Shown piece by piece: positions 1-64,000 of a DNA stretch of 64,000 nucleotides. This DNA comes from Lacipirellula parvula (GTDB lineage: Bacteria > Planctomycetota > Planctomycetia > Pirellulales > Lacipirellulaceae): contig NZ_AP021861.1 in assembly GCF_009177095.1 (NCBI RefSeq), forward strand, positions 5,686,501-5,750,500. Reading direction: 5' to 3'. A model generated the notes under the pieces. It was given only the letters and a program-made list of their open reading frames with translations. It ran no database searches and had not been told where the DNA came from. The position numbers and the translations under genes were made by a program. Within the stretch, counting starts at the first letter, position 1, and each line of letters opens with the position of its first letter.

Positions 1-2
1 CT

Positions 3-965
3 GATCGTCGCTTCGTCAGCCAGCTCGCCCACAACGAACCGGTCCAGCAGGTCTTTCTCGCCTCCGAGAAGCTGCTGCGGCCCAACAAGAACGGCAACCT
101 CTACCTCCAGGTCGATCTGAGCGACCGGAGCGGGTCGATCAATACCCGCATGTGGAATGCCAGCGAGGACGACTACAAGGCGTTCGAGAACGGCGACTTC
201 GTGGTCGTCGACGGCGCGACGCAGCTGTTCCAGGGGAACATGCAGCTAATCGCCAACCGCATCCGCCGCGCGCGGCCGGACGAAGTTTGCGAAGCCGACT
301 TCATGACGCTGCAGTCGGCCGACGTCGACCGGATGCGCGCCCGACTGGTCGAGATCCTCGGCAAGATCCAAACGCCGCCGCTGCAGCGACTGGTGAAGGC
401 GTTCACCGACGACTCGGTTTTCATGGACAAGTTCTGCATCGCCCCTGCTGGCATGAAGAACCACCATGGCTACAAGAGCGGCCTGCTCGAACATGTCGTC
501 AGCCTGCTGGAGCTCGTGCTCGTCGTCGCCCCGCGCTACCCGCAGCTCGACCAAGACAAGCTGCTCGTCGGCGCCTTCCTCCACGACGCCGCGAAGGTCG
601 ACGAGCTGAGCTACGACCGCGACATCTCCTACACCGACGAAGGCCAGATGCTCGGTCACATGATCATGGGCGTCACGATGGTCGACGACAAAGTCCGCGA
701 AGCCGTTCGCAAGGACGGCATGCCGATGCCGGAGAAGCTGATCACCGAGATCAAGCACATGATCATCAGCCACCACGGCGAGTACGAGTACGGCAGTTCG
801 AAGCTGCCGATGACGCTTGAAGCGGTGGCGCTCCACCACCTCGACAACCTCGACGCGAAACTGGCGAGCTTCACCCAACTGATCAACGACTGCCCGAACG
901 CGGATAGCCCGTGGACGCAATACTTCACGCAGATTGGACGGAAACTTTACAAGGGAGCGATGTGA
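3..965 (+). CDS. YhaM-like 3'-5' exoribonuclease / OB-fold HD-domain protein (5' end missing)
   Basis: The reading frame is open from the first codon of the window, so the true start lies upstream; the first in-window ATG (150) is inside the OB-fold. The N-terminal part (window residues ~10-75) reads as an OB-fold nucleic-acid-binding module. The C-terminal part is an HD domain with the expected ligands: an early His (GLLEHVV), the HD pair (AFLHDAAKVDEL), a later His pair (ISHHGEYEYG) and HHLDNLDAKL. This OB+HD order is that of the YhaM family, manganese-dependent 3'-5' exonucleases acting on RNA and DNA. RNase R follows directly on the same strand, so two RNA-degrading enzymes are adjacent. 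Family assignment is from motifs only; specific substrate is unknown. Confidence 0.85.
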   Translation, partial: DRRFVSQLAHNEPVQQVFLASEKLLRPNKNGNLYLQVDLSDRSGSINTRMWNASEDDYKAFENGDFVVVDGATQLFQGNMQLIANRIRRARPDEVCEADFMTLQSADVDRMRARLVEILGKIQTPPLQRLVKAFTDDSVFMDKFCIAPAGMKNHHGYKSGLLEHVVSLLELVLVVAPRYPQLDQDKLLVGAFLHDAAKVDELSYDRDISYTDEGQMLGHMIMGVTMVDDKVREAVRKDGMPMPEKLITEIKHMIISHHGEYEYGSSKLPMTLEAVALHHLDNLDAKLASFTQLINDCPNADSPWTQYFTQIGRKLYKGAM

Positions 966-968
966 AAA

Positions 969-1052
969 TGACTGAATGACGAAATCAGAATGACGAATGT
1001 CGAAAGGCTTTGAGGCCATTCATTCGTCATTCTGATTTCGTCATTCGTCATT
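969..1052. repeat. Palindromic repeat, AATGACGAAAT family, copy 1
   Basis: Two long arms built from gaatgacgaaat/atttcgtcattc face each other around a short centre (about 1000-1020). The same arms recur at 14944-15019 and 40851-40926. The copy fills the space between the YhaM-like gene and RNase R and can fold into one long hairpin, so it may affect transcript stability or read-through. Confidence 0.85.
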
Positions 1053-1095
1053 GTTCTTCGCGAACAGTCGACACATCTCAAACGACATCGGCATC

Positions 1096-3663
1096 ATGCA
1101 ACATCTCCGCGAAGAAATCCTCTCGATCGTCAATCACGCCGACTACAAGGCGATGAAGCCGAAGATGATCGCCAAGCGGCTCGGCCTCAGCGGCGACGAG
1201 GCGGAGACGGTGCGCAAGACCGTCAAGAAGATGGTCCGCGAGGGGCTGCTGGCGTACGGCTCGAACCACATGGTGCTGCCAGTTGCCAACGCTCCCCGTG
1301 TGGCTCCCTCCCCCTCCGAGGGGAGGGCTGGGGAGGGGGGCGAAGCGGGTACAGACGCTGACGACAACTTACAGGGCGACACCCCTCCCCTATCCCCTCC
1401 CCATCAAGGGGAGGGGGACCAATCGAATTCAAAGCGCAAAAAGAAAAAGTCGAACCGCGACCCGAATCACATCGTCGGCGCCTTTCGCCGGATGGAAGCC
1501 GGCTTCGGCTTCGTTCGCCCCGAGGGAACGCAGCGCGTCGAAGGCCGTGACGCCGACATCTTCATCCCTGCCAACGCCAGCGGCGATGCAGCCAGCGGCG
1601 ACACGGTGAGCGTCCGGCTCAGCCATCGCGGCCGCGGCGGCAAGATGGAAGGCCACATCATCGAGGTCGTCACCCGCGCCACCAATCGCTTCGTCGGCAC
1701 CTACTTCGAGCAGGGCGGCATGGGAATGGTGCAGATCGATGGCAAACTATTTGCCCAGGCGATCTACGTTGGCGACCCGGGCGCCAAGGGAGTGCAGCCC
1801 GACGACAAAGTCGTCATCGAAATGGTCCGCTTCCCCTCGCATGTTCACGACGGCGAAGGGGTGCTCATCGAGGTGCTAGGCGGTCGCGGCCTGCCGGGGG
1901 TCGATACGCTGTCGATCATGCACGAGTACAGCCTCCCCGGTCCGTTCGCCGAGGACGCCCTCGAAGAAGCCCGCGCTCAAGCAGAAAAGTTTGACGAATC
2001 GATCGGCACCGAAAGCTCGGGCCTGCACCGGCAAGATATTACGAACGAGACGATCATCACGATCGACCCCGTAACGGCTCGCGACTTCGACGATGCGATT
2101 TCGCTGACGCAAATCAACGATCATCTCGGCAATCCCGGCCACTGGATCCTCGGCGTCCACATCGCCGACGTCTCCCACTTCGTGCAGCCGAAGACGGCGC
2201 TCGACCGGGAAGCGAAAGAGCGAGCGACGAGCGTCTACCTGCCCGATCGCGTCATCCCGATGTTGCCCGAGATCATCTCGAACAATCTGGCGAGCTTGCA
2301 GCCCGACCGCGTGCGGTATGCGATCACAGCGCGGATCGAGTTCACCGCCGACGGCACGCCGATCGGGACCGAGGTCTTTAAGAGCGCGATCAAGAGCCGG
2401 CGGCGGTTCACCTACGAGGAAGTCGACGAGTACCTGCAAGCGAAGGGACTAGTCGAGCGTAGCAGCAAGGACAAAAAGCCTGCGCAAGCCGCGTTGCACG
2501 ACGAAGAGGCGGAGAAGTTCGACAAGAAGCCCCCTGCTCCCGCCCCAGCCCAGCATGTGAAAGCGACTGGCGCGGCGCCGCCGCACTTAAAACTCACCGC
2601 CGACGTCGACTCGTTGCTCGAACGCATGTTCACGCTCGCGATGAAGCTCCGCGAACGCCGCTTCCGTCGCGGGGCGCTCGAACTGAATCGCCCCGAGCTC
2701 GAAATCGATCTCGACAAAAACGGCCGCGTCACCGGCGCTCATCTGGAGATCAACACCGAGAGCCATCAGATCATCGAAGAGTTCATGCTCGCCGCGAACG
2801 AAGCGGTCGCGGAAAAACTGTTCGACGACGAGCTGATCTTCCTCCGCCGCGTCCACGGGGCGCCCGATCCGCGCAAGCTGAAGTCGCTGACCGCGTTCGT
2901 CGGCGAACTCGGCATCAAGACCGACAGCCTCGAAAGCCGCTTCGCGCTGCAAAAGCTCCTCAAAGACGTCGAAGGCGATCCCCGCGAGCACGCGATCAAC
3001 TACGCGACGCTCCGCTCGATGCAACGGGCCGTTTACAGTCCCGAGGAAGAGGGGCACTTCGCGCTGGCGAGCGACTGCTACTGTCACTTCACTTCGCCGA
3101 TCCGCCGCTACCCAGACCTCACCGTCCACCGGCTGTTCGACGATCTCGCCCAAGGCAAGAAGCCGGTGCAGAGCCTGGAAGCCCTCTTCGCCCTCGGCGA
3201 CCACTGCAGCGACCGCGAACAACGGGCGACCGAGGCCGAACGCGAGCTGAACAAGGTTAAGCTGCTGAACTACTTCGCCGACAAGATCGGCACGGAGATG
3301 AACGGTTACATCACCGGCGTCGAAAGCTTCGGACTGTTCATCACCGGGTCGGACATCCCGGCCGAGGGTTTTATCCCGATCGCCGCCCTCACCGACGACT
3401 ATTACCGTTACGACCGCGCCGGGCACGTGGTCCACGGCCTGCGCGGCGGTAATTCGTATCGATTGGGCGATGCGGTGCGGATCGCCGTGGCCGCCGTCGA
3501 CGTTGATCGCCGCGAACTCGACTTCCGCCTGATCGGCCGCATCGGCAAATCGAGCGGCCCCGCCCCCACGGGCCGCAACCGCCGTGGCAGCGGCGCTCCG
3601 CACGGGCCTGAGAAGCCCGGCAAGAAAAAGGGGCCCCGCAAAGGAGGCAAGGGCAGGAAGTAG
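1096..3663 (+). CDS. rnr: Ribonuclease R (RNB family 3'-5' exoribonuclease)
   Basis: 855-residue RNase R. Order of domains: N-terminal helix-turn-helix (residues ~1-60), cold-shock OB domains (~125-280), RNB catalytic domain with the Asp cluster in [14 protein letters not shown] (~322-335), a C-terminal S1 domain (~730-815, [17 protein letters not shown]) and a Lys/Arg-rich tail. The enzyme degrades structured RNA processively from the 3' end. ATG 1096 is chosen because the family starts close to the HTH; the frame also has an upstream start at 1051, but that lies within the palindromic repeat. Two segments look foreign to the family: residues ~69-108, which are the translation of a palindromic repeat element, and a Pro/Ala/Lys-rich insert at ~450-500 within the RNB region. 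Confidence 0.95.
1301..1421. repeat. CTCCCC/GGGGAG palindromic element inserted in frame in rnr (copy 1)
   Basis: A ~121-bp element with TGG...CCA ends and two G/C-rich inverted arms (ctccccctcc...ggggagggctgggg and its approximate reverse complement near 1384-1421). The same type of element lies in intergenic DNA at 36875-36975 and 39577-39676. Here it is translated as residues ~69-108 of RNase R, a low-complexity Pro/Gly/Glu stretch between the HTH and the first OB domain, without breaking the frame. Confidence 0.9.
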
Positions 3664-3846
3664 CATCGCCCCTGGCGAGTCGCTCGGTGGCCCGTAGAAT
3701 ACGGCAGCCTGCGTGTCTCCGTGCGTACGGCCCGCCCCGCGATTTCAAGAGATTTCAACCAAACTCTGCGCAATCGCGATTCTTTCGCCCCGCGCCCGCT
3801 TGCCGTACAACAAACGACTTCCCGCCGCACTCAACTCGCGAACGCC

Positions 3847-4968
3847 ATGGCCGACGACTCTCAACTCTTGCAGACGCCGCTTCATGGGTGGCACGTCGCC
3901 CACGGCGGGCGGATGGTCGATTTCGCCGGCTGGTCGATGCCGGTGCAGTACAGCTCGATAGTTGAAGAACATCAGGCGACGCGCAAAGCCGCCGGCCTGT
4001 TCGACATCTCGCACATGGGCCGGCTGATCATTGACGGCCCCGACGCCCAGCGGTTTCTCGATTCGCTCCTCACGCGGCGGATCGACGACATGACGCCGGG
4101 CCAGGTCCGCTACTCGCTTGTCTGCAACGAGACCGGCGGCGTGCTCGACGACATCCTCGTCTATCAGATCCAACTCCCCGAAGGGGGCCTCAGCGGTTAC
4201 GGCCTGGTCGTCAACGCCAGCAATCGCACGAAGATCATCTCGTGGCTGAACCAACGCCGCGGCGACTTTGACGTCGGTATCGACGACAAGACGACCGAGT
4301 ACGCGATGATCTCGATCCAAGGTCCGCGAGCGATCGAGGTGCTCGACGGCATCTGCGACCACGAACTAACGTCACTCCGCTACTACTTCGGAGTCATGAC
4401 TCGCGTCGCGGCGTTCCGTTCGTTCGTTAGCCGCACGGGCTACACGGGCGAAGATGGTTGCGAAATCATTTGCGACGCCGCGGACGCCGGCATCATTTGG
4501 ACGCGGCTCATCGAGCGAGCCGAACCGCTCGGCGGCGGGCCGGTGGGCCTCGCGGCGCGCGATACGCTGCGGCTTGAAGCCGGCATGCCGCTGTACGGGC
4601 ACGAACTCTCCGAACAAATCAACCCGGTGCAGGCCGACGTTAGCTTCGCAGTGAACCTACGGAACCGCGAGTTCATTGGCCGCGAAGCGATCGTCAAAGC
4701 CCAAAAAGACGACCAGCAGTCGGTCCGCGTCGGCCTGCAGCTCGAAGGCAAGCGCCCCGCCCGCGAAGGCGCCGTCATCCTGCACGGCGACGAACCGGTC
4801 GGCGCCGTGACGAGCGGTACCTTCTCGCCTACTTTCGAGCGGCCGATCGCGATGGGTTTCGTCAAGCAAACCGCCGCGGCCCCCGGCACCCCCCTGGCCG
4901 TCGACATCCGCGGCCAACACCACCCCGCCCAAGTCGTCCCGCTGCCGTTTTATCAACGCGGGAAGTGA
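3847..4968 (+). CDS. gcvT: Glycine cleavage system T protein (aminomethyltransferase)
   Basis: 373 residues, normal for GcvT. It transfers the methylene carbon of the aminomethyl-lipoyl group of GcvH to tetrahydrofolate, releasing ammonia. Family landmarks are the N-terminal LHGWHVAHGGRMVDFAGW, FDISHMGRL, GGVLDDILVY, and RTGYTGEDGCEI. ATG 3847 is preferred over the open frame from 3721 because homologues begin just before the LHGWH motif. It heads a same-strand operon gcvT-gcvH-gcvPA-gcvPB-lipM/lplA. The ~180 bp upstream holds no glycine riboswitch that I can recognise. Confidence 0.95.
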   Translation: MADDSQLLQTPLHGWHVAHGGRMVDFAGWSMPVQYSSIVEEHQATRKAAGLFDISHMGRLIIDGPDAQRFLDSLLTRRIDDMTPGQVRYSLVCNETGGVLDDILVYQIQLPEGGLSGYGLVVNASNRTKIISWLNQRRGDFDVGIDDKTTEYAMISIQGPRAIEVLDGICDHELTSLRYYFGVMTRVAAFRSFVSRTGYTGEDGCEIICDAADAGIIWTRLIERAEPLGGGPVGLAARDTLRLEAGMPLYGHELSEQINPVQADVSFAVNLRNREFIGREAIVKAQKDDQQSVRVGLQLEGKRPAREGAVILHGDEPVGAVTSGTFSPTFERPIAMGFVKQTAAAPGTPLAVDIRGQHHPAQVVPLPFYQRGK

Positions 4969-4979
4969 AGTACGGAAAG

Positions 4980-5214
4980 ATTTCTCACGCAAAGGCGCTA
5001 AGGCGCGAAGGAATGCAGAGAAGAAATACAGAGAACCACGAAACGCACGAAAGGAACGAAAAGGAAAACTGTTAAGCAGAAGAATGAGAGATAGTTTCAC
5101 AGTGCAATTGCCTCCTTCGTTCTTCTCCCTTTCGTCGTTTTCGTGTGTTTCGTGGTTAAAAATCCTCCCCCGTATTTCTTTGCGCCTTCGCGCCTTTGCG
5201 AGAAACATAAAAGC
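4980..5214. repeat. Nested palindromic repeat (ACGCAAAGGCGC / CCACGAAACGCACG type) between gcvT and gcvH
   Basis: The 273-bp spacer is almost entirely repeat. The outer arms are ctcacgcaaaggcgctaagg (4985) and the facing ccttcgcgcctttgcgag (near 5185-5205). The inner arms are accacgaaacgcacgaaag (about 5036) and cgtgtgtttcgtggt (about 5140-5156). Similar mosaics occur in many other spacers of this window. Confidence 0.8.
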
Positions 5215-5241
5215 CCCCAGCCACCTCGGGAGATTGCAGAA

Positions 5242-5640
5242 GTGAAACCCGAAGATCTTCATTACGCCAAAACGCACGAATGGGTCTCTGTCGCCGAAGT
5301 GGGCGGGCAGAAGATTGCCACCGTCGGCATCTCGGCGTTCGCCGTCGAAGCCCTCACCGACCTGGTGTTCATCGAACTTCCGAAAGTCGGCGCCCAGGCC
5401 GAAGCTGAGCAGCCGTTCTGCGAAGTCGAGTCGGTGAAGGCCGTGAGCGACGTCTACGCCCCCGTCACCGGCGAGGTGATCGAGGTCAACACGACGCTTC
5501 CAGACAAGCTCGAAATCCTCAGCACCGATCCCTACACCGAAGGTTGGATCGCGAAGATCCGCATCACCGACGATTCGAACCTCGGCAACCTCCTCGACTT
5601 CGCCGCGTATGAGAAGCAGTGCGCCGAAGAAGGACACTAA
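5242..5640 (+). CDS. gcvH: Glycine cleavage system H protein (lipoyl carrier)
   Basis: 132 residues, a typical GcvH. It shuttles the aminomethyl intermediate between the P and T proteins on a lipoylated lysine, here Lys66 in CEVESVKAVSD. The hallmark THEWV lies near the N-terminus. The GTG at 5242 is chosen because a GGGAGA sequence lies 8 nt upstream and the protein then begins exactly like homologues; the longer open frame from 5143 is translated palindromic repeat. The modification could be made by the LipM/LplA-type enzyme at 9267. Confidence 0.95.
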   Translation: MKPEDLHYAKTHEWVSVAEVGGQKIATVGISAFAVEALTDLVFIELPKVGAQAEAEQPFCEVESVKAVSDVYAPVTGEVIEVNTTLPDKLEILSTDPYTEGWIAKIRITDDSNLGNLLDFAAYEKQCAEEGH

Positions 5641-5644
5641 GCGA

Positions 5645-6075
5645 AGGGGGAAGGTGGAGGGCGGAAGGGGGAAGGAATACTGGTGAGTGGTAATCCTGAA
5701 CTTCGTGATCGGACGAAGAAGTTTGCGCTTCGAGTCATTCGTCTGTTTACCGCCCTTCCCAACACTGACGAGGCGCGAGTCATTGGAAAGCAGTTGCTCA
5801 GGTCGGGGACTTCCGTTGCCGCCAATTATCGTGAGGCGTGTCGAGGTCGAAGCGACGCTGAGTTACTCTCCAAGCTAGGAATCGTCGAGCAAGAACTGGA
5901 CGAGTCGTTACTTTGGATGGAACTGCTCGTAGAATCTGGAATCATTCCCCCAGCCCGCCTCGACGAACTTCGTAAAGAAGGCGACGAACTTTTGAGCATG
6001 ACAGTCGCCTCAATCAAAACGCTCAAGTCACGTCGCTAAAACACCTTCCCCACTCCCCCTTCCGCCCTCCCCTTT
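5645..6075. mobile_element. Inverted-repeat-bounded cassette carrying a four-helix bundle (S23/IVP) gene
   Basis: The gene at 5683-6039 is bracketed by a perfect 17-bp inverted repeat: GGAGGGCGGAAGGGGGA at 5656-5672 and its reverse complement at 6054-6070, with imperfect G/C-rich extensions on both sides. The unit separates gcvH from gcvPA, which are normally adjacent. Known relatives of the gene sit inside intervening sequences of 23S rRNA genes, also at the tip of a base-paired stem. That this is a mobile unit is inference; the repeats and cargo are seen directly. Confidence 0.7.
5683..6039 (+). CDS. Four-helix bundle protein (23S rRNA intervening-sequence / S23 family)
   Basis: 118-residue protein beginning at GTG 5683. 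The family signature is clear: LRDRTKKFALRVIRLF, then LLRSGTSVAANYREACRG, then ELDESLLWMELLVESG, matching the 'four helix bundle protein' family found in 23S rRNA intervening sequences and related to the bAvd proteins of diversity-generating retroelements. Biochemical function of stand-alone members is unknown; the fold forms pentameric barrels in characterised relatives. It is same-strand and co-directional within the gcv operon and would be co-transcribed with it. No reverse transcriptase or template/variable repeat is nearby, so a retroelement role is not supported here. Confidence 0.9.
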   Translation: MSGNPELRDRTKKFALRVIRLFTALPNTDEARVIGKQLLRSGTSVAANYREACRGRSDAELLSKLGIVEQELDESLLWMELLVESGIIPPARLDELRKEGDELLSMTVASIKTLKSRR

Positions 6076-6081
6076 CGTTCC

Positions 6082-7449
6082 ATGCCTTACCACTACAACA
6101 CGCCCGAAGATCAAGCCGAAATGCTCGCCTCGATCGGCGCAGCGAGCATCGACGAGCTCTTCGCTCCGATCCCCGACGCCCTGCAGCTCAAGCGGCCGCT
6201 CAACTTGCCGCCGGCGCTGTCGGAAATGGAACTCGATCAGCACCTGCGGCAGCTGACCGCGCTGAACGACTACGCCGGCACGAAGGTCTGCTTCCTTGGC
6301 GGGGGGAGCTACGACCACTTCGTCCCGTCGGTCTGCGACGTCATCGGTTCGCGGAGCGAGTTCTACACCTCGTACACGCCCTACCAGGCGGAAGCGAGCC
6401 AGGGCAATCTGCAGGTGATGTTCGAGTACCAGTCGCTGATCACGCGGCTCACCGGACTCGATGTGGCCAACAGCAGCCTCTACGACGGCGCCAGCGCCGC
6501 GGCCGAGGCGGTGTTGATGGCGCTCCACGCGGGCGGCAGCCGGAACAAGGTGATTGCCCCGTCGACGCTCCATCCGGAGTACCGCCAGACAATCGCCACC
6601 TACTTCGAGAACATCGACGCGGAGCTCGTCACGCTCGACTGCCCGGCCGGCGTGCTCGACGCCGACGCGCTCGCCGCGGCGATCGACGACAAGACGGCCG
6701 CGGTCATCCTGCAGCAGCCGAACTTCTTCGGCTGCATCGAAGACGCCGACCGCATCGCCGCCGTCGCGAAGGGAGCCGGGGCATTGCTGATCTCGGTCTT
6801 CGACCCGATCAGCCTCGGCATCCTGAAGCGTCCCGCCGACTACGGCGCGAGCATCGCCGTTGCCGAAGGGCACACGCTCGGCACGCCGATGAGCTACGGC
6901 GGCCCCTACCTCGGCATTATGTCGTGCGACAATTCGCTCGTCCGCCGCATGCCGGGCCGAATTGTCGGCGAGACGACCGACCGTCGCGGCAAGAAGTGCT
7001 ACGTCCTCACGATGCAAACCCGCGAGCAGCACATCCGCCGCGACAAAGCGACGAGCAACGTTTGCACGAACCAGGCGCTGTTCGCCGTCCGCGCGAGCGT
7101 CTACCTCGCCCAAGCCGGTCCGCAGGGCCTGAAGGAAACGGCCAACCTCTGCCTGCAGAAGACCCGCTACTTGGCCGAGCAGCTCTGCCAGAACGAACGC
7201 TTCAGCCAGGCGTTCGACGCACCGACGTTCAAGGAAGTCGTCATCCGCGACGCCGAGAACAACGTCGACGGCTTGCTCCGCGAAGCGATCGACGCCGGCT
7301 ACCTCGCCGGCCTGCCGCTCGGCCGCTGGTATCCCGAACTGAGCGACTGCTTCCTGGTGGCGGTCACTGAAAAGCGCACGAAGGCCGATATCGACGGACT
7401 GGTGAAATCGCTTACTGCGAAGTCTGTCCGCCAACCGGCTCACGTTTAA
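6082..7449 (+). CDS. gcvPA: Glycine dehydrogenase (decarboxylating) subunit 1
   Basis: 455 residues, the usual length of the N-terminal half of a split P protein. Together with GcvPB it forms the PLP enzyme that decarboxylates glycine and loads the aminomethyl group on GcvH. Recognisable segments are FLGGGSYDHFVPSV, FYTSYTPYQAEASQGNLQ, SLYDGASAAAEAVLMA and the C-terminal region after RREKHIRRDKATSN-like NVCTNQAL. The ATG directly follows the right inverted repeat of the four-helix bundle cassette (12 nt). Confidence 0.95.
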   Translation: MPYHYNTPEDQAEMLASIGAASIDELFAPIPDALQLKRPLNLPPALSEMELDQHLRQLTALNDYAGTKVCFLGGGSYDHFVPSVCDVIGSRSEFYTSYTPYQAEASQGNLQVMFEYQSLITRLTGLDVANSSLYDGASAAAEAVLMALHAGGSRNKVIAPSTLHPEYRQTIATYFENIDAELVTLDCPAGVLDADALAAAIDDKTAAVILQQPNFFGCIEDADRIAAVAKGAGALLISVFDPISLGILKRPADYGASIAVAEGHTLGTPMSYGGPYLGIMSCDNSLVRRMPGRIVGETTDRRGKKCYVLTMQTREQHIRRDKATSNVCTNQALFAVRASVYLAQAGPQGLKETANLCLQKTRYLAEQLCQNERFSQAFDAPTFKEVVIRDAENNVDGLLREAIDAGYLAGLPLGRWYPELSDCFLVAVTEKRTKADIDGLVKSLTAKSVRQPAHV

Positions 7450-7460
7450 TTGAAGAAATT

Positions 7461-7610
7461 TGAACCACAACGACACAACGAGCGCGACGTAAGACAGAGA
7501 GAATTTGATCAGTCAGCGACACACACTGGCTTTTCTTTCGTCGTGTTCGTTGTGTCGTCGTGGTGAATCCCGCATTTCCTTGGCGCTCTTGGCGTCCTTG
7601 GCGGTTCAAA
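7461..7610. repeat. Palindromic repeat mosaic between gcvPA and gcvPB
   Basis: Facing arms gaaccacaacgacacaacg (7461) and cgttgtgtcgtcgtggtg (near 7548-7565), followed by the half-element ttggcgctcttggcgtcc at about 7578-7600. It belongs to the same mosaic family as the repeats at 17149 and 44129. It creates spurious upstream coding extension of gcvPB. Confidence 0.8.
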
Positions 7611-7627
7611 AAGAAGACGAAAAGACG

Positions 7628-9157
7628 ATGCGAAATACCCGCGACACGCAGCTCCTGTTCGATCTCTCCAAGCCAGGCCGCCGCGCCGCTCGCTTGCCGG
7701 CGTGCGATGTGCCTGAAGCGGCGATTGAAGACCTGCTGCCGGCGGGCGCCGTCGCCGCCGCGCCCCCCGCGCTGCCGGAAGTGCCGGAGCCGCAAATCAT
7801 TCGGCATTACCTCAACCTGTCGACGCTCAACATGTCGGTCGACACCCACTTCTATCCGCTCGGCAGTTGTACGATGAAGTACAACCCGAAGCGGAACGAG
7901 CGGGCCGCCGCGATGCCGGGCTTCGCTGATCTGCACCCACTGCAGCCGGCCGAGACGATCCAGGGGATGTTGCACGTTCTCTACGAGATGCAGCAGTATC
8001 TGTCGGAAATCTCGGGCCTGCCCGCCTGCTCGCTGCAGCCGGCCGCCGGCGCCCATGGAGAGTACGCCGCCCTGCTCGTCGCCGCCGCCTACTTCCGCGA
8101 CATCGGCCAAACGGCCCAGCGCGTCAAGGTACTCGCTCCCGATAACTCGCACGGCACCAACCCTGCGAGCGCCGTGATGGCCGGCTTCAACACGGTTACC
8201 GTGAAGACCCGCAGCAACGGCGGCGTCGACATGGAAGACTTCTACAAGAAGCTCGACGACAACATCGCCGTGTTCATGATCACCAACCCGAACACGGTCG
8301 GCATCTTCGAACCGAACATGCGCGAGATCGCTGACGCGGTCCACGCGAAGGGGGGCCTCGTCTACCTCGACGGCGCCAACATGAACGCCATCCTCGGCGT
8401 CACCCGCCCCGGCGACTTCGGCGCCGACATGCAGCACTACAACCCCCACAAGACCTTCAGCGGCCCGCACGGCGGCGGCGGTCCTGGCGCGGGGCCGATC
8501 TGCGTGACGGAGGTGCTAGCGAAGTATTTGCCGTCGCCGATCGTCGTGAAAGTGGAGGGTTCAGGGTTCAGCGGTCAGGGTTCAGGAAATGCCTCTACAC
8601 TGAACCCCGAACCCCGAACCCCGAACCCTCAGTACGCGTTGGCGTACGACCGTCCGCACTCGATTGGCCGCGTCCGCTCGTTCTTCGGCAACGTCGGCGT
8701 GCTGCTGCGAGCCTACTGCTACATCCGCACGCACGGGCCGGATGGCCTCCGCCGCGTCAGCGAGAACGCCGTCCTCAACGCGAACTACTTGCTCAGCAAA
8801 GTGAAGCACATCTTGCCGGTGCCGCAGGGCGATCGCTGCATGCACGAGTTCGTCGCCAGCGGTTCGAAGCTGAAGGCCGAACGCGGCGTCGCGGCGATGG
8901 ATCTCGCCAAACGGCTCCTCGACTTCGGCTACCACGCCCCGACCGTCTACTTCCCGCTGACGGTCCCCGAAGCGATCATGGTCGAACCGACCGAAACGGA
9001 GAGCAAAGAAACGCTCGACGCCTTTGCCGAGACGCTGTTCCGCATCACCGGCGAAGACCCCGAACTGCTCCACGAAGCGCCGCACTCCACGGCCATCAGC
9101 CGCCCAGACGAAGTCGCCGCGGCACGCAACCCAATGCTCTGCTGCCGGGTTGATTAA
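7628..9157 (+). CDS. gcvPB: Glycine dehydrogenase (decarboxylating) subunit 2
   Basis: 509 residues from ATG 7628. This is the PLP-binding half of split glycine decarboxylase: the cofactor lysine lies in NPHKTFSGPHGGGGPG (about residue 274). Other landmarks are FYPLGSCTMKYNPK, SLQPAAGAHGEYA and NSHGTNPASAVM. The open frame upstream of 7628 is translated palindromic repeat. An unusual 25-residue Gly/Ser/Pro/Asn-rich stretch (~310-334) interrupts the loop between VVVK and the YDRPHSIG motif; it is exactly the translation of a GGTTCAGG palindrome (8556-8630), giving a longer protein than family members while leaving the frame intact. Confidence 0.95.
   Translation: MRNTRDTQLLFDLSKPGRRAARLPACDVPEAAIEDLLPAGAVAAAPPALPEVPEPQIIRHYLNLSTLNMSVDTHFYPLGSCTMKYNPKRNERAAAMPGFADLHPLQPAETIQGMLHVLYEMQQYLSEISGLPACSLQPAAGAHGEYAALLVAAAYFRDIGQTAQRVKVLAPDNSHGTNPASAVMAGFNTVTVKTRSNGGVDMEDFYKKLDDNIAVFMITNPNTVGIFEPNMREIADAVHAKGGLVYLDGANMNAILGVTRPGDFGADMQHYNPHKTFSGPHGGGGPGAGPICVTEVLAKYLPSPIVVKVEGSGFSGQGSGNASTLNPEPRTPNPQYALAYDRPHSIGRVRSFFGNVGVLLRAYCYIRTHGPDGLRRVSENAVLNANYLLSKVKHILPVPQGDRCMHEFVASGSKLKAERGVAAMDLAKRLLDFGYHAPTVYFPLTVPEAIMVEPTETESKETLDAFAETLFRITGEDPELLHEAPHSTAISRPDEVAAARNPMLCCRVD
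8556..8630. repeat. GGTTCAGG palindrome inserted in frame within gcvPB
   Basis: Left arm of gagggttcagggttcag units (8556-8586) faces a right arm of tgaaccccgaacccc units (8601-8630). The arms are approximate reverse complements. The unit is 75 nt, exactly 25 codons, and contains no stop in the gcvPB frame. Confidence 0.85.
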
Positions 9158-9170
9158 AAGTTAAGAAGGA

Positions 9171-9254
9171 TCTCACGCAAAGGCGCGAAGGCGCAAAGAA
9201 AAGAAAGCAGCTAGTCGGGCGCATTCCTTTGCGCCTTCGCGCCTTTGCGTGAGA
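9171..9254. repeat. Perfect 28-bp inverted repeat (ACGCAAAGGCGCG type) between gcvPB and the ligase gene
   Basis: The arm at 9171-9198 (starting tctcacgcaaaggcgcgaag) is exactly the reverse complement of 9227-9254, separated by 28 nt. It fills the 109-bp spacer before the LipM/LplA gene and is the cleanest copy of this family in the window. Perfect arms suggest recent arrival or maintained pairing. Confidence 0.9.
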
Positions 9255-9266
9255 TAATTACAGCAG

Positions 9267-10085
9267 ATGACGCCCTGCCGATTGATCGTTGACCCGCCCC
9301 TCGACGGCGCCTGGAACATGGGCTTCGACGAGGCCCTGCTGGAGCAAGCGGCGGATTCCGGCGTCGCAACGCTTCGCTTCTACCAATGGCAGGAGCCGAC
9401 CCTTTCGCTCGGTTACTTCCAGTCGTACGACGAGCGCGACACCCACGCCGCCAGCCGGCAGGCGGCGGTGGTGCGGCGGCAAAGCGGCGGCGGCGCTCTG
9501 ATGCATGACCGCGAGTTGACCTACTCGCTCTCCCTTCCGGCCGACCATCCGCTCGCCCGGCAGTCGCCGCAGCTATACGACGTCGTCCACCGCTCGCTGA
9601 TCGATTGCCTCGCTGCCGAAGGGGTGACGGCGGCGCTCCACAGCGATCGCACCGGCGCCTCCTCCGCGACCCTCGCCGTCGAGCCAACCGTTAATGTCGA
9701 GGAAACCGACGCCGCCGCCGAACCGTTCCTCTGCTTCGCCCGTCGCACCTCGGCGGACGTGGTGCTGCCAGGCTCGGTCTCCGCCGAACCTCCCGTGAAG
9801 ATTGTCGGCAGCGCCCAGCGGCGACGACGGGGCGCCGTCCTCCAACACGGCTCAATCTTGCTCGACCGCTCCCCCGCCGCGCCGGAGCTGGCCGGCATCG
9901 AGCAAATTTCGGGAGTGTCTATCAGCCCCGACTGGATTATTAAGAATTGGACAGCCTCGCTCGCCGCGTTGCTCAAGTTGGATCCGCAGCCCTTTCAACC
10001 AGCGGGCGACTCGGCGTTAATGACCCGCGCCGAAGAGTTGCGCGCCGGCAAATACGCTGATTCCGCTTGGACCCGACGCCGCTAA
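9267..10085 (+). CDS. Octanoyltransferase LipM / lipoate-protein ligase A family protein
   Basis: 272 residues of the BPL/LPL (biotin/lipoate ligase) fold. Motifs include NMGFDEALLE at the N-terminus, RRQSGGGALMHDRELTYS (substrate-binding RRxSGGGxxxH), a Cys in FLCFARRTSADVV at the position of the LipM nucleophile, and KIVGSAQRRRRGAVLQHGS containing the conserved binding lysine. The Cys argues for octanoyl transfer (LipM) rather than ATP-dependent ligation (LplA), but this cannot be settled from sequence alone. Being last in the glycine cleavage operon, its obvious target is Lys66 of GcvH. Confidence 0.85.
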   Translation: MTPCRLIVDPPLDGAWNMGFDEALLEQAADSGVATLRFYQWQEPTLSLGYFQSYDERDTHAASRQAAVVRRQSGGGALMHDRELTYSLSLPADHPLARQSPQLYDVVHRSLIDCLAAEGVTAALHSDRTGASSATLAVEPTVNVEETDAAAEPFLCFARRTSADVVLPGSVSAEPPVKIVGSAQRRRRGAVLQHGSILLDRSPAAPELAGIEQISGVSISPDWIIKNWTASLAALLKLDPQPFQPAGDSALMTRAEELRAGKYADSAWTRRR

Positions 10086-10540
10086 TTTGGCGTGGAGAGC
10101 CCGCCAACTACGGCCCGATACCACATAGGTCAGGCCGAAAGCCTGACGGCGCATCGCTTGGGCATCAGATTTGAATAGGCGGTCTGTCAGGCAAGAATGC
10201 CCGACCCACGTGCGGCTTCCCGCGGCGCGAGTAAAAAAACGTCCGCGGGGGGTTTGTGATTTCGGGTCCAGCGGTAGAATTCCCGCAGGACCGGGTCTGG
10301 ATTTTGCTGTACGGACTACAGCGGCCGTGTTATTCTCGCAATCAGAGCCTGTGGGGGGCTCCGATTGACTATTCGATACGGCCGGAAGAGACCAGACTCT
10401 CCGACAGGGTTGATCTCACTGCGACCAAAGGCTTTTGAGCGCGTGGAAACGCGTTCTGGGACAGCAGCCTGCGCGCGGTGGGCCTATGGGCACGCGCTCC
10501 TAGCGCCCCGCTACGCGCCGGCTTCATTAGAGGCTCGGCC
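10086..10540. other. Intergenic region with short palindromes, no credible gene
   Basis: 455 bp between the ligase and FHA genes. A hairpin GTCAGGC-cgaaa-GCCTGAC occupies 10129-10147 and could stop transcription weakly (no T-run). A related fragment (gtcaggcaagaatgcccgac, about 10184) belongs to a small dispersed repeat. Short open frames here lack family features. Confidence 0.5.
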
Positions 10541-11227
10541 ATGGACGTTACGTTAAAAGTGCTGGAAGGCGCCAAAGTCGGCGCGAAGATCGCTATTAAG
10601 AAGGCCGAGTTCACCATCGGTCGTAGCCAGAGTTGCAGCCTTTGCGCCGGCAGCAGCGCGGTCAGTCGTCAGCACTGCTTGATCAGCCGCGACGAGTCGA
10701 AGGTCACCGTTCAAGACATGGGCAGCCGCAACGGCACCCTGGTCAACGGCAACAAGATCGAGGGTGCCGTCGAGCTCGCCTCCGGCGACGAAATCACCGT
10801 CGGCCCCCTCAAGTTTTTGCTCACGATCAGCACCAGCCTCAACAGCGTCAAGAAGCCGGAAGTGAAGAGCGTCGCCGAGGCGGTCGCTCGGACCGCTAGC
10901 AAGCCGACCGACTCGGTGGGCGACGCCGATATCTCGGAATGGTTGCTCGGCCCCAGTTCCGCGCTCAACGAAACCCAAACCATCCGCATCGACGACACGA
11001 ACGCGATTCACAAAATGCATGCCGCGGCAGCCGCGGCTGCTGAAGCGGAAACCTCTGCCGGAACTCCGGAGGGGGACGCAACCGAGTCGGAGAAGGCGAC
11101 CGATCACTCCGGCAAGCCCGCGAAAAAAGAACCGGGCAAGCTCCCGAAGCAGCCCGATAAGGCAGGCACCAAAGATAGCCGCGAAGCGGCCGTCGAGGCG
11201 CTCCGGGCCTGGAGCCGACGTCGCTAG
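10541..11227 (+). CDS. FHA-domain protein
   Basis: 228 residues from ATG 10541. The N-terminal FHA domain (residues ~5-95) has all signature pieces: FTIGRSQSC, VSRQHCLI, GSRNGTLVNG and the closing ELASGDEITVGPLKF. FHA domains bind phosphothreonine peptides, so this is a probable adaptor in Ser/Thr kinase signalling; a kinase gene lies at 29949-31460 but is not linked. The remainder (residues ~105-228) is Ala/Glu/Lys/Pro-rich and probably disordered. No signal peptide or membrane segment, so cytoplasmic. A strong terminator follows. Confidence 0.9.
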   Translation: MDVTLKVLEGAKVGAKIAIKKAEFTIGRSQSCSLCAGSSAVSRQHCLISRDESKVTVQDMGSRNGTLVNGNKIEGAVELASGDEITVGPLKFLLTISTSLNSVKKPEVKSVAEAVARTASKPTDSVGDADISEWLLGPSSALNETQTIRIDDTNAIHKMHAAAAAAAEAETSAGTPEGDATESEKATDHSGKPAKKEPGKLPKQPDKAGTKDSREAAVEALRAWSRRR

Positions 11228-11258
11228 AACACTCGGCTTCCCAGTTTCGTATAATGAG

Positions 11259-11288
11259 AGCCACCTGCTGCGGCGGGTGGCTTTTTGT
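11259..11288 (+). terminator. Rho-independent terminator after the FHA gene
   Basis: Stem AGCCACC (11259-11265) with GGTGGCT (11276-11282), loop of 10 nt, followed by TTTTTGTTT. It starts ~30 nt after the FHA stop codon. Confidence 0.85.
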
Positions 11289-11312
11289 TTGTCCCCTCAT
11301 TCGACGCACCAC

Positions 11313-11576
11313 ATGCCGACGATGGATATCCAACGCAATCCAAAATCTCAGAAGCCTCAAGCCGCGCTGCTGGGCCTCGGCTTTGACGCGGAAGATGGCC
11401 ACAAGCGCATCACCCGCGGCAAGAACTTCCTGCTCGCCGGAGGTTCGCAAGAAACCCACGGCATGATGCAAGAGACGGCAATCAAGATCAACGAACGCCT
11501 CGACAAAGCGGGCAAACGCCTCGCCGACGTCTCCGTCAACGAACTCCGCGACATCGTCGCGGACATCCAGAAGTAA
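11313..11576 (+). CDS. Small conserved-type hypothetical protein
   Basis: 87 residues from ATG 11313 (an internal ATG at 11322 is also possible). It begins 25 nt after the terminator of the FHA gene, so it needs its own promoter; a TATAAT at 11250-11255 is a candidate -10 that would lie inside the preceding terminator region. The protein is soluble, with the central GLGFDAEDGHKRITRGKNF segment and a C-terminal helix rich in Asp/Lys/Arg (ERLDKAGKRLADVSVNELRD). No domain recognised; no function proposed. Confidence 0.7.
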   Translation: MPTMDIQRNPKSQKPQAALLGLGFDAEDGHKRITRGKNFLLAGGSQETHGMMQETAIKINERLDKAGKRLADVSVNELRDIVADIQK

Positions 11577-11634
11577 GCCGACGCAGGCTGGCTTTTAGCC
11601 CAGCGGCGGCGGATACACGGCATCCATAAAAACA

Positions 11635-11666
11635 AAGCCCGACAGCGCTTTCGCGCTGCCGGGCTT
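11635..11666. terminator. Bidirectional terminator between convergent genes
   Basis: A 14-nt arm AAGCCCGACAGCGC (11635-11648) pairs with GCGCTGCCGGGCTT (11653-11666) with one mismatch. On the plus strand the tail is TTGTTAGTT; on the minus strand it is TGTTTTTATGG. It lies between the small plus-strand gene and the minus-strand gene at 11722, so it can end both. Confidence 0.8.
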
Positions 11667-11721
11667 GTTAGTTCTTATGCTGAATCTTGCGAGGGTTCTC
11701 GCGGGCTGAAAGCCCAACCGA

Positions 11722-12186
11722 CTAGAACCCCGCAGCTTCGAATTCTTCTTCCTGGCTCATCGCCCCGTCGCCCAGCACTTCGCCTTCGGCGGCGAGCATC
11801 GCCCGGCCGGCCGGCGACAGGCGGACGTAACCTAGCCCGCGGATCACTTCCAGCACTTCGCTGCAGGTCGGGAACATCCGGCCGTTCTTCCGCTTGTAGT
11901 CGTCCATCGCGTTCATGAATTCGACTTCTTCCACCGAGTAATCGCGTTCGCAGGTGGTCGGGTCGATCTGCCGACGACGCTGTACCTTGGCCCGACGCTC
12001 CAGAGCCGGCGCGGGAGCCGAGACCTCTTCACGGCGGCGATCGATCGTCACCAACTCTTCGCCAGCCTTGGTCTTCCGCGACGACGAACGGGGGGTCGCA
12101 GCGGTCCGTTGCTTCGGAGCGGTCGAGGCCTTGGCGGCGGACGACTTGCGAGCGACGGTGGCGGTAGCGGTCTTCTTGGCGGGCAT
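11722..12186 (-). CDS. Hypothetical protein with Lys/Ala-rich histone-like N-terminal tail
   Basis: 154 residues. Residues 1-45 are Lys/Ala/Thr/Ser/Arg-rich with repeated KK/RK pairs ([20 protein letters not shown]), resembling histone H1 or planctomycete DNA-binding tails. Residues ~75-140 form a compact part ([20 protein letters not shown] ... [16 protein letters not shown]) that looks helical with a winged-helix-like ending, followed by an acidic C-terminus. A nucleoid or DNA-associated role is inferred only from composition. Confidence 0.7.
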
Positions 12187-12682
12187 GGCGTCTGATCTCC
12201 GTGCAGTGGGGAAGGCCCGTGGCGGGCAGTCGGCGGGACGGCGGGCAAGTGTCCCTGACGCTAGCAGTCATCGACCCAGCAGGGCGACAAAGTAGACCGA
12301 CTAGGAAAAATAGCACATTTAAGGGATCTTGCCGGCTTGGTCGGCTAGTGCGGATTAGCGAACCGTTCCGGCCCTGCGGCTGAAGGCCTGCCGCCGTCGT
12401 TACAGGCGGCCCGAAAGCCCGCCAGCGAGCCCAATAACCGCCCCAGCCGGACCGCCACGCGGTCCGGCTGGCGAGCCGTTTGAGATGGCTGTTCGCTGCG
12501 GAAATCCCCCCACCGCCGCCGCCCGGAGGGCGTGGCCCTCCGGCTACTTCTCGAAGGCTCACCTTCCGCTCAACGAGCAATTCAGGTTGCGACGACTTTC
12601 CCGCCTCGCTACCATCCCCGCGCGAGCAGACTGGCCGGTCCCGCATTCCCAGACCACCGGCCCCCTCGCCGAGGAGTTTCCG
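12187..12682. repeat. Divergent intergenic region with two perfect hairpins
   Basis: 496 bp between divergent genes at 12186 (minus) and 12683 (plus), where both promoters should lie. It holds a perfect 11-bp hairpin AGCCGGACCGC-cac-GCGGTCCGGCT (12445-12469) and a 9-bp hairpin CCGGAGGGC-gtg-GCCCTCCGG (12523-12543), each of the kind dispersed as short palindromes. Long open frames crossing it are non-coding by composition. Confidence 0.6.
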
Positions 12683-13429
12683 ATGCCGATCATCTTCACC
12701 TACTGCCGACTCGCCGTCGGGCTCGCCGCGGCCGTGGCGCTCGCCGCCGGCTGCAGCCAGGTGCAGTCGACCGCGCTCAACTCCGAGGGCGTCCGCCTCT
12801 ATCAGGCCGGCAACTATCAGCAAGCCGCAGATTCGTTCCAGCGGGCCATCGCCAACGACCCCCGCTCGGCCACCAGCTACTACAATCTGGCCGCAGCGCT
12901 CCACAAATCGGGCAAGCTCACCAACAACCCGAACGATCTCGCTCAGGCCGAGCGGTATTACAACCAGTGCTTGGAGTACGATCCGAACCACACCGAATGC
13001 TACCGCGGCCTCACCGTGTTGCTGGTGGAGACAGGCCGCACCGACGCGTCGTTCCGTCTGCTCGAAGGCTGGGCGACGCGCAGCCCGCAGCTTGCCGACC
13101 CGCGGATTGAACTCGCACGCCTGTCGGAAGAGCAAAACAACCAGCAACTGGCGTCGGCTCGCTTGGTCGAAGCCCTGGCGATCGAGCCGACCAATCCGCG
13201 TGCTCTAACGGCGCTCGGCCGCCTCCGCGAAGTACAAGGCGATCGGGCCCAAGCCCTCGCCAACTACCAACGTTCGCTCGCGGTGAATCGCTACCAGCCC
13301 GAAATCTCGGCCCGCGTCGCCGCGCTACAAGCCTCTGGCGCCGGAGCAGGCGTGCCCGCCTCGCCGCTCGTGAACCCGACGCCGGGAACGCGGACTGCTG
13401 ATCAGTGGCAGTCTTCGGTGCGGTATTAG
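12683..13429 (+). CDS. TPR-repeat lipoprotein
   Basis: 248 residues from ATG 12683. A lipoprotein signal peptide ends in the lipobox LAAGC (cysteine near residue 23), predicting a lipid-anchored envelope protein. The mature part has consecutive tetratricopeptide repeats: EGVRLYQAGNYQQAADSF, ATSYYNLAAALHKSGKL, AERYYNQCLEYDPNHTEC, and ALTALGRLREVQGDRAQA. TPRs mediate protein-protein contacts; the partner is unknown. The C-terminus is Ala/Gly/Pro-rich. The longer frame from 12485 is rejected because it lacks a signal sequence at its start. Confidence 0.88.
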   Translation: MPIIFTYCRLAVGLAAAVALAAGCSQVQSTALNSEGVRLYQAGNYQQAADSFQRAIANDPRSATSYYNLAAALHKSGKLTNNPNDLAQAERYYNQCLEYDPNHTECYRGLTVLLVETGRTDASFRLLEGWATRSPQLADPRIELARLSEEQNNQQLASARLVEALAIEPTNPRALTALGRLREVQGDRAQALANYQRSLAVNRYQPEISARVAALQASGAGAGVPASPLVNPTPGTRTADQWQSSVRY

Positions 13430-13506
13430 GATTTTGTCAGTGGTCCGTTGTCAGTCGTCAGTTGCGGAAATGCACTGAGACCGTATTCGCAACTGACTAC
13501 TGACTT

Positions 13507-14766
13507 CTATCGAGTCCGCCGCTCGTGCAACCCTTCCAGTAGGTCACTCGCCGCATCGAGCGACGCCGGCCCGTCGCAACGACTGGCGAGATCTTGGCAC
13601 CGTTCCCGCACATCGGCTGAGCCGAGCAATTCCCCGAGCACCGCAGCAACGCGAGTCGTCTTAAATTTCACCTGCGGCACCACCGCCCCCACGCCGAGTC
13701 GCGTCAACCGCGAGCCGTTGTCGAGTTGATCGTACGCCATCGGCATCACCACCTGCGGCAGCGCATTGGCTAAGCCTTGAGCACACGTGCCGATCCCGCC
13801 GTGATGCACCAGCGCGGCGACGCGCGGCAGCAGTTCGCTGAACGGTACGAAACCAAAGCTCCGCACGCACGCCGGCAAGCCGGGCGGCAATTGCGACGGA
13901 TACTTCGTCATCAGCAGGCCACGGCGACCGAGGCGCTCGCAGACTTCGCCGGCGGTGCGGAAGAACTCGGTCGCCTGCATGTTGGCCGAGCCAGGCGCAA
14001 ACACAATCGGCGGATCGCCCGCTCGCAAAAACTCTTCCACTTCCGCGCTCAGCGTCGCCTCCGCCGGCGGATCCCACAACGGAAATCCGACCACTGCCGT
14101 ATGCGCCGGCCAGTCGGGCTGCATCGGGCCGAACCAATCGGGAAACATCCCGAGCACCAGCTGCGGCGAGTTGTTCCACGACGTGAAGATCCGCGCCACC
14201 GGCGGCAGCCCTTGCCGTGCACGTAGTTCGTTCACCGTCGGGGCGATCAGCGGATCGACCATCCAACGATCCGCCGCCCAAAACATCGCCCGCTTGGCCC
14301 ACTTCGGCCACTTGGCCATGTTGGGCGTCCCCATATATCGCGACGTATCGTGCACCGTCATCAGCGCCATCGGGGCGTAGTGAATCGACGCGAGCGGCGC
14401 GCGATGTTTTTCATGGAAGATGCGGCTCGCCAAGTCGAGGCCATGGGCGCCGAGCACCGTGTCACCCGCCGTGTAGTGCTTCTCCAGCAGCGCGTAGACT
14501 TCGCCCATGTAGTGGGAGGCCCCGCGCGTCATCACCAGCTTCAACCCGCGCTGCGGATGCCACAGATCGGGGTGGAGCATCAACTCGCGATACTCGTCGG
14601 CCGTCCCGAGCGGGAGCATTTCGAGGCCGGCGCCCTCGATCACTGACTTGAAGTAGGGGTTCACAATGATCTGAACCCGATGCCCGCGGCCGCGCATCGT
14701 CGCCCCCAGCCCGACCATCGGCAGCACATCGCCGTAGCTGCCAAACGCGCTGAGAATCAGATGCAT
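13507..14766 (-). CDS. Glycosyltransferase family 1 (UDP-glucuronosyl/sterol glucosyltransferase-like)
   Basis: 419 residues from ATG 14766. GT-B fold: the N-terminal acceptor half starts with LILSAFGSYGDVLPMVGLG, the motif of MGT/UGT-type enzymes, and the C-terminal donor half contains VFAPGSANMQATEF and HHGGIGTCAQGLANALPQVV, the nucleotide-sugar binding region with the conserved HHGG. It probably glycosylates a lipid or secondary metabolite from a UDP-sugar. It stands alone with no biosynthetic neighbours. An upstream in-frame start at 14898 would add 44 residues without family resemblance. Confidence 0.88.
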   Translation of the reverse strand: MHLILSAFGSYGDVLPMVGLGATMRGRGHRVQIIVNPYFKSVIEGAGLEMLPLGTADEYRELMLHPDLWHPQRGLKLVMTRGASHYMGEVYALLEKHYTAGDTVLGAHGLDLASRIFHEKHRAPLASIHYAPMALMTVHDTSRYMGTPNMAKWPKWAKRAMFWAADRWMVDPLIAPTVNELRARQGLPPVARIFTSWNNSPQLVLGMFPDWFGPMQPDWPAHTAVVGFPLWDPPAEATLSAEVEEFLRAGDPPIVFAPGSANMQATEFFRTAGEVCERLGRRGLLMTKYPSQLPPGLPACVRSFGFVPFSELLPRVAALVHHGGIGTCAQGLANALPQVVMPMAYDQLDNGSRLTRLGVGAVVPQVKFKTTRVAAVLGELLGSADVRERCQDLASRCDGPASLDAASDLLEGLHERRTR

Positions 14767-14915
14767 CGCCAATCGCCCGTCATTCCGCCGCGAACCGCCG
14801 CCTGAGAGCGCCCAATCATCCCCCGACCGGCGCCATCCGACAACCCCGGCCGGCTTCAGCCGCCGTTGCGATTGCCAACTGTTCCGATGACAATGCAACT
14901 AGCAGTTCAAATTTG

Positions 14916-15041
14916 AACCGCCAAGGACGCTAGGCGAAAACCAGAATGACGAAATCCGAATGACGAATGAAATTCGCTTGCGTCCTTCATTCGTCATTCG
15001 GATTTCGTCATTCGTCATTGGCCCCCGCGTCCTTGGCGGTT
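14916..15041. repeat. Two palindromes nested: AACCGCCAAGGACGC arms around an AATGACGAAAT copy
   Basis: The outer perfect 15-bp inverted repeat AACCGCCAAGGACGC (14916-14930) pairs with 15027-15041. Inside lies copy 2 of the AATGACGAAAT palindrome (14944-15019), related to 969-1052 and 40851-40926. The nesting indicates one repeat inserted in another. Confidence 0.85.
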
Positions 15042-15064
15042 AATCCTCCGCGATTCATACCGCC

Positions 15065-15844
15065 ATGCCGCAACCACCTGAAGACGACGACGATTTCGAA
15101 CTCGAACTCGAACTCGAACCAGTCGATCCCGAGATCATCGCCCATCGCCAAGAGCGGGTGCAGCAGACCGTCGAATCCGCGGCAAAGAAGATCGACGTCG
15201 ACGAACTGTACGAGCCCCGCAGCGACTACAGCGACCTGGAGCTCGACCTTAGCGGGTTGAAGTTGTTTCGCTTCACGACGCGAACGCTGCTGCTGATCAC
15301 TGCCGTCGTTGCCGTGGGGATGACCATCCGGCTGATGTACGACGGCTGCATGGTGATTTTCGTCGCGATGGTCGTCTCGGTCGCGCTCGGCTGGTACTGG
15401 ATCAACATCCTCGAACGCAAGCAAGAAGCCGAACGGCTCGCCCGCCGCGAAGCGTTCCAGGCCCGCATGGCCGCTCCCCACGCGAGCCCTACAGCCCAAC
15501 CCGCTGCAACGGCGAAGGCCCCCGAGTCGAAACCCGCCTCGCCGTTCGACGACGGAGCGCCGCTAGAAGAACCGGAGAAGCGTCCCTTCTTCGACGTTGA
15601 TTTCGCGTACTCGATGCAAGAGCTGCTGATCACAAGCGCGGCAGTCGCAGTCGCCTTCGGACTGCTCACCTGGATCACCAAGGGGCACTCGCCCAAATTC
15701 TTCGGCCTCATCGCGCTGGCCGGCATCGCGTCGTTGGCGGTAAACTTCAAACCCCACCGCCTCGTCGTGCTCGCCTGGGGCGCACTCATGGTGATCTACG
15801 TCGGCTACGGCTTCGTCATCATGATGATGCCAGTGAAGCCCTAG
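15065..15844 (+). CDS. Integral membrane protein, unknown function
   Basis: 259 residues. Very acidic N-terminus (residues 1-55, with repeated ELE). Four likely transmembrane segments in two pairs: LLLITAVVAVGMTIRLM with MVIFVAMVVSVALGWYW (~78-118), and LLITSAAVAVAFGLLTWI through LAVNFKPHRLVVLAWGALMV plus a final segment (~183-255). An Ala/Pro-rich linker (~135-165) separates the pairs. No domain recognised. It precedes fhcB by 28 nt on the same strand and may be co-transcribed with it. Confidence 0.75.
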   Translation: MPQPPEDDDDFELELELEPVDPEIIAHRQERVQQTVESAAKKIDVDELYEPRSDYSDLELDLSGLKLFRFTTRTLLLITAVVAVGMTIRLMYDGCMVIFVAMVVSVALGWYWINILERKQEAERLARREAFQARMAAPHASPTAQPAATAKAPESKPASPFDDGAPLEEPEKRPFFDVDFAYSMQELLITSAAVAVAFGLLTWITKGHSPKFFGLIALAGIASLAVNFKPHRLVVLAWGALMVIYVGYGFVIMMMPVKP

Positions 15845-15872
15845 CGCCCCGCGCTGACGATTGACTAAAGAA

Positions 15873-17153
15873 ATGCCAGAAACGATTACCGATTACGTTT
15901 GCACCGCCTGCGGGTGCCTTTGCGACGACCTGACGCTGACGGTCGACGGCCGCCGCATCACGCGGGTCGAGCCCCCCTGCCCTGTCGCCGCGTCGTTCTT
16001 CCTGAAAGAGCGGCCCGAACCGCCCGCCGCGGCGCTGATCGCCGGCCAACCAGCAACGCTCGAGGCGGCGCTCGCCCGCGCCGCGGAGATTTTGCAGACC
16101 GCCGCGTCGCCGCTCATTTGCGGCCTCGAACGTGCGACCGTCGACGCTCAGCGTGCCGCCGTGGCCCTCGCCGACAAACTCGGCGCCACGCTCGACCCAA
16201 CCGACGATGCGGGCCGCAGTCGCAATCACGCCGCGATCCAAACGCTCGGCGCCGTCACCGCCACGCTCGGCGAAGTCGCCGGCCGCAGCGACCTCATCGT
16301 CTACTGGAACTGTGATCCCGCCGCAACGCATCCCCGCCACATCGAGCGGATCGCCCGCCATCCCTACACGACGCCTGACGCCCACCCGACGCCGCGCCGC
16401 GTCGTGGTCGTCGCAGCCACTCGCAACGCGACGAGCAAGCAAGCCGACGAGGCCCTCACGCTCCGCACCGGCGGCGACCTCGCAGCGCTCGCGGTCGTCC
16501 GTACGATCCTGGCAGAGGCGCCGCTCGGCGACGAAACGGCGATCGAACGCCAAACCGGCGCTCCGCTCGCGCAATGGGCCTACCTCGCCCAACGGTTGAA
16601 GGCTGCCAAGTACGCCGCGATCTTTTACGATCCGACGCAACTCGCAACGGACGGCCCCGACGCCATCGTCCAATCGATCACCGAACTTGTGCGCGAGCAT
16701 CACCGCCACTCCCGGGCGGTGGCGCTACCGCTCGGCTCGCCCGGCAATGCCGCCGGCGCCGCCCAGGTGCTCACGTGGCAAACCGGCTTCCCCTCCGCCG
16801 TGAACTTCGCCGCCGGCTATCCGCGGCATCTCCCCGGCGAGGCCACCGCCGCCCACATGCTCGAACGCGGCGAAGCCGATGCGGCGATCATCGTTGGCAG
16901 CAATCCAACCGCCCACCTACCACATGCCGCGCAAGCCACGCTGAACAAACTTCCAACGATCCTGCTGACCAATGAGGCGAGCGACGCCACGCAGCAAGCC
17001 GCCGTCACGCTCTTCACGCCCACCTTCGGCATCGAAACGGCCGGCAACGTCTTCCGCTGCGATAACATCGCGCTGCCGCTAACGGCCGCGATACCCCCCA
17101 AACTCCCCGCCGCCGAAGAACTACTGCAGCGTCTGTTGAAACTTCTAAATTGA
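15873..17153 (+). CDS. fhcB: Formylmethanofuran dehydrogenase-like subunit B (Fhc complex)
   Basis: 426 residues from ATG 15873. The N-terminus keeps the iron-sulfur pattern of FwdB/FmdB: Cys10, Cys13 and Cys17 in VCTACGCLCDD, and Cys36 in VEPPCPVA. The rest follows the molybdopterin-oxidoreductase-like FwdB scaffold (ALPLGSPGNAAGAAQVL, EADAAIIVGSNPTAH). In methylotrophic bacteria FhcB is a structural part of the formyltransferase/hydrolase complex that releases formate from formyl-methanofuran-like carriers, in H4MPT-linked formaldehyde oxidation. fhcA and fhcC lie 5-8 kb away; fhcD is absent from the window. Its stop codon (17151-17153) is contributed by the start of an intergenic repeat. 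Confidence 0.9.
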   Translation: MPETITDYVCTACGCLCDDLTLTVDGRRITRVEPPCPVAASFFLKERPEPPAAALIAGQPATLEAALARAAEILQTAASPLICGLERATVDAQRAAVALADKLGATLDPTDDAGRSRNHAAIQTLGAVTATLGEVAGRSDLIVYWNCDPAATHPRHIERIARHPYTTPDAHPTPRRVVVVAATRNATSKQADEALTLRTGGDLAALAVVRTILAEAPLGDETAIERQTGAPLAQWAYLAQRLKAAKYAAIFYDPTQLATDGPDAIVQSITELVREHHRHSRAVALPLGSPGNAAGAAQVLTWQTGFPSAVNFAAGYPRHLPGEATAAHMLERGEADAAIIVGSNPTAHLPHAAQATLNKLPTILLTNEASDATQQAAVTLFTPTFGIETAGNVFRCDNIALPLTAAIPPKLPAAEELLQRLLKLLN

Positions 17154-17392
17154 ACCGCCAAGGACGCCAAGAGCGCCAAGAGCGCCAAGGGAATGCAATA
17201 TTACTCAATTCCCTTAGCGCCTTTGCGTGAGACAATTTCTTTTTTTGAAATCTCTCGCAAAGGCGCAGAGGCGCAAAGAACGGCGAATAAGAGCGACTGG
17301 CGTATTTCCGTCGTGCTCGTCGTGCCGTTGTGGTTCAATTCTCCTCCGCATTTCTTGGCGCTCTTGGCGTCCTTGGCGGTTCAATTCCTAAC
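17149..17392. repeat. Large palindromic repeat mosaic between convergent fhcB and DUF885 genes
   Basis: Outer arms ttgaaccgccaaggacgcca (17150-17169) and its reverse complement near 17371-17391; inner arms ccttagcgcctttgcgtgag (about 17213) and tctcgcaaaggcgcagaggc (about 17252). Both flanking genes stop within the outer arms, so the element forms the shared 3' ends of two convergent genes and may fold as a bidirectional terminator-like hairpin. Confidence 0.85.
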
Positions 17393-19165
17393 CGAATCCC
17401 CCTGCACCTCGCCAATCCATTCCACCACGCTCGCCTCCAGCACATCGAGCGGCACCGCCCCGCCGCTAAGCACCCGGTCGTGAAACGCCCGCACGTCGAA
17501 CTTCTCTCCCAGCTCCCGCTCCGCCCGCTCGCGCAGCTCGCGAATCTTCAGCTCGCCCGTCTTGTACGCCAGCGCCTGCCCCGGCCAGCCGATGTAGCGG
17601 TCGATTTCCGCCTCAACATTATGGATCGGCTGAGCCGAATTCTCGGCCATGAACTTGATCGCCCGCTCCCGCGGCCAATCCATGTAGTGCATCCCCGTGT
17701 CAACCACCAGTCGGCACGCTCGCCACATCTCCATCGAGAGCCGCCCGAAGTTACTGTAGGGATCTTCGTAGAACCCGCACTCCAGTCCCAGCCGCTCGGA
17801 GTACAACGCCCACCCTTCGATGAACGCCGTGCAATCGGAGTAGCGACGGAACTTCGGCAGCTCCTCCATTTCTTGTTGCAACGCGATCTGCAAATGATGC
17901 CCCGGCACGGCTTCGTGCAGCGCCAGCGCCTCGAGTCCAAACAGCGGCCGCGCCTTCAAGTTGTAGGTGTTGAGATTGAAGAACCCGGCCCGCGTCCCAT
18001 CGCCCGCCGGCGGGTTGTAGTAAGCCGAACTCGTCCGCGGCGCCACGTAGTCGGGCACCGGCCGCAGCCCGTACGGCATCCGCGGCAACTTGCCAAACAA
18101 CGTCGGCAGCTGCCCATCCATCTTCTTGAGAATGAACGACGCCCGCTCGAGCAACTCTTCCGGCGTCTTCGCGAAGAACTGCGGATCGTTCTGCAGATGC
18201 TCGACGAACGCCGCATAGTCGCCGTCGAAGCCGACCTGCTCCTTGATCGCTTCCATCTCCGCGCGGATCCGCTTCACCTCCGCCAACCCGCGGGCATGAA
18301 CCTCTTCCGGCGTCGTATCGAGCGTCGTGAATCGCCGCACGCGATGGCGGTAGAAGTCGCGACCGCCCGGTAGTGCCGACGCGCCGATCGAGCCCCGCGC
18401 CGCCGGCACATACTCGTCCTGCATGAACTTGAGGAATCGTCGGTACCCCGGCACGACTCCCTCGGCAATCGCCGCCCGAGCCGCCGCCCGCAAACGTTCC
18501 TGCTCCCCCTCCGGCACGCCGGCTGGGAACTTCGTCAGCGGCTCGTACAGCAAACTCTTCTCTGGATCGTCGACGATGTGCGGCGTGATCGTCCCCTCAT
18601 AGCCGAGCAGAATCACCTCCGGCTGCGTCACGTCCGCCGCGATCCCCGCCCGAAGTAACTCGATATGCCCCGTCGCATAGTCGTCGAACGCCCGCAGCCG
18701 CGCGATGTAGTTCTCGTAATCCTCGACCGTGTTCAGCGGCACGTCGCGACGCAACTCGGGGAACTCGATATGAAACCCCGACCGACAATCGATCGGCGTC
18801 AGATGGCTCTTGAACTCGAACTCCGCCGCGTCGTCGCGGAGTTGACGAGCCAGCATGTCGTAGTTCACCTGCTCCGCCGCGGCGAGTTCCGCGCGATCGA
18901 TCGACGCAAGCCGCTCGGCAAACTTCTTGTTCTGCTCGTATCGTCGCGCGCTATCAGCCGGCGACACTTTGGCAAGCCGATCATTAAACCGCCGATCGCC
19001 CAGCGAGGTGGCAAACGTCGGGCTCTCGACGAGCCCGAACTCCCAAATCTCATCGAGCAGCGCCGTAAGCTGAGCACTCGGCGTCGGCTCCTCCGCAACA
19101 ACGAACCTCGGCTGAGGCAGTAATAACAAGCCCACAAATACAGCGAGCGTTTTCAATCGCATCAT
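17381..19165 (-). CDS. DUF885-family secreted metalloprotein (putative peptidase)
   Basis: 594 residues with an N-terminal signal peptide (LKTLAVFVGLLLLPQPRFVVA), so exported. The DUF885 family signature is strong: PFGLEALALHEAVPGHHLQ-like zinc-binding HEAVPGHH at about residue 417, EGWALYSERLG downstream, and YIGWPGQALAYKTGELKI near the C-terminus. DUF885 proteins are gluzincin-like with an HExxxH-type site and are suspected peptidases; substrate unknown. The last codons and stop (17381-17383) fall in the adjoining repeat arm, so its C-terminus has been set by the repeat. Confidence 0.88.
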   Translation of the reverse strand: MMRLKTLAVFVGLLLLPQPRFVVAEEPTPSAQLTALLDEIWEFGLVESPTFATSLGDRRFNDRLAKVSPADSARRYEQNKKFAERLASIDRAELAAAEQVNYDMLARQLRDDAAEFEFKSHLTPIDCRSGFHIEFPELRRDVPLNTVEDYENYIARLRAFDDYATGHIELLRAGIAADVTQPEVILLGYEGTITPHIVDDPEKSLLYEPLTKFPAGVPEGEQERLRAAARAAIAEGVVPGYRRFLKFMQDEYVPAARGSIGASALPGGRDFYRHRVRRFTTLDTTPEEVHARGLAEVKRIRAEMEAIKEQVGFDGDYAAFVEHLQNDPQFFAKTPEELLERASFILKKMDGQLPTLFGKLPRMPYGLRPVPDYVAPRTSSAYYNPPAGDGTRAGFFNLNTYNLKARPLFGLEALALHEAVPGHHLQIALQQEMEELPKFRRYSDCTAFIEGWALYSERLGLECGFYEDPYSNFGRLSMEMWRACRLVVDTGMHYMDWPRERAIKFMAENSAQPIHNVEAEIDRYIGWPGQALAYKTGELKIRELRERAERELGEKFDVRAFHDRVLSGGAVPLDVLEASVVEWIGEVQGDSVRN

Positions 19166-19194
19166 TGCGTTAACCTTCTTCGTTGATGCATTTT

Positions 19195-19470
19195 CGAACT
19201 GCCCAGGACGCCAAGGAAGAAATGCTTTTTACCACGAAACACACGAAAGAAACGAAAAGAATTCTCGCACCTATTTAGTCACTGTTAAACATCACTCTGC
19301 GTCTCCGCGCCTATTCAAGACAATTTTTTCTAAAATCAAAACTCTCGCGGAGACGCTGAGTGACGCTGGCAGGCATGACCTCTTATTTCGTCCTTTTCGT
19401 GTGTTTCGTGGTAAATCTCCCCGCTCCCGCATTCCCTTGGCGCTCTTGGCGTCCTTGGCGGTTCAATTCT
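19195..19470. repeat. Nested palindromic repeat mosaic
   Basis: About 275 bp between DUF885 and PAP2 genes. Arms include gcccaggacgccaaggaag (19200) with ttggcgctcttggcgtcctt (about 19437), accacgaaacacacgaaag (19230) with cgtgtgtttcgtggtaaat (about 19397), and a central tctgcgtctccgcgcct / tcgcggagacgctgag pair. No coding potential. Confidence 0.8.
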
Positions 19471-19476
19471 TCGAGA

Positions 19477-20232
19477 TCACGCCACGCGGTTCACTTCCAC
19501 CGGATGCCCCAGGTCTTGCTCAATGACGCCATGATCTTGCAACCAGATCGTCACGCACCAGCAGACCAGCGCCCACGACGTTCCCACCGCCCAGCCGGCC
19601 AGCACGTCGCTCGGCCAGTGGACCCCGAGATACACGCGGCTGACGCCGACGGCGCCTGTGACAAGAATTGCCACCCCGATCAGCAGCACCTTCAGCCGCC
19701 AGTGCGGCACGAACCGCGACGCCACCATCCCCAGCGTCAGATACACGGCCGCCGCCATCGTCGAGTGCCCGCTCGGGAAGCTCGACGTGTAAACCACCGC
19801 CCCATGCGGCACGAGATCAGGCCGCGGCCGATCGAACGATTGCTTGAGCACCGTGGCGAGCAAAATGGCGCCAACGCTCGCGATGCCGACGTAGACCGCC
19901 GCCCGCCGCATCGATGCCAGCCAGAAGAATGCCACCGCCGTCGCGCTGATGAGCGACAGCACCGCCACGCCGCCGAGCGCTGTGAAATCGCGGCCCACTT
20001 CTTCGACCCATCGCGGCCCAATCGGATCAGCCAAGTTGTCGGGCTGCCGCATCGCCAACAAGATGCGCTCGTCGAGATCCCCGGTCGAACCGCGCACCAC
20101 CGCCCGCGACAAGCTGAAAAACCCGACGGCCAACCCCGCCGAAATCGCCGCGAGCACTAGCGCCGACCAAGCCCACCGCCGATGCGCCGCCAGCGACTCA
20201 CTCGCCACGCTCTGCTTATCGTCGCTAGCCAT
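19477..20232 (-). CDS. PAP2-superfamily phosphatase (membrane)
   Basis: 251 residues with about six membrane segments. The three acid-phosphatase motifs are present in order: KQSFDRPRP (~129-137), FPSGHS (~151-156) and SRVYLGVHWPSD (~201-212). Such proteins dephosphorylate lipid phosphates such as phosphatidic acid or undecaprenyl pyrophosphate at the membrane outer face. It is flanked by repeats on both sides, so is probably monocistronic. Specific substrate cannot be assigned. Confidence 0.9.
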   Translation of the reverse strand: MASDDKQSVASESLAAHRRWAWSALVLAAISAGLAVGFFSLSRAVVRGSTGDLDERILLAMRQPDNLADPIGPRWVEEVGRDFTALGGVAVLSLISATAVAFFWLASMRRAAVYVGIASVGAILLATVLKQSFDRPRPDLVPHGAVVYTSSFPSGHSTMAAAVYLTLGMVASRFVPHWRLKVLLIGVAILVTGAVGVSRVYLGVHWPSDVLAGWAVGTSWALVCWCVTIWLQDHGVIEQDLGHPVEVNRVA

Positions 20233-20257
20233 TCAACACTCCGTGCTAGTTCAAAAA

Positions 20258-20522
20258 GATTTAACCGCCAAGGACGCCAAGTGCGCCAAGGAAATACGAG
20301 AGCGGGGAGATTAACCACGAAACGTACGAAAACGACGAAAAGAAAAGGCGAGTCTGCCAACGTTCCTCTGCGCCTCCGCGCCTCCGCGAGATATCTAAGT
20401 CTTGAGTAAACACTCTCGCAGAGGTGCGGAGGCGCAGAGAAGGACCAACTAGGGAGATTCGACCAAAATCCTTTTCGTCACTTTCGTGTGTTTCGTGGTT
20501 CAACGCATTTCTTCCCGCACTC
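20258..20522. repeat. Palindromic repeat mosaic upstream of the cytochrome gene
   Basis: Contains ttaaccgccaaggacgccaa (20263), accacgaaacgtacgaaaac (20314) facing cgtgtgtttcgtggttcaac (20490), and a ctctgcgcctccgcgcctcc / ggtgcggaggcgcagagaag pair around 20367-20440. From 20523 to 20716 the DNA is more A/T-rich and probably holds the promoter of the gene at 20717, but no clear -10/-35 was identified. Confidence 0.75.
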
Positions 20523-20716
20523 AATAAGTAATGAAAAACCTACGGGCGCACGATTTGCTTCACCACATGAAGCATTCACTTCACCGCAACTCTCTTGCCA
20601 TAGCCAAATTCAATCCGACTCATAGCGCGTCTCCGATTCACACCCCGCCACGCTCGCATTAAAACTAAACCCATCGCCTCTGCGATCCCAGCCATCTCCC
20701 AGCCAGGAGCGTTCCG

Positions 20717-22117
20717 ATGTCACTCAAATTCCTCTCCCCGCCGCGCAGCGCTGCTAATTCCCCAGCCGCGCTGGCCACTTTCTTATCACTCGGAGCCCTC
20801 GCCGCACAGCTTGCCTCCGTCGCCCAAGCTCAACTCCCGCCGGTCGACACGGCCGCGGTGATCAAGCAAACCGAAGCCGAGAAGCCCAAGTTCGCGGAAC
20901 GCCAGCAACGGCTCCTCGAGTACCGCTACGACCTCGCCGATCGCCCCTCGCCCGACGTGAAGATGTCGCTTGGCAAGCCGATCCAAACCGGCGTGCGGGC
21001 CAAGCTTCCCGAAGGCCTCACTTGGGACAAACTCGCGAGCCTCACGCCCGAGGAAATCAAAGCCAAAACGCTTTGGCCGCCCGGCTTCTACCCCTTGCCC
21101 CACCCGCATCACGAAACGGGCGGCATGATCTTCACGAAGGTGCAGATCGACGAGTTGAAGCGGCAAACGGGCCGCGACCTCACCCGCTTCGATCTCGACT
21201 ACGACCTGCCGCAGCACTTCCTCCCCGAGTTCCCGGCGCCTATCTACCTCACGACGCGGCCCGACCTCGGCGACGTCTCGAAGGGACAGCTTGTCACCCT
21301 CGCTAACTACTACGAGCTATTCAAAGACTGCCTCAACCCCAAACAACTCGATGGCTTACGGTTGCTCGTCACGCCGTTCCCGCAGCAGCAGTTCAACGCC
21401 ACCGACGACCGCCGCAGCCTCCACCCGCATGAAGGGGTGAGTTGCTTCGACTGCCATGCCAACGGCCACACGAATTCGTCGACGCACACCGTCGGCGATA
21501 TTCGCCCCAACGAACATCGCCACCGCATCGACACGCCGACGCTCCGCGGACTTAATATCCAACGCCTCTTCGGCTCGCAGCGTGCCATGAAGACGGTAGA
21601 AGATTTCACCGAGTTCGAGCAGCGGGCCGCCTACTTCGACGGCGACATCGCGATGGCCGCCAAGAAGGGCGTCAACCCGCTCGAGCGTGGCAGCCAAGTG
21701 CAGTTCATGGCCGAGTTCCAAGAACTGCTCGACTTCCCGCCGGCGCCGAAGTTGAACTTGCTCGGCAAGCTCGACCCCGCGAAGGCGACCGAGAGCGAAC
21801 TGCGCGGTCAAGAAATTTTCTTCGGCAAGGGCCAGTGCGCCACCTGCCACATCCCGCCTTACTACACCGACAACCTGATGCATAACCTGCAGACCGAACG
21901 CTTCTTCAAAGAAGTAATGATCAACGGCCGCAAGGCCTCGGCCGACGGCCCGATCAAAACGTTCCCGCTGCGGGGCATCAAAGACTCGCCGCCATACCTC
22001 CACGACGACCGCCTGCTAACGCTCGAAGACACGGTCGAGTATTTCAACCTTATCCTCGGCCTCAAGCTGAACCAGCAAGAAAAAACCGACCTCACCGCCT
22101 TCATGCGAGCCCTGTAG
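20717..22117 (+). CDS. Dihaem cytochrome c peroxidase-like protein
   Basis: 466 residues with an export signal (LATFLSLGALAAQLASVAQA). Two haem c attachment motifs are visible: CFDCH at about residue 243 and CATCH at about residue 375, the spacing and C-terminal location of MauG/bacterial cytochrome c peroxidase relatives. The end (FPLRGIKDSPPYLHDDRLLTLEDTVEYF) is typical of that family. It should be periplasmic and either reduce peroxide or oxidise a partner. A very strong terminator follows 30 nt after the stop, marking a single-gene transcript. Confidence 0.88.
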   Translation: MSLKFLSPPRSAANSPAALATFLSLGALAAQLASVAQAQLPPVDTAAVIKQTEAEKPKFAERQQRLLEYRYDLADRPSPDVKMSLGKPIQTGVRAKLPEGLTWDKLASLTPEEIKAKTLWPPGFYPLPHPHHETGGMIFTKVQIDELKRQTGRDLTRFDLDYDLPQHFLPEFPAPIYLTTRPDLGDVSKGQLVTLANYYELFKDCLNPKQLDGLRLLVTPFPQQQFNATDDRRSLHPHEGVSCFDCHANGHTNSSTHTVGDIRPNEHRHRIDTPTLRGLNIQRLFGSQRAMKTVEDFTEFEQRAAYFDGDIAMAAKKGVNPLERGSQVQFMAEFQELLDFPPAPKLNLLGKLDPAKATESELRGQEIFFGKGQCATCHIPPYYTDNLMHNLQTERFFKEVMINGRKASADGPIKTFPLRGIKDSPPYLHDDRLLTLEDTVEYFNLILGLKLNQQEKTDLTAFMRAL

Positions 22118-22148
22118 CCGCGGGTCAACGCCCCGCCGGAGCGAACCT

Positions 22149-22191
22149 CAAAAGAGCCTGCCAAGCCCCGCGCTTGGCAGGCTCTTTTTTA
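22149..22191 (+). terminator. Strong rho-independent terminator
   Basis: AGAGCCTGCCAAGC and GCTTGGCAGGCTCT form a perfect 14-bp stem around a short cccgc loop, preceded by AAA and followed by TTTTTT. It ends the cytochrome gene transcript and, given the A-run on the other side, may also act on the minus strand. Confidence 0.95.
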
Positions 22192-22201
22192 CACATTCTT
22201 T

Positions 22202-22485
22202 TAGAACCGCCAAGGACGCCAAGAGAATACGGAAGCGGGGAGATTAACCACGAAACACACGAAAAGGACGAAAGCAGAAAAGTGTCTGCCATCCTCTCTC
22301 TGCGCCTCCGCGCCTCTGCGAGAGGTTTTGTCTTAAATGAATTTTCTCGCAGAGGCGCGGAGGCGCAGAGGAAGATGGATCGAGAGGACTCAAAAAGAAT
22401 TCCTTTCGCAACTTTCGTGTGTTTCGTGGTAAAAATGTATTTCTTCCTTGGCGCTCTTGGCATCCTTGGCGGTTCAAATCCCCCC
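22202..22485. repeat. Palindromic repeat mosaic upstream of fhcA
   Basis: Outer arms tagaaccgccaaggacgcca (22202) and ttggcatccttggcggttca (about 22457-22476); inner pairs accacgaaacacacgaaaag / cgtgtgtttcgtggtaaaaa and ctctgcgcctccgcgcctct / cagaggcgcggaggcgcaga. Same family as 20258-20522. Confidence 0.8.
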
Positions 22486-22540
22486 AAAAATCAGCTACGC
22501 TCACCCCATCGCCAGCCACTGACAACTGACGCCCGCCGCA

Positions 22541-24160
22541 ATGCCCCTCACCAAAATCGCCAACGGCACGATCTACGACCCCGCCAACGGCGTCGACGGC
22601 GAAGTCGGCGATCTCTGGATCGAGGATGGCCGCATCATCGCCGCGCCGGCCAACCCCGCGCTCCGTGCGGCGAAAACGATCGATGCCACCGGCCTCGTCG
22701 TCATGCCAGGCGGCGTCGATATCCACTGCCATATCGCTGGCCCCGCCACGAACGCCGCGCGGATCATCACCCCCGACCAACGCCGCGGCGAAGCCAACGT
22801 CCTGCCACGCACGGAACTCACCCGCAGCGGCACGCTCGGCTCGGTCCCCAGCACGTTCGCCACCGGCTACAAGTACGCCGGCCTCGGTTACACCACCGCG
22901 TTCGACGCCGCGATCGCCCCGCTCGGCTCACGGCACGCCCACCTCGAGTTCGCCGACACGCCGTGCATCGACAAAGGTTGTTTCATCCTCATGGGAAACA
23001 ACCAGTACGCTCTCGAAGCGATCGAAGCGAACGATCCCGAGCGGCTGCGAATGTTCATCGCCTGGCTCCTCGGCGCCACGAAGGGGTACGCCCCCAAGCT
23101 CGTGAACCCCGGCGGCGTCGAAGTTTGGAAGCAATCCGCCACCGCCCGCGGTCACGGACTCGATGATCCGATTCCCGGCTACGCGATTACCCCGCGAGCC
23201 GTCATCCGCGAGATCGTCGCCGCGGCGAACGACCTCGGCCTGCCCCATCCGGCGCACATCCACTGCAACCAGCTCGGCATGCCGGGCAACTGGCGGACGA
23301 CGCTCGCGACGATGGAAGCGGTCGAAAGCCGCCGCGCCCACTTCGCTCACATCCAGTTCCACAGCTACGGCGGCGGCGAGGGGGACGAGTTCAGCATGTC
23401 GAGCCGCGTCCGCGACTTGGCCGACTATGTAAACGCCCACCCCAACCTCACGGTCGACGTCGGCCAGGTGATGTTCGGCGACGCCGTAGCGATGACCGGC
23501 GACGGCGCCGCGGGGTACTTCCTCCACAAGCTCTACGGCAACCGCTGGTTCAACTGCGACGTCGAAGTCGAAGCGGGCTGCGGCGTCACGCCGATCGAGT
23601 ACCGCCGCAAGTCGGTCGTCCACGCCCTGCAATGGGCGATCGGCCTCGAGTGGTATCTGCTCGTCGACGATCCGTGGCAAGTGATGATGAGCACCGACCA
23701 CCCCAACGGCGGCTCGTTCCTCGCGTATCCGCAAATCATCCGCCTGCTGATGGACCGCGAATTCCGCCGCGAAACGTTCGCCCGCTGCCCCGCCGCCGTC
23801 CGCGAACGTTGCATCCTCGGCGACCTCGACCGCGAGTACACGCTCGGCGAAATCGCGATCATCACCCGCTCCGGCCCCGCGCGAGCGCTCGGCCTCAAGC
23901 AAAAAGGACATCTCGGCGCCGGCGCCGACGCGGACGTGACGATCTACACTCCGAGCGAGAACTACCAGGAGATGTTCGAGCTGCCAAGGCTGGTGATCAA
24001 AGCGGGCGAAACGATCGTCGAGCAAGGCGAAATCCGCGCCACCCCCGCCGGCATCGCGCTGCACAATGCCCCGTCGTTCGACGCTGAACGTCTTCCCGAA
24101 GTTGAAGAGTGGTTCGAGAAGCACTATTCGTTGCGGTTCAAGCATTACGCTCAAACGTAG
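22541..24160 (+). CDS. fhcA: Formylmethanofuran dehydrogenase-like subunit A (Fhc amidohydrolase)
   Basis: 539 residues, matching FwdA/FhcA. Amidohydrolase fold with a metal site: PGGVDIHCHIAG near residue 65, YKYAGLGYTTAFDAAI, the HIHCNQLGMPGNW segment, and STDHPNGGSF with the catalytic Asp. In the Fhc complex this subunit hydrolyses the formyl carrier to formate. The gene ends with a 10-bp overlap with the convergent mobA-like gene. The ATG is 20 nt past the region's last repeat. Presence implies an H4MPT-dependent C1 pathway, known in many planctomycetes. Confidence 0.93.
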   Translation: MPLTKIANGTIYDPANGVDGEVGDLWIEDGRIIAAPANPALRAAKTIDATGLVVMPGGVDIHCHIAGPATNAARIITPDQRRGEANVLPRTELTRSGTLGSVPSTFATGYKYAGLGYTTAFDAAIAPLGSRHAHLEFADTPCIDKGCFILMGNNQYALEAIEANDPERLRMFIAWLLGATKGYAPKLVNPGGVEVWKQSATARGHGLDDPIPGYAITPRAVIREIVAAANDLGLPHPAHIHCNQLGMPGNWRTTLATMEAVESRRAHFAHIQFHSYGGGEGDEFSMSSRVRDLADYVNAHPNLTVDVGQVMFGDAVAMTGDGAAGYFLHKLYGNRWFNCDVEVEAGCGVTPIEYRRKSVVHALQWAIGLEWYLLVDDPWQVMMSTDHPNGGSFLAYPQIIRLLMDREFRRETFARCPAAVRERCILGDLDREYTLGEIAIITRSGPARALGLKQKGHLGAGADADVTIYTPSENYQEMFELPRLVIKAGETIVEQGEIRATPAGIALHNAPSFDAERLPEVEEWFEKHYSLRFKHYAQT

Positions 24161-24786
24161 GCGAGCGCCGCCTCGTACTCTTCCTCCGTGTTGCAATTCA
24201 GGAACGAACGCAACTCCGGATCCACCGCGCGCAACTGCTCGACCGGCGCCTCGACAATTCGGCCGCCCAACGAACGCAGCGCCCCATGCAGCGAAGTCGT
24301 CCCCGCCGCGAGCTGAGCCTGTAACGCCTCCGCCACTCGCGGTCGATAAACGGCGAGCAACGGCTGCAGCCGCTCCCCCTCCGCAGGAACCGCTGCTTCT
24401 GCGTCGCGCGCGAGCAATTGAAACAGTCGCTCCACCAGCCTCGGCTGCAACAACGGCGCGTCGCACGAGACAACTAGCACGGCCGCCGCGCGACCCTCAA
24501 AACTCGCCAGCCCGTCGACCAACGCCGGCAACGGCCCGCGGTCGGCCACGCGATCACGAATGACTGTCGCCTCCCAGGGCAGCGGCGGCAACTGCTGCTC
24601 CGCCGCGGCGACAAGCGTGATCCGCTCCCGCGGCACGCACTCCGCCGTCAGCCGCATCACGCGGGCGAGCATCGTCTCCGCGCCAAACGGCAGCGACGCC
24701 TTGTCACGCCCCATCCGCCGGCTTCCGCCGCCACAGAGAATGAGGGCGCCGCGCGTCGCTCGGTCTGTTTCGTCGGAATCGCTCAC
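24151..24786 (-). CDS. MobA-like molybdenum cofactor guanylyltransferase / NTP transferase
   Basis: About 211 residues from a GTG at 24786 (an ATG at 24831 would add 15 residues that do not resemble the family). The nucleotidyltransferase signature LCGGGSRRMGRDKASLP is at the N-terminus, followed by RDRVADRGPLPALVDGL and a metal-binding VSCDAPLL. MobA attaches GMP to molybdopterin to give the MGD cofactor. It lies between fhcA and fhcC on the opposite strand, overlapping the end of fhcA. MobA context is striking because FwdB homologues in methanogens bind MGD. A different NTP-sugar specificity cannot be excluded. Confidence 0.82.
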   Translation of the reverse strand: MSDSDETDRATRGALILCGGGSRRMGRDKASLPFGAETMLARVMRLTAECVPRERITLVAAAEQQLPPLPWEATVIRDRVADRGPLPALVDGLASFEGRAAAVLVVSCDAPLLQPRLVERLFQLLARDAEAAVPAEGERLQPLLAVYRPRVAEALQAQLAAGTTSLHGALRSLGGRIVEAPVEQLRAVDPELRSFLNCNTEEEYEAALAYV

Positions 24787-24862
24787 CCGCGCCACCCGTC
24801 GCCAGAGTCGGTACACTAGAGCGACGCTCACCGTGCCGCCGCTCCGTCACTTATTGTGTGCC

Positions 24863-25678
24863 ATGACGCTCCGTTTGACCAACCTGACCGACGATCAAAT
24901 CCCGATCGAGTGCGACGGCCTCGCGCCCGCGGCGTTCGCAGGACAATCGCGCGACGCCCTGCTCCGCCACTCGCTACTCCACGGCAATCGGCGCCGTCCG
25001 CTCGGTGAACTCTTCCGCGTCGAGGGCGATCCCGCTGGCGACCACTGGACCTTCGCGGGCGAGTGCCGAAATTTACACGGCCTCGGAACTGGCCTGACGG
25101 CCGGCACGCTCACCGTTGAAGGATCGATTGGCCCGCGAGCTGGGCAGCAGATGCAAGGCGGCCGACTAGAAATCCGCGGCAACGCCGGCGATTGGCTCGG
25201 CGCCGAAATGCGCGGCGGGCTCATTCGTGTCCACGGCAATGCCGGCTCCCACGTCAGCGCCGCGACCGCCGGCGCCAAGCGCGGCATGAGCGGCGGCACG
25301 ATTCTTATCGACGGCAACGCCGGCAGCGAAGTTGGCCTCCGCATGCGGCGCGGCCTCATCGCAATCGCCGGCTCCGCAGGCGCCAACCTCGGCTACCAGA
25401 TGCTCGCCGGCACGATCCTCGTCTTCGGCGGTTGCGACGGCGCCCCCGGCACGGCGATGCGGCGAGGGACGATTGGCGTTTTCGGAAGCCCGCGCCCCGC
25501 GCCGCTGCCGACGTTCAAATCAGGCTACCGCGGGCCGCTGCCAATGCTGCGACTATTGGAATCGCAACTCGCCGCGGAATCGTTCGCCGTCGATCGTCTG
25601 CCGCAACTCGCCGCCGCCGTCGAACTCTTCCACGGCGACTTCCTCCACAGCGGCCGCGGCGAATTGCTGCTTAGCTGA
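24863..25678 (+). CDS. fhcC: Formylmethanofuran dehydrogenase-like subunit C (Fhc)
   Basis: 271 residues from ATG 24863. The protein is a right-handed beta-helix built from repeating units of the form G-x-L/I-x-V/I-x-G-x-A-G: MQGGRLEIRGNAGDWLGA, MRGGLIRVHGNAGSHVSA, MSGGTILIDGNAGSEVGL, and MRRGLIAIAGSAGANLGY, as in FwdC/FhcC and glutamate synthase C-terminal domains. It is a structural subunit of the formyltransferase/hydrolase complex. An upstream open frame to 24560 runs antisense through mobA and is rejected. GH88 follows within 60 nt. Confidence 0.92.
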   Translation: MTLRLTNLTDDQIPIECDGLAPAAFAGQSRDALLRHSLLHGNRRRPLGELFRVEGDPAGDHWTFAGECRNLHGLGTGLTAGTLTVEGSIGPRAGQQMQGGRLEIRGNAGDWLGAEMRGGLIRVHGNAGSHVSAATAGAKRGMSGGTILIDGNAGSEVGLRMRRGLIAIAGSAGANLGYQMLAGTILVFGGCDGAPGTAMRRGTIGVFGSPRPAPLPTFKSGYRGPLPMLRLLESQLAAESFAVDRLPQLAAAVELFHGDFLHSGRGELLLS

Positions 25679-25736
25679 GCGAATGAGGAACCGCCTCGCC
25701 CTAGACATCCCCAACCGCGGCAGACATCATTCAGCG

Positions 25737-27128
25737 ATGATCACGATCGACTCTTCTCTCTCGCCCGCAACGCTCCTTCCGCAGACCGAACGCCTTTGGC
25801 AGATCGCGGCGCCGAAAATTAGCCGCATCGCCGAACGCTTCCCCCACGCGGCGCCGTCGCCCGTCATCACGAAAGCGGGCCGCTACGAACCCCAAGGCTG
25901 GACCGAATGGACCCGCGGCTTTCAGTACGGCTCGGCGCTGCTCGCGTTCGACGCCACCGGCGATGAATCGCTCCTCGCCATCGGCCGCGACGGCACCCGC
26001 CGCGACATGGCCTCGCACGTCACCCACTTCGGCGTCCACGACCACGGTTTTAATAACGTCAGCACCTATGGCAACATGCGGCGGCTCATCCTTGAGGGCC
26101 GGTTGCCGGGCGAAGCGAATCAACTCGAGTATTACGATCTGGCGCTGAAAGCCTCGGCCGCGGTGCAGGCCTCGCGGTGGAGCCGAATCGAAAACGGCGG
26201 TGGCCACATCTACTCGTTCAACGGCCCCCATTCACTCTTTAGCGATACGATGCGTTCTCTGCGGGTGTTGGCCATCGGACATCTCGTCGGCGCCCAGGCC
26301 CTAGGCGAGAACGACGCCCCGATCAACATGCTCGACCGGCTCGTCAAGCACGCCCAAGCCAACGCGACCTACAACGTCTATTTCGGCGAGGGTCGCGACG
26401 CCTACGACCTCCGCGGCCGGGTCGTCCACGAAAGCATCTTCAACGTCAACGATGGCCGCTACCGCTGCCCGAGCACGCAGCAGGGCTACTCGCCGTTCAC
26501 CACCTGGACCCGCGGCCTCGCGTGGGTAATGCTCGGCTACGCCGAACAGCTTGAATTCCTCGACGTCCTCAGCGACGCCGATCTCGCACCGCACGGCGGC
26601 CGCGGCGCGATTGAAACGATGATGCTTCGCGCCGCGCGGGCGACGTGCGACTTTTTCATCGAGCAAACGCCAACCGACGGCATCGCCTACTGGGACACTG
26701 GCGCCCCGGGGCTCGTGCAGCTCGGCGACTATCTCGATCGCCCGGCCGATCCCTTCAACGCCCATGAACCAGTCGATAGCTCGGCATCGGCGATCGCGTG
26801 CCAAGGCCTGCTTCGCTTAGGCCGTCGACTGCAGCAAGCCGGCGAGCGCGAAGCAGGCGACCGCTACTGGGCCGCCGGCCTCACCACGCTCCGGTCGCTA
26901 TTGCAAGAGCCCTACCTCGCCACCGATCCACAGCACGACGGCCTGCTGCTTCACACGATCTACCACCGCCCCCGCAACTGGGACTACACGCCCCCCGGCT
27001 CCCGGGTGCCGCACGGCGAAGCCTGCATGTGGGGCGACTATCATCTTTTGGAAGCGGCGCTCTACGTATCACGCTTGGCAAAAACTCAACCGTATTACGC
27101 ATTTCATCTTCCTCTACATGCCGGCTGA
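25737..27128 (+). CDS. Glycoside hydrolase family 88 (unsaturated glucuronyl hydrolase)
   Basis: About 463 residues from ATG 25737 (ATG 25683 would add 18). GH88 enzymes cleave the unsaturated uronic acid from oligosaccharides made by polysaccharide lyases. Visible landmarks are WTRGFQYGSALLAFDATGD, GVHDHGFNNVSTYG with the catalytic Asp, SLFSDTMRSLR with the second Asp, STQQGYSPFTTWTRGLAWV and RVPHGEACMWGDYHLLEAA. No signal peptide is seen, so cytoplasmic. The next two genes (SDR, KDPG aldolase) can process the released 4-deoxy-hexulose uronate, so the three probably form a uronate-utilisation unit. Confidence 0.9.
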   Translation: MITIDSSLSPATLLPQTERLWQIAAPKISRIAERFPHAAPSPVITKAGRYEPQGWTEWTRGFQYGSALLAFDATGDESLLAIGRDGTRRDMASHVTHFGVHDHGFNNVSTYGNMRRLILEGRLPGEANQLEYYDLALKASAAVQASRWSRIENGGGHIYSFNGPHSLFSDTMRSLRVLAIGHLVGAQALGENDAPINMLDRLVKHAQANATYNVYFGEGRDAYDLRGRVVHESIFNVNDGRYRCPSTQQGYSPFTTWTRGLAWVMLGYAEQLEFLDVLSDADLAPHGGRGAIETMMLRAARATCDFFIEQTPTDGIAYWDTGAPGLVQLGDYLDRPADPFNAHEPVDSSASAIACQGLLRLGRRLQQAGEREAGDRYWAAGLTTLRSLLQEPYLATDPQHDGLLLHTIYHRPRNWDYTPPGSRVPHGEACMWGDYHLLEAALYVSRLAKTQPYYAFHLPLHAG

Positions 27129-27174
27129 GCTTTCAGCACAGGCGTCGCAACACGCTGAAGACGCCAATCGCACG

Positions 27175-27234
27175 ACCTTCTTCTTTGCGTTTCCTTTGCG
27201 TCTTCGCGCCTTTGCGAGAAACAAAAAAATTCGA
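27175..27234. repeat. Partial CGCCTTTGCGAG repeat fragment
   Basis: A half-element tttgcgtcttcgcgcctttg (around 27196-27215) without its matching left arm, directly before the SDR gene; the last codons of the GH88 gene lie just upstream. Looks like a decayed copy of the 9171-9254 family. Confidence 0.6.
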
Positions 27235-27239
27235 AAACA

Positions 27240-28022
27240 ATGACGACCTCGCACAACAAAACAGCGTTCGTCACCGGCGGCAGCCGCGGCATCGGCTTCG
27301 GCATCGCCCAATCGCTCGCCGCCGACGGCTGGCGCTTGGCGATCAACGGCATGCGTCCCGCAAGCGATGTGCAAGAACCGCTTGCCACGCTCCGCAAGTC
27401 GTCGCCCGAAGTGATCTACGTCCGCGGCGACGTTTCCAGCGCCGACGATCGCGCCGCCTGCCTCGATCAAATCCGCACCGCCTTCGGCCAGCTCAATCTG
27501 CTCGTGAACAATGCCGGCATCGCTCCCCGCGTGCGAGCCGACATTCTCGAAGCGACCGCCGAATCGTTCGACGAGATGATCAACGTCAACCTGAAGGGCC
27601 CCTACTTCCTCACGCAGGCGGTCGCCGCCTGGATGATCGAGCAGCGCCAGGCCGACACGGCGTTCGACGGCGCCATCGTCAACATCTCGTCGATCTCCGC
27701 CGAGGTCGCCTCGACCAACCGCGGCGACTATTGTCTCGCCCGCGCCGGCACGAGCATGGCGACGAAGCTGTGGGCCGTTCGCCTCGCCGAGTTTGGCATT
27801 CGCGTTTACGAAATTCGCCCCGGAATCATCGCGACCGACATGACGGCCGGCGTCAAAGAGAAGTATGATCGGATGATCGCCGACGGCCTCACGCTCGAAC
27901 CTCGCTGGGGCCAGCCCGAAGACGTCGGCCGCGCCGTCGCCGCGCTCGCGCGGGGCGAATTCCGCTACGCGACGGGGCAAGTCGTGAACATCGACGGCGG
28001 CATGACGATCGGCCGATTGTAG
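27240..28022 (+). CDS. Short-chain dehydrogenase/reductase, probable uronate-pathway reductase, with Lys-to-Arg at the catalytic motif
   Basis: 260 residues, classical SDR size. NAD(P)-binding TGGSRGIGFGIA, the NNAG motif, INVNLKGPY and catalytic Ser in NISSISAE are present. The catalytic YxxxK reads YCLAR: the tyrosine is kept but the expected lysine is arginine (codon cgc at 27742-27744 region). A lysine occurs nine residues later in SMATKLW. Sequence resembles proteins annotated 3-ketoacyl-ACP reductase, but the position between GH88 and KDPG aldolase suggests reduction of 4-deoxy-5-hexosulose uronate to 2-keto-3-deoxygluconate. Activity with Arg at this position is uncertain. Confidence 0.85.
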   Translation: MTTSHNKTAFVTGGSRGIGFGIAQSLAADGWRLAINGMRPASDVQEPLATLRKSSPEVIYVRGDVSSADDRAACLDQIRTAFGQLNLLVNNAGIAPRVRADILEATAESFDEMINVNLKGPYFLTQAVAAWMIEQRQADTAFDGAIVNISSISAEVASTNRGDYCLARAGTSMATKLWAVRLAEFGIRVYEIRPGIIATDMTAGVKEKYDRMIADGLTLEPRWGQPEDVGRAVAALARGEFRYATGQVVNIDGGMTIGRL

Positions 28023-28039
28023 TTCCTCGATATTTTTTG

Positions 28040-28119
28040 TGGGTGCCACTGGCATCTTGCCAGTGAGAAGTGCCAAGCGAGTACCCACATCCGCACTGGC
28101 AAGATGCCAGTGGCACCCA
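28040..28119. repeat. Perfect 26-bp inverted repeat (GTGCCACTGGCATC family)
   Basis: 28040-28065 (tgggtgccactggcatcttg...) is the exact reverse complement of 28094-28119, with a 28-nt centre. It fills most of the spacer between SDR and aldolase genes and is preceded by a T-run, so could form a long stem in the operon mRNA. Confidence 0.9.
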
Positions 28120-28145
28120 ATGATTCGCACTAGCCGGAGCAACTC

Positions 28146-28796
28146 GTGGCTGATCGACTGACGACGCTTCAAAAACTCATCGACACCGGCGTCATCGCCG
28201 TCATCCGCGCTGACTCGGGCGATCAGTTGGTAAACGTCTGCCGCGCGCTTTCCGCCGGCGGCGTCCAGGCGTGCGAGATCACGATGACTACCCCCGGTGC
28301 ACTCGACGTCATCGCCCAAGCGAGCCGCGAACTCGGCAAGTCGGCCCTCGTCGGCGCCGGCTCGGTGCTCGACGCCGAGACCGCCCGCGCGGCGATCCTC
28401 GCCGGGGCGCGGTTCCTCTTCTCGCCGATCTTGAACCTCGACGTCATCGCGATGGCCCACCGCTACGATTGCGTCGCCGTCCCCGGCGCCATGACGCCGA
28501 CCGAAATCGCCACGGCCTGGACCGCCGGCGCCGACGTCGTGAAGGTTTTTCCGGCTAATCACTTCGGGCCGCAATACCTCCGCGACGTTCACGGGCCCCT
28601 CCCCCAAGTAAAACTCACCCCCACCGGCGGCGTCGATCTCAACACCGCCGCCGACTGGATCAAAGCGGGCGCTGTCGCGATCGGCGTCGGTTCGTCGCTC
28701 GTGAAGAAAGATCTCGTCAACGCCGGCAACTGGGACGGTCTGTCGTCGCTCGCGAAGCAGTACGTCGACATCGTCGCCACCGCTCGCCGCGGCTGA
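28146..28796 (+). CDS. eda: KDPG / 4-hydroxy-2-oxoglutarate aldolase
   Basis: 216 residues from GTG 28146. Class I aldolase of the KDPG family: the catalytic Glu is in VQACEITMTTPGALD, the Schiff-base Lys in GADVVKVFPANHFGPQYL, and the phosphate-binding TPTGGVDLNTA follows. It splits 2-keto-3-deoxy-6-phosphogluconate into pyruvate and glyceraldehyde-3-phosphate. As the third gene of the GH88-SDR-aldolase set it completes uronate catabolism apart from a KDG kinase, which is not in the window. A long palindrome separates it from the SDR gene. Confidence 0.92.
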   Translation: MADRLTTLQKLIDTGVIAVIRADSGDQLVNVCRALSAGGVQACEITMTTPGALDVIAQASRELGKSALVGAGSVLDAETARAAILAGARFLFSPILNLDVIAMAHRYDCVAVPGAMTPTEIATAWTAGADVVKVFPANHFGPQYLRDVHGPLPQVKLTPTGGVDLNTAADWIKAGAVAIGVGSSLVKKDLVNAGNWDGLSSLAKQYVDIVATARRG

Positions 28797-28809
28797 GCCG
28801 CTCAGTAAA

Positions 28810-28884
28810 AGCCACCGGCTCCGCCGGTGGACGAACTGCCGGCGACGCCAACTCTCACCGCGTCCACCGGCAGAGCCGGTGGCT
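28810..28884. repeat. AGCCACCGGCTCCGCCGG palindrome
   Basis: 24-nt arms at 28810-28833 and 28861-28884 match at 23 of 24 positions, with a 27-nt centre. A diverged copy begins at about 41699 (ccaccggctccgccggtgga). It lies between the aldolase and the minus-strand HTH gene and can act as a bidirectional hairpin. Confidence 0.85.
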
Positions 28885-28903
28885 TCTATTCCCATCGCCA
28901 GCC

Positions 28904-29230
28904 TCACGCCGCGCGGCGCGGCCCGCGCGGCGGTTCCAATAACTCTCGCCGAAATTGCAAGATTCGCGCCTGATGCTCGCGCACCTCGCAGAGTCGGCAC
29001 GGCGCATAAACGAGCCCTCCGCATGTTGGGCAACGGACCGGAATCGACGTAGCGTGCCGAATCGGCGCACGCCGTTCTTCCGGACCGCGCCCAAAGTCGC
29101 CGCGGCGGCCGCGAGCCATCTCCGCGACCGTCGTGCGACTCACCCCGACTTTGCGGGCGATGGCGCGATGGGACATTCCTCCCGCATCAAGCAGGCGGCG
29201 GATTTCCAAAATCAGCACGGTAGGCAGCAT
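28904..29230 (-). CDS. Small HTH protein with a CxxC zinc-ribbon tail
   Basis: 108 residues. The N-terminal half is a resolvase/transposase-like helix-turn-helix (EIRRLLDAGGMSHRAIARKVGVSRTTVAEM), and the second half carries two Cys pairs, CPTCG and CRLCE (about residues 67-82), likely a zinc ribbon. This reads as a DNA-binding regulator or the detached DNA-binding part of a transposase. It is followed on its own strand by repeat DNA only. The acidic protein at 29317 lies just upstream on the same strand (87 nt), suggesting a two-gene unit. Confidence 0.75.
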   Translation of the reverse strand: MLPTVLILEIRRLLDAGGMSHRAIARKVGVSRTTVAEMARGRRGDFGRGPEERRAPIRHATSIPVRCPTCGGLVYAPCRLCEVREHQARILQFRRELLEPPRGPRRAA

Positions 29231-29316
29231 GAGTTCGACCTTTCTTCGAGGGGCGCGGAAGTAGACGGAAAGACGACCGACGGCGGTCGCACGGCTCGCT
29301 CTGCCGAATCGCGCCG

Positions 29317-29547
29317 CTACGCCGCCTCCTGGTCGGTCCAGAAGTCGCGCTCGTCCGGCAAGGCTTCGTAGTCGTCGTCGGGCAGCAACGCCTCCCAGTA
29401 CTCGTCGTCGAACTCCAACAGCGTCTCGTCGTCGACCTCGTCGAAGGTCGGGTGCAGCAGCGACTCCATCTGCTCGTCGTCGAAATTGGCCCCGTCGTCG
29501 AAGGGGAAAATCGCGTCATCGTCGGCGGAAAAATCAGGGCGTGGCAT
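29317..29547 (-). CDS. Small highly acidic hypothetical protein
   Basis: 76 residues if started at ATG 29547 (MPRPDFSADDDAIFPFDD); a start at 29619 adds 24 residues of doubtful nature. About one third of residues are Asp or Glu, with repeated FDD/FDDE motifs. The extreme acidity could mimic DNA or bind a basic partner. It precedes the HTH/zinc-ribbon gene on the same strand. No family recognised. Confidence 0.6.
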   Translation of the reverse strand: MPRPDFSADDDAIFPFDDGANFDDEQMESLLHPTFDEVDDETLLEFDDEYWEALLPDDDYEALPDERDFWTDQEAA

Positions 29548-29820
29548 GGTTCGGCTCCAGGAAAACGGGGTTGAAAAGGTCTTCGCCACGAGCGCCAGCA
29601 GCGCTGCGTCGCTGAGCAAAAACCTAACAAACCGCGCGGCCGAAAACTATACACTTGTTCACTATTTCTGTGGGTTTTTTGTACCCCTCGAAATGGCCGA
29701 TTTTTCGCTCGCGCTTGTCGAAAATTTGAGCGCAAACCGAGCGAGTAGAGGCCGCTCTGCGCAGCAAAGAAATCGCGCCTCGCGATCGCGAATCGCGCGT
29801 TACCGTGGTCGCAACCCTTC

Positions 29821-29915
29821 CCTAGCCCCGGGCTCCGCCCGGGGGTGGGTTTGCGTCACGCGCGACGGAGCCCACCGGAATGGTGGCCCACCCCCGGGCG
29901 GAGCCCGGGGCTAGG
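29821..29915. repeat. Perfect 29-bp inverted repeat (CTAGCCCCGGGCTCCGCCC family)
   Basis: 29821-29849 and 29887-29915 are exact reverse complements with a 37-nt centre. It sits 33 bp beyond the stop of the kinase gene (minus strand), where it can act as a very stable 3' hairpin. The rest of the 400-bp spacer (29620-29820) shows no gene. Confidence 0.9.
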
Positions 29916-29948
29916 AATACGACGATGAGCAAATTGAGAGAGGGTGGC

Positions 29949-31460
29949 CTACTGCCCCAGCTCGTCCAGCGACTCGCGCAGCATGTCGTAAATGCGGGCG
30001 TCGGTGCGCCGTAGTTCGTCGCGCATGGCGCCATTCAATTCATTCGCCGCGGCGAGCGCTTCGTCGTCACGCCCCAGTTGCTGATTGACGACGCACAGCC
30101 CCGCATAGACGAATGGCCGCAGCGACGAATTCGGCGACTGCGCTTCGCTCGTCTGCGAGAGCGACACCAACACCGGCAACGCGTCGCGATAGTCGGGCGA
30201 CTGCGAATAGAAGAGGTAATATCGCACCAGCCCCACGTCGGCCAAATCGTAGATATATTGATCCTGACCGGGAAAATAACGCCGCACCGCCCGCCACGCT
30301 TCTTCACTCGGCGCGATGTTCGCTTGGAACAATTGGGCCCAAGCGGAATCGCGCCGCTCGACGTTCGCCACCCGCCGGCCGTCGAGATATCCCCGCGTAC
30401 GGAACAGAAACGCGCCCAGGAGCCCCAGCGCGACGGCGCCAAACAACACGAGCAGCGCGCGACTCGGCCGCCAACGCCGCGGCTCGAGTTGCGCGGCCTC
30501 TTTCATCAACCGTCCCAACTCGGCGGCCGCGCGGCTGCGGGAATCGGCCGAGGCAATGAGATCGGCGAGCGGCCAATCTTCAAGCCCCTCGCCCCAGCCT
30601 TGGGCCGCAGCCTCGCCGGCCAATTTCCGCAAATCGGCCAGCAGTTCCGCAGCATTTTGGTGCCGCTGCTCCGGCCGCTTGGCGATCATGCGGTGAATGA
30701 TTCGCGCCAGCCCGCTCGGCACGTCGGCCCGCACATTCTCGATCGCTCGCGGCGACGAGTTGAGGTGCTGCAGCGCGATCGCCAGCGCCGTCTCGCCGTT
30801 ATACGGCGGCGTTCCGGCGAGCAGATGGTAGCTCGTAATCCCTAGCGAATAGACGTCGCTCCGCGCATCGACGGCCCGCCCCTCGATCTGCTCGGGGCTC
30901 ATGTACAGGGGCGTCCCCATCGCAACACCGACTTGCGTGAGCGTCTTCGCGTCGGTGCTCTCCATCCGCGCCAGCCCGAAATCGGCGACTTTCACTTCGC
31001 CCGAGTTGCCGAGCAAGATGTTCTCCGGCTTCAGATCGCGGTGGACAATCCCCGCCTCGGCCGCTTTGCAGAGCGCCGCCGTCACTTGGCGTAGCACGTC
31101 GAGCACGAGCCGCGGGTTGAGCGCTGCGTCTCGCTTGAGTACCTCGCCCAAGTTCCTGCCGCGTACATACTCTTGGGCGATGAAGTGCACGCCGCCCACG
31201 TGCCCGACTTCAAAGATCTGCACGATGTTCGCGTGCACGAGCGCCGCCGCCGCGCGAGCTTCGTACTGAAACCGCGCGACATAGTTCGCATCGCGAGCCA
31301 GCACTGGCTGCAACACTTTGAACGCCACTTGCCGGCCCAGCGAACGTTGCTCGGCCAGGTACACCTCCGCCATGCCGCCCGCGCCGAGCCGCCGCAAGAT
31401 TCGATAGTCGCCGATCTCGCGACCCGTCAAATCAGCGCTGGCCTGGGGGTCGTTGCTCAT
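29949..31460 (-). CDS. Transmembrane Ser/Thr protein kinase (Hanks type)
   Basis: 503 residues. Kinase domain ~19-275: glycine loop GAGGMAEVYLAE, ATP-binding Lys48 in VAFKVLQP, HRDLKPENIL catalytic loop, DFGLARME, and GTPLYMSPEQIEG. A single membrane segment (ALLVLFGAVALGLLGAFLF, about 335-353) follows, then a ~150-residue extracytoplasmic part with Ala/Leu-rich TPR-like helices. This PknB-like layout is common in planctomycetes. Likely substrates include FHA partners such as the protein at 10541, but no linkage is shown. The gene is monocistronic, ended by the perfect palindrome at 29821. Confidence 0.93.
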   Translation of the reverse strand: MSNDPQASADLTGREIGDYRILRRLGAGGMAEVYLAEQRSLGRQVAFKVLQPVLARDANYVARFQYEARAAAALVHANIVQIFEVGHVGGVHFIAQEYVRGRNLGEVLKRDAALNPRLVLDVLRQVTAALCKAAEAGIVHRDLKPENILLGNSGEVKVADFGLARMESTDAKTLTQVGVAMGTPLYMSPEQIEGRAVDARSDVYSLGITSYHLLAGTPPYNGETALAIALQHLNSSPRAIENVRADVPSGLARIIHRMIAKRPEQRHQNAAELLADLRKLAGEAAAQGWGEGLEDWPLADLIASADSRSRAAAELGRLMKEAAQLEPRRWRPSRALLVLFGAVALGLLGAFLFRTRGYLDGRRVANVERRDSAWAQLFQANIAPSEEAWRAVRRYFPGQDQYIYDLADVGLVRYYLFYSQSPDYRDALPVLVSLSQTSEAQSPNSSLRPFVYAGLCVVNQQLGRDDEALAAANELNGAMRDELRRTDARIYDMLRESLDELGQ

Positions 31461-31621
31461 GCGAGAGGGCTAGTGAGGTGCAGGAGACGTCCAGAGCATG
31501 ACGGCCGCCGTCGCTGCCGGCGGATGAATTGACGCTTCAGCTTGTGGGCGGCCCGCCCAATCGCGGAGCCGGTAGGTACTGTGCCGCTATGGTTACGCTG
31601 CTCGGGCCCCAATTGATCGCA

Positions 31622-32500
31622 TCAATCTTCGGCAAACTGCGGCAAGGCGCTCAGCACGCGGCTGGTTGCTTCCGACTTGTTCAGCACGTAGAAGTGAATC
31701 CCCGGGATGTCGCCCTCCAACAGCCCCAGTGCCTGCTCAATCGCAAAGTCTACGCCCGCCGAAAACTGCCCCGCGGGATCGTCGGCATGTTGTTCGAGCG
31801 CCGCCACAAACCGCGGCGGCAGTTTGGCGCCGCACAGCGATGCGATCCGCTGAATTTGGGCGAGATTCGTCACCGGCAAAATTCCCGGGACGATCGGAAT
31901 TTCGATCCCCAGATTGCGGCACGCGTCGCGGAAGCGGAAATAATCGTCGTTGTTGTAAAAGAGCTGCGTGATGATCGCGTCGGCGCCGGCGTCGACCTTC
32001 CGCTTGAGGTTTTCCAAGTCGACCGCCAAGCTCACCGCTTCCTGATGCTTCTCGGGGTAGCCCCCCACGGCGATCCCCATCTGCGGAAAGTCGCGGCGAA
32101 TGAAGTCGACCAGTTCGTTGGCGTAGGAGAAGCCCCCGGCGGTTGGCTTGAACTCCGTCTCACCCTTCGGCGGATCGCCGCGCAGGGCGACGACGTTTTC
32201 GACGCCGCGTTCCAACGCCCGCGCGAGATACGCCCCAATCTCCGGCTCAGTCAGTCCCACGCAGGTAAGATGGGTCGCCACGGGCAACCCAAACTTCTCG
32301 CGCACCCCGGAAATGACGTCGAGCGTCCGATCTTGCGTCGAGCCCCCCGCCCCGTAGGTGCAGGTGATATAGCTCGGCTCGAACTTCACCAGCGCGTCGA
32401 CGTGCTGGAACAAGCTCGTCATCCCCTCGGCCGTCTTGGGAGGGAAGAGCTCGAACGAGAGCCCGAAGCGATCCGAACCGTAGGCGTCACGAATAGTCAT
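31622..32500 (-). CDS. metF: 5,10-methylenetetrahydrofolate reductase
   Basis: 292 residues, the normal length of bacterial MetF. TIM-barrel flavoenzyme that reduces methylene-THF to methyl-THF for methionine synthesis. Visible landmarks are FGLSFELFPPKTAEGM with the catalytic Glu, SYITCTYGAGGST, THLTCVGLT, ALRGDPPKGE and DAIITQLFYNND. It links the folate C1 pool supplied by the glycine cleavage operon with methionine. Divergent from the DUF1592 gene. Confidence 0.95.
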   Translation of the reverse strand: MTIRDAYGSDRFGLSFELFPPKTAEGMTSLFQHVDALVKFEPSYITCTYGAGGSTQDRTLDVISGVREKFGLPVATHLTCVGLTEPEIGAYLARALERGVENVVALRGDPPKGETEFKPTAGGFSYANELVDFIRRDFPQMGIAVGGYPEKHQEAVSLAVDLENLKRKVDAGADAIITQLFYNNDDYFRFRDACRNLGIEIPIVPGILPVTNLAQIQRIASLCGAKLPPRFVAALEQHADDPAGQFSAGVDFAIEQALGLLEGDIPGIHFYVLNKSEATSRVLSALPQFAED

Positions 32501-32515
32501 AGGCGTGGTCTGTAT

Positions 32516-32575
32516 CCTCGTCCCACGCTCCGCGTGGCGACGCGGTCCCCGACGCTCCGCGTCGCGAACCTCGGC
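32516..32575. repeat. Short ACGCTCCGCGT palindromes in tandem
   Basis: Two adjacent small palindromes, cccacgctccgcgtggcg and cgacgctccgcgtcgcg, in the divergent region between metF and the DUF1592 gene. They resemble short dispersed repeats; function unknown. Confidence 0.55.
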
Positions 32576-32755
32576 GTTAAATCATGTAACTGTTTGAACA
32601 AATTCTATAGGCGGCAATGCGGCCACGGCGTCGATCCCGCGCAAATCGCGGGAGCGAATCGACGGCCGCCAAGCCGCGCCGTTTGCCTACTTAACTCTAA
32701 GCGCCGCAACGGTGTCCCGCAATCGAGCAATCGCCCAAGTTCGCCCCGATCGGCG

Positions 32756-32786
32756 TTGGCGGCCAGGGGCGCCATTGGGGTATAAT
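32756..32786 (+). promoter_or_regulatory. Candidate sigma-70-type promoter of the DUF1592/DUF1552 pair
   Basis: Perfect TATAAT at 32781-32786 with TTGGCG at 32756-32761 (19-nt spacer). It falls within the longest possible frame of the following gene, which favours the downstream start at 32832. Confidence 0.5.
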
Positions 32787-32831
32787 GAATATCCTGCCCC
32801 ACGCTCCCCTGCCTCGCCCGCGGACGTCGAT

Positions 32832-35273
32832 TTGACCCACCACGCGACCAACGCCGGCCTGCTCTTTCGCGCATGTTGTGCCGCGACCGTAGCGTGCGGC
32901 GTCGGCGGCATGTTCGTCGGGCCACGCCCGGCCGTCGCTGAGGAACCGGCCGCTGCCGTAGAGCCTCCTGCCGCAGAAGCCGAGCTCTCGCCGCGACCGA
33001 CGATGGAACACGCCATCGGCCCGTTCGTGCAGGCCTACTGCGTCGACTGCCACAGCGGCGACAGCGCGGAAGCGGGCCTCGACTTCGACAAACTCCTGGC
33101 CGCCCCCAGCGTGCCGCATCGCCGGCTCCAATGGCAGCGGGCCGTCGAGCGAATCGCAGCGGGCGAAATGCCCCCCGCCGACATGGGCCAGCCTGAAGCT
33201 GCGGAACGCGACGCCGCCCTCGCTTGGCTGCGGGAGGAACTCGCCGATCCCGATTGCTCGCAGCCGCAAAACCCCGGCCGGCCAACACTCCGCCGGTTGA
33301 ACCGCACCGAGTACCAGAACACCGTTCGTGACCTCCTCGGCGTCGAGTTCGACGCTCACAAAACCTTTCCCCGCGACGAACTCGGCTACGGCTTCGACAA
33401 CAACGGCGACATCCTTTCGCTGCCGCCGGTGCTGCTCGAAAAGTATCTGCAGGCCGCCGAAGAAATCTCGCTCAAAGCGATCGTCTCGCCGGAAATGATT
33501 TCCAAGCCCGTTCAGTCCGCCGCGTGGGGCGAACTCCACGGTGGCGCGGCAGCCCGCGGCGTGCGCGGTCTCTTCTCCTCAAACGGCCGCATCCACGCCG
33601 AAACGCCGTTGCAAGGCGCCGGCACGTATCTCGTCCGCGTTAAAGCCTTCGCATCACAGTGCGGCGCCGAAGCGACCAAGATGCGAATCTTGTACGGCGA
33701 CCAGGAACTCGCTCACGTCGACGTCCCGGGCGAACTGAAGGAAGACCCGCAAACCTACGTCGCCCAGTTCGAAGCGGAACAAGGCGTCGCGAAGCTCGGC
33801 GTCGAAATGACGAACGACGCCTGGGAACCGATGGCGGCCGACCCCAACCGCCGCGACCGCAACCTCTACATCCTGAGCATCGACGTTGTCGGCCCCACCG
33901 AGGCCCTCAAGCCTGAGCATTTGTCCGCCGCGCAACGCCAGCTGCTTGAAGGCGGCCCGACGCTGCAGCAATGGCGCACTACCGACCAGTGGGCCGACGC
34001 CACCCGCGGGCTCGTCGCGCGACTGCTCGGCCGCGGCTACCGCCGCCCCGCCACAAAGGAAGAAATCGACCGCATCTTCAGCCTCGTCGCCGACGCCCAC
34101 GATCGCGGCGACTCGCTCGAACGAGCGATGCAGCTCGCCGTGCAGGCGGTGCTCGTCTCGCCGCAGTTCCTTTTCATCGGCGACGAATCGCTCCCCGCCG
34201 AAGCGCCATCTGCCGAAGACGCCCCACGCCTCGCGGCCGACGCCAACGGCCAGCCCGTCGGCGAGTACGAACTCGCCTCGCGGCTTAGCTACTTCCTCTG
34301 GAGCTCGATGCCCGACGACGAGTTGCTCGCGCTCGCCGCCGAGGGCCGGCTCCGCGAAAAGCTCGACACGCAAATCGAACGCCTCCTCAACAGCCCGCGG
34401 GCCGACCAACTCATCCGCAACTTCAGCGAGCAATGGCTCGAAACGCGGAAGCTCGAAACGATGCAGCGCAGCCCGCAGCACTTCCCCGAGTTCGACGCCG
34501 CCCTCCGCGACGCCTTCCGCGAAGAAACATTCCGCCTCGTGCAAGACGTCGTGCGGAACAACCTGCCGCTGCCGACGCTCCTCTCGGCCGACTATAGCTT
34601 TGTGAACGGTCGCCTCGCCAAACACTACGGCATGGCCGAACCGACCGGCGACGAATTCGTCCGCGTCTCGCTCCCCAAGGAACGGCAAGCCGGCATCCTC
34701 GCCCACGGCAGCGTCCTGTCGGTTACCGCGTTCGAAGATCGCACCTCGCCGGTCCTCCGCGGCAAGTGGGTGCTCGATCATCTGCTCGCCGATCCGCCGC
34801 CGCCCCCGCCGCCAGACGCCGGCAGCCTGCCCGACGCGAGCGGCGACCTCTCGCACAAAACGCTCCGCGAACGCTTGGAGATGCATCGCGCCGATCCCAC
34901 TTGCGCGTCATGCCACAAGCGGATGGATCCCATCGGCCTCGCGATGGAAAACTTCGACGCCGTCGGCCGTTGGCGCGACACCGACGCCGGCCAGCCGATC
35001 GACGCCTCGGGCGAACTGCCCGATGGGCGAAAGCTTGACGGTCCTGCCAGTTTGCGCGACGTGCTGCTCGCCGATTACGGCCGCGTGCGACGCAGTTTGG
35101 CTGAAAGACTGCTCATCTTCAGCCTGGGCCGCGGGCTGGAACCGTATGATACTTGTGCGGTGAACGAAGTCGTCGCCGCGGCGGAAGCCAACGGCGACAC
35201 GTTCGCCAGCATGGTCCGCGCGGTCGCGAAATCGACGCCGTTCCAGCAGCGCGGCAGCGTCGAAGGCGAGTGA
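32832..35273 (+). CDS. DUF1592-type planctomycete cytochrome c protein
   Basis: 813 residues from TTG 32832, giving an N-terminal signal peptide (LLFRACCAATVACGVGGMF). Haem c motif CVDCH at about residue 71 (PSCyt1-like), then DUF1587 (TLRRLNRTEYQNTVRDLLG), DUF1595, DUF1592 (ELASRLSYFLWSSMPDDELL), DUF1588 with a second CASCHKRMDPIG motif (~690), and DUF1585 at the C-terminus. Such exported proteins always pair with a DUF1552 protein, as here (207 bp downstream). Biochemical role is unknown; periplasmic redox chemistry on complex substrates is the usual suggestion. The frame from 32712 starts upstream of the TATAAT and is not used. Confidence 0.9.
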   Translation: MTHHATNAGLLFRACCAATVACGVGGMFVGPRPAVAEEPAAAVEPPAAEAELSPRPTMEHAIGPFVQAYCVDCHSGDSAEAGLDFDKLLAAPSVPHRRLQWQRAVERIAAGEMPPADMGQPEAAERDAALAWLREELADPDCSQPQNPGRPTLRRLNRTEYQNTVRDLLGVEFDAHKTFPRDELGYGFDNNGDILSLPPVLLEKYLQAAEEISLKAIVSPEMISKPVQSAAWGELHGGAAARGVRGLFSSNGRIHAETPLQGAGTYLVRVKAFASQCGAEATKMRILYGDQELAHVDVPGELKEDPQTYVAQFEAEQGVAKLGVEMTNDAWEPMAADPNRRDRNLYILSIDVVGPTEALKPEHLSAAQRQLLEGGPTLQQWRTTDQWADATRGLVARLLGRGYRRPATKEEIDRIFSLVADAHDRGDSLERAMQLAVQAVLVSPQFLFIGDESLPAEAPSAEDAPRLAADANGQPVGEYELASRLSYFLWSSMPDDELLALAAEGRLREKLDTQIERLLNSPRADQLIRNFSEQWLETRKLETMQRSPQHFPEFDAALRDAFREETFRLVQDVVRNNLPLPTLLSADYSFVNGRLAKHYGMAEPTGDEFVRVSLPKERQAGILAHGSVLSVTAFEDRTSPVLRGKWVLDHLLADPPPPPPPDAGSLPDASGDLSHKTLRERLEMHRADPTCASCHKRMDPIGLAMENFDAVGRWRDTDAGQPIDASGELPDGRKLDGPASLRDVLLADYGRVRRSLAERLLIFSLGRGLEPYDTCAVNEVVAAAEANGDTFASMVRAVAKSTPFQQRGSVEGE

Positions 35274-35332
35274 GTGAGAGTTGGGTGAGTACGTGTTTAG
35301 GTGAGTAGGTAACGAATCTTCGTCCCGTATTT

Positions 35333-35424
35333 TGTGGGAGGCGTCTCCGACGCCGATGCACCCGCAAGAATGGCGACGATTCCACAAAGGTCACGCGAAA
35401 TCGGCGTCGGAGACGCCTCCCACA
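35333..35424. repeat. Perfect 25-bp inverted repeat (GGAGGCGTCTCCGACGCC family)
   Basis: 35333-35357 is exactly the reverse complement of 35400-35424. It lies within the spacer of the DUF1592/DUF1552 pair. A broken copy of one arm (tgtgggaggcttctccgacg) occurs at about 41641. Confidence 0.9.
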
Positions 35425-35479
35425 GGGCGGTCGCCTCCCACAGCGAAATCGCAACGACCCAATGGAGAGTTGAAAAACC

Positions 35480-36832
35480 ATGGCTCAATTCCCATCGATG
35501 CAGCGACGCACCTTCCTCCGCGGTCTCGGCGCCGCGATGGCGCTGCCGTTCATGGAAAGCGCGCTCCCCCGCTCGGCTTGGGCCTCGGCTGCCAACGCCG
35601 GCAAGGCGCCGCTGCGGATGGCGTTCCTGTTCATCCCGAACGGCGCTCACATGCCCGATTGGACGCCAACCACCGAAGGCGCCAACTTCGTCCTGCCGAA
35701 AACGCTCGAACCGCTCGCGAAGGTCCAACAAAAGATCCAAGTCCTCAGCGGCCTCACCCACGCCAACGGCTTCGCCCTCGGCGACGGCGCCGGCGATCAC
35801 GCCCGCTCGGCCGCCACGTTCCTCACCGGCGCCCACCCGGTGAAAACCGACGGCAAGGGGATCAAAGCCGGCATCTCGGTCGACCAAGTCGCGGCCGAAA
35901 AGCTCGGCAAGTCGACCCGCTTCGCGTCGCTCGAGCTCGGGATCGAAGAAGGCCGCCTCGCCGGCGGTTGCGATAGCGGCTACAGCTGCGCTTACTCGAA
36001 CAACATCTCCTGGCGTTCGGAAACGAGCCCCACCGGCAAAGAAACGAATCCGCGCCAGCTGTTCGATCGCCTCTTCGGCGGCGGCAGCGAGGAAGATCGA
36101 ACCCAATCGCGGGCCAAGCGCGACCTCGAACGCAAAAGCATCCTCGACCTCGTCCAGCAAGACGCCCGCGGCTTGCGCCGCCAGCTCGCGAAAAGCGACG
36201 CCCAGAAACTCGATGAATACCTCGCCGGCGTTCGCGAGATCGAAAAGCGGATGAACGCCCCCAGCGACGAGCTCTACGTCGACGACCAAATGACGCGTCC
36301 CCGCGGCACGCCGCAGGAATACGCGAAGCACTCCCGCCTGATGGGCGACCTGCTGGCCGTCGCGCTGCAGAGCGACATGACCCGCGTCGCCTCGTGGATG
36401 TTCGCCAACGAGGGAAGCGACCGCTCGTATCAAATGATCGACGTCGCCGAGGGGCATCACTCTCTCTCGCACCATCAGAACGAAGCCGAGAAGCAAGCCA
36501 AGATCGCAAAGATCAACCATTACCACATGCAACAGTTCGCTCACTTCCTCGAGCGGCTCGACTCGGTGCGTGAAGGCGACGGCACGCTCCTCGACAACAC
36601 GATGATCGTCTACGGCAGCGGCATCAGCGACGGCAACGCCCACAACCACGACGACCTGCCAATCATCCTCGCTGGCGGCGCCTCGGCCGGCATCGTCGGC
36701 GGCCGCCACCTGCGGTACGAGAACGGCACGCCGCTGATGAACCTCTATCTCAAGATGCTCCACAGCGCCGACGTGCGGGTCGACGCCGTGGGCGACAGCA
36801 CCGGTCAGCTCGACCGCATCGACGTTGCGTAA
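35480..36832 (+). CDS. DUF1552 family exported protein
   Basis: 450 residues. The N-terminus has a twin-arginine-like signal (QRRTFLRGLGAAMALPFM) followed by AWA, so it is probably exported folded via Tat. The DUF1552 body starts at RMAFLFIPNGAHMPDW, with later landmarks VLSGLTHANGFALGDGAGDH, SLELGIEEGRLAGGCD, YSNNISWRSETSPTGKE and EGHHSLSHHQNEAEKQAK. It partners the upstream DUF1592 cytochrome in planctomycetes, verrucomicrobia and myxobacteria. Function unknown. Confidence 0.92.
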   Translation: MAQFPSMQRRTFLRGLGAAMALPFMESALPRSAWASAANAGKAPLRMAFLFIPNGAHMPDWTPTTEGANFVLPKTLEPLAKVQQKIQVLSGLTHANGFALGDGAGDHARSAATFLTGAHPVKTDGKGIKAGISVDQVAAEKLGKSTRFASLELGIEEGRLAGGCDSGYSCAYSNNISWRSETSPTGKETNPRQLFDRLFGGGSEEDRTQSRAKRDLERKSILDLVQQDARGLRRQLAKSDAQKLDEYLAGVREIEKRMNAPSDELYVDDQMTRPRGTPQEYAKHSRLMGDLLAVALQSDMTRVASWMFANEGSDRSYQMIDVAEGHHSLSHHQNEAEKQAKIAKINHYHMQQFAHFLERLDSVREGDGTLLDNTMIVYGSGISDGNAHNHDDLPIILAGGASAGIVGGRHLRYENGTPLMNLYLKMLHSADVRVDAVGDSTGQLDRIDVA

Positions 36833-36874
36833 AGACAGCGGCCAACCGCGCGAGCCCAAATTTATTGAATGCTC

Positions 36875-36975
36875 TGGCCCCCTCCCCCTTGAGGGGAGGG
36901 CTGGGGAGGGGGTGGAACGCTGGTACCAGCTTCAGTCACCCCTCCCTAACCCTCCCCATCAAGGGGAGGGAACCA
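36875..36975. repeat. CTCCCC/GGGGAG palindromic element, copy 2 (upstream of glgP)
   Basis: 101 bp with TGG...CCA ends, left arm tccccctt gaggggagggctgg and right arm ccctccccatcaaggggagg. It is the intergenic counterpart of the element translated in rnr. A copy in the other orientation lies just after glgP (39577-39676). Confidence 0.85.
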
Positions 36976-37261
36976 CAACAGCGCAGTAGTGGCCCCGCGC
37001 TCCACGCGTGCAGCCTGAGCCTGCGGCGCATCTACCTCCCGTCGCCGAAAAAATCTGCGCATTCCGCGTCCTCGCCATCGGCAAGCCGCAAAGTCCCTCA
37101 GCCTTTACCGCTTTGAGGCATTTTCTAAAGAGCCAGCCGCGCCCTGCGCCCCGTTTTTTATGGAAGACCGCGCTGTTACTCGCCGATAAACCTTCCCTAC
37201 TTTGATAGGGAGGCGTTCTCGCAGCCGTCGCGAAATTCAGTCGCATCGCCCGAACTCTGCG

Positions 37262-37269
37262 GTATAATC
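37262..37269 (+). promoter_or_regulatory. Candidate -10 element upstream of glgP
   Basis: TATAAT at 37263-37268, about 85 nt before the glgP start. No convincing -35 hexamer was found at 16-18 nt upstream. A weak hairpin (ccttccctac/tagggagg) precedes it at 37190-37213. The rest of the 520-bp spacer from 36833 holds the repeat and no gene. Confidence 0.4.
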
Positions 37270-37354
37270 CGCGATTGCGGGCAGCGGCGGCCTGCAAGCA
37301 CGTTGCGATTTCCCACCCGAACTGGCGGCTACTCCACGAAGGAAAACGCCCCCC

Positions 37355-39559
37355 ATGAGCCAAACCGAGATTCCTAGCTCCGCGGCCAACATCACTCGGG
37401 CCAACTGGTCGGAGATCACTCCCCAGCACTTGTACGACAAGTGCATGGCACTGGCTCGCAATCTCTGGTGGAGCTGGCACCCCGAAGTCGTGAACTTGTT
37501 CCGCGACCTCGATCCGGTCCGCTGGCGGCAGATCGACCACAACCCGATCGCGCTCCTCGCCGAGATGACGCCCGACCAAGTCGCCGAGCGCGCCTCGGAG
37601 ATGGTGCTCTACACCCGCATCAACCAGGCCCATCGCCGGTTGAAGGAGTACATGGCGAACACCCGCACCACCTGGGGCGCCCGCGAAGCCGGCGTCCTCG
37701 GCGCGATGCCCGTCGCCTACTTCTCCGCCGAGTTCGGCATCCACGAATCGGTGCCGATCTACAGCGGCGGCCTCGGCGTCCTCTCGGGCGACCACATCAA
37801 AAGCGCGAGCGGCCTCGGCGTACCGCTCATCGCCATCGGCCTGTTCTACGATCAAGGCTACTTCAAGCAACACCTCAACGACGAAGGTTGGCAGAACGAA
37901 GAATATCTCGACACCAAGGTCGAGAATCTGCCAATGGAGCCCGCCCGCGATCCCAACGGCAAGGCGATCACCGTCGAAATCGAAACGACGCACGGCAAGC
38001 TGCTCGCCAAGGTCTGGCTGATGCACGTCGGCCGCGTGCCGCTGTACCTGCTCGACTGCGACGTCGAAGGCAACAGCCAGGAAGATCGCCGCCTCACCTC
38101 GCGGCTCTATGGCGGCGACGTCCGCACCCGCATCCGTCAGGAACTAGTGCTCGGCGTCGGCGGCGTTAAAGCCCTCCGCGCCCTCGGCATCAAGCCGGGC
38201 GTTTACCACCTCAACGAAGGCCACAGCGGTTTCGCGCCGCTGGAAGTCATTCGCGAGCGGATGCAAGACGACGGCATGTCGTTCGACGAAGCCCTTCGCG
38301 AAGTCGCCGCCCACACCGTCTTCACCACCCACACGCCGGTGCCGGCCGGTCACGACCGCTTCGACGGCGGCATGATCGAAGAGCACTTGGGCCCGCTCCG
38401 CCAGAAGCTCGGCATCTCGTACGAGCAGCTGATGGGCCTCGGCCGCGTCGAACCGCAGAACGAGGGCGAATCGTTCTGCATGACCGTCATCGGTCTGAAG
38501 CTCTCCCGCCGCGCGAACGCCGTGAGCTCGCTCCACGGCCATGTTTCGCGTCGCATGTGGGCTCACCTTTGGCCGTGGCGCGTCGAAGAAGAAATCCCGA
38601 TCGGCCACATCACCAACGGCGTCCACATCCCGACGTGGCTCGCCTACCCGATGGTGCAGCTCTACGACAAGTACCTCGGCACCGAGTGGCACACCCGCAT
38701 GGGCGAGCCAGACATCTGGCAGAAGATCTACGCCGTCGATCCGGGCGAGCTCTGGGAAACGCACAACGCGCTGAAGAGCCGCTTGCTCGAATTCGTCCGC
38801 CGTCGCGTCAGCCGTCAATCGCGCCGCCGCAACGAAGATCCGGCGATCATCGAAGCCGCTCGCACCGTGCTCGACCCGAACGCGTTGACGATCGGCTTCG
38901 CTCGCCGCTTCGCCACCTACAAGCGGGCCGACTTGTTCCTGCGGAACCTCGAGATGATGTCCGACCTGCTCGACGATCCGAACCGCCCCGTGCAGTTCGT
39001 CTTCGCCGGCAAGGCCCATCCCGCCGACGAGCCGGGCAAGAAGCTGATCCAGAAGATCGCCAACCTGCGGCACGATCCACGGTTCGCTGGTCGCGTCGTT
39101 TTCATCGAAGACTACGACATCAACGTCGCCCGTCACATGGTGCAAGGCGTCGACGTCTGGCTCAACAACCCGCGGCGTCCGCTGGAAGCCTCGGGCACGA
39201 GCGGTCAGAAGGCTGTGCTCAACGGTGGCCTCAACATGTCGATTCTCGACGGTTGGTGGGCGGAAGCCTACAACGGCATGAACGGCTTCTCGATCGGCAG
39301 CAACGTCGCCCACACCGACGTCGAGAAGAACGACGCCCGCGACGGCGAAGACTTGGTCCGCGTGCTGGCCGAAGAGGTGATCCCGTTGTTCTACCTCCGC
39401 GACGCCGACGGCCTGCCGCACGAGTGGATCGCCCGGATGACCAACTCGATCGCGACGCTCGCCGCCCGCTTCAGCGCCCACCGCATGGTGACCGACTACG
39501 TCCAAAAGGCGTACCTCGTCGCCGCCGGCGGCGTGAGCAGCGACATGAGCGTCCGCTAA
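37355..39559 (+). CDS. glgP: Alpha-glucan (glycogen) phosphorylase
   Basis: 734 residues, the shorter bacterial-archaeal type of alpha-glucan phosphorylase. It releases glucose-1-phosphate from glycogen or maltodextrin. Landmarks are LARNLWWSWHPEV, AYFSAEFGIHESVPIYSGGL, HLNEGHSGFAPLEV, TTHTPVPAGHDRF, ITNGVHIPTWL, FARRFATYKRADLF, and the PLP region EASGTSGQKAVLNGGLN with the cofactor Lys. The gene stands alone between two copies of the same palindromic element in opposite orientation. Confidence 0.95.
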   Translation: MSQTEIPSSAANITRANWSEITPQHLYDKCMALARNLWWSWHPEVVNLFRDLDPVRWRQIDHNPIALLAEMTPDQVAERASEMVLYTRINQAHRRLKEYMANTRTTWGAREAGVLGAMPVAYFSAEFGIHESVPIYSGGLGVLSGDHIKSASGLGVPLIAIGLFYDQGYFKQHLNDEGWQNEEYLDTKVENLPMEPARDPNGKAITVEIETTHGKLLAKVWLMHVGRVPLYLLDCDVEGNSQEDRRLTSRLYGGDVRTRIRQELVLGVGGVKALRALGIKPGVYHLNEGHSGFAPLEVIRERMQDDGMSFDEALREVAAHTVFTTHTPVPAGHDRFDGGMIEEHLGPLRQKLGISYEQLMGLGRVEPQNEGESFCMTVIGLKLSRRANAVSSLHGHVSRRMWAHLWPWRVEEEIPIGHITNGVHIPTWLAYPMVQLYDKYLGTEWHTRMGEPDIWQKIYAVDPGELWETHNALKSRLLEFVRRRVSRQSRRRNEDPAIIEAARTVLDPNALTIGFARRFATYKRADLFLRNLEMMSDLLDDPNRPVQFVFAGKAHPADEPGKKLIQKIANLRHDPRFAGRVVFIEDYDINVARHMVQGVDVWLNNPRRPLEASGTSGQKAVLNGGLNMSILDGWWAEAYNGMNGFSIGSNVAHTDVEKNDARDGEDLVRVLAEEVIPLFYLRDADGLPHEWIARMTNSIATLAARFSAHRMVTDYVQKAYLVAAGGVSSDMSVR

Positions 39560-39576
39560 CCGCGATATAATCCTTC

Positions 39577-39676
39577 TGGTCCCCTCCCCTTGATGGGTAG
39601 GGATAGGGAGGGGTGATTGAAGCGTGTACCAGGCTTCTCCCCCCTCCCCAGCCCTCCCCTCAAGGGGGAGGGAGCC
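39577..39676. repeat. CTCCCC/GGGGAG palindromic element, copy 3 (downstream of glgP)
   Basis: 100 bp, TGG...CCA ends, arms cccctccccttgatgggtag and cctcccctcaagggggagg. Together with 36875-36975 it brackets glgP as a large inverted repeat pair. Confidence 0.85.
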
Positions 39677-39752
39677 AGAGAGATTCAGACAACACTAGCC
39701 GGAAGGCCACCGCCTTCCGGCTAGTTGTCGTATTTGACAACCGCGCAGCGCC

Positions 39753-40844
39753 ATGCCCGCCATCATCCGCTCCCCCGACGACGCAGCCCTCGCCGAGCTC
39801 TGCCGTGAACTCGCCGCCCGCGCCGAACGTCTCGACGCCTCCGGCGATTGGCCCGCCGAGCAGCTGCAACTGTTCGCCGACTACGGCGTCTACGAGTGGT
39901 TCGCCGGCCCCGAGTGGGGCGGCCAAGCGTGGGACCAAGAGTCGATCCTCCGCGGCTACCTCGCCCTCAGCGGCGCCTGCCTGACGACGACGTTCATCCA
40001 AACGCAACGCGACGGCGCCTGCCGACGGATCGAATCGTCGACGAACGACGAGCTCAAGCAGCGGCTGTTGCCCGGCCTCACCAGCGGCGAGCTCTTCGCC
40101 ACGGTCGGCATCTCGCATCTCACGACCAGCAGTCGCCACATTGCCAAGCCGGTGCTGCAAGCCCGCCGCGTCGCCGGCGGCTTCCGCCTCGACGGTTTTA
40201 GCCCGTGGGTCACCGGCGCCAACCACGCCGACTACGTCGTCCTCGGCGCCACGCTGATGGACGGCAACGAAACGACGAGCGAGCAACTCCTCGCCGCCGT
40301 GCCGCGGACGCTCCCCGGCGTCAGCACGCCGTCGCCGGCTCAACTGGTGAGCCTCTCGGCCAGCCACACCGGCCAGTTCAAACTGGACAACGTCTTCGTC
40401 AGCGAGGAATGGCTCATCGCCGGCCCCGTCGAAAACGTGATGTCCTCCGGCAGCGGCGCCGGCACGGGCGGCCTCGGCACGTCGACACTCGCGCTCGGCC
40501 TCGCCAAAGCAGCGATCGATTTCATCTCCGCCGAAGCGAGCAAGCGGCCCGAGCTGTTGCCCCCGCGCGACGGGCTGCTCCGTGAGTACGAGGAACTCGA
40601 AGCGGCTCTCTTCGCCGCCGTCCGCCAGGAACCGACCTGCACGAACGACGAACTCCGCGGCGGCGCTAACAGCATCGTCATGCGGGCCACCCAAGCCGCG
40701 CTCGTCGCCGCCAAGGGCGCCGGCTTCGTCGTCGGCCACCCCGCCGGCCGCTGGTGCCGCGAAGCCCTCTTCTTCCTCGTCTGGAGCTGCCCCCAGCCGG
40801 TCGTCTCCGCCCACCTCTGCGAACTCGCCGGCATCCTCGACTGA
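39753..40844 (+). CDS. Acyl-CoA dehydrogenase-like flavoprotein
   Basis: 363 residues. N-terminal helical domain (residues ~10-90, including LFADYGVYEWFAGPEWGGQ), middle beta domain (EYFATVGISHLTT-like GELFATVGISHLTTSS, GGFRLDGFSPWVTGANHADYVVLG) and C-terminal helical bundle (STLALGLAKAAIDFISAEA), as in acyl-CoA dehydrogenases. The catalytic Glu position was not identifiable with confidence, and the gene has no beta-oxidation neighbours, so the substrate is open. Downstream repeat 40851-40926 probably ends the transcript. Confidence 0.82.
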   Translation: MPAIIRSPDDAALAELCRELAARAERLDASGDWPAEQLQLFADYGVYEWFAGPEWGGQAWDQESILRGYLALSGACLTTTFIQTQRDGACRRIESSTNDELKQRLLPGLTSGELFATVGISHLTTSSRHIAKPVLQARRVAGGFRLDGFSPWVTGANHADYVVLGATLMDGNETTSEQLLAAVPRTLPGVSTPSPAQLVSLSASHTGQFKLDNVFVSEEWLIAGPVENVMSSGSGAGTGGLGTSTLALGLAKAAIDFISAEASKRPELLPPRDGLLREYEELEAALFAAVRQEPTCTNDELRGGANSIVMRATQAALVAAKGAGFVVGHPAGRWCREALFFLVWSCPQPVVSAHLCELAGILD

Positions 40845-40850
40845 AAACCT

Positions 40851-40926
40851 GAATGACGAAATCCGAATGACGAATGACGGACGCAAGCGTATTTCATTCG
40901 TCATTCGGATTTCGTCATTCGTCATT
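40851..40926. repeat. AATGACGAAAT palindromic repeat, copy 3
   Basis: Arms gaatgacgaaatccgaatga and tcattcggatttcgtcattc around gacgcaagcgtattt. The centre is the reverse complement of that in copy 2 (14944-15019), so these two insertions are in opposite orientation. Confidence 0.85.
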
Positions 40927-40973
40927 CACGGCGCCCCTTAGTGCCTTCCAGCCTTCGTGGTTAGAATTCCTAG

Positions 40974-41636
40974 ATGAACCCCACCGATCCCATCGTCGTC
41001 TGGCACCAACAAGCCGTCTCCCGCGCTGACCGCGAACAGCAAAACGGCCATCGCGGCTGCGTCGTCTGGTTCACTGGCCTCAGCGGTTGCGGCAAAAGCA
41101 CCGTCGCCAACGTCGTCGACCACAAGCTCTACGAGCGCGGCGTCCGCACCTACTTGCTCGACGGCGACAACGTCCGCCACGGCCTCAACGCGACGCCCGC
41201 GATGCTAGCGGAGCGCTACGGCGACGAATTCGGCAAGCGCTTCGGCCTCGGCTTCGGCCAGCAAGATCGCGAAGAAAACATCCGTCGCGTCGGCGCCGTG
41301 TCCCAGCTCATGTGCGACGCCGGCCTGGTAACGCTCACCGCGTTCGTCAGCCCGTACCGCGCCGATCGCGACGCCGTTCGGGCAATTCTGGCGCCGGGCG
41401 ACTTCATCGAGATCTTCGTCGACGCCCCGCTCGAAGTCTGCGAAGCCCGCGATCCGAAGGGGCTCTATAAAAAGGCCCGCGCCGGGCAGATCAAAGACTT
41501 CACGGGCATCGACGCTCCGTACGAACCGCCGGTCGAGCCGCAACTCGTGCTCAAGTCGGCCGAGTTCAGCCCCGAGGCCCTCGCGGAAGAAGTCCTCCGC
41601 TACCTCACCGAAGCCGGCAAGCTGAACATTGCGTAA
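40974..41636 (+). CDS. cysC: Adenylylsulfate kinase
   Basis: 220 residues. P-loop [13 protein letters not shown] (about 30-42), HGLNATPAM-like [38 protein letters not shown] and the C-terminal [18 protein letters not shown] are all typical of APS kinase. It phosphorylates APS to PAPS for sulfation. There is no cysND or reductase next to it, so a role in making sulfate donor for sulfated compounds is possible. Downstream DNA contains decayed repeat arms. Confidence 0.95.
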
Positions 41637-42067
41637 GGTTCTGTGGGAGGCTTCTCCGACGCTGATTCCGCTCACAAACTCACGCGACGAGCCATAACAG
41701 CCACCGGCTCCGCCGGTGGACGCAGCTGGGTAAACGCCCCACTGCTAACTCGTCCATCGGCCAAGCCGTTGGCTTGGATGAAATGCCGCATTTCATCAAT
41801 GCAAGCATTCTCAAAACGTCCGAACTTCTGTTGACCTCGCGCACCCGCCCCGGATAGATTGATCCGGCGGGCGACGGCTGCTTCCAAGATGATCCCGCCT
41901 TAGTTCCCACCTGCCGGTCGCCCTTCTGCTGGATTTAGCTGGTTTCTGCAATCTGCGGCGCAAGGATGCGTCATCCGCGCGGCATGCAGGACTAGTTCTC
42001 TGCCATCAAGCGTTGGAACGAACAGAGTGAGTCGGCCCCAGACGTTGAACGCGTCTGCGCGATCGCA
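41637..42067. other. Gene-poor region with decayed repeat arms
   Basis: About 430 bp. It starts with single arms of two palindrome families (tgtgggaggcttctccgacg at ~41641; ccaccggctccgccggtgga at ~41701, with a diverged partner ccatcggccaagccgttggc at ~41752), then ordinary non-repetitive sequence. Small open frames here do not look coding. Confidence 0.5.
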
Positions 42068-42081
42068 AGGAGGTTCTGTCG

Positions 42082-42501
42082 ATGATCAAAATCAGCGATC
42101 GTAGTGCGAATCGCATCGCCAGCGATGAACTGCTAACGCGCAAAGCGGCGCTCCGCGACGACGAATCCCGCGTCGCGGCCACCCTGAGCACCACGATCGG
42201 CGACGCCGAAGCGACGGGCCCCTCGATGAAACGCCGCACGAAGCCCCGCCTTACCGTTCGCCCGCCGGCCGAATCGCAACTCGACGCCGTCGCCGCCGAA
42301 ATCGCCGACGTCGTCGAATCCCAGCTCACCGGCCGCATTCGGGACCTCTCGGTCAGCGTCGAGGAGGGCCAGTTCGTCCTTCGCGGCATTTCGCGCTCGT
42401 ACCATGTGAAGCAAATCGCCCAACACCTGGCGATGGCCGCGATGGATACGATTCTCTTGGGCCGGCTGGTGAACGAAATCGAAGTTCACTCAGTCCGCTA
42501 G
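42082..42501 (+). CDS. BON-domain-like small protein
   Basis: 139 residues, preceded by an unusually good Shine-Dalgarno for this genome (AAGGAGGT at 42068-42075, 6 nt spacer). C-terminal half (residues ~75-137) resembles a BON domain: VESQLTGRIRDLSVSVEEGQ followed by FVLRGISRSYHVKQIAQHLA and a hydrophobic end. The N-terminal half is charged, Ser/Arg/Ala-rich. BON domains bind membranes or other proteins; no signal peptide is visible. Probably cytoplasmic. Confidence 0.7.
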   Translation: MIKISDRSANRIASDELLTRKAALRDDESRVAATLSTTIGDAEATGPSMKRRTKPRLTVRPPAESQLDAVAAEIADVVESQLTGRIRDLSVSVEEGQFVLRGISRSYHVKQIAQHLAMAAMDTILLGRLVNEIEVHSVR

Positions 42502-42812
42502 TCTCCGCGGCCCGAGCAAACCGCCCAAGCCGCCTCTTCAGGCTTCCCCGCCAACACTTCGGACTGGTCGCTTCAGCGACCAGTCCAGCCCCGCCGAGCG
42601 ACTCCGCGCCTCCCCGACTCGCCCCCTCGCATTAATCCACAAATAAGCTTGCTTTTGGCCGCGCGCTCGCCTACACTGAACACCCGACCACCATTCGCTC
42701 TTTGGCAACCTGCCGCCAGCTCAGCGTCCGGCCCCACAAGCCGCCGGCGCCATTTCACGCTGCGCCAACAATCAAGCGAGCCTCGCTCTTAGAACGCGGC
42801 CATCGCCGCTGA

Positions 42813-42857
42813 TGTCGCTTTTTAATGTCGCCTCAAATGCGACATTAAAAAGCGACA
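42813..42857. repeat. Perfect 19-bp inverted repeat (TGTCGC...GCGACA)
   Basis: 42813-42831 and 42839-42857 are exact reverse complements with a 7-nt loop; T- and A-runs lie inside the arms. A partial copy (ttaatgtcgcctaaaatgcg) follows at 42901. It is in the 447-bp spacer between the BON-like gene and the stop of lpxK; nothing else is recognisable there. Confidence 0.85.
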
Positions 42858-42948
42858 CGAAGCCGCAACTCGCTGACATCAAGCGACTTAGAACAAGTCC
42901 TTAATGTCGCCTAAAATGCGATTCGGGCCGCTGGAGCCAATGCGACAT

Positions 42949-44079
42949 CTAGCCGTCGCCGCCCAGCCCGCCGTCCGCGCCGTCACCGGCATCCTCGTCG
43001 AACATCGCGTTGTTCTCCGCCCGCGCCCGCTCCACGAGCGGCAAGATCACCGCCGCCAGCTCCGCCTCGCCTCGCAGGAAGTTCAGCTCCACCCCCACCG
43101 CCCGCAGCGGCACGCCGCCGATGCTCGGCACCCGCAGCTTCACCAAATCCTTCCGCGTGCAGACGATGAACCGCGCGTTCGCCTCGCGGGCCAGCTGCGC
43201 TAGTTCCTCGACGTCCTCGCGGGTGAAGTCGTGGTGATCGGGAAACTCCCGCCACCGCTCGACGCGACAACCGAGCCCTTCGAGCGTGTGCCGGAAACCC
43301 GCCGGATTGCCGATCCCGCAGCAGGCCACTACCGGCTGATCCCGCACCGTTTCCAGCGGCGAAGTCCCGCCATTCGAATCGAGCAGCGCCGCCGGCCGAT
43401 GCTCCACTTCGGCCCACGCCGCCGTCGGGGCAAGCTGCGCCACCCGCGCCCGCACCTGCTCCCGCGCCGCCGGCGGAATCATGTCGGCCCGGCTCAACAC
43501 CACCCCCTGCGCCCGCCGCAGCCCCGTCACCGGCTCCCGCAGCGTTCCCCGCGGCAACAGCCGATCGAACCCAAACGGTTCGGTCGCATCGAGCAGCACG
43601 AGGTCGAGATCTCGCTCCAATCGCCGATGTTGAAACCCATCGTCGAGCAGCAGCAACTGGGCCGCGAGCTCGTCGATCGCGATCTCCGCCGACGCCGCGC
43701 GATCGGGGTTCTGCAAATGCGGCACATCGGGAAGCGACAGTTCCAGCTCGAGGGCTTCGTCGTTCAGCCCCCCCTGCTCCGCCCCATAGCCGCGGCTGAG
43801 GATCGCCACCCGCACCTCTTGCTCCCGCAGGTGCCGCGCCAGCCACTCGACCATCGGCGTCTTCCCCGTCCCGCCGACGGTGAGATTCCCTACGCTGATC
43901 ACCGGCACGCTCGGCCGATGGGTTTCCTTCGAACCGCGATCGTACCCGCGGTTGCGGGCCCGAATCGCCCAGCCATAGGGGACGCTCGCTGCCCCAAACG
44001 CCAACCGCACCGCCGCCGCCGCCACCCCGCGACGCCGCCCGCTAATCAAATCACGAAATGTCGAAGGCGAAATCATCAA
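42949..44079 (-). CDS. lpxK: Tetraacyldisaccharide 4'-kinase (lipid A)
   Basis: 376 residues. Phosphorylates the lipid A precursor at the 4' position. Landmarks: [20 protein letters not shown] with the Walker A motif (~78-95), [33 protein letters not shown] with catalytic Asp, [19 protein letters not shown] and [18 protein letters not shown]. Supports a diderm envelope with lipid A in this planctomycete. Sits alone, away from other lpx genes. Confidence 0.93.
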
Positions 44080-44128
44080 TGCAGCTACTTGTTCCGAGCT
44101 TTCAGCGAACCGTGACTACTAAAAGACT

Positions 44129-44332
44129 AACCGCCAAGGACGCTAAGGACGCCAAGGGGAAGACGGGCTAACCACAACGGCACGGCGAGCACGACGTAAG
44201 AATTGAAATGACGAAGGCGTACATCTCCAACTCCGTCCTTCTCCAGCTTATTCCTTCGTCGTGTCCGTCGTGCCGTCGTGGTTCAACTAACTTCCCCGCA
44301 TTTCCTTGGCGTCCATGGCGTCCTTGGCGGTT
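44129..44332. repeat. Palindromic repeat mosaic
   Basis: Arms aaccgccaaggacgctaagg (44129) and ccatggcgtccttggcggtt (44313-44332) enclose the pair accacaacggcacggcgagc / gtccgtcgtgccgtcgtggt. Same family as 7461-7610 and 17149-17392. It lies between lpxK and the giant membrane protein gene. Confidence 0.85.
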
Positions 44333-44436
44333 CAAATTGACGGCAATCTCGCGATTCTCCGGAATTTCAGCCCCAACCACTAGGCCGGATGGACCTTTTC
44401 TCCCCCAGGTGCGTCTCAACTTCGGGGGGCCGCTCC

Positions 44437-44442
44437 TATAAT
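44437..44442 (+). promoter_or_regulatory. Candidate -10 element of the giant Gln/Gly-rich protein gene
   Basis: TATAAT at 44437-44442, 55 nt before the preferred start 44497 (28 nt before the alternative 44470). No clear -35. Confidence 0.35.
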
Positions 44443-44496
44443 GAAACTCAACGCCCCGCTTGGCCACCAATGCCCGCCGTGGGATTGCCCAGGTTT

Positions 44497-47400
44497 ATGT
44501 CGACGATCGCTCCGCCGCCGCTGCCGCCGAACCCCGCCCTCGCCAACAGCGAAGGGTATATCGACGAGCAGATCCGCCGCACCCGTCGGGCGCTCAAGCT
44601 CCTCGACCTCGGCGCTGGCCTTCTCACGCTCACCATCGGCCTGCTCGCATTCGTCCTCGTCGGCGCCCTGCTCGACCACTGGATCATCCCCGGCGGCCTC
44701 AACGTCGCCGGCCGCGCGACGCTGTTCGCCCTGATGCTCGCCGGCCTCGCCTGGTACGGCTGGCGGCAGTTCATTCCGCTGCTCAAGCCAATCAACCCCG
44801 TCTACGCCGCGCAGACGATCGAGCAAAACGCCCCGTCGCTCAAGAACAGCCTGCTGAACTTGCTGCTGTTCCGCAGCCACCGCAACGACCTCTCGGCCCG
44901 CGTCTACCACGCCCTCGAACAGCAAACGGCCGCCAAGCTCTCGAAAGCCTCGCTTGAGGCTTCGATCGACCGCTCGGCCCTACTGCGGCTCGGCTACGCA
45001 TTGCTCGCGGTCATCACCGTCTGCGCGCTCTACGCCCTCCTCTCGCCGAAAAGCCTCGGCCTCTCGACCGTGCGCGTCCTCGCGCCATGGTCCGACGTGA
45101 CGCCTCCGAGCCGCGTGCAGATTCTCGACGTGAAGCCGGGCAGCATCTCGGTGGCCCGCGGCGAGCGCGTTGAAATCTCCGCGCAGATCGACGGCCTGAG
45201 CGGCAACGAACCGGTGCGGCTCCGCTACTCGACCGCCGACGAGCAAACTGTCGACGAATCGATCCGCATGGAGCGTCCCTCGCCCGAAGCCCGCCGCTTC
45301 ACGGGATTCTTGCCGCGCGGCACCGACTCGGGCGTGATGCAAGACCTCACCTACTGGCTCGAAGCCGGCGACGCCCGCACCGAGAAGTTCACGCTCTCGG
45401 TTTTCGAACGGCCGACGATCGTCGTCCAGAAGATCCACTACGACTACCCGCGCTACACGGGCTTGCCGCCGAAGGAAGCGGTGCAAAACGGCGACGTCAA
45501 AGGCCTCGACGGAACCGAGGTGACGATCGACGCTCTCGCGAGCCAGCCGATCAAAACGGCCTCAGTGGATTTTGAGGCCGACGGCACGAACGATCTGACG
45601 ATGACGTTCAACGGCGACCGCGCGACGGCCAAGTTCAAGCTCGGCTTCCGCGGCAACAGCCCAACGCCGCTCCACCCCAAGTACGCCCTCCGTTTCACGA
45701 CCGCCGACGGCCGCACGAATGCCGACCCGACGGTCCACTCGATCGAAGTCACTCGCGACTTGGGGCCGGAAATTTCGATCACCGATCCTGAAGAGAAGGA
45801 GCAAGTCGCACGCGTGAGCGATCTGCTGACCATCGGCGTCGAGGCTCGCGACCCTGATTACGGCCTGAAGCGAGTCGCCATCATTGGCAAGGCGAACGAC
45901 AAGCCCGAGCAGCCGCTGTTCGAGATGCTGGACAAGATTCACACCGGCCGCTTCGGCGCCATCAAGACCTACACGCCGGGCGAGCTTGGCCTCAAGCCGG
46001 GCGACCTCCTGGAGTACTGGGCCGTTGCGGAAGATTCGCGGCCCGAAGCGAACACGGCGTTCACCGATCACCACCGCTTGAAGATCATCGGCCCCGACAA
46101 GCCGCAGGCAGGTCAGCAGCCGCCCAAGAATGGCGGCCAGCAACAGCCCGACAACAAGCAAGGGGGCGAGAACGGCGAGCAAGGGGGCCAAGGCGGGGGC
46201 GGCGGCCAAGGGGGCGAAAGCGGCGGCGACGGCGAAGCTCAGGCTGGCGAAGGTGGTTCCAGCGGCGGGCAAGGCGAATCAGGCGAGTCGCAAGGCGAAA
46301 AGCAAGAAGGCCAAGGGGGCGCCGGCGGCGGGGCCGGCGAGAACGAATCAGGCGAATCGCAAGAGTCGTCCGACAAAGCGGGCGAGAACGGCGGCGGCGG
46401 TTCCGGCGGCGAGGGCGAGCAATCGTCGGAGAACCAATCGTCGCAAGGCAACTCGCAAGGAAGCAATAGCGGCCAGTCAGGCGGCAAAGAGCAACAATCG
46501 TCGAACGGCGAATCGAAGCCAGGCGAAAACGGCGAGCAAGGCGAAGCGGGCGGCGAACAGTCGAAGGTCGCTTCCGGCGGCGAGGACGACGGCACCGCCT
46601 TCCAACGCATGGCCGAGCACATGGGCGAGCAAGAAGGCGCCGGCGAAGGGAAGCCGAACCCATCGCAGCAAGGCCAAGGCCAGCAAACCGAACAGGCCCA
46701 AGCAGGCGAAAGCGCCGGCGAGCAAGGCGAGCAGAACGACACGCCGCAACAAGGCGCCGAGAGCGCCCAACGAACCAACGGCCAAGGGGGCCAGCAGCAA
46801 AAGCCTCAAGCCGGCGCCGCTGGCAAACAGCAAGAGGGCGCCACGGCCGACGAAGCGCAAGACGCCGCCAATCAAACGAACCAAGGCGAGCAAAACGGCG
46901 AGTCGCCCGAGCAATCGTCGACCGGTGCTGCGCAGGGGAGCCAAAAGGGTTCCAACCAAAAACCGCAAGCCGACGGCGCGCAGCCTCAAGGCCCCAACGA
47001 GAAGGCGACTGGCACGGAGCAAAAGACGAACGGTGCGGGCGACAACCCTAGCAAGCGCGAAGGCGCCAACACGCCGCAAGAAGCAAAGCCGGGCGACGGC
47101 AATCCGGAAGATCAAAAAGCGGGCCAAGAGCCCGGGTCCGACAGCGAGATGAATCGCAACAACGGCAACTCGGGGTCGGGCCACAGCGCCGGCGAAAAAG
47201 AAGGCGCCCCCGGCAACGACCAATCGATGCGTCAGGGCCGCGACAAGCAAGACGAAGACAACCGCCCCGGCCAGGACGATAACGAACCGCCGTCGGGTTC
47301 AGGAGACAAAAAGGAAAGCAATTCAAAGGGCGGCCAGAGCGGCGAGCAATCGGGCGGCGGCCAACAAGGCGCCGGTCAAAAAGCCGACGCCGCCGGCAAG

Positions 47401-48303
47401 GGAGGCGCGGGTCAACACGAAGCCGCCGACCAAGGCGCCGGCAAAGCCGAAGAGCAAGGCGAAGGCGAGACCGGCACGAACGGCGGCAACCAACAACAGG
47501 CCGACGGCAAGACGGGCCAATCAAGCGGCGATCAACCCGGCAACGGCAGTGAGCAAGGCGAGACCGGCGAGAACCAACCGAGCGAGGGAGCTCAGCAACC
47601 TGGCGAGCAAGGCGGGCAATCGCCATCAGCCAGCGGACAGCAAAATTCCGGCGAGACTGGCGAGCAGCAGCCGCAACCGAACGAACAGCCGAGCGGCGAC
47701 CAACCCGAAGGTAGCCAGCAGCCTGGCGGACAATCGGGCGGCGGCGGGCAGCAGTCTTCCAACGAATCGAAATCCGAAGGCGAAAAGCCGGGCGATCCCG
47801 CCGACAAACAACAGCCGAACAACTCAAAGGGAACTGGCGGCTCGCAACCGATCGGCGGCGGCACCGGCTCGAACGCCATGAGCTCGCCCTCGACCGAGAG
47901 CGGCCAACTCGGCGCCGACGATCCGAACCTTGCCTACGCCAAGAAGCAGACTGACTTGGTGCTCGAACGACTCGACGAACAACTCGCCAAGAAGCAAGTC
48001 GATCAAACGCTGCTGAAGAAACTCGGTTGGACCGAGGATGAGTTGCAACGCTTCGTCGACCGCTGGAAGAGCCTCAAGGCCAGCGCCGCCGGCGAAGGCG
48101 AAGCAGCCACCGAGGCGAAGCAAGAACTGGACGACACGCTCCGCAATCTACTGCCGCGCAGCAACGGCCCGCTAAAATTCCGCGGCCAAGCAAAGGCTGA
48201 CGACTTGCGTGCGAACGACGCGACGCGCGTCAAACCGCCGTCGGAATACGCCGACCGCGTCCGCGAGTACACGAAGGGAATTTCGTCTCAACGCAAGGAT
48301 TGA
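44497..48303 (+). CDS. Giant membrane protein with ~590-residue Gln/Gly/Glu/Ser-rich tract (DUF4175-like)
   Basis: 1268 residues from ATG 44497 (44470 possible). The N-terminus has three likely membrane helices (~27-52, ~60-78 and LLRLGYALLAVITVCALYALL ~165-187). Residues ~190-530 are Ig-like or beta-rich (KPGSISVARGERVEISAQID; RDPDYGLKRVAIIGKAND), with DUF4175 resemblance. Residues ~532-1125 are almost only Gly, Gln, Glu, Ser, Asn, Ala, Lys in short imperfect repeats (GEQGGQGGGG, GQSGEQSGGG), ending in a helical domain (LGADDPNLAYAKKQTDLVLE...) and a basic C-terminus. Cytoplasmic or secreted placement of the tract is undecided. Neighbours give no function. Confidence 0.85.
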   Translation: MSTIAPPPLPPNPALANSEGYIDEQIRRTRRALKLLDLGAGLLTLTIGLLAFVLVGALLDHWIIPGGLNVAGRATLFALMLAGLAWYGWRQFIPLLKPINPVYAAQTIEQNAPSLKNSLLNLLLFRSHRNDLSARVYHALEQQTAAKLSKASLEASIDRSALLRLGYALLAVITVCALYALLSPKSLGLSTVRVLAPWSDVTPPSRVQILDVKPGSISVARGERVEISAQIDGLSGNEPVRLRYSTADEQTVDESIRMERPSPEARRFTGFLPRGTDSGVMQDLTYWLEAGDARTEKFTLSVFERPTIVVQKIHYDYPRYTGLPPKEAVQNGDVKGLDGTEVTIDALASQPIKTASVDFEADGTNDLTMTFNGDRATAKFKLGFRGNSPTPLHPKYALRFTTADGRTNADPTVHSIEVTRDLGPEISITDPEEKEQVARVSDLLTIGVEARDPDYGLKRVAIIGKANDKPEQPLFEMLDKIHTGRFGAIKTYTPGELGLKPGDLLEYWAVAEDSRPEANTAFTDHHRLKIIGPDKPQAGQQPPKNGGQQQPDNKQGGENGEQGGQGGGGGQGGESGGDGEAQAGEGGSSGGQGESGESQGEKQEGQGGAGGGAGENESGESQESSDKAGENGGGGSGGEGEQSSENQSSQGNSQGSNSGQSGGKEQQSSNGESKPGENGEQGEAGGEQSKVASGGEDDGTAFQRMAEHMGEQEGAGEGKPNPSQQGQGQQTEQAQAGESAGEQGEQNDTPQQGAESAQRTNGQGGQQQKPQAGAAGKQQEGATADEAQDAANQTNQGEQNGESPEQSSTGAAQGSQKGSNQKPQADGAQPQGPNEKATGTEQKTNGAGDNPSKREGANTPQEAKPGDGNPEDQKAGQEPGSDSEMNRNNGNSGSGHSAGEKEGAPGNDQSMRQGRDKQDEDNRPGQDDNEPPSGSGDKKESNSKGGQSGEQSGGGQQGAGQKADAAGKGGAGQHEAADQGAGKAEEQGEGETGTNGGNQQQADGKTGQSSGDQPGNGSEQGETGENQPSEGAQQPGEQGGQSPSASGQQNSGETGEQQPQPNEQPSGDQPEGSQQPGGQSGGGGQQSSNESKSEGEKPGDPADKQQPNNSKGTGGSQPIGGGTGSNAMSSPSTESGQLGADDPNLAYAKKQTDLVLERLDEQLAKKQVDQTLLKKLGWTEDELQRFVDRWKSLKASAAGEGEAATEAKQELDDTLRNLLPRSNGPLKFRGQAKADDLRANDATRVKPPSEYADRVREYTKGISSQRKD

Positions 48304-48342
48304 TTCGCAGCGCGCTGCCTACCGTCGCGTCGCGCATGAAAA

Positions 48343-48368
48343 ACCCCCGGCATAAAGTGCCGGGGGCT
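48343..48368 (-). terminator. Terminator of the DksA-like gene
   Basis: Perfect 9-bp stem CCCCCGGCA/TGCCGGGGG around TAAAG; on the minus strand the stem is followed by TTTTTC. It lies 22 bp past the stop of the minus-strand gene. Confidence 0.85.
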
Positions 48369-48389
48369 AATTTCAAACCGCGCGAAAAC

Positions 48390-49136
48390 TCAAGACCGCG
48401 CCCGCTTATTCGCCGGCGTCCCCCCAACGGCCCCGCCTGAACGCCCCGACTTCGGCTCATCGGGATCATCGTCCCGCGCATCAAACAGATCGCTCGAGCC
48501 GCTCGCCATCTCGTCTTCAAGCTCCGAGATGTTCGGATCGCCGTTGCCGTCGTTGCTCCCCGCCAGCCCGCCATGCGCTCCGCCGCCGCCAGGCGTGCCA
48601 GCCGCATGCTGATCGCTCCGCGAACGACGACGATCACGATCGGTTTCTAAGTCGCTGAACGGCGCATCGAGATCGCGGCCACGAAACTCATTCATCTCAC
48701 CCTCAGGCGCGAGCGTATCGCTCGGCGAGCGCGGCCGCCCCACGTTGTAGTTCGCCGCGGCGCCGCTGCCGGCCTCGTCGGCGCACTTCACGCAGTACCG
48801 CACATAGGGAATCGCTTCGAGCCGTTCCTTCGCGATCGATCGGCTGCAATGCTCGCACTGGCCGTAGCCATCGGCGTCGCCGTTGATTCGCACGAGCGCC
48901 GCGCGAACTTCATTCACCAGATACTCCTCATTCTCAAGGAGCGTCGTGTTCATATCAAAGAGGAACTCATCGGTTCCGCGATCGCCGAGATGGAACGGCG
49001 CGTTCGATAGCTCTTGGTTTGCATCGCCCCCGACGGAGGTGCGCGTTTGGTTGTTAATCGAATCGGCGTCGGGCCGCATCCGCTCAAGCAAAGCTTCGAG
49101 CGCCCGACGGTAACGATCTTTCTCAATGGACTTCAT
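48390..49136 (-). CDS. DksA/TraR-family zinc-finger regulator with long disordered tail
   Basis: 248 residues from ATG 49136. The N-terminal ~125 residues are DksA/TraR-like: coiled-coil helices (KDRYRRALEALLERM ... NTTLLENEEYLVNEVRAAL) and the C4 zinc finger CEHCSRSIAKERLEAIPYVR followed by CVKC. Such proteins bind RNA polymerase through the secondary channel to adjust transcription. The remaining ~120 residues are Gly/Asp/Ser/Arg-rich and probably disordered, unusual for the family. The longer frame from 49202 starts without any known feature. Confidence 0.85.
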   Translation of the reverse strand: MKSIEKDRYRRALEALLERMRPDADSINNQTRTSVGGDANQELSNAPFHLGDRGTDEFLFDMNTTLLENEEYLVNEVRAALVRINGDADGYGQCEHCSRSIAKERLEAIPYVRYCVKCADEAGSGAAANYNVGRPRSPSDTLAPEGEMNEFRGRDLDAPFSDLETDRDRRRSRSDQHAAGTPGGGGAHGGLAGSNDGNGDPNISELEDEMASGSSDLFDARDDDPDEPKSGRSGGAVGGTPANKRARS

Positions 49137-49411
49137 GGCATGAACCTCGTGGCAACGACTGGCGGCCGCGACGGCCGTCGATTCCGGAAAGTTCGGTTGC
49201 AAACCCTATGCCGTGACGCCGCTGCTGCACGCCAGCAACGGTCGCGCTTTTGTGGCGTCGCATCCCATCTGTTACGCTGGAATAGTGCGTCATCCCCCTT
49301 CGCTTGGCTCGCGAGCGTTGGCCGCGGGCGATGCGTTGCCAGCCAAGCCGCTGGCTAGTTGCGCGCCCGCCTGCTTCATTTATTATCACCACTCCTCCGC
49401 CGTTGGTTAGT

Positions 49412-51019
49412 ATGCAGCCCGTGGTTCCTCGGTATCTCGTCGCCTTTCACCCCAAGCGCGTCTCGCACCACTTCGTCGACGTGCTCGTCATCGGCGGCGG
49501 CATTGCGGGGCTGCGGGCGACGATGGGGATCGATCCGCGGCTTTCCACGCTCGTGGTGACCAAAGACAAGCTGCAGGAATCGAACAGCGCCTACGCGCAA
49601 GGCGGCATCGCTGGCGTGCTGGGGGCAGATGACAAATTCGAAAACCACGTCGAGGACACGCTCGTCGCCGGCGCCGGCTTGTGCGATCGCGAAGTGGTCG
49701 AGATGGTCGTTCGCGAGGCGCCCGAACATATCCGCCAGCTCATTGAGTGGGGCACCTCGTTCGACAAGCTCGAAGGCGAACTGCTGCTCGGCCGCGAGGG
49801 GGGCCACAGCCACAACCGCATCGTCCACGCCCTCGGCGACGCCACCGGGCAAGAGATCATGCGGGCGATGATCGCGCGGGCTCGCGACGTGCTCCGCGCC
49901 CAGTTTTGGCAGAACACCTTTACCATCGATCTCCTCACCAGTGACGACCGCTGCCGCGGCGCGCTCGTTTGGAACGAGCGGCATGGCAAGACGTTCGTCT
50001 GGGCGAAGCAGACGATCCTCGCCACCGGCGGCGCGGGGCAGATCTTCCGCGAAACGACCAATCCGCCCGTCGCGACCGGCGACGGCCACGCCGCCGCGTA
50101 CCGCGCGGGCGCCGAACTCGCCGACATGGAGTTCATGCAGTTCCACCCGACGGTGCTCTACATCGCCGGCAGCAGCCGCAGCCTCATCAGCGAAGCGGTC
50201 CGCGGCGAGGGCGCCATTCTCGTGAACGTGCTCGGCCACCGGTTCATGCCCGACTACGACCCCCGCGCCGAACTCGCCCCGCGCGACGTCGTCAGCCAGG
50301 CGATCGCCGACCAAATGGAGAAGACGAAGCATTCGTGCGTCTATCTCGATCTCAGCCACCTCGACGCCGAAACGATGCGGGCCCGCTTCCCGGGGATCGC
50401 GCAGCGTTGCCGCGAGTTCGGCCTCGACATCGCGGTTGATCGCATCCCCGTCCGCCCCGGCGCCCACTACATGATCGGCGGCGTGAAGGTCGACCACGAC
50501 GGCCGGACAACGCTCGACGGCCTCTTCGCCGCCGGCGAAGTCACCAGCAGCGGCCTGCATGGCGCCAATCGGCTCGCGTCGAACAGCTTACTCGAAGGCC
50601 TCGTGTTCGGGGCCCGCGCGGGCGATGCGGCCTCCGCAGCGGCGCTTGAAATGCCCGACTCGTTCGAGGCGATTTCGCTGGAGAACCCGCCGATTGCGCA
50701 CGCCACCGAGCACCTCGATCTGCAAGACGTTCGCAACGCGCTGAAGAGCCTCGTCTGGCGCGCCGCCGGCGTCCGCCGTGACGGCGAAGGGCTGCGCAGC
50801 GCCGCGAAGTCGATCGAACAGTGGCAGCGGTTTGCCCTCGCGCAGCAGTTCTCCGATCCAGCGGGCTGGGAGCTGCAAAACATGCTCACCGTCGCCCGCG
50901 TGCTCATCGGGGCGGCGCTACGGCGTGAAGAATCACGCGGTGTGCATTTGCGAAGCGATTTTCCGGAACAGGACGACGTTCACTGGAAGGTGCGACTAGG
51001 CGATCGACGAGTTGTGTGA
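49412..51019 (+). CDS. nadB: L-aspartate oxidase
   Basis: 535 residues from ATG 49412. Flavoprotein oxidising L-aspartate to iminoaspartate, the first step of de novo NAD synthesis. FAD-binding VLVIGGGIAGLRATM, SNSAYAQGGIAGVL, the catalytic GREGGHSHNRIVHALGDATG, and GLHGANRLASNSLLEGLVFG with C-terminal three-helix domain are all seen. nadA and nadC are not adjacent. An upstream frame extension to 49304 would overlap the divergent DksA-like gene's promoter region. Confidence 0.95.
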   Translation: MQPVVPRYLVAFHPKRVSHHFVDVLVIGGGIAGLRATMGIDPRLSTLVVTKDKLQESNSAYAQGGIAGVLGADDKFENHVEDTLVAGAGLCDREVVEMVVREAPEHIRQLIEWGTSFDKLEGELLLGREGGHSHNRIVHALGDATGQEIMRAMIARARDVLRAQFWQNTFTIDLLTSDDRCRGALVWNERHGKTFVWAKQTILATGGAGQIFRETTNPPVATGDGHAAAYRAGAELADMEFMQFHPTVLYIAGSSRSLISEAVRGEGAILVNVLGHRFMPDYDPRAELAPRDVVSQAIADQMEKTKHSCVYLDLSHLDAETMRARFPGIAQRCREFGLDIAVDRIPVRPGAHYMIGGVKVDHDGRTTLDGLFAAGEVTSSGLHGANRLASNSLLEGLVFGARAGDAASAAALEMPDSFEAISLENPPIAHATEHLDLQDVRNALKSLVWRAAGVRRDGEGLRSAAKSIEQWQRFALAQQFSDPAGWELQNMLTVARVLIGAALRREESRGVHLRSDFPEQDDVHWKVRLGDRRVV

Positions 51020-51050
51020 TCGCGTTGGCTCAAGCAACCTCACGTGGTCG

Positions 51051-51677
51051 CTAGGCGAATATCGCCGCCACTTGCACTTCGAGGTCTGGGCATGCAAGCG
51101 GCGCTACGTAATCTCCCAAGCCGAACGTCTGCTCAAATTCGTAGCCGGCCGCCGCTGGTTGTCTGAAGACCTGTAACTTCTTCTCAGTCAGATCCACAAT
51201 CCAGTATTCCTGAATGCCCGCCTGAGCGTAAATCTCTCGCTTCACATGGCGGTCTCGCTTCAACGAGCTTGCCGCGCATTCGACGATGAGCTTCACATCC
51301 ATCGCCGTCGGTAACGCGCGGCTGTACCCCTCCGGCTTCCGCTGGAGCAAAGCAAAGTCCGGATCGAAGACGTGACCTTCGGTCAGGACAAGCGTCCCTT
51401 GCGATTGCAGCTTAAACCTGTCGATAACTTTCGTGAAAATCTCGTTCAGCTCGACAACGGAACTATTGTGATCGGGTCCGGCAGGCGCCATCGGAGTGAT
51501 TACCCCTCCAATAAGTTCCACCTTTTGCGACGAGTCGAAAATCCCAGCACTGATCATCTGAAGATACTGCTCTGTCCTCAGCGGAGCGACCGGCAGTTTG
51601 ATGACGCCCACTCCTGGCGGGCCAACGTGCGTGGAATAAGCGCTGCTCATAGCTCGCATTTTAGAGTGAATCGACAA
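51051..51677 (-). CDS. Uma2-family (DUF820) putative restriction endonuclease-like protein
   Basis: 208 residues (a start at 51650 would remove nine). PD-(D/E)XK-like Uma2 family: KVELIGGVITPMAP (acidic), HVFDPDFALLQ (Asp) and DVKLIVECAASSLKRDRHVK (E-x-K), then YAQAGIQEYWIVDLTEKKLQVF, the strongly conserved family tail. Uma2 genes are abundant in planctomycetes and cyanobacteria, with unknown biological role. It is the last chromosomal-style gene before the integrated element. Confidence 0.9.
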   Translation of the reverse strand: MSIHSKMRAMSSAYSTHVGPPGVGVIKLPVAPLRTEQYLQMISAGIFDSSQKVELIGGVITPMAPAGPDHNSSVVELNEIFTKVIDRFKLQSQGTLVLTEGHVFDPDFALLQRKPEGYSRALPTAMDVKLIVECAASSLKRDRHVKREIYAQAGIQEYWIVDLTEKKLQVFRQPAAAGYEFEQTFGLGDYVAPLACPDLEVQVAAIFA

Positions 51678-51790
51678 CCGTCACAAACTGAGCTTTCCCC
51701 GCCCTGCTCCCCCAGCAACCGACAAATTCTACCCCGCAGCCGAACCTTGCCCCTCAGTCGGGCGTAGCCCCTGGTCTATGCTGGCACACA

Positions 51791-51867
51791 GTGAAATATG
51801 CCTCATTTTAGGCACCATTTCACGGTAAAAAGCCAGCTTGGCAATAAACTGGGCAATAAAAGCTGGC
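51791..51867. promoter_or_regulatory. Dyad and repeats ahead of the integrase (candidate control or attachment region)
   Basis: Imperfect dyad at 51791-51823: outer arms GTGAAAT/ATTTCAC and inner arms GCCT/AGGC. Next to it, GCCAGCTT (51832-51839) and AAGCTGGC (51860-51867) are a perfect inverted pair that encloses two direct copies of GGCAATAAA (51840-51848 and 51852-51860). The block lies 38-114 bp upstream of the integrase start and is A/T-rich relative to its surroundings. Confidence 0.55.
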
Positions 51868-51904
51868 CTATGCTTCCAGAAACACCAGTTTTGACGGGTG
51901 AATC

Positions 51905-53071
51905 ATGGGCCGACGCAAGGGCACGCATAACAACGGGTACTTCTACCGCACCGGCCGCGGATGGCATGCCGTGGTGGATGGCAAGTTCGTACCGTTGGAG
52001 TATGAGAACGGCGACCGCATGAGGGACCGGAAGGCCTCCACCGCTGAACTTAAAGCAGCCCACAAACGTGCCCTGGATCGCAAGCCGGAGGACATGATCA
52101 AGCCGGACCGGGTCACCGTCTTGGAGGTCTGCAAGGCATACCTTGAGCAGGTGAAATCCGAGGGAGCTGAAGGCACCTACAACAATCGCTCGCGCACGCT
52201 GTTCGATTTCTGCTTTGGCCTCCCGTCACGGTTCCTTGGTGACGACAGGCCGAAAGCCAAGACGAGCGACTACATCCACGACGGCTACGGCAAGCTGGCG
52301 GTGACATCGCTAAAGAAGTTCCACTTGAACAAGTGGCTGCAAGCGCACCCGAATTGGAAAGGGGCCAAACGATCTTACATCCAGGCGGTACTACGCGCGT
52401 TCAACTTCGCGGTCGAATCCGGGATGATCGAGGCGAACCCGGTCAAGGGCTACAAAATCCCCAAGCAAAACGCCCGGGTCACCTACATCACGCCGGAGCA
52501 GGAAAAAGCACTCTGCGACGCTGCCAATCCCTCCCTGAGAATGGCCCTACAGGTCTGTATCCGCACGGGGGCGCGTCCAGGTTGCGAATTTGCCAAACTA
52601 ACGGCCGCGCACGTCGATGATCAGGGCGACCGCATGACTTGGACGTTTAAGCCAGAGGAAAGCAAAACCAAGTCACTGCGAGTGATTCGCATCACCGATC
52701 CCGAGACGTTGAAGATTGTTCGCGAGCAAATGCGAAAACACCCGACAGGGCCAATTTTCCGTTGCGAGTCAGGCGACCCATGGCGCAGGGACAATCTCGC
52801 CGATCAATTTCGATACTGGAAAAAGAAGCTCAGCACAGACAAGATCGTCAAAGGCGAAGTGGTGCGGAAGGCGATTACCTTCGACAAGGATGCCGTCATG
52901 TACAGTTGCCGGCACACCTACGCGAAGCGGGTCCTCCAAGGCTACTGGAGCGGCAAGGCGACCAATATCGAGACGCTCGCCAAGCTGATGGGGAACACGC
53001 CCCAGATTTGCCGCGACCACTACCTGCAATGGTGCGACCACTACAGCGAACCTCTCTGGGACAACGCCTAG
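51905..53071 (+). CDS. Tyrosine-type site-specific integrase
   Basis: 388 residues. N-terminal core-binding SAM-like domain (~70-200, NRSRTLFDFCFGLPSRFL ... LNKWLQAHPNWKGAKRSYI) and C-terminal catalytic domain (~205-385). Catalytic Arg in CIRTGARPGCEFAKL, box II as MYSCRHTYAKRV (the Arg is present but the usual His three residues before it is Tyr), and nucleophile Tyr in CRDHYLQW. It should integrate and excise the downstream element. It is the first gene of a region with different codon use and tight gene spacing. No tRNA gene is adjacent. Confidence 0.93.
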   Translation: MGRRKGTHNNGYFYRTGRGWHAVVDGKFVPLEYENGDRMRDRKASTAELKAAHKRALDRKPEDMIKPDRVTVLEVCKAYLEQVKSEGAEGTYNNRSRTLFDFCFGLPSRFLGDDRPKAKTSDYIHDGYGKLAVTSLKKFHLNKWLQAHPNWKGAKRSYIQAVLRAFNFAVESGMIEANPVKGYKIPKQNARVTYITPEQEKALCDAANPSLRMALQVCIRTGARPGCEFAKLTAAHVDDQGDRMTWTFKPEESKTKSLRVIRITDPETLKIVREQMRKHPTGPIFRCESGDPWRRDNLADQFRYWKKKLSTDKIVKGEVVRKAITFDKDAVMYSCRHTYAKRVLQGYWSGKATNIETLAKLMGNTPQICRDHYLQWCDHYSEPLWDNA

Positions 53072-53550
53072 CGCTTGAACCGGCTCGGATCGAATCCCGG
53101 AACGGTCGACGTTGGCGGCGGCACGCGACGTTGAGACGGCGACCGCTTCACACCGGTCGGATTGTTCGCCTGCAAGTATTCGTCGAGCCATTCGCGTCGG
53201 AACTTAATCGGCCCGTTCCCATTCTGAACGAAGCGAATCTGCCCGGCCTTCACGACTTTGCGTAGGCCCGCCGGCTTGTAACCAAGCAACTCCGCGGCCG
53301 TTGCCAAGTCGATCAGCGCATCAGGTTCGGATTTTTCAGAAATCGCCGCGATGCAATGGGCGACGTAGCACTTGGCGGCATTCACGTCCACGTCTGGCAC
53401 CGGGGCGCGGACCAATTCGCCGTGCCCTGCCCTGGCCATCAGACTTGAGACCTCGCCGACGATGGCGGCCGCGCGGTGGCCCTGCCACTGGCCGAGCGGG
53501 TCAGCTTCATAGATGGCGTCGAGTTCAGTCAGGTACTTGGTGAGGGTCAT
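53068..53550 (-). CDS. Excisionase-like DNA-binding protein
   Basis: 160 residues, convergent with the integrase (3' ends overlap by 4 nt). A helix-turn-helix of the excisionase/MerR (HTH_17) kind is at residues ~82-130: LIDLATAAELLGYKPAGLRK, then a wing VQNGNGPIKFRREWLDEYLQ. The N-terminal half is helical; the C-terminus is basic and Pro-rich. The context next to an integrase supports a recombination directionality factor. Its start overlaps the stop of the gene at 53547 by ATGA. Confidence 0.75.
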   Translation of the reverse strand: MTLTKYLTELDAIYEADPLGQWQGHRAAAIVGEVSSLMARAGHGELVRAPVPDVDVNAAKCYVAHCIAAISEKSEPDALIDLATAAELLGYKPAGLRKVVKAGQIRFVQNGNGPIKFRREWLDEYLQANNPTGVKRSPSQRRVPPPTSTVPGFDPSRFKR

Positions 53551-53819
53551 GGTACGAGCCCCAACTCGACGGCGAGCATCACGGTAGCGACCGCCGCGAG
53601 CGTCTTTGTATGTTTGTAGGTGAGCCGGTCGACCGTCAGCGACTTCGGCGGATTCCCAGCCTTCGTTTTGGCTTCAATATGCCGCACATGGGGGTGGCGA
53701 AGGATCGTGCGGTAGTGCTTCGCCACAACGGCCTTGAACGACAAGTTTTTGCGTCTCGCCTCGTCTCGAAAGAGCCGGCGGACCTTCGCGACAACGGGTG
53801 CAATCGGGACTTCGACCAT
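53547..53819 (-). CDS. Small basic protein, unknown function
   Basis: 90 residues, very Lys/Arg/His-rich with RLFRDEARRKNLSFKAVVAK and IEAKTKAGNPPKSLTVDRL. Its stop overlaps the start of the excisionase-like gene (ATGA), so the two are translationally coupled. A hairpin with a T-run lies in its leader (53851-53872). May be nucleic-acid binding by charge; no family seen. Confidence 0.6.
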   Translation of the reverse strand: MVEVPIAPVVAKVRRLFRDEARRKNLSFKAVVAKHYRTILRHPHVRHIEAKTKAGNPPKSLTVDRLTYKHTKTLAAVATVMLAVELGLVP

Positions 53820-53850
53820 AAGACCTCAGAGAAGAGTAGAAACGAAAAAA

Positions 53851-53872
53851 GGCAACGCTTTGAAGCGTTGCC
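53851..53872 (-). terminator. Terminator-like hairpin in the 5' leader of the excisionase operon
   Basis: Inverted pair GGCAACGCTT/AAGCGTTGCC, followed on the minus strand by TTTTTTCG, 32-53 nt upstream of the first minus-strand start (53819). It can end incoming minus transcription or attenuate the excisionase transcript. On the plus strand there is no T-run. Confidence 0.6.
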
Positions 53873-54065
53873 TATAGCTCAAGGCTACACGCGCTGCGGC
53901 CGGGTGCTGGCAAATTCGACCGAGAAATTCCCGTATCAATCGGTTAACGGTGGCCTACGACTCATGCAAGCGTCACAATTAACGACTGCTGGCATCGGCA
54001 GGAATTTGGTCCAGTGTGTTGCATTTCTTCAACGCATGCGTTTACAATCCCGACCGGAGGCTCGA

Positions 54066-54674
54066 ATGGTACGAATACTATTGGCTGTTTTTATCGGACT
54101 TGTGGCAGTGCCGTGCGGGGCTGAAGAGATTCCGCTCAAGAGCATTTGGTCCTGGGGATTACCCGATACGCAGCTCGTGACGGACATCGACCCCGTCGTT
54201 GTCGAGGAAGTGAAGAAAGTCCCCATCCGGAATGCAATGACTCCTCTGGTTGTCGCCGCCGGACTCGGAGACAAATCTCTCACTTACAAATTTGTAGGTG
54301 CGATGAAAGCACTCGACGGAAAGCCCGGCTTTGCCGTCCCTGGTCACGCGACTGAGGCATTGCGGAATGCTGCCAATACGCCTCTGGATGCGATACCTGA
54401 CACGCTCCCGGCGGGTAATGTGACGTTGGTGTTCAGTTCTCCGCGAACGGCAGACAAGCTAAGCATCCAGAAAGTGGTACGGACTGGCAATAAAATCGAG
54501 ATTCAATACGGCCTTGCATCGCGAGGCGGTCATTTTGTCGACAGCGACTACTTCGCACTGATCCCGCTAGGTGAACTCCGCCCCGGTAAGTATGACGTTG
54601 CGATTTCTACGGAGCAGAAGCCCCGCCGCTCAGCTCAGCACATATCGAAGCCGTTCTCATTTACAGTGGAGTAA
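54066..54674 (+). CDS. Secreted hypothetical protein, first gene of subtilase pair
   Basis: 202 residues with a clear signal peptide (MVRILLAVFIGLVAVPCGA). The mature part is alternating beta-type: NAMTPLVVAAGLGDKSLT, AGNVTLVFSSPRTADKL, and a C-terminal GELRPGKYDVAISTEQK. No domain recognised. The next gene, a subtilisin-like protease, starts 4 nt after the stop, so the two are almost certainly co-translated. Such pairing suggests a partner such as a chaperone or inhibitor, which is inference only. Confidence 0.72.
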   Translation: MVRILLAVFIGLVAVPCGAEEIPLKSIWSWGLPDTQLVTDIDPVVVEEVKKVPIRNAMTPLVVAAGLGDKSLTYKFVGAMKALDGKPGFAVPGHATEALRNAANTPLDAIPDTLPAGNVTLVFSSPRTADKLSIQKVVRTGNKIEIQYGLASRGGHFVDSDYFALIPLGELRPGKYDVAISTEQKPRRSAQHISKPFSFTVE

Positions 54675-54678
54675 ATCG

Positions 54679-56406
54679 ATGAAATACATTCTGCTGGTCC
54701 TGCTGTTACCAACTGCCGCGTTCGGCAGCGAACTCTCTATCGGCCCCATCGGCATCAATTCCGCGGGGCTGCGAGGTCCTGGTAACGAACCGCTCAATGG
54801 GGCCGGCGTGAAGATTGGACTAACAGAATTTCTTCGCCCTGCCGACCCAGACGTTGATAGTGCATCAGGTCTTCCCAATAGTACCGTCAACCCCACCCAA
54901 GTCACTCTTCAAAGGGCAGCGCCCACCCCAGGCGATATTGGTCCTCTTCCTATCCCGCCCAACTTTGACATTTACAGTCATTCGACCTATGTCGCCAGTG
55001 TGATGATTGGCACCAACGGCGGAGTTTCACAAGGCGCGGAACTATACGCGGACGGATTTATCACTGATGACTACGATGACCAGTTACTATCGCAACAATT
55101 CATCGCCAGAGTTGGATTAGGAACTGAGCATCCGATGCGAGTGATTAACGCAAGCTGGGGAAATGACGTTGAACAACCCAGCGCGACCCAGCTGTCGAAC
55201 GGCTTCGATTGGATTGCTTCAAGGTACGATGTTCTCAATGTCATGGCGCTAAATGATGAGGAAGCTCCCGACGCTGATGTTCCGGGTACAAGCTTGAACG
55301 GAATTACAGTCGCCGCCTCTCAGAGAGTTGATGGCACTGGAGACTACAGGCAGCAGGTGAATGGGGATGTTGACTACAACCTTGAAGTAAATGAAGTCGA
55401 GCTAATCGCTCCCGGCGTCGGGATTCAGGTCTTCGGACTCAACAACATGTCAAGCAGTCGCGATGGCAGTAGCTATGCAGCCCCGCATGTCGTTGGCACT
55501 ACTGCGCTGTTGCATCAATACGCGAATTTGGAACTCGCACGCCCAGGGACTACTTGGGATAGCACCGCCGCGCATCGACACGAAGTGATGAAAGCTGTGC
55601 TATTGAACTCGGCAGACAAGCTCGCTGGCGTCAACGGATCGACTCGTACCGTTGTCGACTTTGCAGGTTTTTCGTGGGAGGATTCGATAGCAAAAGACGA
55701 CCCTCAAACCCCTCTAGACCCGTATTTCGGCGCAGGTCACTTGAATGCTAAGCGGGCGGTGCAACAGTTCAGCGCGGGGCAGCAGAGTGCGTCGATCGCG
55801 CCACTGGGATGGGCGTACAATGAGACGGCCGGGTTGGGTACTTTTCACACATACACCTTCAGCGAAACACTATCAGGCGACGTGTCCATAACGCTGGCCT
55901 GGGACGCATTTGTCGACAAGGCCGGCCCTAGCGAGTCGATTTATGGCACGGGCGACATTTTCTTTGGGGCAATGACCGATAATCTTGAACTCTACCTCCT
56001 GCCAGTTGGGTGGACATCGTTGGCGCAGGCAGTGGGTGAGTCCTCCAGCCCCGTTTCAAACGTCGAACACATCTTCGTTCAAGACATTCCTAGCGGCGAC
56101 TACGAAATCCTCGTCCATCAAGTCGACGGGAACGATCGAAAGTACGGACTGGCTTGGTGGTTTGGAGACGGCCCCGTCGATGTTCCAGGCGACTTTGATA
56201 AGGATGGCGACGTTGACCAGGATGATTTAGGCGAGTGGAAGTCTGGCTTCGGCACAACCTACGACGGGGCCGACTTCCTTGACTGGCAGCGGAACTACGG
56301 GACCACGTCCGTTGCCAGCGTACCGGAGCCGTCCACGCTAATACTCAGCGTGCTAGGCCTCGCTGCTCTTTGCCGGCGACGGTCCTCTAACAGCATGGCT
56401 AGCTAG
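54679..56406 (+). CDS. Subtilisin-like S8 serine protease with dockerin-like segment and PEP-CTERM tail
   Basis: 575 residues. Signal peptide MKYILLVLLLPTAAFG. S8 catalytic region: His in YSHSTYVASVMIG, oxyanion Asn in VINASWGND, and Ser in DGSSYAAPHVVGTTAL. At the usual Asp box the sequence reads GVKIGLTEFLRPADPD, with no standard DTG/DSG. A C-terminal DGDVDQDDLGEWKSGFG segment resembles a calcium-binding dockerin-like repeat, and VPEPSTLILSVLGLAAL with basic end is a PEP-CTERM sorting signal. Exported and sorted protease carried in an integrated element. Confidence 0.88.
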   Translation: MKYILLVLLLPTAAFGSELSIGPIGINSAGLRGPGNEPLNGAGVKIGLTEFLRPADPDVDSASGLPNSTVNPTQVTLQRAAPTPGDIGPLPIPPNFDIYSHSTYVASVMIGTNGGVSQGAELYADGFITDDYDDQLLSQQFIARVGLGTEHPMRVINASWGNDVEQPSATQLSNGFDWIASRYDVLNVMALNDEEAPDADVPGTSLNGITVAASQRVDGTGDYRQQVNGDVDYNLEVNEVELIAPGVGIQVFGLNNMSSSRDGSSYAAPHVVGTTALLHQYANLELARPGTTWDSTAAHRHEVMKAVLLNSADKLAGVNGSTRTVVDFAGFSWEDSIAKDDPQTPLDPYFGAGHLNAKRAVQQFSAGQQSASIAPLGWAYNETAGLGTFHTYTFSETLSGDVSITLAWDAFVDKAGPSESIYGTGDIFFGAMTDNLELYLLPVGWTSLAQAVGESSSPVSNVEHIFVQDIPSGDYEILVHQVDGNDRKYGLAWWFGDGPVDVPGDFDKDGDVDQDDLGEWKSGFGTTYDGADFLDWQRNYGTTSVASVPEPSTLILSVLGLAALCRRRSSNSMAS

Positions 56407-56580
56407 CGTGTCAGGCTAGGCCGGATAAATATGACTTACTTATCCACAATTGATTAAAAAACCGCGATTTTCGTCTGGATAGGGCTGCAAGTGGCGTGCC
56501 AAAAAGGTCCCCGCTTCAGTCCCAAAATTTGACCCAGCCGTCCATTATTCCCCGGCTCGGCCCGTCGCTCGCCGCTTTCC
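56407..56580. promoter_or_regulatory. A/T-rich spacer with a perfect DnaA box
   Basis: A perfect TTATCCACA at 56440-56448 lies within A/T-rich sequence; nearby cggataa (56422-56428) and a diverged tggatag (56478) are weaker similar sites. One perfect box could be chance. Confidence 0.4.
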
Positions 56581-57102
56581 TCAGAACTTAAGCGAGGATA
56601 CACGGTCCAGGTCCACACCTAGACCTTGCAAGTAGATACTTGTCGTCGCGATGCGAGCATGCCCTAGCTGGCGGCTGACCAGGGATACATCCTTGGTTTC
56701 ATCGAACACCTGACAGGCATGGCCGTGCCTGAAGGCATGAGCATGCGTCTCCACGCCGGCACGCTCACCGAGCGTCTTCAAGAGCCGTCTGACGTGGCTA
56801 GTGGCCAAGCGCTCGCCCGTTCTGGTAGCGAAGATGAAGTCATCGCCGCTAGCGCCACGCTTGGCCAGCCATAGCTCCCAATGCCCGTAGCTGGTCGCTA
56901 GCGCGATCGTACGGGACTTCCGCCCCTTACCGCAGCGAACCGTCAGCCGGTCGCTTTCCACGTCGCTTGCTCGCAGGTCGAGGGCTTCAGCACACCGCAG
57001 CCCGCTGTGGAAGAGCAGGTCGAGCAACGCCCGATCTCGCACCGCCGTGGGCTTAGTGGCTCGAATCAGGGCCTTCACTTCGTTCGGGGTGATTGTCTTC
57101 AT
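56581..57102 (-). CDS. Minimal tyrosine recombinase (catalytic domain only)
   Basis: 173 residues from ATG 57102 (a TTG at 57120 is also possible). All six catalytic positions of the family are visible: Arg in HSGLRCAEALDL, Lys in CGKGRKSRTIAL, HxxR in HAHAFRHGHA, His in RQLGHARIATT, and Tyr in SIYLQGLG. There is no N-terminal core-binding domain, unlike the 388-residue integrase at 51905. Resembles Xer-type recombinases; may resolve multimers or invert DNA in the element. Opposite strand to its neighbours. Confidence 0.9.
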   Translation of the reverse strand: MKTITPNEVKALIRATKPTAVRDRALLDLLFHSGLRCAEALDLRASDVESDRLTVRCGKGRKSRTIALATSYGHWELWLAKRGASGDDFIFATRTGERLATSHVRRLLKTLGERAGVETHAHAFRHGHACQVFDETKDVSLVSRQLGHARIATTSIYLQGLGVDLDRVSSLKF

Positions 57103-57206
57103 TGTTACGGGTCCGATCAAAGTAGTAACAAAATGTCCGGTTATTCAAGCATATACGCGCCGGTTCCGAGTCGACGCCGGAAAGCGTAACAAAAAAGGAG
57201 ATTTGA

Positions 57207-57644
57207 TTGGCCAATATTAACGGTTCTGCGCCCTCGCACAGAGTCTGGGAATTCCGCTCGGAGTCCGCCACCTGGATCGCGTGGTCATCCGGCTACGATC
57301 CGCCGCAACCTGCCGCCGGCTCCGCGGCCGCGATCGCGATGGCAGACCTGAAGGTCTGCCACGAGTTGGCCCCGTCGAGCATGCTCGACCGGACCGCGGC
57401 AATTGCCCTCGCCCGGCTGCTGCGGGCCATTCGACGCGGTGAGGGCTTGGAGGTCCTCGCCGGCAGGGCGTACGCGGGCGCGGGTCCACACCCGCGGGCG
57501 TGCTTGGGGTTCCGATCGATCCGGGCGGCGGCGGCGGCGACGGGTTTGAGTCGCCGCCAAATATGCCGATTGTGCGGATTCCCCGGTTACAGCGGTCGAA
57601 ATGGCCGCAAAATCGGACCAGACTGCCAAAATGGCACGCCCTGA
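57207..57644 (+). CDS. Possible hypothetical protein with HTH-like end
   Basis: 145 residues from TTG 57207, favoured by a good Shine-Dalgarno (AAGGAG at 57195-57200, 6 nt spacer). The only recognisable part is near the C-terminus, SIRAAAAATGLSRRQICRLCG, helix-turn-helix-like. Competing frames on both strands overlap it; this one has the best start signal. Low certainty. Confidence 0.4.
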   Translation: MANINGSAPSHRVWEFRSESATWIAWSSGYDPPQPAAGSAAAIAMADLKVCHELAPSSMLDRTAAIALARLLRAIRRGEGLEVLAGRAYAGAGPHPRACLGFRSIRAAAAATGLSRRQICRLCGFPGYSGRNGRKIGPDCQNGTP

Positions 57645-57813
57645 ACAAAATCGTCAACCGCGCGAGGCAGAGTGCGCACATTGTGAATTTCTTCACACTC
57701 TCGCCGCGTCAAATGTACTATTTGGGTCTTTTTTTAGATTTAGATGCCGCTAGAACGGCATCCCGAGCGTATTACATATAGCCAAAATAGAGACTTTTCT
57801 GACCGGGTCCTAT
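57645..57813. promoter_or_regulatory. A/T-rich leader with hairpins
   Basis: Contains TGTGAA-tttc-TTCACA (57680-57695) and GATGCCG-ctagaa-CGGCATC (57742-57761), a T7 run near 57730 and several A/T blocks. It may be the promoter and regulatory region of the gene at 57814. Confidence 0.4.
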
Positions 57814-58608
57814 ATGTGCTTTTCTCGCCGAAATTTCTGGCCACTGCGGCGTCCCGTGCGAATTACCAGTATCGCCTCACCCTGGAGAACCACGTTGCTG
57901 ACCTCTACCGACCCACTCACACTGCTACGATCCGTCGCCGCCTGTCCGTGCAAGGCTAACAAGAGGGCGTTGCTGCGATCAATCGAGTCCAATTGGCTAC
58001 CAGCAACTGCCAGCCGTTTCCGCGTCAAGGCGGCGTCGCCTCTGAGTGTGGAGGAACTGGTCCAGGCCTCAATGGTCGATGTTTATCGAGCCGTCTATAG
58101 ACTCCTGGGGAAGCCCTACGCGAAGCCCGCTCATTTCAGGGCTGATATCGGCCAGATCGCCATTAAGGCGATGACGCGAGCCGCAGACGACCAGCGACCT
58201 AGCGGCATCGGAGTCACCGCCGGCGCTCGTTATCAGCGGCGACGGCGGGGCACGGCGGAGACTCGGTCGAGCGATCCGACGACGGAGAGACTCTCCGCCA
58301 ACTACTCGCCGCGGAGACTGTCGCGAGGCCGGACGGACGCGGAGCATGATTTTCTCGACTGGTTCTGGGTGGCGGTCGACGATCAAGTCGCCGACTGGCT
58401 GGAATGGGAGGCTATCCTCCTCATAGCCGCCGAACCGGCATTCGGCGTCGGCGAATGGGGGAGGCCGAACGTCGCCGCGGTCGCTCGATATCTGGGCGTC
58501 GAGCCCGCTTTTCTCCGCGAGCGACTGAAAAGACTCGGCCAGCGGGTCGCGGCGGCATGCGACAACCCAGTACGCAAAAAAATCTTGGAAAAGTTGCTGG
58601 ATTTCTGA
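57814..58608 (+). CDS. Hypothetical protein, element-encoded, with possible C-terminal HTH
   Basis: 264 residues from ATG 57814 (TTG 57894 possible). A mixed N-terminus, a helical middle (LSVEELVQASMVDVYRAVYR, ADIGQIAIKAMTRAADDQRP), an Arg-rich linker, then WVAVDDQVADWLEWEAILLI and NVAAVARYLGVEPAFLRERL, which reads like a winged-helix or sigma region 4-like end. Precedes the candidate origin and replication gene; a replication or transcription-control role would fit but is inference. Confidence 0.6.
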   Translation: MCFSRRNFWPLRRPVRITSIASPWRTTLLTSTDPLTLLRSVAACPCKANKRALLRSIESNWLPATASRFRVKAASPLSVEELVQASMVDVYRAVYRLLGKPYAKPAHFRADIGQIAIKAMTRAADDQRPSGIGVTAGARYQRRRRGTAETRSSDPTTERLSANYSPRRLSRGRTDAEHDFLDWFWVAVDDQVADWLEWEAILLIAAEPAFGVGEWGRPNVAAVARYLGVEPAFLRERLKRLGQRVAAACDNPVRKKILEKLLDF

Positions 58609-58762
58609 CCACTTTTCGGGGAAGTGTCAGAAGGACATAGGTAGGAGAAGGTCTGTCTCCACTCATCGCGACGCCGCTTGAATTGGCCGACTTGATCCCA
58701 CCCGATGTTGGTCGCTCAACGGCCAATAAGGACGTACATCGCCGATTAACGCGGCGAAAACA

Positions 58763-58862
58763 ACACATGCGCACATAAGACACATCCAGACAACCCTGCG
58801 CTGAAAAACGACGTTTTTACCCGTAGGACCCTCTGCATGTGCGTCATGTGCGCATGTGTCGT
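58763..58862. other. Iteron-like candidate replication origin
   Basis: A perfect 14-bp inverted pair ACACATGCGCACAT (58763-58776) and ATGTGCGCATGTGT (58846-58859), a symmetrical AAAAACGACGTTTTT (58804-58818), and three near-direct 9-bp repeats of the (G/T)CATGTGCG kind at 58835-58861. The block sits in the 319-bp gene-free space directly before the PriCT-2/helicase gene. Origin function is inferred from repeats and position. Confidence 0.5.
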
Positions 58863-58927
58863 TTACGACGCGGCAACAACTCAAACTGGCACTCAGGTAG
58901 CTCCCGAGTCGCCTCCTACCTGCCATC

Positions 58928-60712
58928 GTGCATCGCACCCGCGGTGGCAGGTCTTTTCTACTTCTCCTGGGTGCGATGAGGTGCGTTTTGTCAGAGATAC
59001 TTGATCCCTGCGTGGCCGTTGAAGCCTCGCAGGCGCGGGAGATTCTCCCGCTGCTGCCGCCCGAGTCGGCTAGCGTCTACTCGACATGGCGGTCAGTCGC
59101 CGCCGGCCTTAAGGGCATCGGCGACCCGACCTTATACAAAGACTTCTACGACTGGTCGCGGCAGGCGGCCAACTTCGGCGGCTGCCGCGAACTTTGGGAC
59201 GGTCTCACCGGCACCGGCCTCGCCGGCCTCCTGAAGGTCGCCGAACAGTTCGGCGTCCGTCCGCAGAGCACAGGTCGCAAACCCTGTCTCCGCCTGACTC
59301 CCGAGCTGGATACCGTCATTCCCGCTTTGGAGGCGATCGCAGCCAAAGCTGACGGGGTCTACCAGCGTGGCGGTCTTGTCGCTCTAAGTCGGGACGTTGA
59401 CCCGCCGGCCAACTCAATCGTCGCGAGCACGTCGACTAAAACAATCACGCTACGCTCGCAGGCGTTGCCGGAGCGGCTCGCGCAAATCGCCAACTTCGAG
59501 AAGTGGTCTGCGCAAAAAAGGGACTGGATACGATGTTCGGTCAGCCAAGACTTGGCGAATCAACTCGTCGCGCGCGGCTACTGGCCGAACGTCCCGAAGC
59601 TCAGCGGCATCGTCCCGTCAGCAGTGCTGCTGCCGGATGGCTCGATCCTCACGACTCCCGGCTACGATAAGGAGTCCGGCCTCTATCTTGACAGCCAAGA
59701 CAAATACCCGGCGATGCCGTCCGTTGCGGACGCGGTCGACTTGATCAACAGCGTCGTTGTCGACTTCCCATTTGAATCGCCGTGCCATCAAGCGGCATGG
59801 GTCGCGATGCTACTGAGTCTGTTCGGTCAGTATGCCTGCGGTGGCAACGCCCCGCTGTTCCTGATCGATGCGAACGTCTGCGGCTGCGGCAAAGGATTGC
59901 TGGTAGATGCCGCACTCGGAATCTACGACTCGCATACCGCTGGCAAGGTGGGCGCGCCGACGAACGACGACGAATGGCGCAAACTTATCAGCACGATCGC
60001 AGCACAGTCGTGGTCATACGCAGTCTTTGACAATGTCGTAGGCCGCTTCGGCGGGTCTTCCTTCGAGCGCGCGTTGACGACGACTCGTTGGCAGGATCGT
60101 CGACTCGGCCTCAACGAGGACATCGACATGCCCCTGCACGTCATTTGGGTCGCGACCGGCAATAACTGCCACCTCGCGTCCAAAGATATGGCGCGCCGCA
60201 CGGTCCATATCCGCCTTGAGTCGCCGCTAGAAAATCCACAGCTTCGCACGACGTTCGTCCACTCGAACCTGCTCAAGTACGTCCGCGAGAATCGCACGAC
60301 TTTGGCGATGGCCGCGCTGGCGATCCTCAAAGGTTACGTCGACGCCGGCAAGCCGAATCAACTGCCCGACATCGGCTCATTCGCCGAATGGTCTGGGCTC
60401 GTTCGCTCCGCCGTCGTTTGGGCGGGGTGGACCGATCCTTGCGTGTCGAGCGCGCGGCTCATCGAAGACGATGAGGGTACGCAGCTCCTACGCGAGCTGC
60501 TCAACGCCTGGCCGGGACCATCCACGTCGGCGGAAGCGGTTAGCTTAGCCGCCGAAGACGCCAAGCTGCGACTAGCAATCGAGTCCGTCACCGGTGGCAG
60601 ATACAACAGTCAAGCGCTTGGGGTCTTCCTCCGAAGCGTGAAGAAAACAGTCGTCGACGACAAGCGCTTTGTTCCCGCGCCTGGGCGTCGATGGCAAGTG
60701 GAGAAAATATGA
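58928..60712 (+). CDS. PriCT-2/helicase-type replication protein
   Basis: 594 residues (the start could also be 58976). Residues ~40-100 match a primase C-terminal (PriCT-2) domain: LPPESASVYSTWRSVAAGLK and YKDFYDWSRQAANFGGCREL. A helicase/ATPase part follows (~300-500) with Walker A-like DANVCGCGKGLLVDAALGI, FDNVVGRFGG as a possible Walker B region, and ATGNNCHLASKDMARRTVHI as sensor-type end. The usual N-terminal primase-polymerase domain is absent. Probably the initiator/helicase of the element. Its stop overlaps the next gene by ATGA. Confidence 0.8.
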   Translation: MHRTRGGRSFLLLLGAMRCVLSEILDPCVAVEASQAREILPLLPPESASVYSTWRSVAAGLKGIGDPTLYKDFYDWSRQAANFGGCRELWDGLTGTGLAGLLKVAEQFGVRPQSTGRKPCLRLTPELDTVIPALEAIAAKADGVYQRGGLVALSRDVDPPANSIVASTSTKTITLRSQALPERLAQIANFEKWSAQKRDWIRCSVSQDLANQLVARGYWPNVPKLSGIVPSAVLLPDGSILTTPGYDKESGLYLDSQDKYPAMPSVADAVDLINSVVVDFPFESPCHQAAWVAMLLSLFGQYACGGNAPLFLIDANVCGCGKGLLVDAALGIYDSHTAGKVGAPTNDDEWRKLISTIAAQSWSYAVFDNVVGRFGGSSFERALTTTRWQDRRLGLNEDIDMPLHVIWVATGNNCHLASKDMARRTVHIRLESPLENPQLRTTFVHSNLLKYVRENRTTLAMAALAILKGYVDAGKPNQLPDIGSFAEWSGLVRSAVVWAGWTDPCVSSARLIEDDEGTQLLRELLNAWPGPSTSAEAVSLAAEDAKLRLAIESVTGGRYNSQALGVFLRSVKKTVVDDKRFVPAPGRRWQVEKI

Positions 60713-61164
60713 ACAAATACAAACCCCTGACCGACGAACAACATGTCGCTTTCGCGACCATGCTCAGAAAGGCTTGGCAAACCTTAGCAGGCAGCCACCT
60801 GCCGCTCGCGCCATTGACCGACGCCAAGCTCCGCCTGCAAGACAAGCTTGTCTTGTTGGCTGGTAAGCTTGCCAACGAGTCCGGCCACCATGTCCTCTAC
60901 GACATCAGCTTCCCAGTGCCATCACGTCCAGTTTTGACGATCGAAGATCATCGGCAACTCGGCGAAAGCCTCTACTTTGCCCGCAACTCACTCTTCCGGC
61001 TTCTGAACTGCTACCCGAAGCAGAACACCATCACCCGGCGATTGAGTTCGCTCATCGACGGTTTTGATCGGCTGCGTTGCAAGCTCGATAGCTACGTCGC
61101 CGGCAAATGGCCCGGGGAGTTCGATCCGAGCATTTACTACCCGGCGGCGAGGCTGGCAGCGTGA
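60709..61164 (+). CDS. Hypothetical protein, coupled to the helicase gene
   Basis: 151 residues from ATG 60709, overlapping the stop of the replication gene by 4 nt (ATGA). Helical throughout, with FATMLRKAWQTLAGSHLPLA and SSLIDGFDRLRCKLDSYVAG. No known domain. Its own stop overlaps the GTG of the next gene. Probably part of the replication module. Confidence 0.7.
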   Translation: MNKYKPLTDEQHVAFATMLRKAWQTLAGSHLPLAPLTDAKLRLQDKLVLLAGKLANESGHHVLYDISFPVPSRPVLTIEDHRQLGESLYFARNSLFRLLNCYPKQNTITRRLSSLIDGFDRLRCKLDSYVAGKWPGEFDPSIYYPAARLAA

Positions 61165-61358
61165 AAACAGTAGTCATTACCTACCATCCCAGCTCCAACA
61201 CCTTCGACTTTGTCGCCGATCGTCCTTACCTTCACGCCGACCATTATCACGCCAGACTCTGGCTCCGTGGCGACGGCCTCCCACGCCGCCGCATCCGCGA
61301 GCTGTTGCAAATCGCGTTCGTGCTCGGCCATCTCGGCGAAAGTCTAATCATCAAGTAA
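61161..61358 (+). CDS. Small hypothetical protein
   Basis: 65 residues from GTG 61161, which overlaps the previous stop (GTGA). Contains several His (HADHYHARLWLR) and a hydrophobic end IAFVLGHLGESLIIK. Third gene of the coupled chain; no family seen. Confidence 0.6.
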   Translation: MKTVVITYHPSSNTFDFVADRPYLHADHYHARLWLRGDGLPRRRIRELLQIAFVLGHLGESLIIK

Positions 61359-61382
61359 ACGCGAAGATCGCATCCTTCGCGG

Positions 61383-61660
61383 GCCGCCGTCGCCTAGCTA
61401 GACGGCGGCGGCCATTTTGTAAACGCGGGTGTTTGGTCACCCCGCGGGCAGCGCCCCTGAGCATTACCCTCAAGGAACTGGGGCGCTGCTACTTTTCACG
61501 TTCGCTCCCTCGCGCGGGTATTGCGAGGTCGAGGCGATCAGGCGGCGGCACGCTCGCATCGCGTGTCGTCGCCGCTTTAATTCTTGCTCCGTGCTCGCGG
61601 GGTCGAGCACGTCGAGCACAGCCGCTGGCGCGCGGCTAAGAACGGCGCGTCAGCGGCACT
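61383..61660. other. Gene-free structured stretch (series of hairpins)
   Basis: A run of inverted repeats: GCCGCCGTC/GACGGCGGC (61383-61409), GCAGCGCCCC/GGGGCGCTGC (61447-61488), GTGCTC/GAGCAC with a second GAGCAC (61591-61619), and GCCGCTGGCGCGC/GCGCGTCAGCGGC with one mismatch (61621-61657). It occupies the 311-bp gap between translated cascades. Could be a structured RNA, terminator/attenuator series or regulatory leader. Confidence 0.5.
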
Positions 61661-61669
61661 CTTTAACAA

Positions 61670-61993
61670 ATGGAGGTCGCATTGCGACACAACAACAACC
61701 TAGTCGAGTTAAACGGCGGTTCAGCGTGGAAAAACACGGCTACCGGTATCGAGTATCCATTTAGCCCGTCAACCCGCCGAATTCAGTTTTTACTCTGCCG
61801 CGCGGGCTTAGCTCCGCTGCCGCGAGGTTATCGAGTCGACACCACTTTTCGAGTGAAGGGCCCGAACGGCAACTCAATCGAGATTCTGTACGACCAGCAT
61901 CCGGCACTGATGAAAACGTCGATGGAATTTTTATACAGCCGCGAAGCGTCTGCCCAAACACCAAAGGAAGCAAATGACACAACTATTACTTGA
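61670..61993 (+). CDS. Small hypothetical protein
   Basis: 107 residues from ATG 61670. An in-frame TTG at 61682 has a GGAGGT 4 nt upstream and may be the real start. Beta-rich middle with AWKNTATGIEYPFSPSTRRI and GPNGNSIEILYDQHPALM. Overlaps the next gene by 20 nt. No domain recognised. Confidence 0.6.
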   Translation: MEVALRHNNNLVELNGGSAWKNTATGIEYPFSPSTRRIQFLLCRAGLAPLPRGYRVDTTFRVKGPNGNSIEILYDQHPALMKTSMEFLYSREASAQTPKEANDTTIT

Positions 61994-62681
61994 CGCAGGA
62001 CTCCTCTTTAAGGACGGAGCGATCGTTTACGACTTCCAGAAGTCCCGAGGGGACTTCGTCCAGTTGAGATGGAGGGACACACCCGAGAACCGCCAGAAGC
62101 TGGAGGCATTCATCGCCGAACGCGGTCTTGGCCCCTCAGACTTTCGGTTTCCGCGGGAACATCGTGAGGATCGCAGCCTTCGTCAACGAATAGAAGAGGA
62201 TGGCTTGACGACTGTTAGCGACAGTACGCCCCGCAACCGCGCCGACGACATTCGGTCCGCCGTCCACGAGTACGAGGCATCCCGGGGGCGCGAGACGTGG
62301 AAAGAGAAGACGCTTCGTGAAGCCGACGAAGCCGAGGCGGCGGCAGAAGCCGCGCTGTCAGAAGCGGAACGCTATGCGAAACGAGCTGACCAGATTGAGC
62401 ATGCAACGTGGGGCTATCTCCAGCTCGCGTTCTCTGACTGTCCGCAGAGCGAGATGGCCGCTGCACAACGTCGCCTTCAAGTCGCTCGCGAAGGCACCCC
62501 GAAAGAATACGCAGCCGCCGATGCCGAGTATCGCGCGAAAGTCAAAGCCAATGCCGAGTTGGCGAAGGCCAATCTTGAGGGGCAGTTAGCTCAGCAAAAG
62601 GAAGCCTACGAAAAACAAATTCAGTCAGTCGAGTCGACTGCTTGGGTCGACGCCACACCAACACCCCAACAGGAGCCCTAA
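61974..62681 (+). CDS. Coiled-coil hypothetical protein (phage-like)
   Basis: 235 residues with Shine-Dalgarno AAAGGAAG before ATG 61974. A compact N-terminal part (KDGAIVYDFQKSRGDFVQLR) is followed by a long Ala/Glu/Lys coiled coil (~100-215). Stop TAA overlaps the next ATG (TAATG). Position before a collagen-like gene suggests a structural or scaffold-type role, unproven. Confidence 0.65.
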   Translation: MTQLLLDAGLLFKDGAIVYDFQKSRGDFVQLRWRDTPENRQKLEAFIAERGLGPSDFRFPREHREDRSLRQRIEEDGLTTVSDSTPRNRADDIRSAVHEYEASRGRETWKEKTLREADEAEAAAEAALSEAERYAKRADQIEHATWGYLQLAFSDCPQSEMAAAQRRLQVAREGTPKEYAAADAEYRAKVKANAELAKANLEGQLAQQKEAYEKQIQSVESTAWVDATPTPQQEP

Positions 62682-62887
62682 TGCACCCGTTCAAAATTTT
62701 CATCGACGGTGACCTCGTCTCTGCCGTCTCTGACACTGCCATCCTCTTTACCCGCATCCCCACGGCCGAGGCAGTCGAGCGACTCAGCAAGCACATCTCG
62801 ATTGCTGAGGTCGACGACCTGTTCGCAAACTATGACGGCGGGACCGAATTCCGCCGTATCTACTTCCAGCTTAAGAAAGGCACCTAA
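62681..62887 (+). CDS. Small hypothetical protein
   Basis: 68 residues from ATG 62681 (overlapping TAATG). MHPFKIFIDGDLVSAVSDTA ... YFQLKKGT; compact alpha/beta appearance. Its stop overlaps the next start again (TAATG at 62885-62889). Confidence 0.6.
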   Translation: MHPFKIFIDGDLVSAVSDTAILFTRIPTAEAVERLSKHISIAEVDDLFANYDGGTEFRRIYFQLKKGT

Positions 62888-63099
62888 TGTACAACGTCCA
62901 CTACGTCAGCCAACACAATCTACCGACCCCCGGCTACACCTGTCAGGTGACTGGCACCGTCTACACCACTCAGGAAGAGGTCGAGGCCGCCCAAAAGCTC
63001 TTATTCGAGTCGCAAGACACCGTCAACGGCGTCTGGACTCCCCGGCTCCAGTTGTCGCTGGTCGATCGTAAGGCTTTATATGAGGCCTCGCAAGAGTGA
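62887..63099 (+). CDS. Small hypothetical protein
   Basis: 70 residues from ATG 62887. A Tyr/Thr-rich start (MYNVHYVSQHNLPTPGYTCQ) and one helix EEVEAAQKLLFESQD. Coupled on both sides by start-stop overlaps. Confidence 0.6.
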   Translation: MYNVHYVSQHNLPTPGYTCQVTGTVYTTQEEVEAAQKLLFESQDTVNGVWTPRLQLSLVDRKALYEASQE

Positions 63100-63734
63100 T
63101 CCTCACCTACCAATCAGTCGACCAGCTCTGGACCGTCTGCCACTCAGAGCAAATCTTCTGCCACCGGGCGACCAAACCTCAAGCCCTGGCCGCCGTGGTG
63201 GCGGCATTCCCAGAGCTGCCATTGGCCGACATTGAAGCGGCCTTTGAGAATCCTGCCGATCCTCAAACATTCCGAGCCACGCTCCAGGCTGCCACGCAAT
63301 CAACGCTGGCGGCAGTCGAGGATGCGACGGAGCAATTGAGCGAATCGGCTGAGCTGGCTCGTATCAAGGCGCTAGTGACTCTCACCCACGCCGCCGTCAG
63401 CGACATGACGGCGGCAATCGAGCGAGAGAACGACACCCGCGCCGCGGAAACCAAAGTCAACGCCGAGCGGCTCGCCGCCTTCAAGGCGGAGCAAGCAAAA
63501 CAGGCAGCGGCAGCCGAGCAGAAGCGGCTGGCTGTCATTGCTCAGCAACAGCGCAAAGCGGCTGAAGCGGACAAAGCCCGGGACTTGAAAGCAGGTCGAT
63601 TGCGAGATGGGACGGTGGAAGTGACAGAAAATCATTTCACGACAATCGACGGCAACGTGCGGAAGGTCCGGCGAGTGGTGGCTCGCTATGCTGCGGGCGA
63701 GACCCTTCCACCTGGCGTGGAGGCGATGCTGTGA
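63096..63734 (+). CDS. Coiled-coil hypothetical protein
   Basis: 212 residues from GTG 63096 (GTGA overlap). Long Ala/Glu/Lys/Gln coiled coil from ~65 to ~170 (KAEQAKQAAAAEQKRLAVIA), then a short beta-type end TIDGNVRKVRRVVARYAAGE. Stop overlaps the GTG of the next gene. Probably a phage-type structural or tail-associated protein by position. Confidence 0.65.
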   Translation: MILTYQSVDQLWTVCHSEQIFCHRATKPQALAAVVAAFPELPLADIEAAFENPADPQTFRATLQAATQSTLAAVEDATEQLSESAELARIKALVTLTHAAVSDMTAAIERENDTRAAETKVNAERLAAFKAEQAKQAAAAEQKRLAVIAQQQRKAAEADKARDLKAGRLRDGTVEVTENHFTTIDGNVRKVRRVVARYAAGETLPPGVEAML

Positions 63735-64000
63735 AAAGACGTTTTCGGTTCGTCGGCGAATACCGAGACGGCATGCCACTTACCATTGGCGACATTTACA
63801 AGCGCGACGGCGTCGCCTGGATCGTCACCGCGGGTGGGCCCCGGCCCGCTGCCGTCGCGCCAGACCCAAGCGACAGAGGTCCTATTGGGCCGGCTGGAGC
63901 TGATGGCCGAGACGGAGCCCCTGGGCCTGCCGGCATCGACGGCGTTGGCTGGCGGTTCAAGGGAGCTTGGCGGAGCAACGCCGAGTACGTCCCCAACGAC
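63731..64000 (+). CDS. Collagen-like repeat protein, tail-fibre-like (3' end outside the window)
   Basis: Starts at GTG 63731, overlapping the previous stop (GTGA), and stays open to the window edge (90 codons). A short N-terminal part (GDIYKRDGVAWIVTAGG) is followed by Gly-X-Y repeats, GPIGPAGADGRDGAPGPAG, and then WRFKGAWRSNAEYVPND, similar to the carbohydrate-binding/stalk ends of phage tail fibres. Only part of the gene is present, so overall length and function are unknown. Confidence 0.7.
   Translation, partial: MKRRFRFVGEYRDGMPLTIGDIYKRDGVAWIVTAGGPRPAAVAPDPSDRGPIGPAGADGRDGAPGPAGIDGVGWRFKGAWRSNAEYVPND

Follow-up and report, generated by a model that had tools for sequence, protein, structure and literature searches.

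Phage satellites fall in a size range of 7-20 kb (PMC13376191) and are typically about one third of the size of their helper (PMC10803314), as far as the cited parts of these reports go. In the part of a 2026 study cited here (PMC12987554), the PLEs of Vibrio build chimeric, shorter tails with a tape-measure protein (TMP) of their own and with further tail components, including a tail assembly chaperone and a baseplate hub protein. The capsid-forming PICIs (cf-PICIs) are described as encoding capsid, portal and terminase and borrowing their tails from a phage (PMC10690885, PMC12987554, PMC13345588), and some of them carry putative tmp genes (PMC12987554). MiniFlayer, a non-integrating Streptomyces satellite, encodes capsid and packaging functions and its own fibre/adsorption module, according to the account in PMC10690885. 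The PICMIs of the Vibrionaceae are presented in the cited part of PMC10803314 as small satellites that integrate, depend on virulent phages and have an integrase and replication genes but neither capsid-remodelling genes nor particle parts; they are about 1/8 of a phage genome and integrate by fis.

We have analysed a window of 64,000 nt (the whole stretch of DNA under study) from the chromosome of Lacipirellula parvula, at the right end of which lies an element here called W. On balance we take W, an integrative element complete at 14.4 kb, to be most likely a phage satellite, for which we infer mobilisation by a helper. W and its relatives would resemble the cf-PICIs in encoding some particle parts and taking the rest from a phage, but head and packaging genes are not recognised in them. 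W shares a fibre of its own with MiniFlayer, and integration, an integrase and replication genes with the PICMIs, which are far smaller and bring no particle parts. A search of the open-licence literature (subscription papers and preprints being outside its scope) returned no paper on phage satellites in Planctomycetes, nor any on planctomycete integrative elements associated with tRNA.

Extent and gene content of W

W spans 51,768-66,150, with its final 2.15 kb beyond the window, which ends at 64000. It is absent from the corresponding site in 4 of the 4 genus relatives read, and conserved chromosomal genes flank it on both sides. Since searches based on repeats alone (exact 12-mers and ungapped end-to-end repeats) gave no convincing pair, the ends were taken from the empty site of the relatives, which allowed both to be mapped core-to-core: the empty site agrees with the left flank as far as the core and with the right flank from the second copy of the core onward. 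The end repeat of W is just this 8-bp core, which is not inside a tRNA gene. The tRNA and Rfam scans of the 64-kb window gave no matches, and an Rfam scan of the right end of W gave only chance-level ones, all onto one terminator-like hairpin. The features of W are as follows (own3, own4 and the like are related elements).

51768..64000, no strand: portion of W within the window (empty site in relatives, core-to-core mapping)
51768..51775, no strand: attachment core CCCCTGGT, left copy
66143-66150: attachment core CCCCTGGT, right copy
51905..53071, plus: tyrosine-recombinase integrase (phrog_1, E 9.8e-34)
53068..53550, minus: HTH_17 protein, excisionase-like (Pfam HTH_17, E 2.2e-6; phrog_66 excisionase, E 3.8e-5)
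53547..53819, minus: small gene coupled to the HTH_17 gene (ORF overlap; no accepted family)
54066..54674, plus: predicted secreted protein, subtilase partner (relatives in own5 and own6)
54679..56406, plus: S8 subtilase with a PEP-CTERM motif at its tail (Pfam, E 1.6e-15 and 9e-6)
56581..57102, minus: second tyrosine recombinase, catalytic part only (Pfam Phage_integrase, E 5.8e-32)
57207..57644, plus: protein without known function (60% identity to the own3 protein at the same place)
58048..58608, open frame from 57814, plus: probable DNA-binding protein (52% identity to an own3 protein; weak HTH matches only)
58750..58872, no strand: imperfect palindrome of 123 nt and candidate replication origin (its two arms of 61 nt are 75% complementary)
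59012..60712, open frame from 58928, plus: PriCT-2 primase-helicase, candidate replicase (Pfam, E 4.3e-7; phrog_29234, E 1.2e-52)
60709-61164 and 61161-61358, plus: two small coupled genes (the second has an own3 relative)
61359..61690, no strand: GC-rich array of hairpins separating the replication genes from the virion-part genes
61974..62681, plus: mostly helical, coiled-coil-like protein, 235 aa (low-confidence structure model)
62681-62887 and 62887-63099, plus: two small coupled genes (the first 55% identical to an own4 gene)
63096..63734, plus: 212-aa coiled-coil protein (own3, own4 and a G036 fragment hold relatives)
63731..64861, cut by the window end at 64000, plus: collagen-like virion fibre, 376 aa (phrog_5073, E 1.5e-15)

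The original prediction of an integrated element is borne out by the empty sites and the mapped ends; the region is not one conserved in all relatives. That the window holds the left part of the element is correct insofar as 2.15 kb follow, but W is complete at 14.4 kb and no capsid or conjugation module was recognised in the remainder. A matching attachment repeat, expected downstream, does exist, although it is merely 8 bp long. Apart from the iteron-like origin, the gene order that had been proposed was recovered from open reading frames and family matches, and gene style does change from the integrase onward: GC content is 0.582 within W, while the flanking 10 kb on either side have 0.642 and 0.624, and 12 of 21 adjacent gene pairs are on the same strand and touch or overlap.

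The W integrase is 48% identical to that of the G100 element. Relatives of the subtilase occur in own5, own6 and G009, where the gene is split in two frames, and none was found in phage records. A sigma-factor role for the product of 58048-58608 was considered and is unsupported by its weak HTH matches; sigma-factor families are present among the proteins of other elements. By family match to PriCT-2 helicases, W appears to carry its own replication gene. No relative of this helicase was found in IMG/VR; 60 phage records gave matches, which are uninformative, as all are below 60% identity (about 23.5-28.4% among the matches listed), and relatives on 20 plasmid records are 26-30% identical among the matches listed. 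A search with a helicase alignment returned 7 viral contigs (in L058 the neighbours are terminase-like by eye only), and a scan of genome contigs returned 4 loci, one of which was followed further.

The palindrome lies directly before the helicase gene and has a DNA fold z of −6.1. An iteron-like origin, as predicted for this part of the element, is not supported: the repeats found in 56300-59100 fall into five families of two copies each, with no array of iterons, and W is probably not an iteron-type replicon. The hairpin array has an RNA fold z of −6.2 against 100 shuffles, and a 13-15-nt motif in it is common to own2, own3 and own4 at a like place. With 15 shuffles each, the fold z at that place is low in W, own2, own3, own4, G009 and the G009 L020 element, and just −2.1 in G036 and −0.2 in L021. 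Hairpins were rejected as a general mark of these elements, the density of strong hairpins in eleven of them being no higher than in 6 control stretches, one of which also had 3 strong hairpins in 320 nt.

Single-sequence models of the 61974-62681 and 63096-63734 products (mean pLDDT 57 and 71, respectively) both consist of long helices. Relatives of the collagen-like fibre in free phages usually adjoin the portal gene: among four contigs in which the portal was checked by profile, the matching collagen gene directly follows it in three (L151, L153, L155), while in L158 it lies further down and a different collagen-like gene follows the portal. Given these positions, "tail fibre" was not accepted as a settled label. 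Single-protein searches with the fibre of W itself gave no relatives in IMG/VR or in phage records, and a fibre gene on its own is no proof of a function in the virion.

Related elements, tape measures and free phages

Relatives were found via the collagen-like gene and then via TMP genes. The ends of ten could be mapped, four of them in the same chromosome as W, which thus carries at least five such elements at different sites. The eleven mapped elements, W included, occupy different sites and are 13.1-16.5 kb long (mean 15,065 bp, SD 989), within the satellite size range; W, moreover, has an integrase and defined ends, as satellites generally do. End repeats of 22-60 bp, mostly perfect, delimit ten of the eleven, and nine sit in called tRNA genes; W, with its 8 bp, is the exception. 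Each of the eleven carries the collagen-like fibre, a TMP or both, which is not independent evidence because the elements were found through those genes. W shares modules with other mapped elements, and the cargo of own3 includes a gene for a reverse transcriptase.

No capsid, portal or terminase family was recognised among the listed matches of W proteins, nor in 95 and 47 further element proteins (among the best 25 of 66 and the best 25 of 33 PHROG families), a form of matching that may overlook proteins of the capsid or the packaging machinery if they are small or distant. No relaxase, mobilisation or conjugation family appeared among the family matches of W proteins, nor did P4 sid/psu or PICI packaging-redirecting genes in its PHROG and Pfam matches, which were general and used no dedicated models. 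As in the original prediction, no capsid, terminase or conjugation gene is recognised in W, its last 2.15 kb included; by these family matches W would be neither a tailed prophage nor a conjugative or mobilisable element.

A TMP is present in 7 of the 11 elements (own4, own5, own6, G221, G072, G094, G100). W lacks one, the three TMPs of this genome being located elsewhere, and on that account W does not appear to be a PLE-like, tail-replacing satellite. TMP matches occur in 10 of 396 genomes, of which seven were inspected; the three set aside are G151, G349 and G062, the last with two TAG triplets in its match. In G009, a match to PF10145 that fell below the cut-off (E 8.3e-5) was dropped because its context resembled a chemotaxis locus. 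None of the seven element TMPs has a stop in its called frame, that of G221 being open even though the match spans one TAA. The dN/dS values of 0.13 and 0.18 in two unsaturated element pairs point to purifying selection, and are only rough because dS is 1.7 and 2.3 in these pairs and saturated in a third. With 770-1085 aa, the element TMPs are the shorter ones in a comparison with 8 phage TMPs (863-1999 aa). A single origin of the element TMPs was rejected because three or more switches between element and phage are needed, with long branches and uneven composition as reservations.

Elements and PLEs, as the latter are described in the cited part of PMC12987554, are alike in being integrated and apparently capsid-less, in having their own TMP (here in 7 of 11 elements) and perhaps in the shortness of their tails, to judge from TMP length. 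The likeness is one of description; W has a collagen-like fibre and no TMP, the phylum is another, and neither the chaperone nor the hub protein of PLEs is recognised here.

TMPs homologous to those of the elements occur in tailed phages or prophages (L109, L110, L134, G063, L112), which differ in having further tail genes and, in G362 (L134), G063 and the L112 record, a major head protein. Between phage contig L109 and elements of the own4, own5 and own6 type, the TMP matches over its full length (55%) and the replicase at 51-54%; L109 and L112 encode relatives of the own5/own6 replicase. The mean element length is one third of the L109 record (45,389 bp). The L134 head protein, which would mark a candidate helper lineage, was not found in any of 7 element-bearing genomes or in the L109 and L110 records (14.7 of the 45.4 kb of L109 were read); the PF05065 capsid is absent from this genome and G009, with one in G036. 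Searches of IMG/VR with G100-type and two-row W/G100 integrases found no packaged copies.

Alternative explanations and proposed mobilisation

The original prediction left a choice between phage, satellite and plasmid-prophage. Of these, a satellite is the best fit, since no capsid, portal or terminase is recognisable in eleven elements that are similar in size. W could be an integrative plasmid-like element that moves without phages (through competence, a relaxase supplied in trans or some other route), its phage genes being cargo; its integrase and replicase, the helicase relatives on plasmids and the lack of head genes agree with this. We consider it unlikely, as no relaxase or mobilisation family was matched, and recurring virion parts and a narrow length range would be left unexplained. 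Prophage decay, with loss of the genes for capsid and packaging and retention of some virion genes, is quite unlikely: it would account for the fibre and the TMP, for the split G009 subtilase and for the neighbour of the G094 TMP, which is related to a phage head-tail-region protein, but it would require the same kind of loss in eleven elements of like size with mostly perfect end repeats, open TMP frames under purifying selection, and excisionase-like genes and replicases of their own.

It is improbable that W is a small autonomous virus whose capsid and packaging proteins have diverged beyond recognition. Many small proteins belong to no known family, two W proteins are long coiled coils with no assigned role, and 87% of PHROGs have no function; W, however, has no second large ATPase besides the helicase, its largest protein of no known family is the mostly helical one of 235 aa, and the TMPs of sister elements imply a tail of which other parts are not recognised in the elements. 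Most improbable is an anti-phage island, in which fibre and TMP would be decoys or poisons of the tail or head assembly of invading phages. The reverse transcriptase of own3 speaks for it, and tail assembly, including the TMP, is a known target of defence according to the cited parts of PMC10884400 and PMC11364771; such an island would need no replicase, excisionase-like gene or narrow length, and W has no TMP.

If W is a phage satellite, infection by a tailed phage would lead to its excision and to replication from the palindrome upstream of the helicase gene, and the helper machinery would package it into a helper capsid. In the particle, the collagen-like fibre may then be mounted on the head, the neck or the tail. 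Sister elements would contribute their own TMP in place of the fibre or besides it, so that helper and satellite would each supply parts of a chimeric particle. As a recurrent cargo, the secreted protein and the subtilase may aid entry or release or provide a trait useful to the host, and the hairpin array is a candidate cis-acting signal.

More tentatively, satellites of about 15 kb may be widespread in the order of this planctomycete, supplying parts for cell contact and entry (collagen fibre, tape measure, perhaps the secreted protease), taking head and packaging from virulent helpers, and exchanging modules among themselves and with phages. Such satellites would mirror the capsid-forming PICIs and give rise to chimeric particles independently of the PLEs. 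If this is true, one more phylum has satellites, and the benefit of replacing particle parts, a question left open in the cited part of PMC12987554, could be approached with a natural series of elements that have the fibre only, the TMP only or both.

Ends and insertion site of W

The window corresponds to G000:C1:5686501-5750500 of the Lacipirellula parvula genome (G000), a single contig of 6,922,258 bases, and the DNA was examined up to window position 130,000, beyond the window's 64,000. The following features delimit the element W:

51768-51775, attachment core CCCCTGGT, left copy; the left flank matches the site in the same-genus genome G034 up to here
63731-64861, collagen-like gene (fibre)
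64858-65040 and 65030-65377, two short coupled genes 3' of the collagen-like gene
near 65445-65494, terminator-like hairpin, recognized by eye
between this hairpin and the ABC-transporter genes, three small genes, reverse strand
66143-66150, attachment core CCCCTGGT, right copy; the right flank matches the G034 site from here
from 66478, ABC-transporter genes

Since only short genes separate the collagen-like gene from the ABC-transporter genes, W lies mostly inside the window; the right end, which the original prediction sought past 64000, is located by the second copy of the core.

The ABC permease is present in all five same-genus genomes searched. In four of these (G034, G036, G037, G038) the DNA reached the L-aspartate oxidase gene, while the contig of G035 ended before it. 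W is missing from all four readable relatives, where the ABC genes come next after the oxidase gene; the refuting condition of the original prediction, a region conserved in all relatives at this site, does not hold. In G034 the matches to 51460-51695 and 66143-66276 are only 72 bp apart; in the other three genomes about 0.7-1.5 kb of other DNA lies between the two flank matches. The target of W is a conserved non-coding stretch upstream of the ABC genes. The non-coding block at the right junction (66143-66276, or 16143-16276 of stretch L003; about 134 bp) is kept in genus relatives, at 85% in G034 and G036; it has no match in Rfam, and may serve the ABC operon as a promoter, a leader or a small RNA. 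Elsewhere in the window, the 2 kb at 46000-47999 stand out from otherwise balanced surroundings, with an AT skew that reaches the extreme values of 0.64-0.65.

Related elements and their modules

Searched with the collagen-like protein of W, three of 296 genomes from the order gave matches; those elsewhere in G000, and in G036 and G009, belong to further elements, that on contig G036:C8 being a fragment. A search with the tape-measure family PF10145 yielded two more elements in the G000 chromosome, which carries five such elements (W, own3, own4, own5, own6), and an alignment of three tail tape measure proteins (TMPs) matched 10 of 396 genomes. Seven of these were inspected: capsid-less elements lie in four genomes outside G000, a phage that has a head protein in G362, and phage-like genes in G063. 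The eleven elements with mapped ends average 15,065 bp (SD 989).

Lengths and end repeats of the elements with mapped ends
W: 14,375 bp, core to core
own3: 14,470 bp; repeat 55 bp
own4: 16,484 bp; repeat 46 bp
own5: 15,310 bp; repeat 46 bp
own6: 15,687 bp; repeat 57 bp, two mismatches
G009 element: 14,957 bp; repeat 44 bp
G036 element: 15,794 bp; repeat 56 bp, four mismatches
G221 element: 13,149 bp; repeat 46 bp
G072 element: 14,228 bp; repeat 60 bp
G094 element: 14,947 bp; repeat 42 bp
G100 element: 16,316 bp; repeat 22 bp

Nine of the ten end repeats (all elements but W) overlap tRNA genes predicted with ARAGORN; the own3 repeat resembles a tRNA 3' end, with no tRNA called there. Outside the eleven elements with mapped ends, a sixth element of the chromosome, own2, has helicase and hairpin sequence in common with them and interrupts a gene that we take to be comM-like. 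Elements split the comM-like gene in two genus members (L016 ~5474-14462, that is G000:C1 ~2385474-2394462, and L021 ~1614-17061), and both encode a helicase related to that of W. Adjoining own4, an apparent further element that encodes an integrase and a recombinase of its own (L036 ~4000-12400) ends at own4's tRNA-Arg repeat copy. A tRNA-Pro gene with integrase and HTH genes after it (L004 7220-9693; 77220-79693 on the window scale) may mark yet another element, 11 kb rightward.

A 123-nt palindrome lies 5' of the W helicase gene, and a hairpin array sits between the replication genes and the virion-part genes. The array has a 13-15-nt exact motif in common with each of own2, own3 and own4; at this place own2 matches own4 over 94 nt and own3 over 34 nt, both at 94%. 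Hairpin density in the elements is not above that of control stretches.

Clustering of the proteins from seven elements places the fibre in W, own3, own4, G009 and G036; the subtilase in W, own5, own6 and G009 (split in the latter), and its secreted partner in W, own5 and own6; a 212-aa coiled-coil protein in W, own3 and own4; the TMP in own4, own5 and own6; and an HTH_17-type gene in W, own3 and G036. In the G009 element the subtilase relative occupies two frames (L042 4229-6176), and this cargo may be broken. Drawn as circles and judged by eye, several elements suggest one order (replicase, coiled coil, small genes, coiled coil, fibre, TMP, secreted protein, subtilase, recombinase), which the attachment site seems to open at different points. 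Replicase types differ: W has a PriCT-2 helicase, own3 an AAA_25 type, and own5 and own6 primase-like proteins related to that of the phage contig L109. The integrases of W and of the TMP-bearing G100 element are 48% identical. A reverse-transcriptase gene in own3 (L034 449-1444; RVT_1, E 1.3e-13), neighboured by one gene of HTH and one of membrane type, is perhaps defence cargo.

Fibres, tape measures and head genes

PHROGs places the W fibre in the tail fibre family phrog_5073 (E 1.5e-15). An alignment of the own3 and G036 fibres found 26 related loci in IMG/VR, of which eight were inspected; a portal was confirmed in all four checked by profile. The fibre relative lies directly 3' of the portal in phage contigs L151, L153 and L155, with a head-tail adaptor after it in L151. 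The C-terminal part of the fibre resembles a small stand-alone protein in G036:C43, two genes from a major head protein, and small proteins in G047 and G016 in settings that look prophage-like by eye; the G047 protein shows weak similarity to a phage cement protein (E 0.0098, which does not reach the Pfam cut-off). We therefore regard the W collagen-like protein as a virion fibre, belonging to the head, the neck or the tail.

The 930-aa protein of own4 matches 11 tape-measure families (best E 1.8e-21), and the TMP of the free phage L109 is 55% identical over its whole length to an element TMP; the L109 replicase is 51-54% identical to those of own5 and own6. The sister TMPs are under purifying selection: all seven element TMPs have open frames, and dN/dS is 0.13 for own4/own6 and 0.18 for own5/own6, dS being high in both and saturated in the third pair, as compared to a dN/dS of 0.20 for a phage pair. 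Element TMPs (770-1085 aa, n=7) are shorter than those of phages (863-1999 aa, n=8; Mann-Whitney p 0.009, relatedness ignored). On the TMP tree, no fewer than three switches between element and phage are required, so these proteins have been exchanged repeatedly between the two.

No capsid or terminase family was matched when W proteins were compared to family profiles; the head-type matches were weak (scaffold family, E 0.04; head protease, E 0.23). The W fibre also matches phrog_1289, 'portal protein' (E 6.7e-4), a family that also matches collagen-like genes adjoining portals in phages. Recombinases, fibres, TMPs, subtilases and proteins crossing the ends of the DNA examined being set aside, no head or packaging family occurs among the best 25 of 66 PHROG families for 95 further proteins of seven elements, or among the best 25 of 33 for 47 proteins of the other four; the matches listed for the latter include weak ones to 'tail fiber' families (best E 9.3e-6). 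In the capsid-less G094 element a 176-aa protein (L136 7266-7796) is 30% identical to a protein of phage contig L112 encoded between head and tail-tube genes, and is perhaps a further tail part, borrowed or donated.

Proposed mode of action

Insertion, gene content and conservation are established, and so is purifying selection on the TMPs of sister elements. W would be excised by its integrase together with the HTH_17 protein, would replicate from the palindrome and would be packaged by a helper phage, with its fibre built into the particle. The mean element length is one third of the 45,389-bp record of L109, a record that may be incomplete and a phage that is a candidate helper only; a passage in PMC10803314 gives known satellites as typically about one third of helper size. 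PLEs have been shown to replace the TMP and further parts of the tail, giving shorter chimeric tails (PMC12987554). In its way of working W is likely a satellite that contributes components to the particle; we assign it to no named satellite family.
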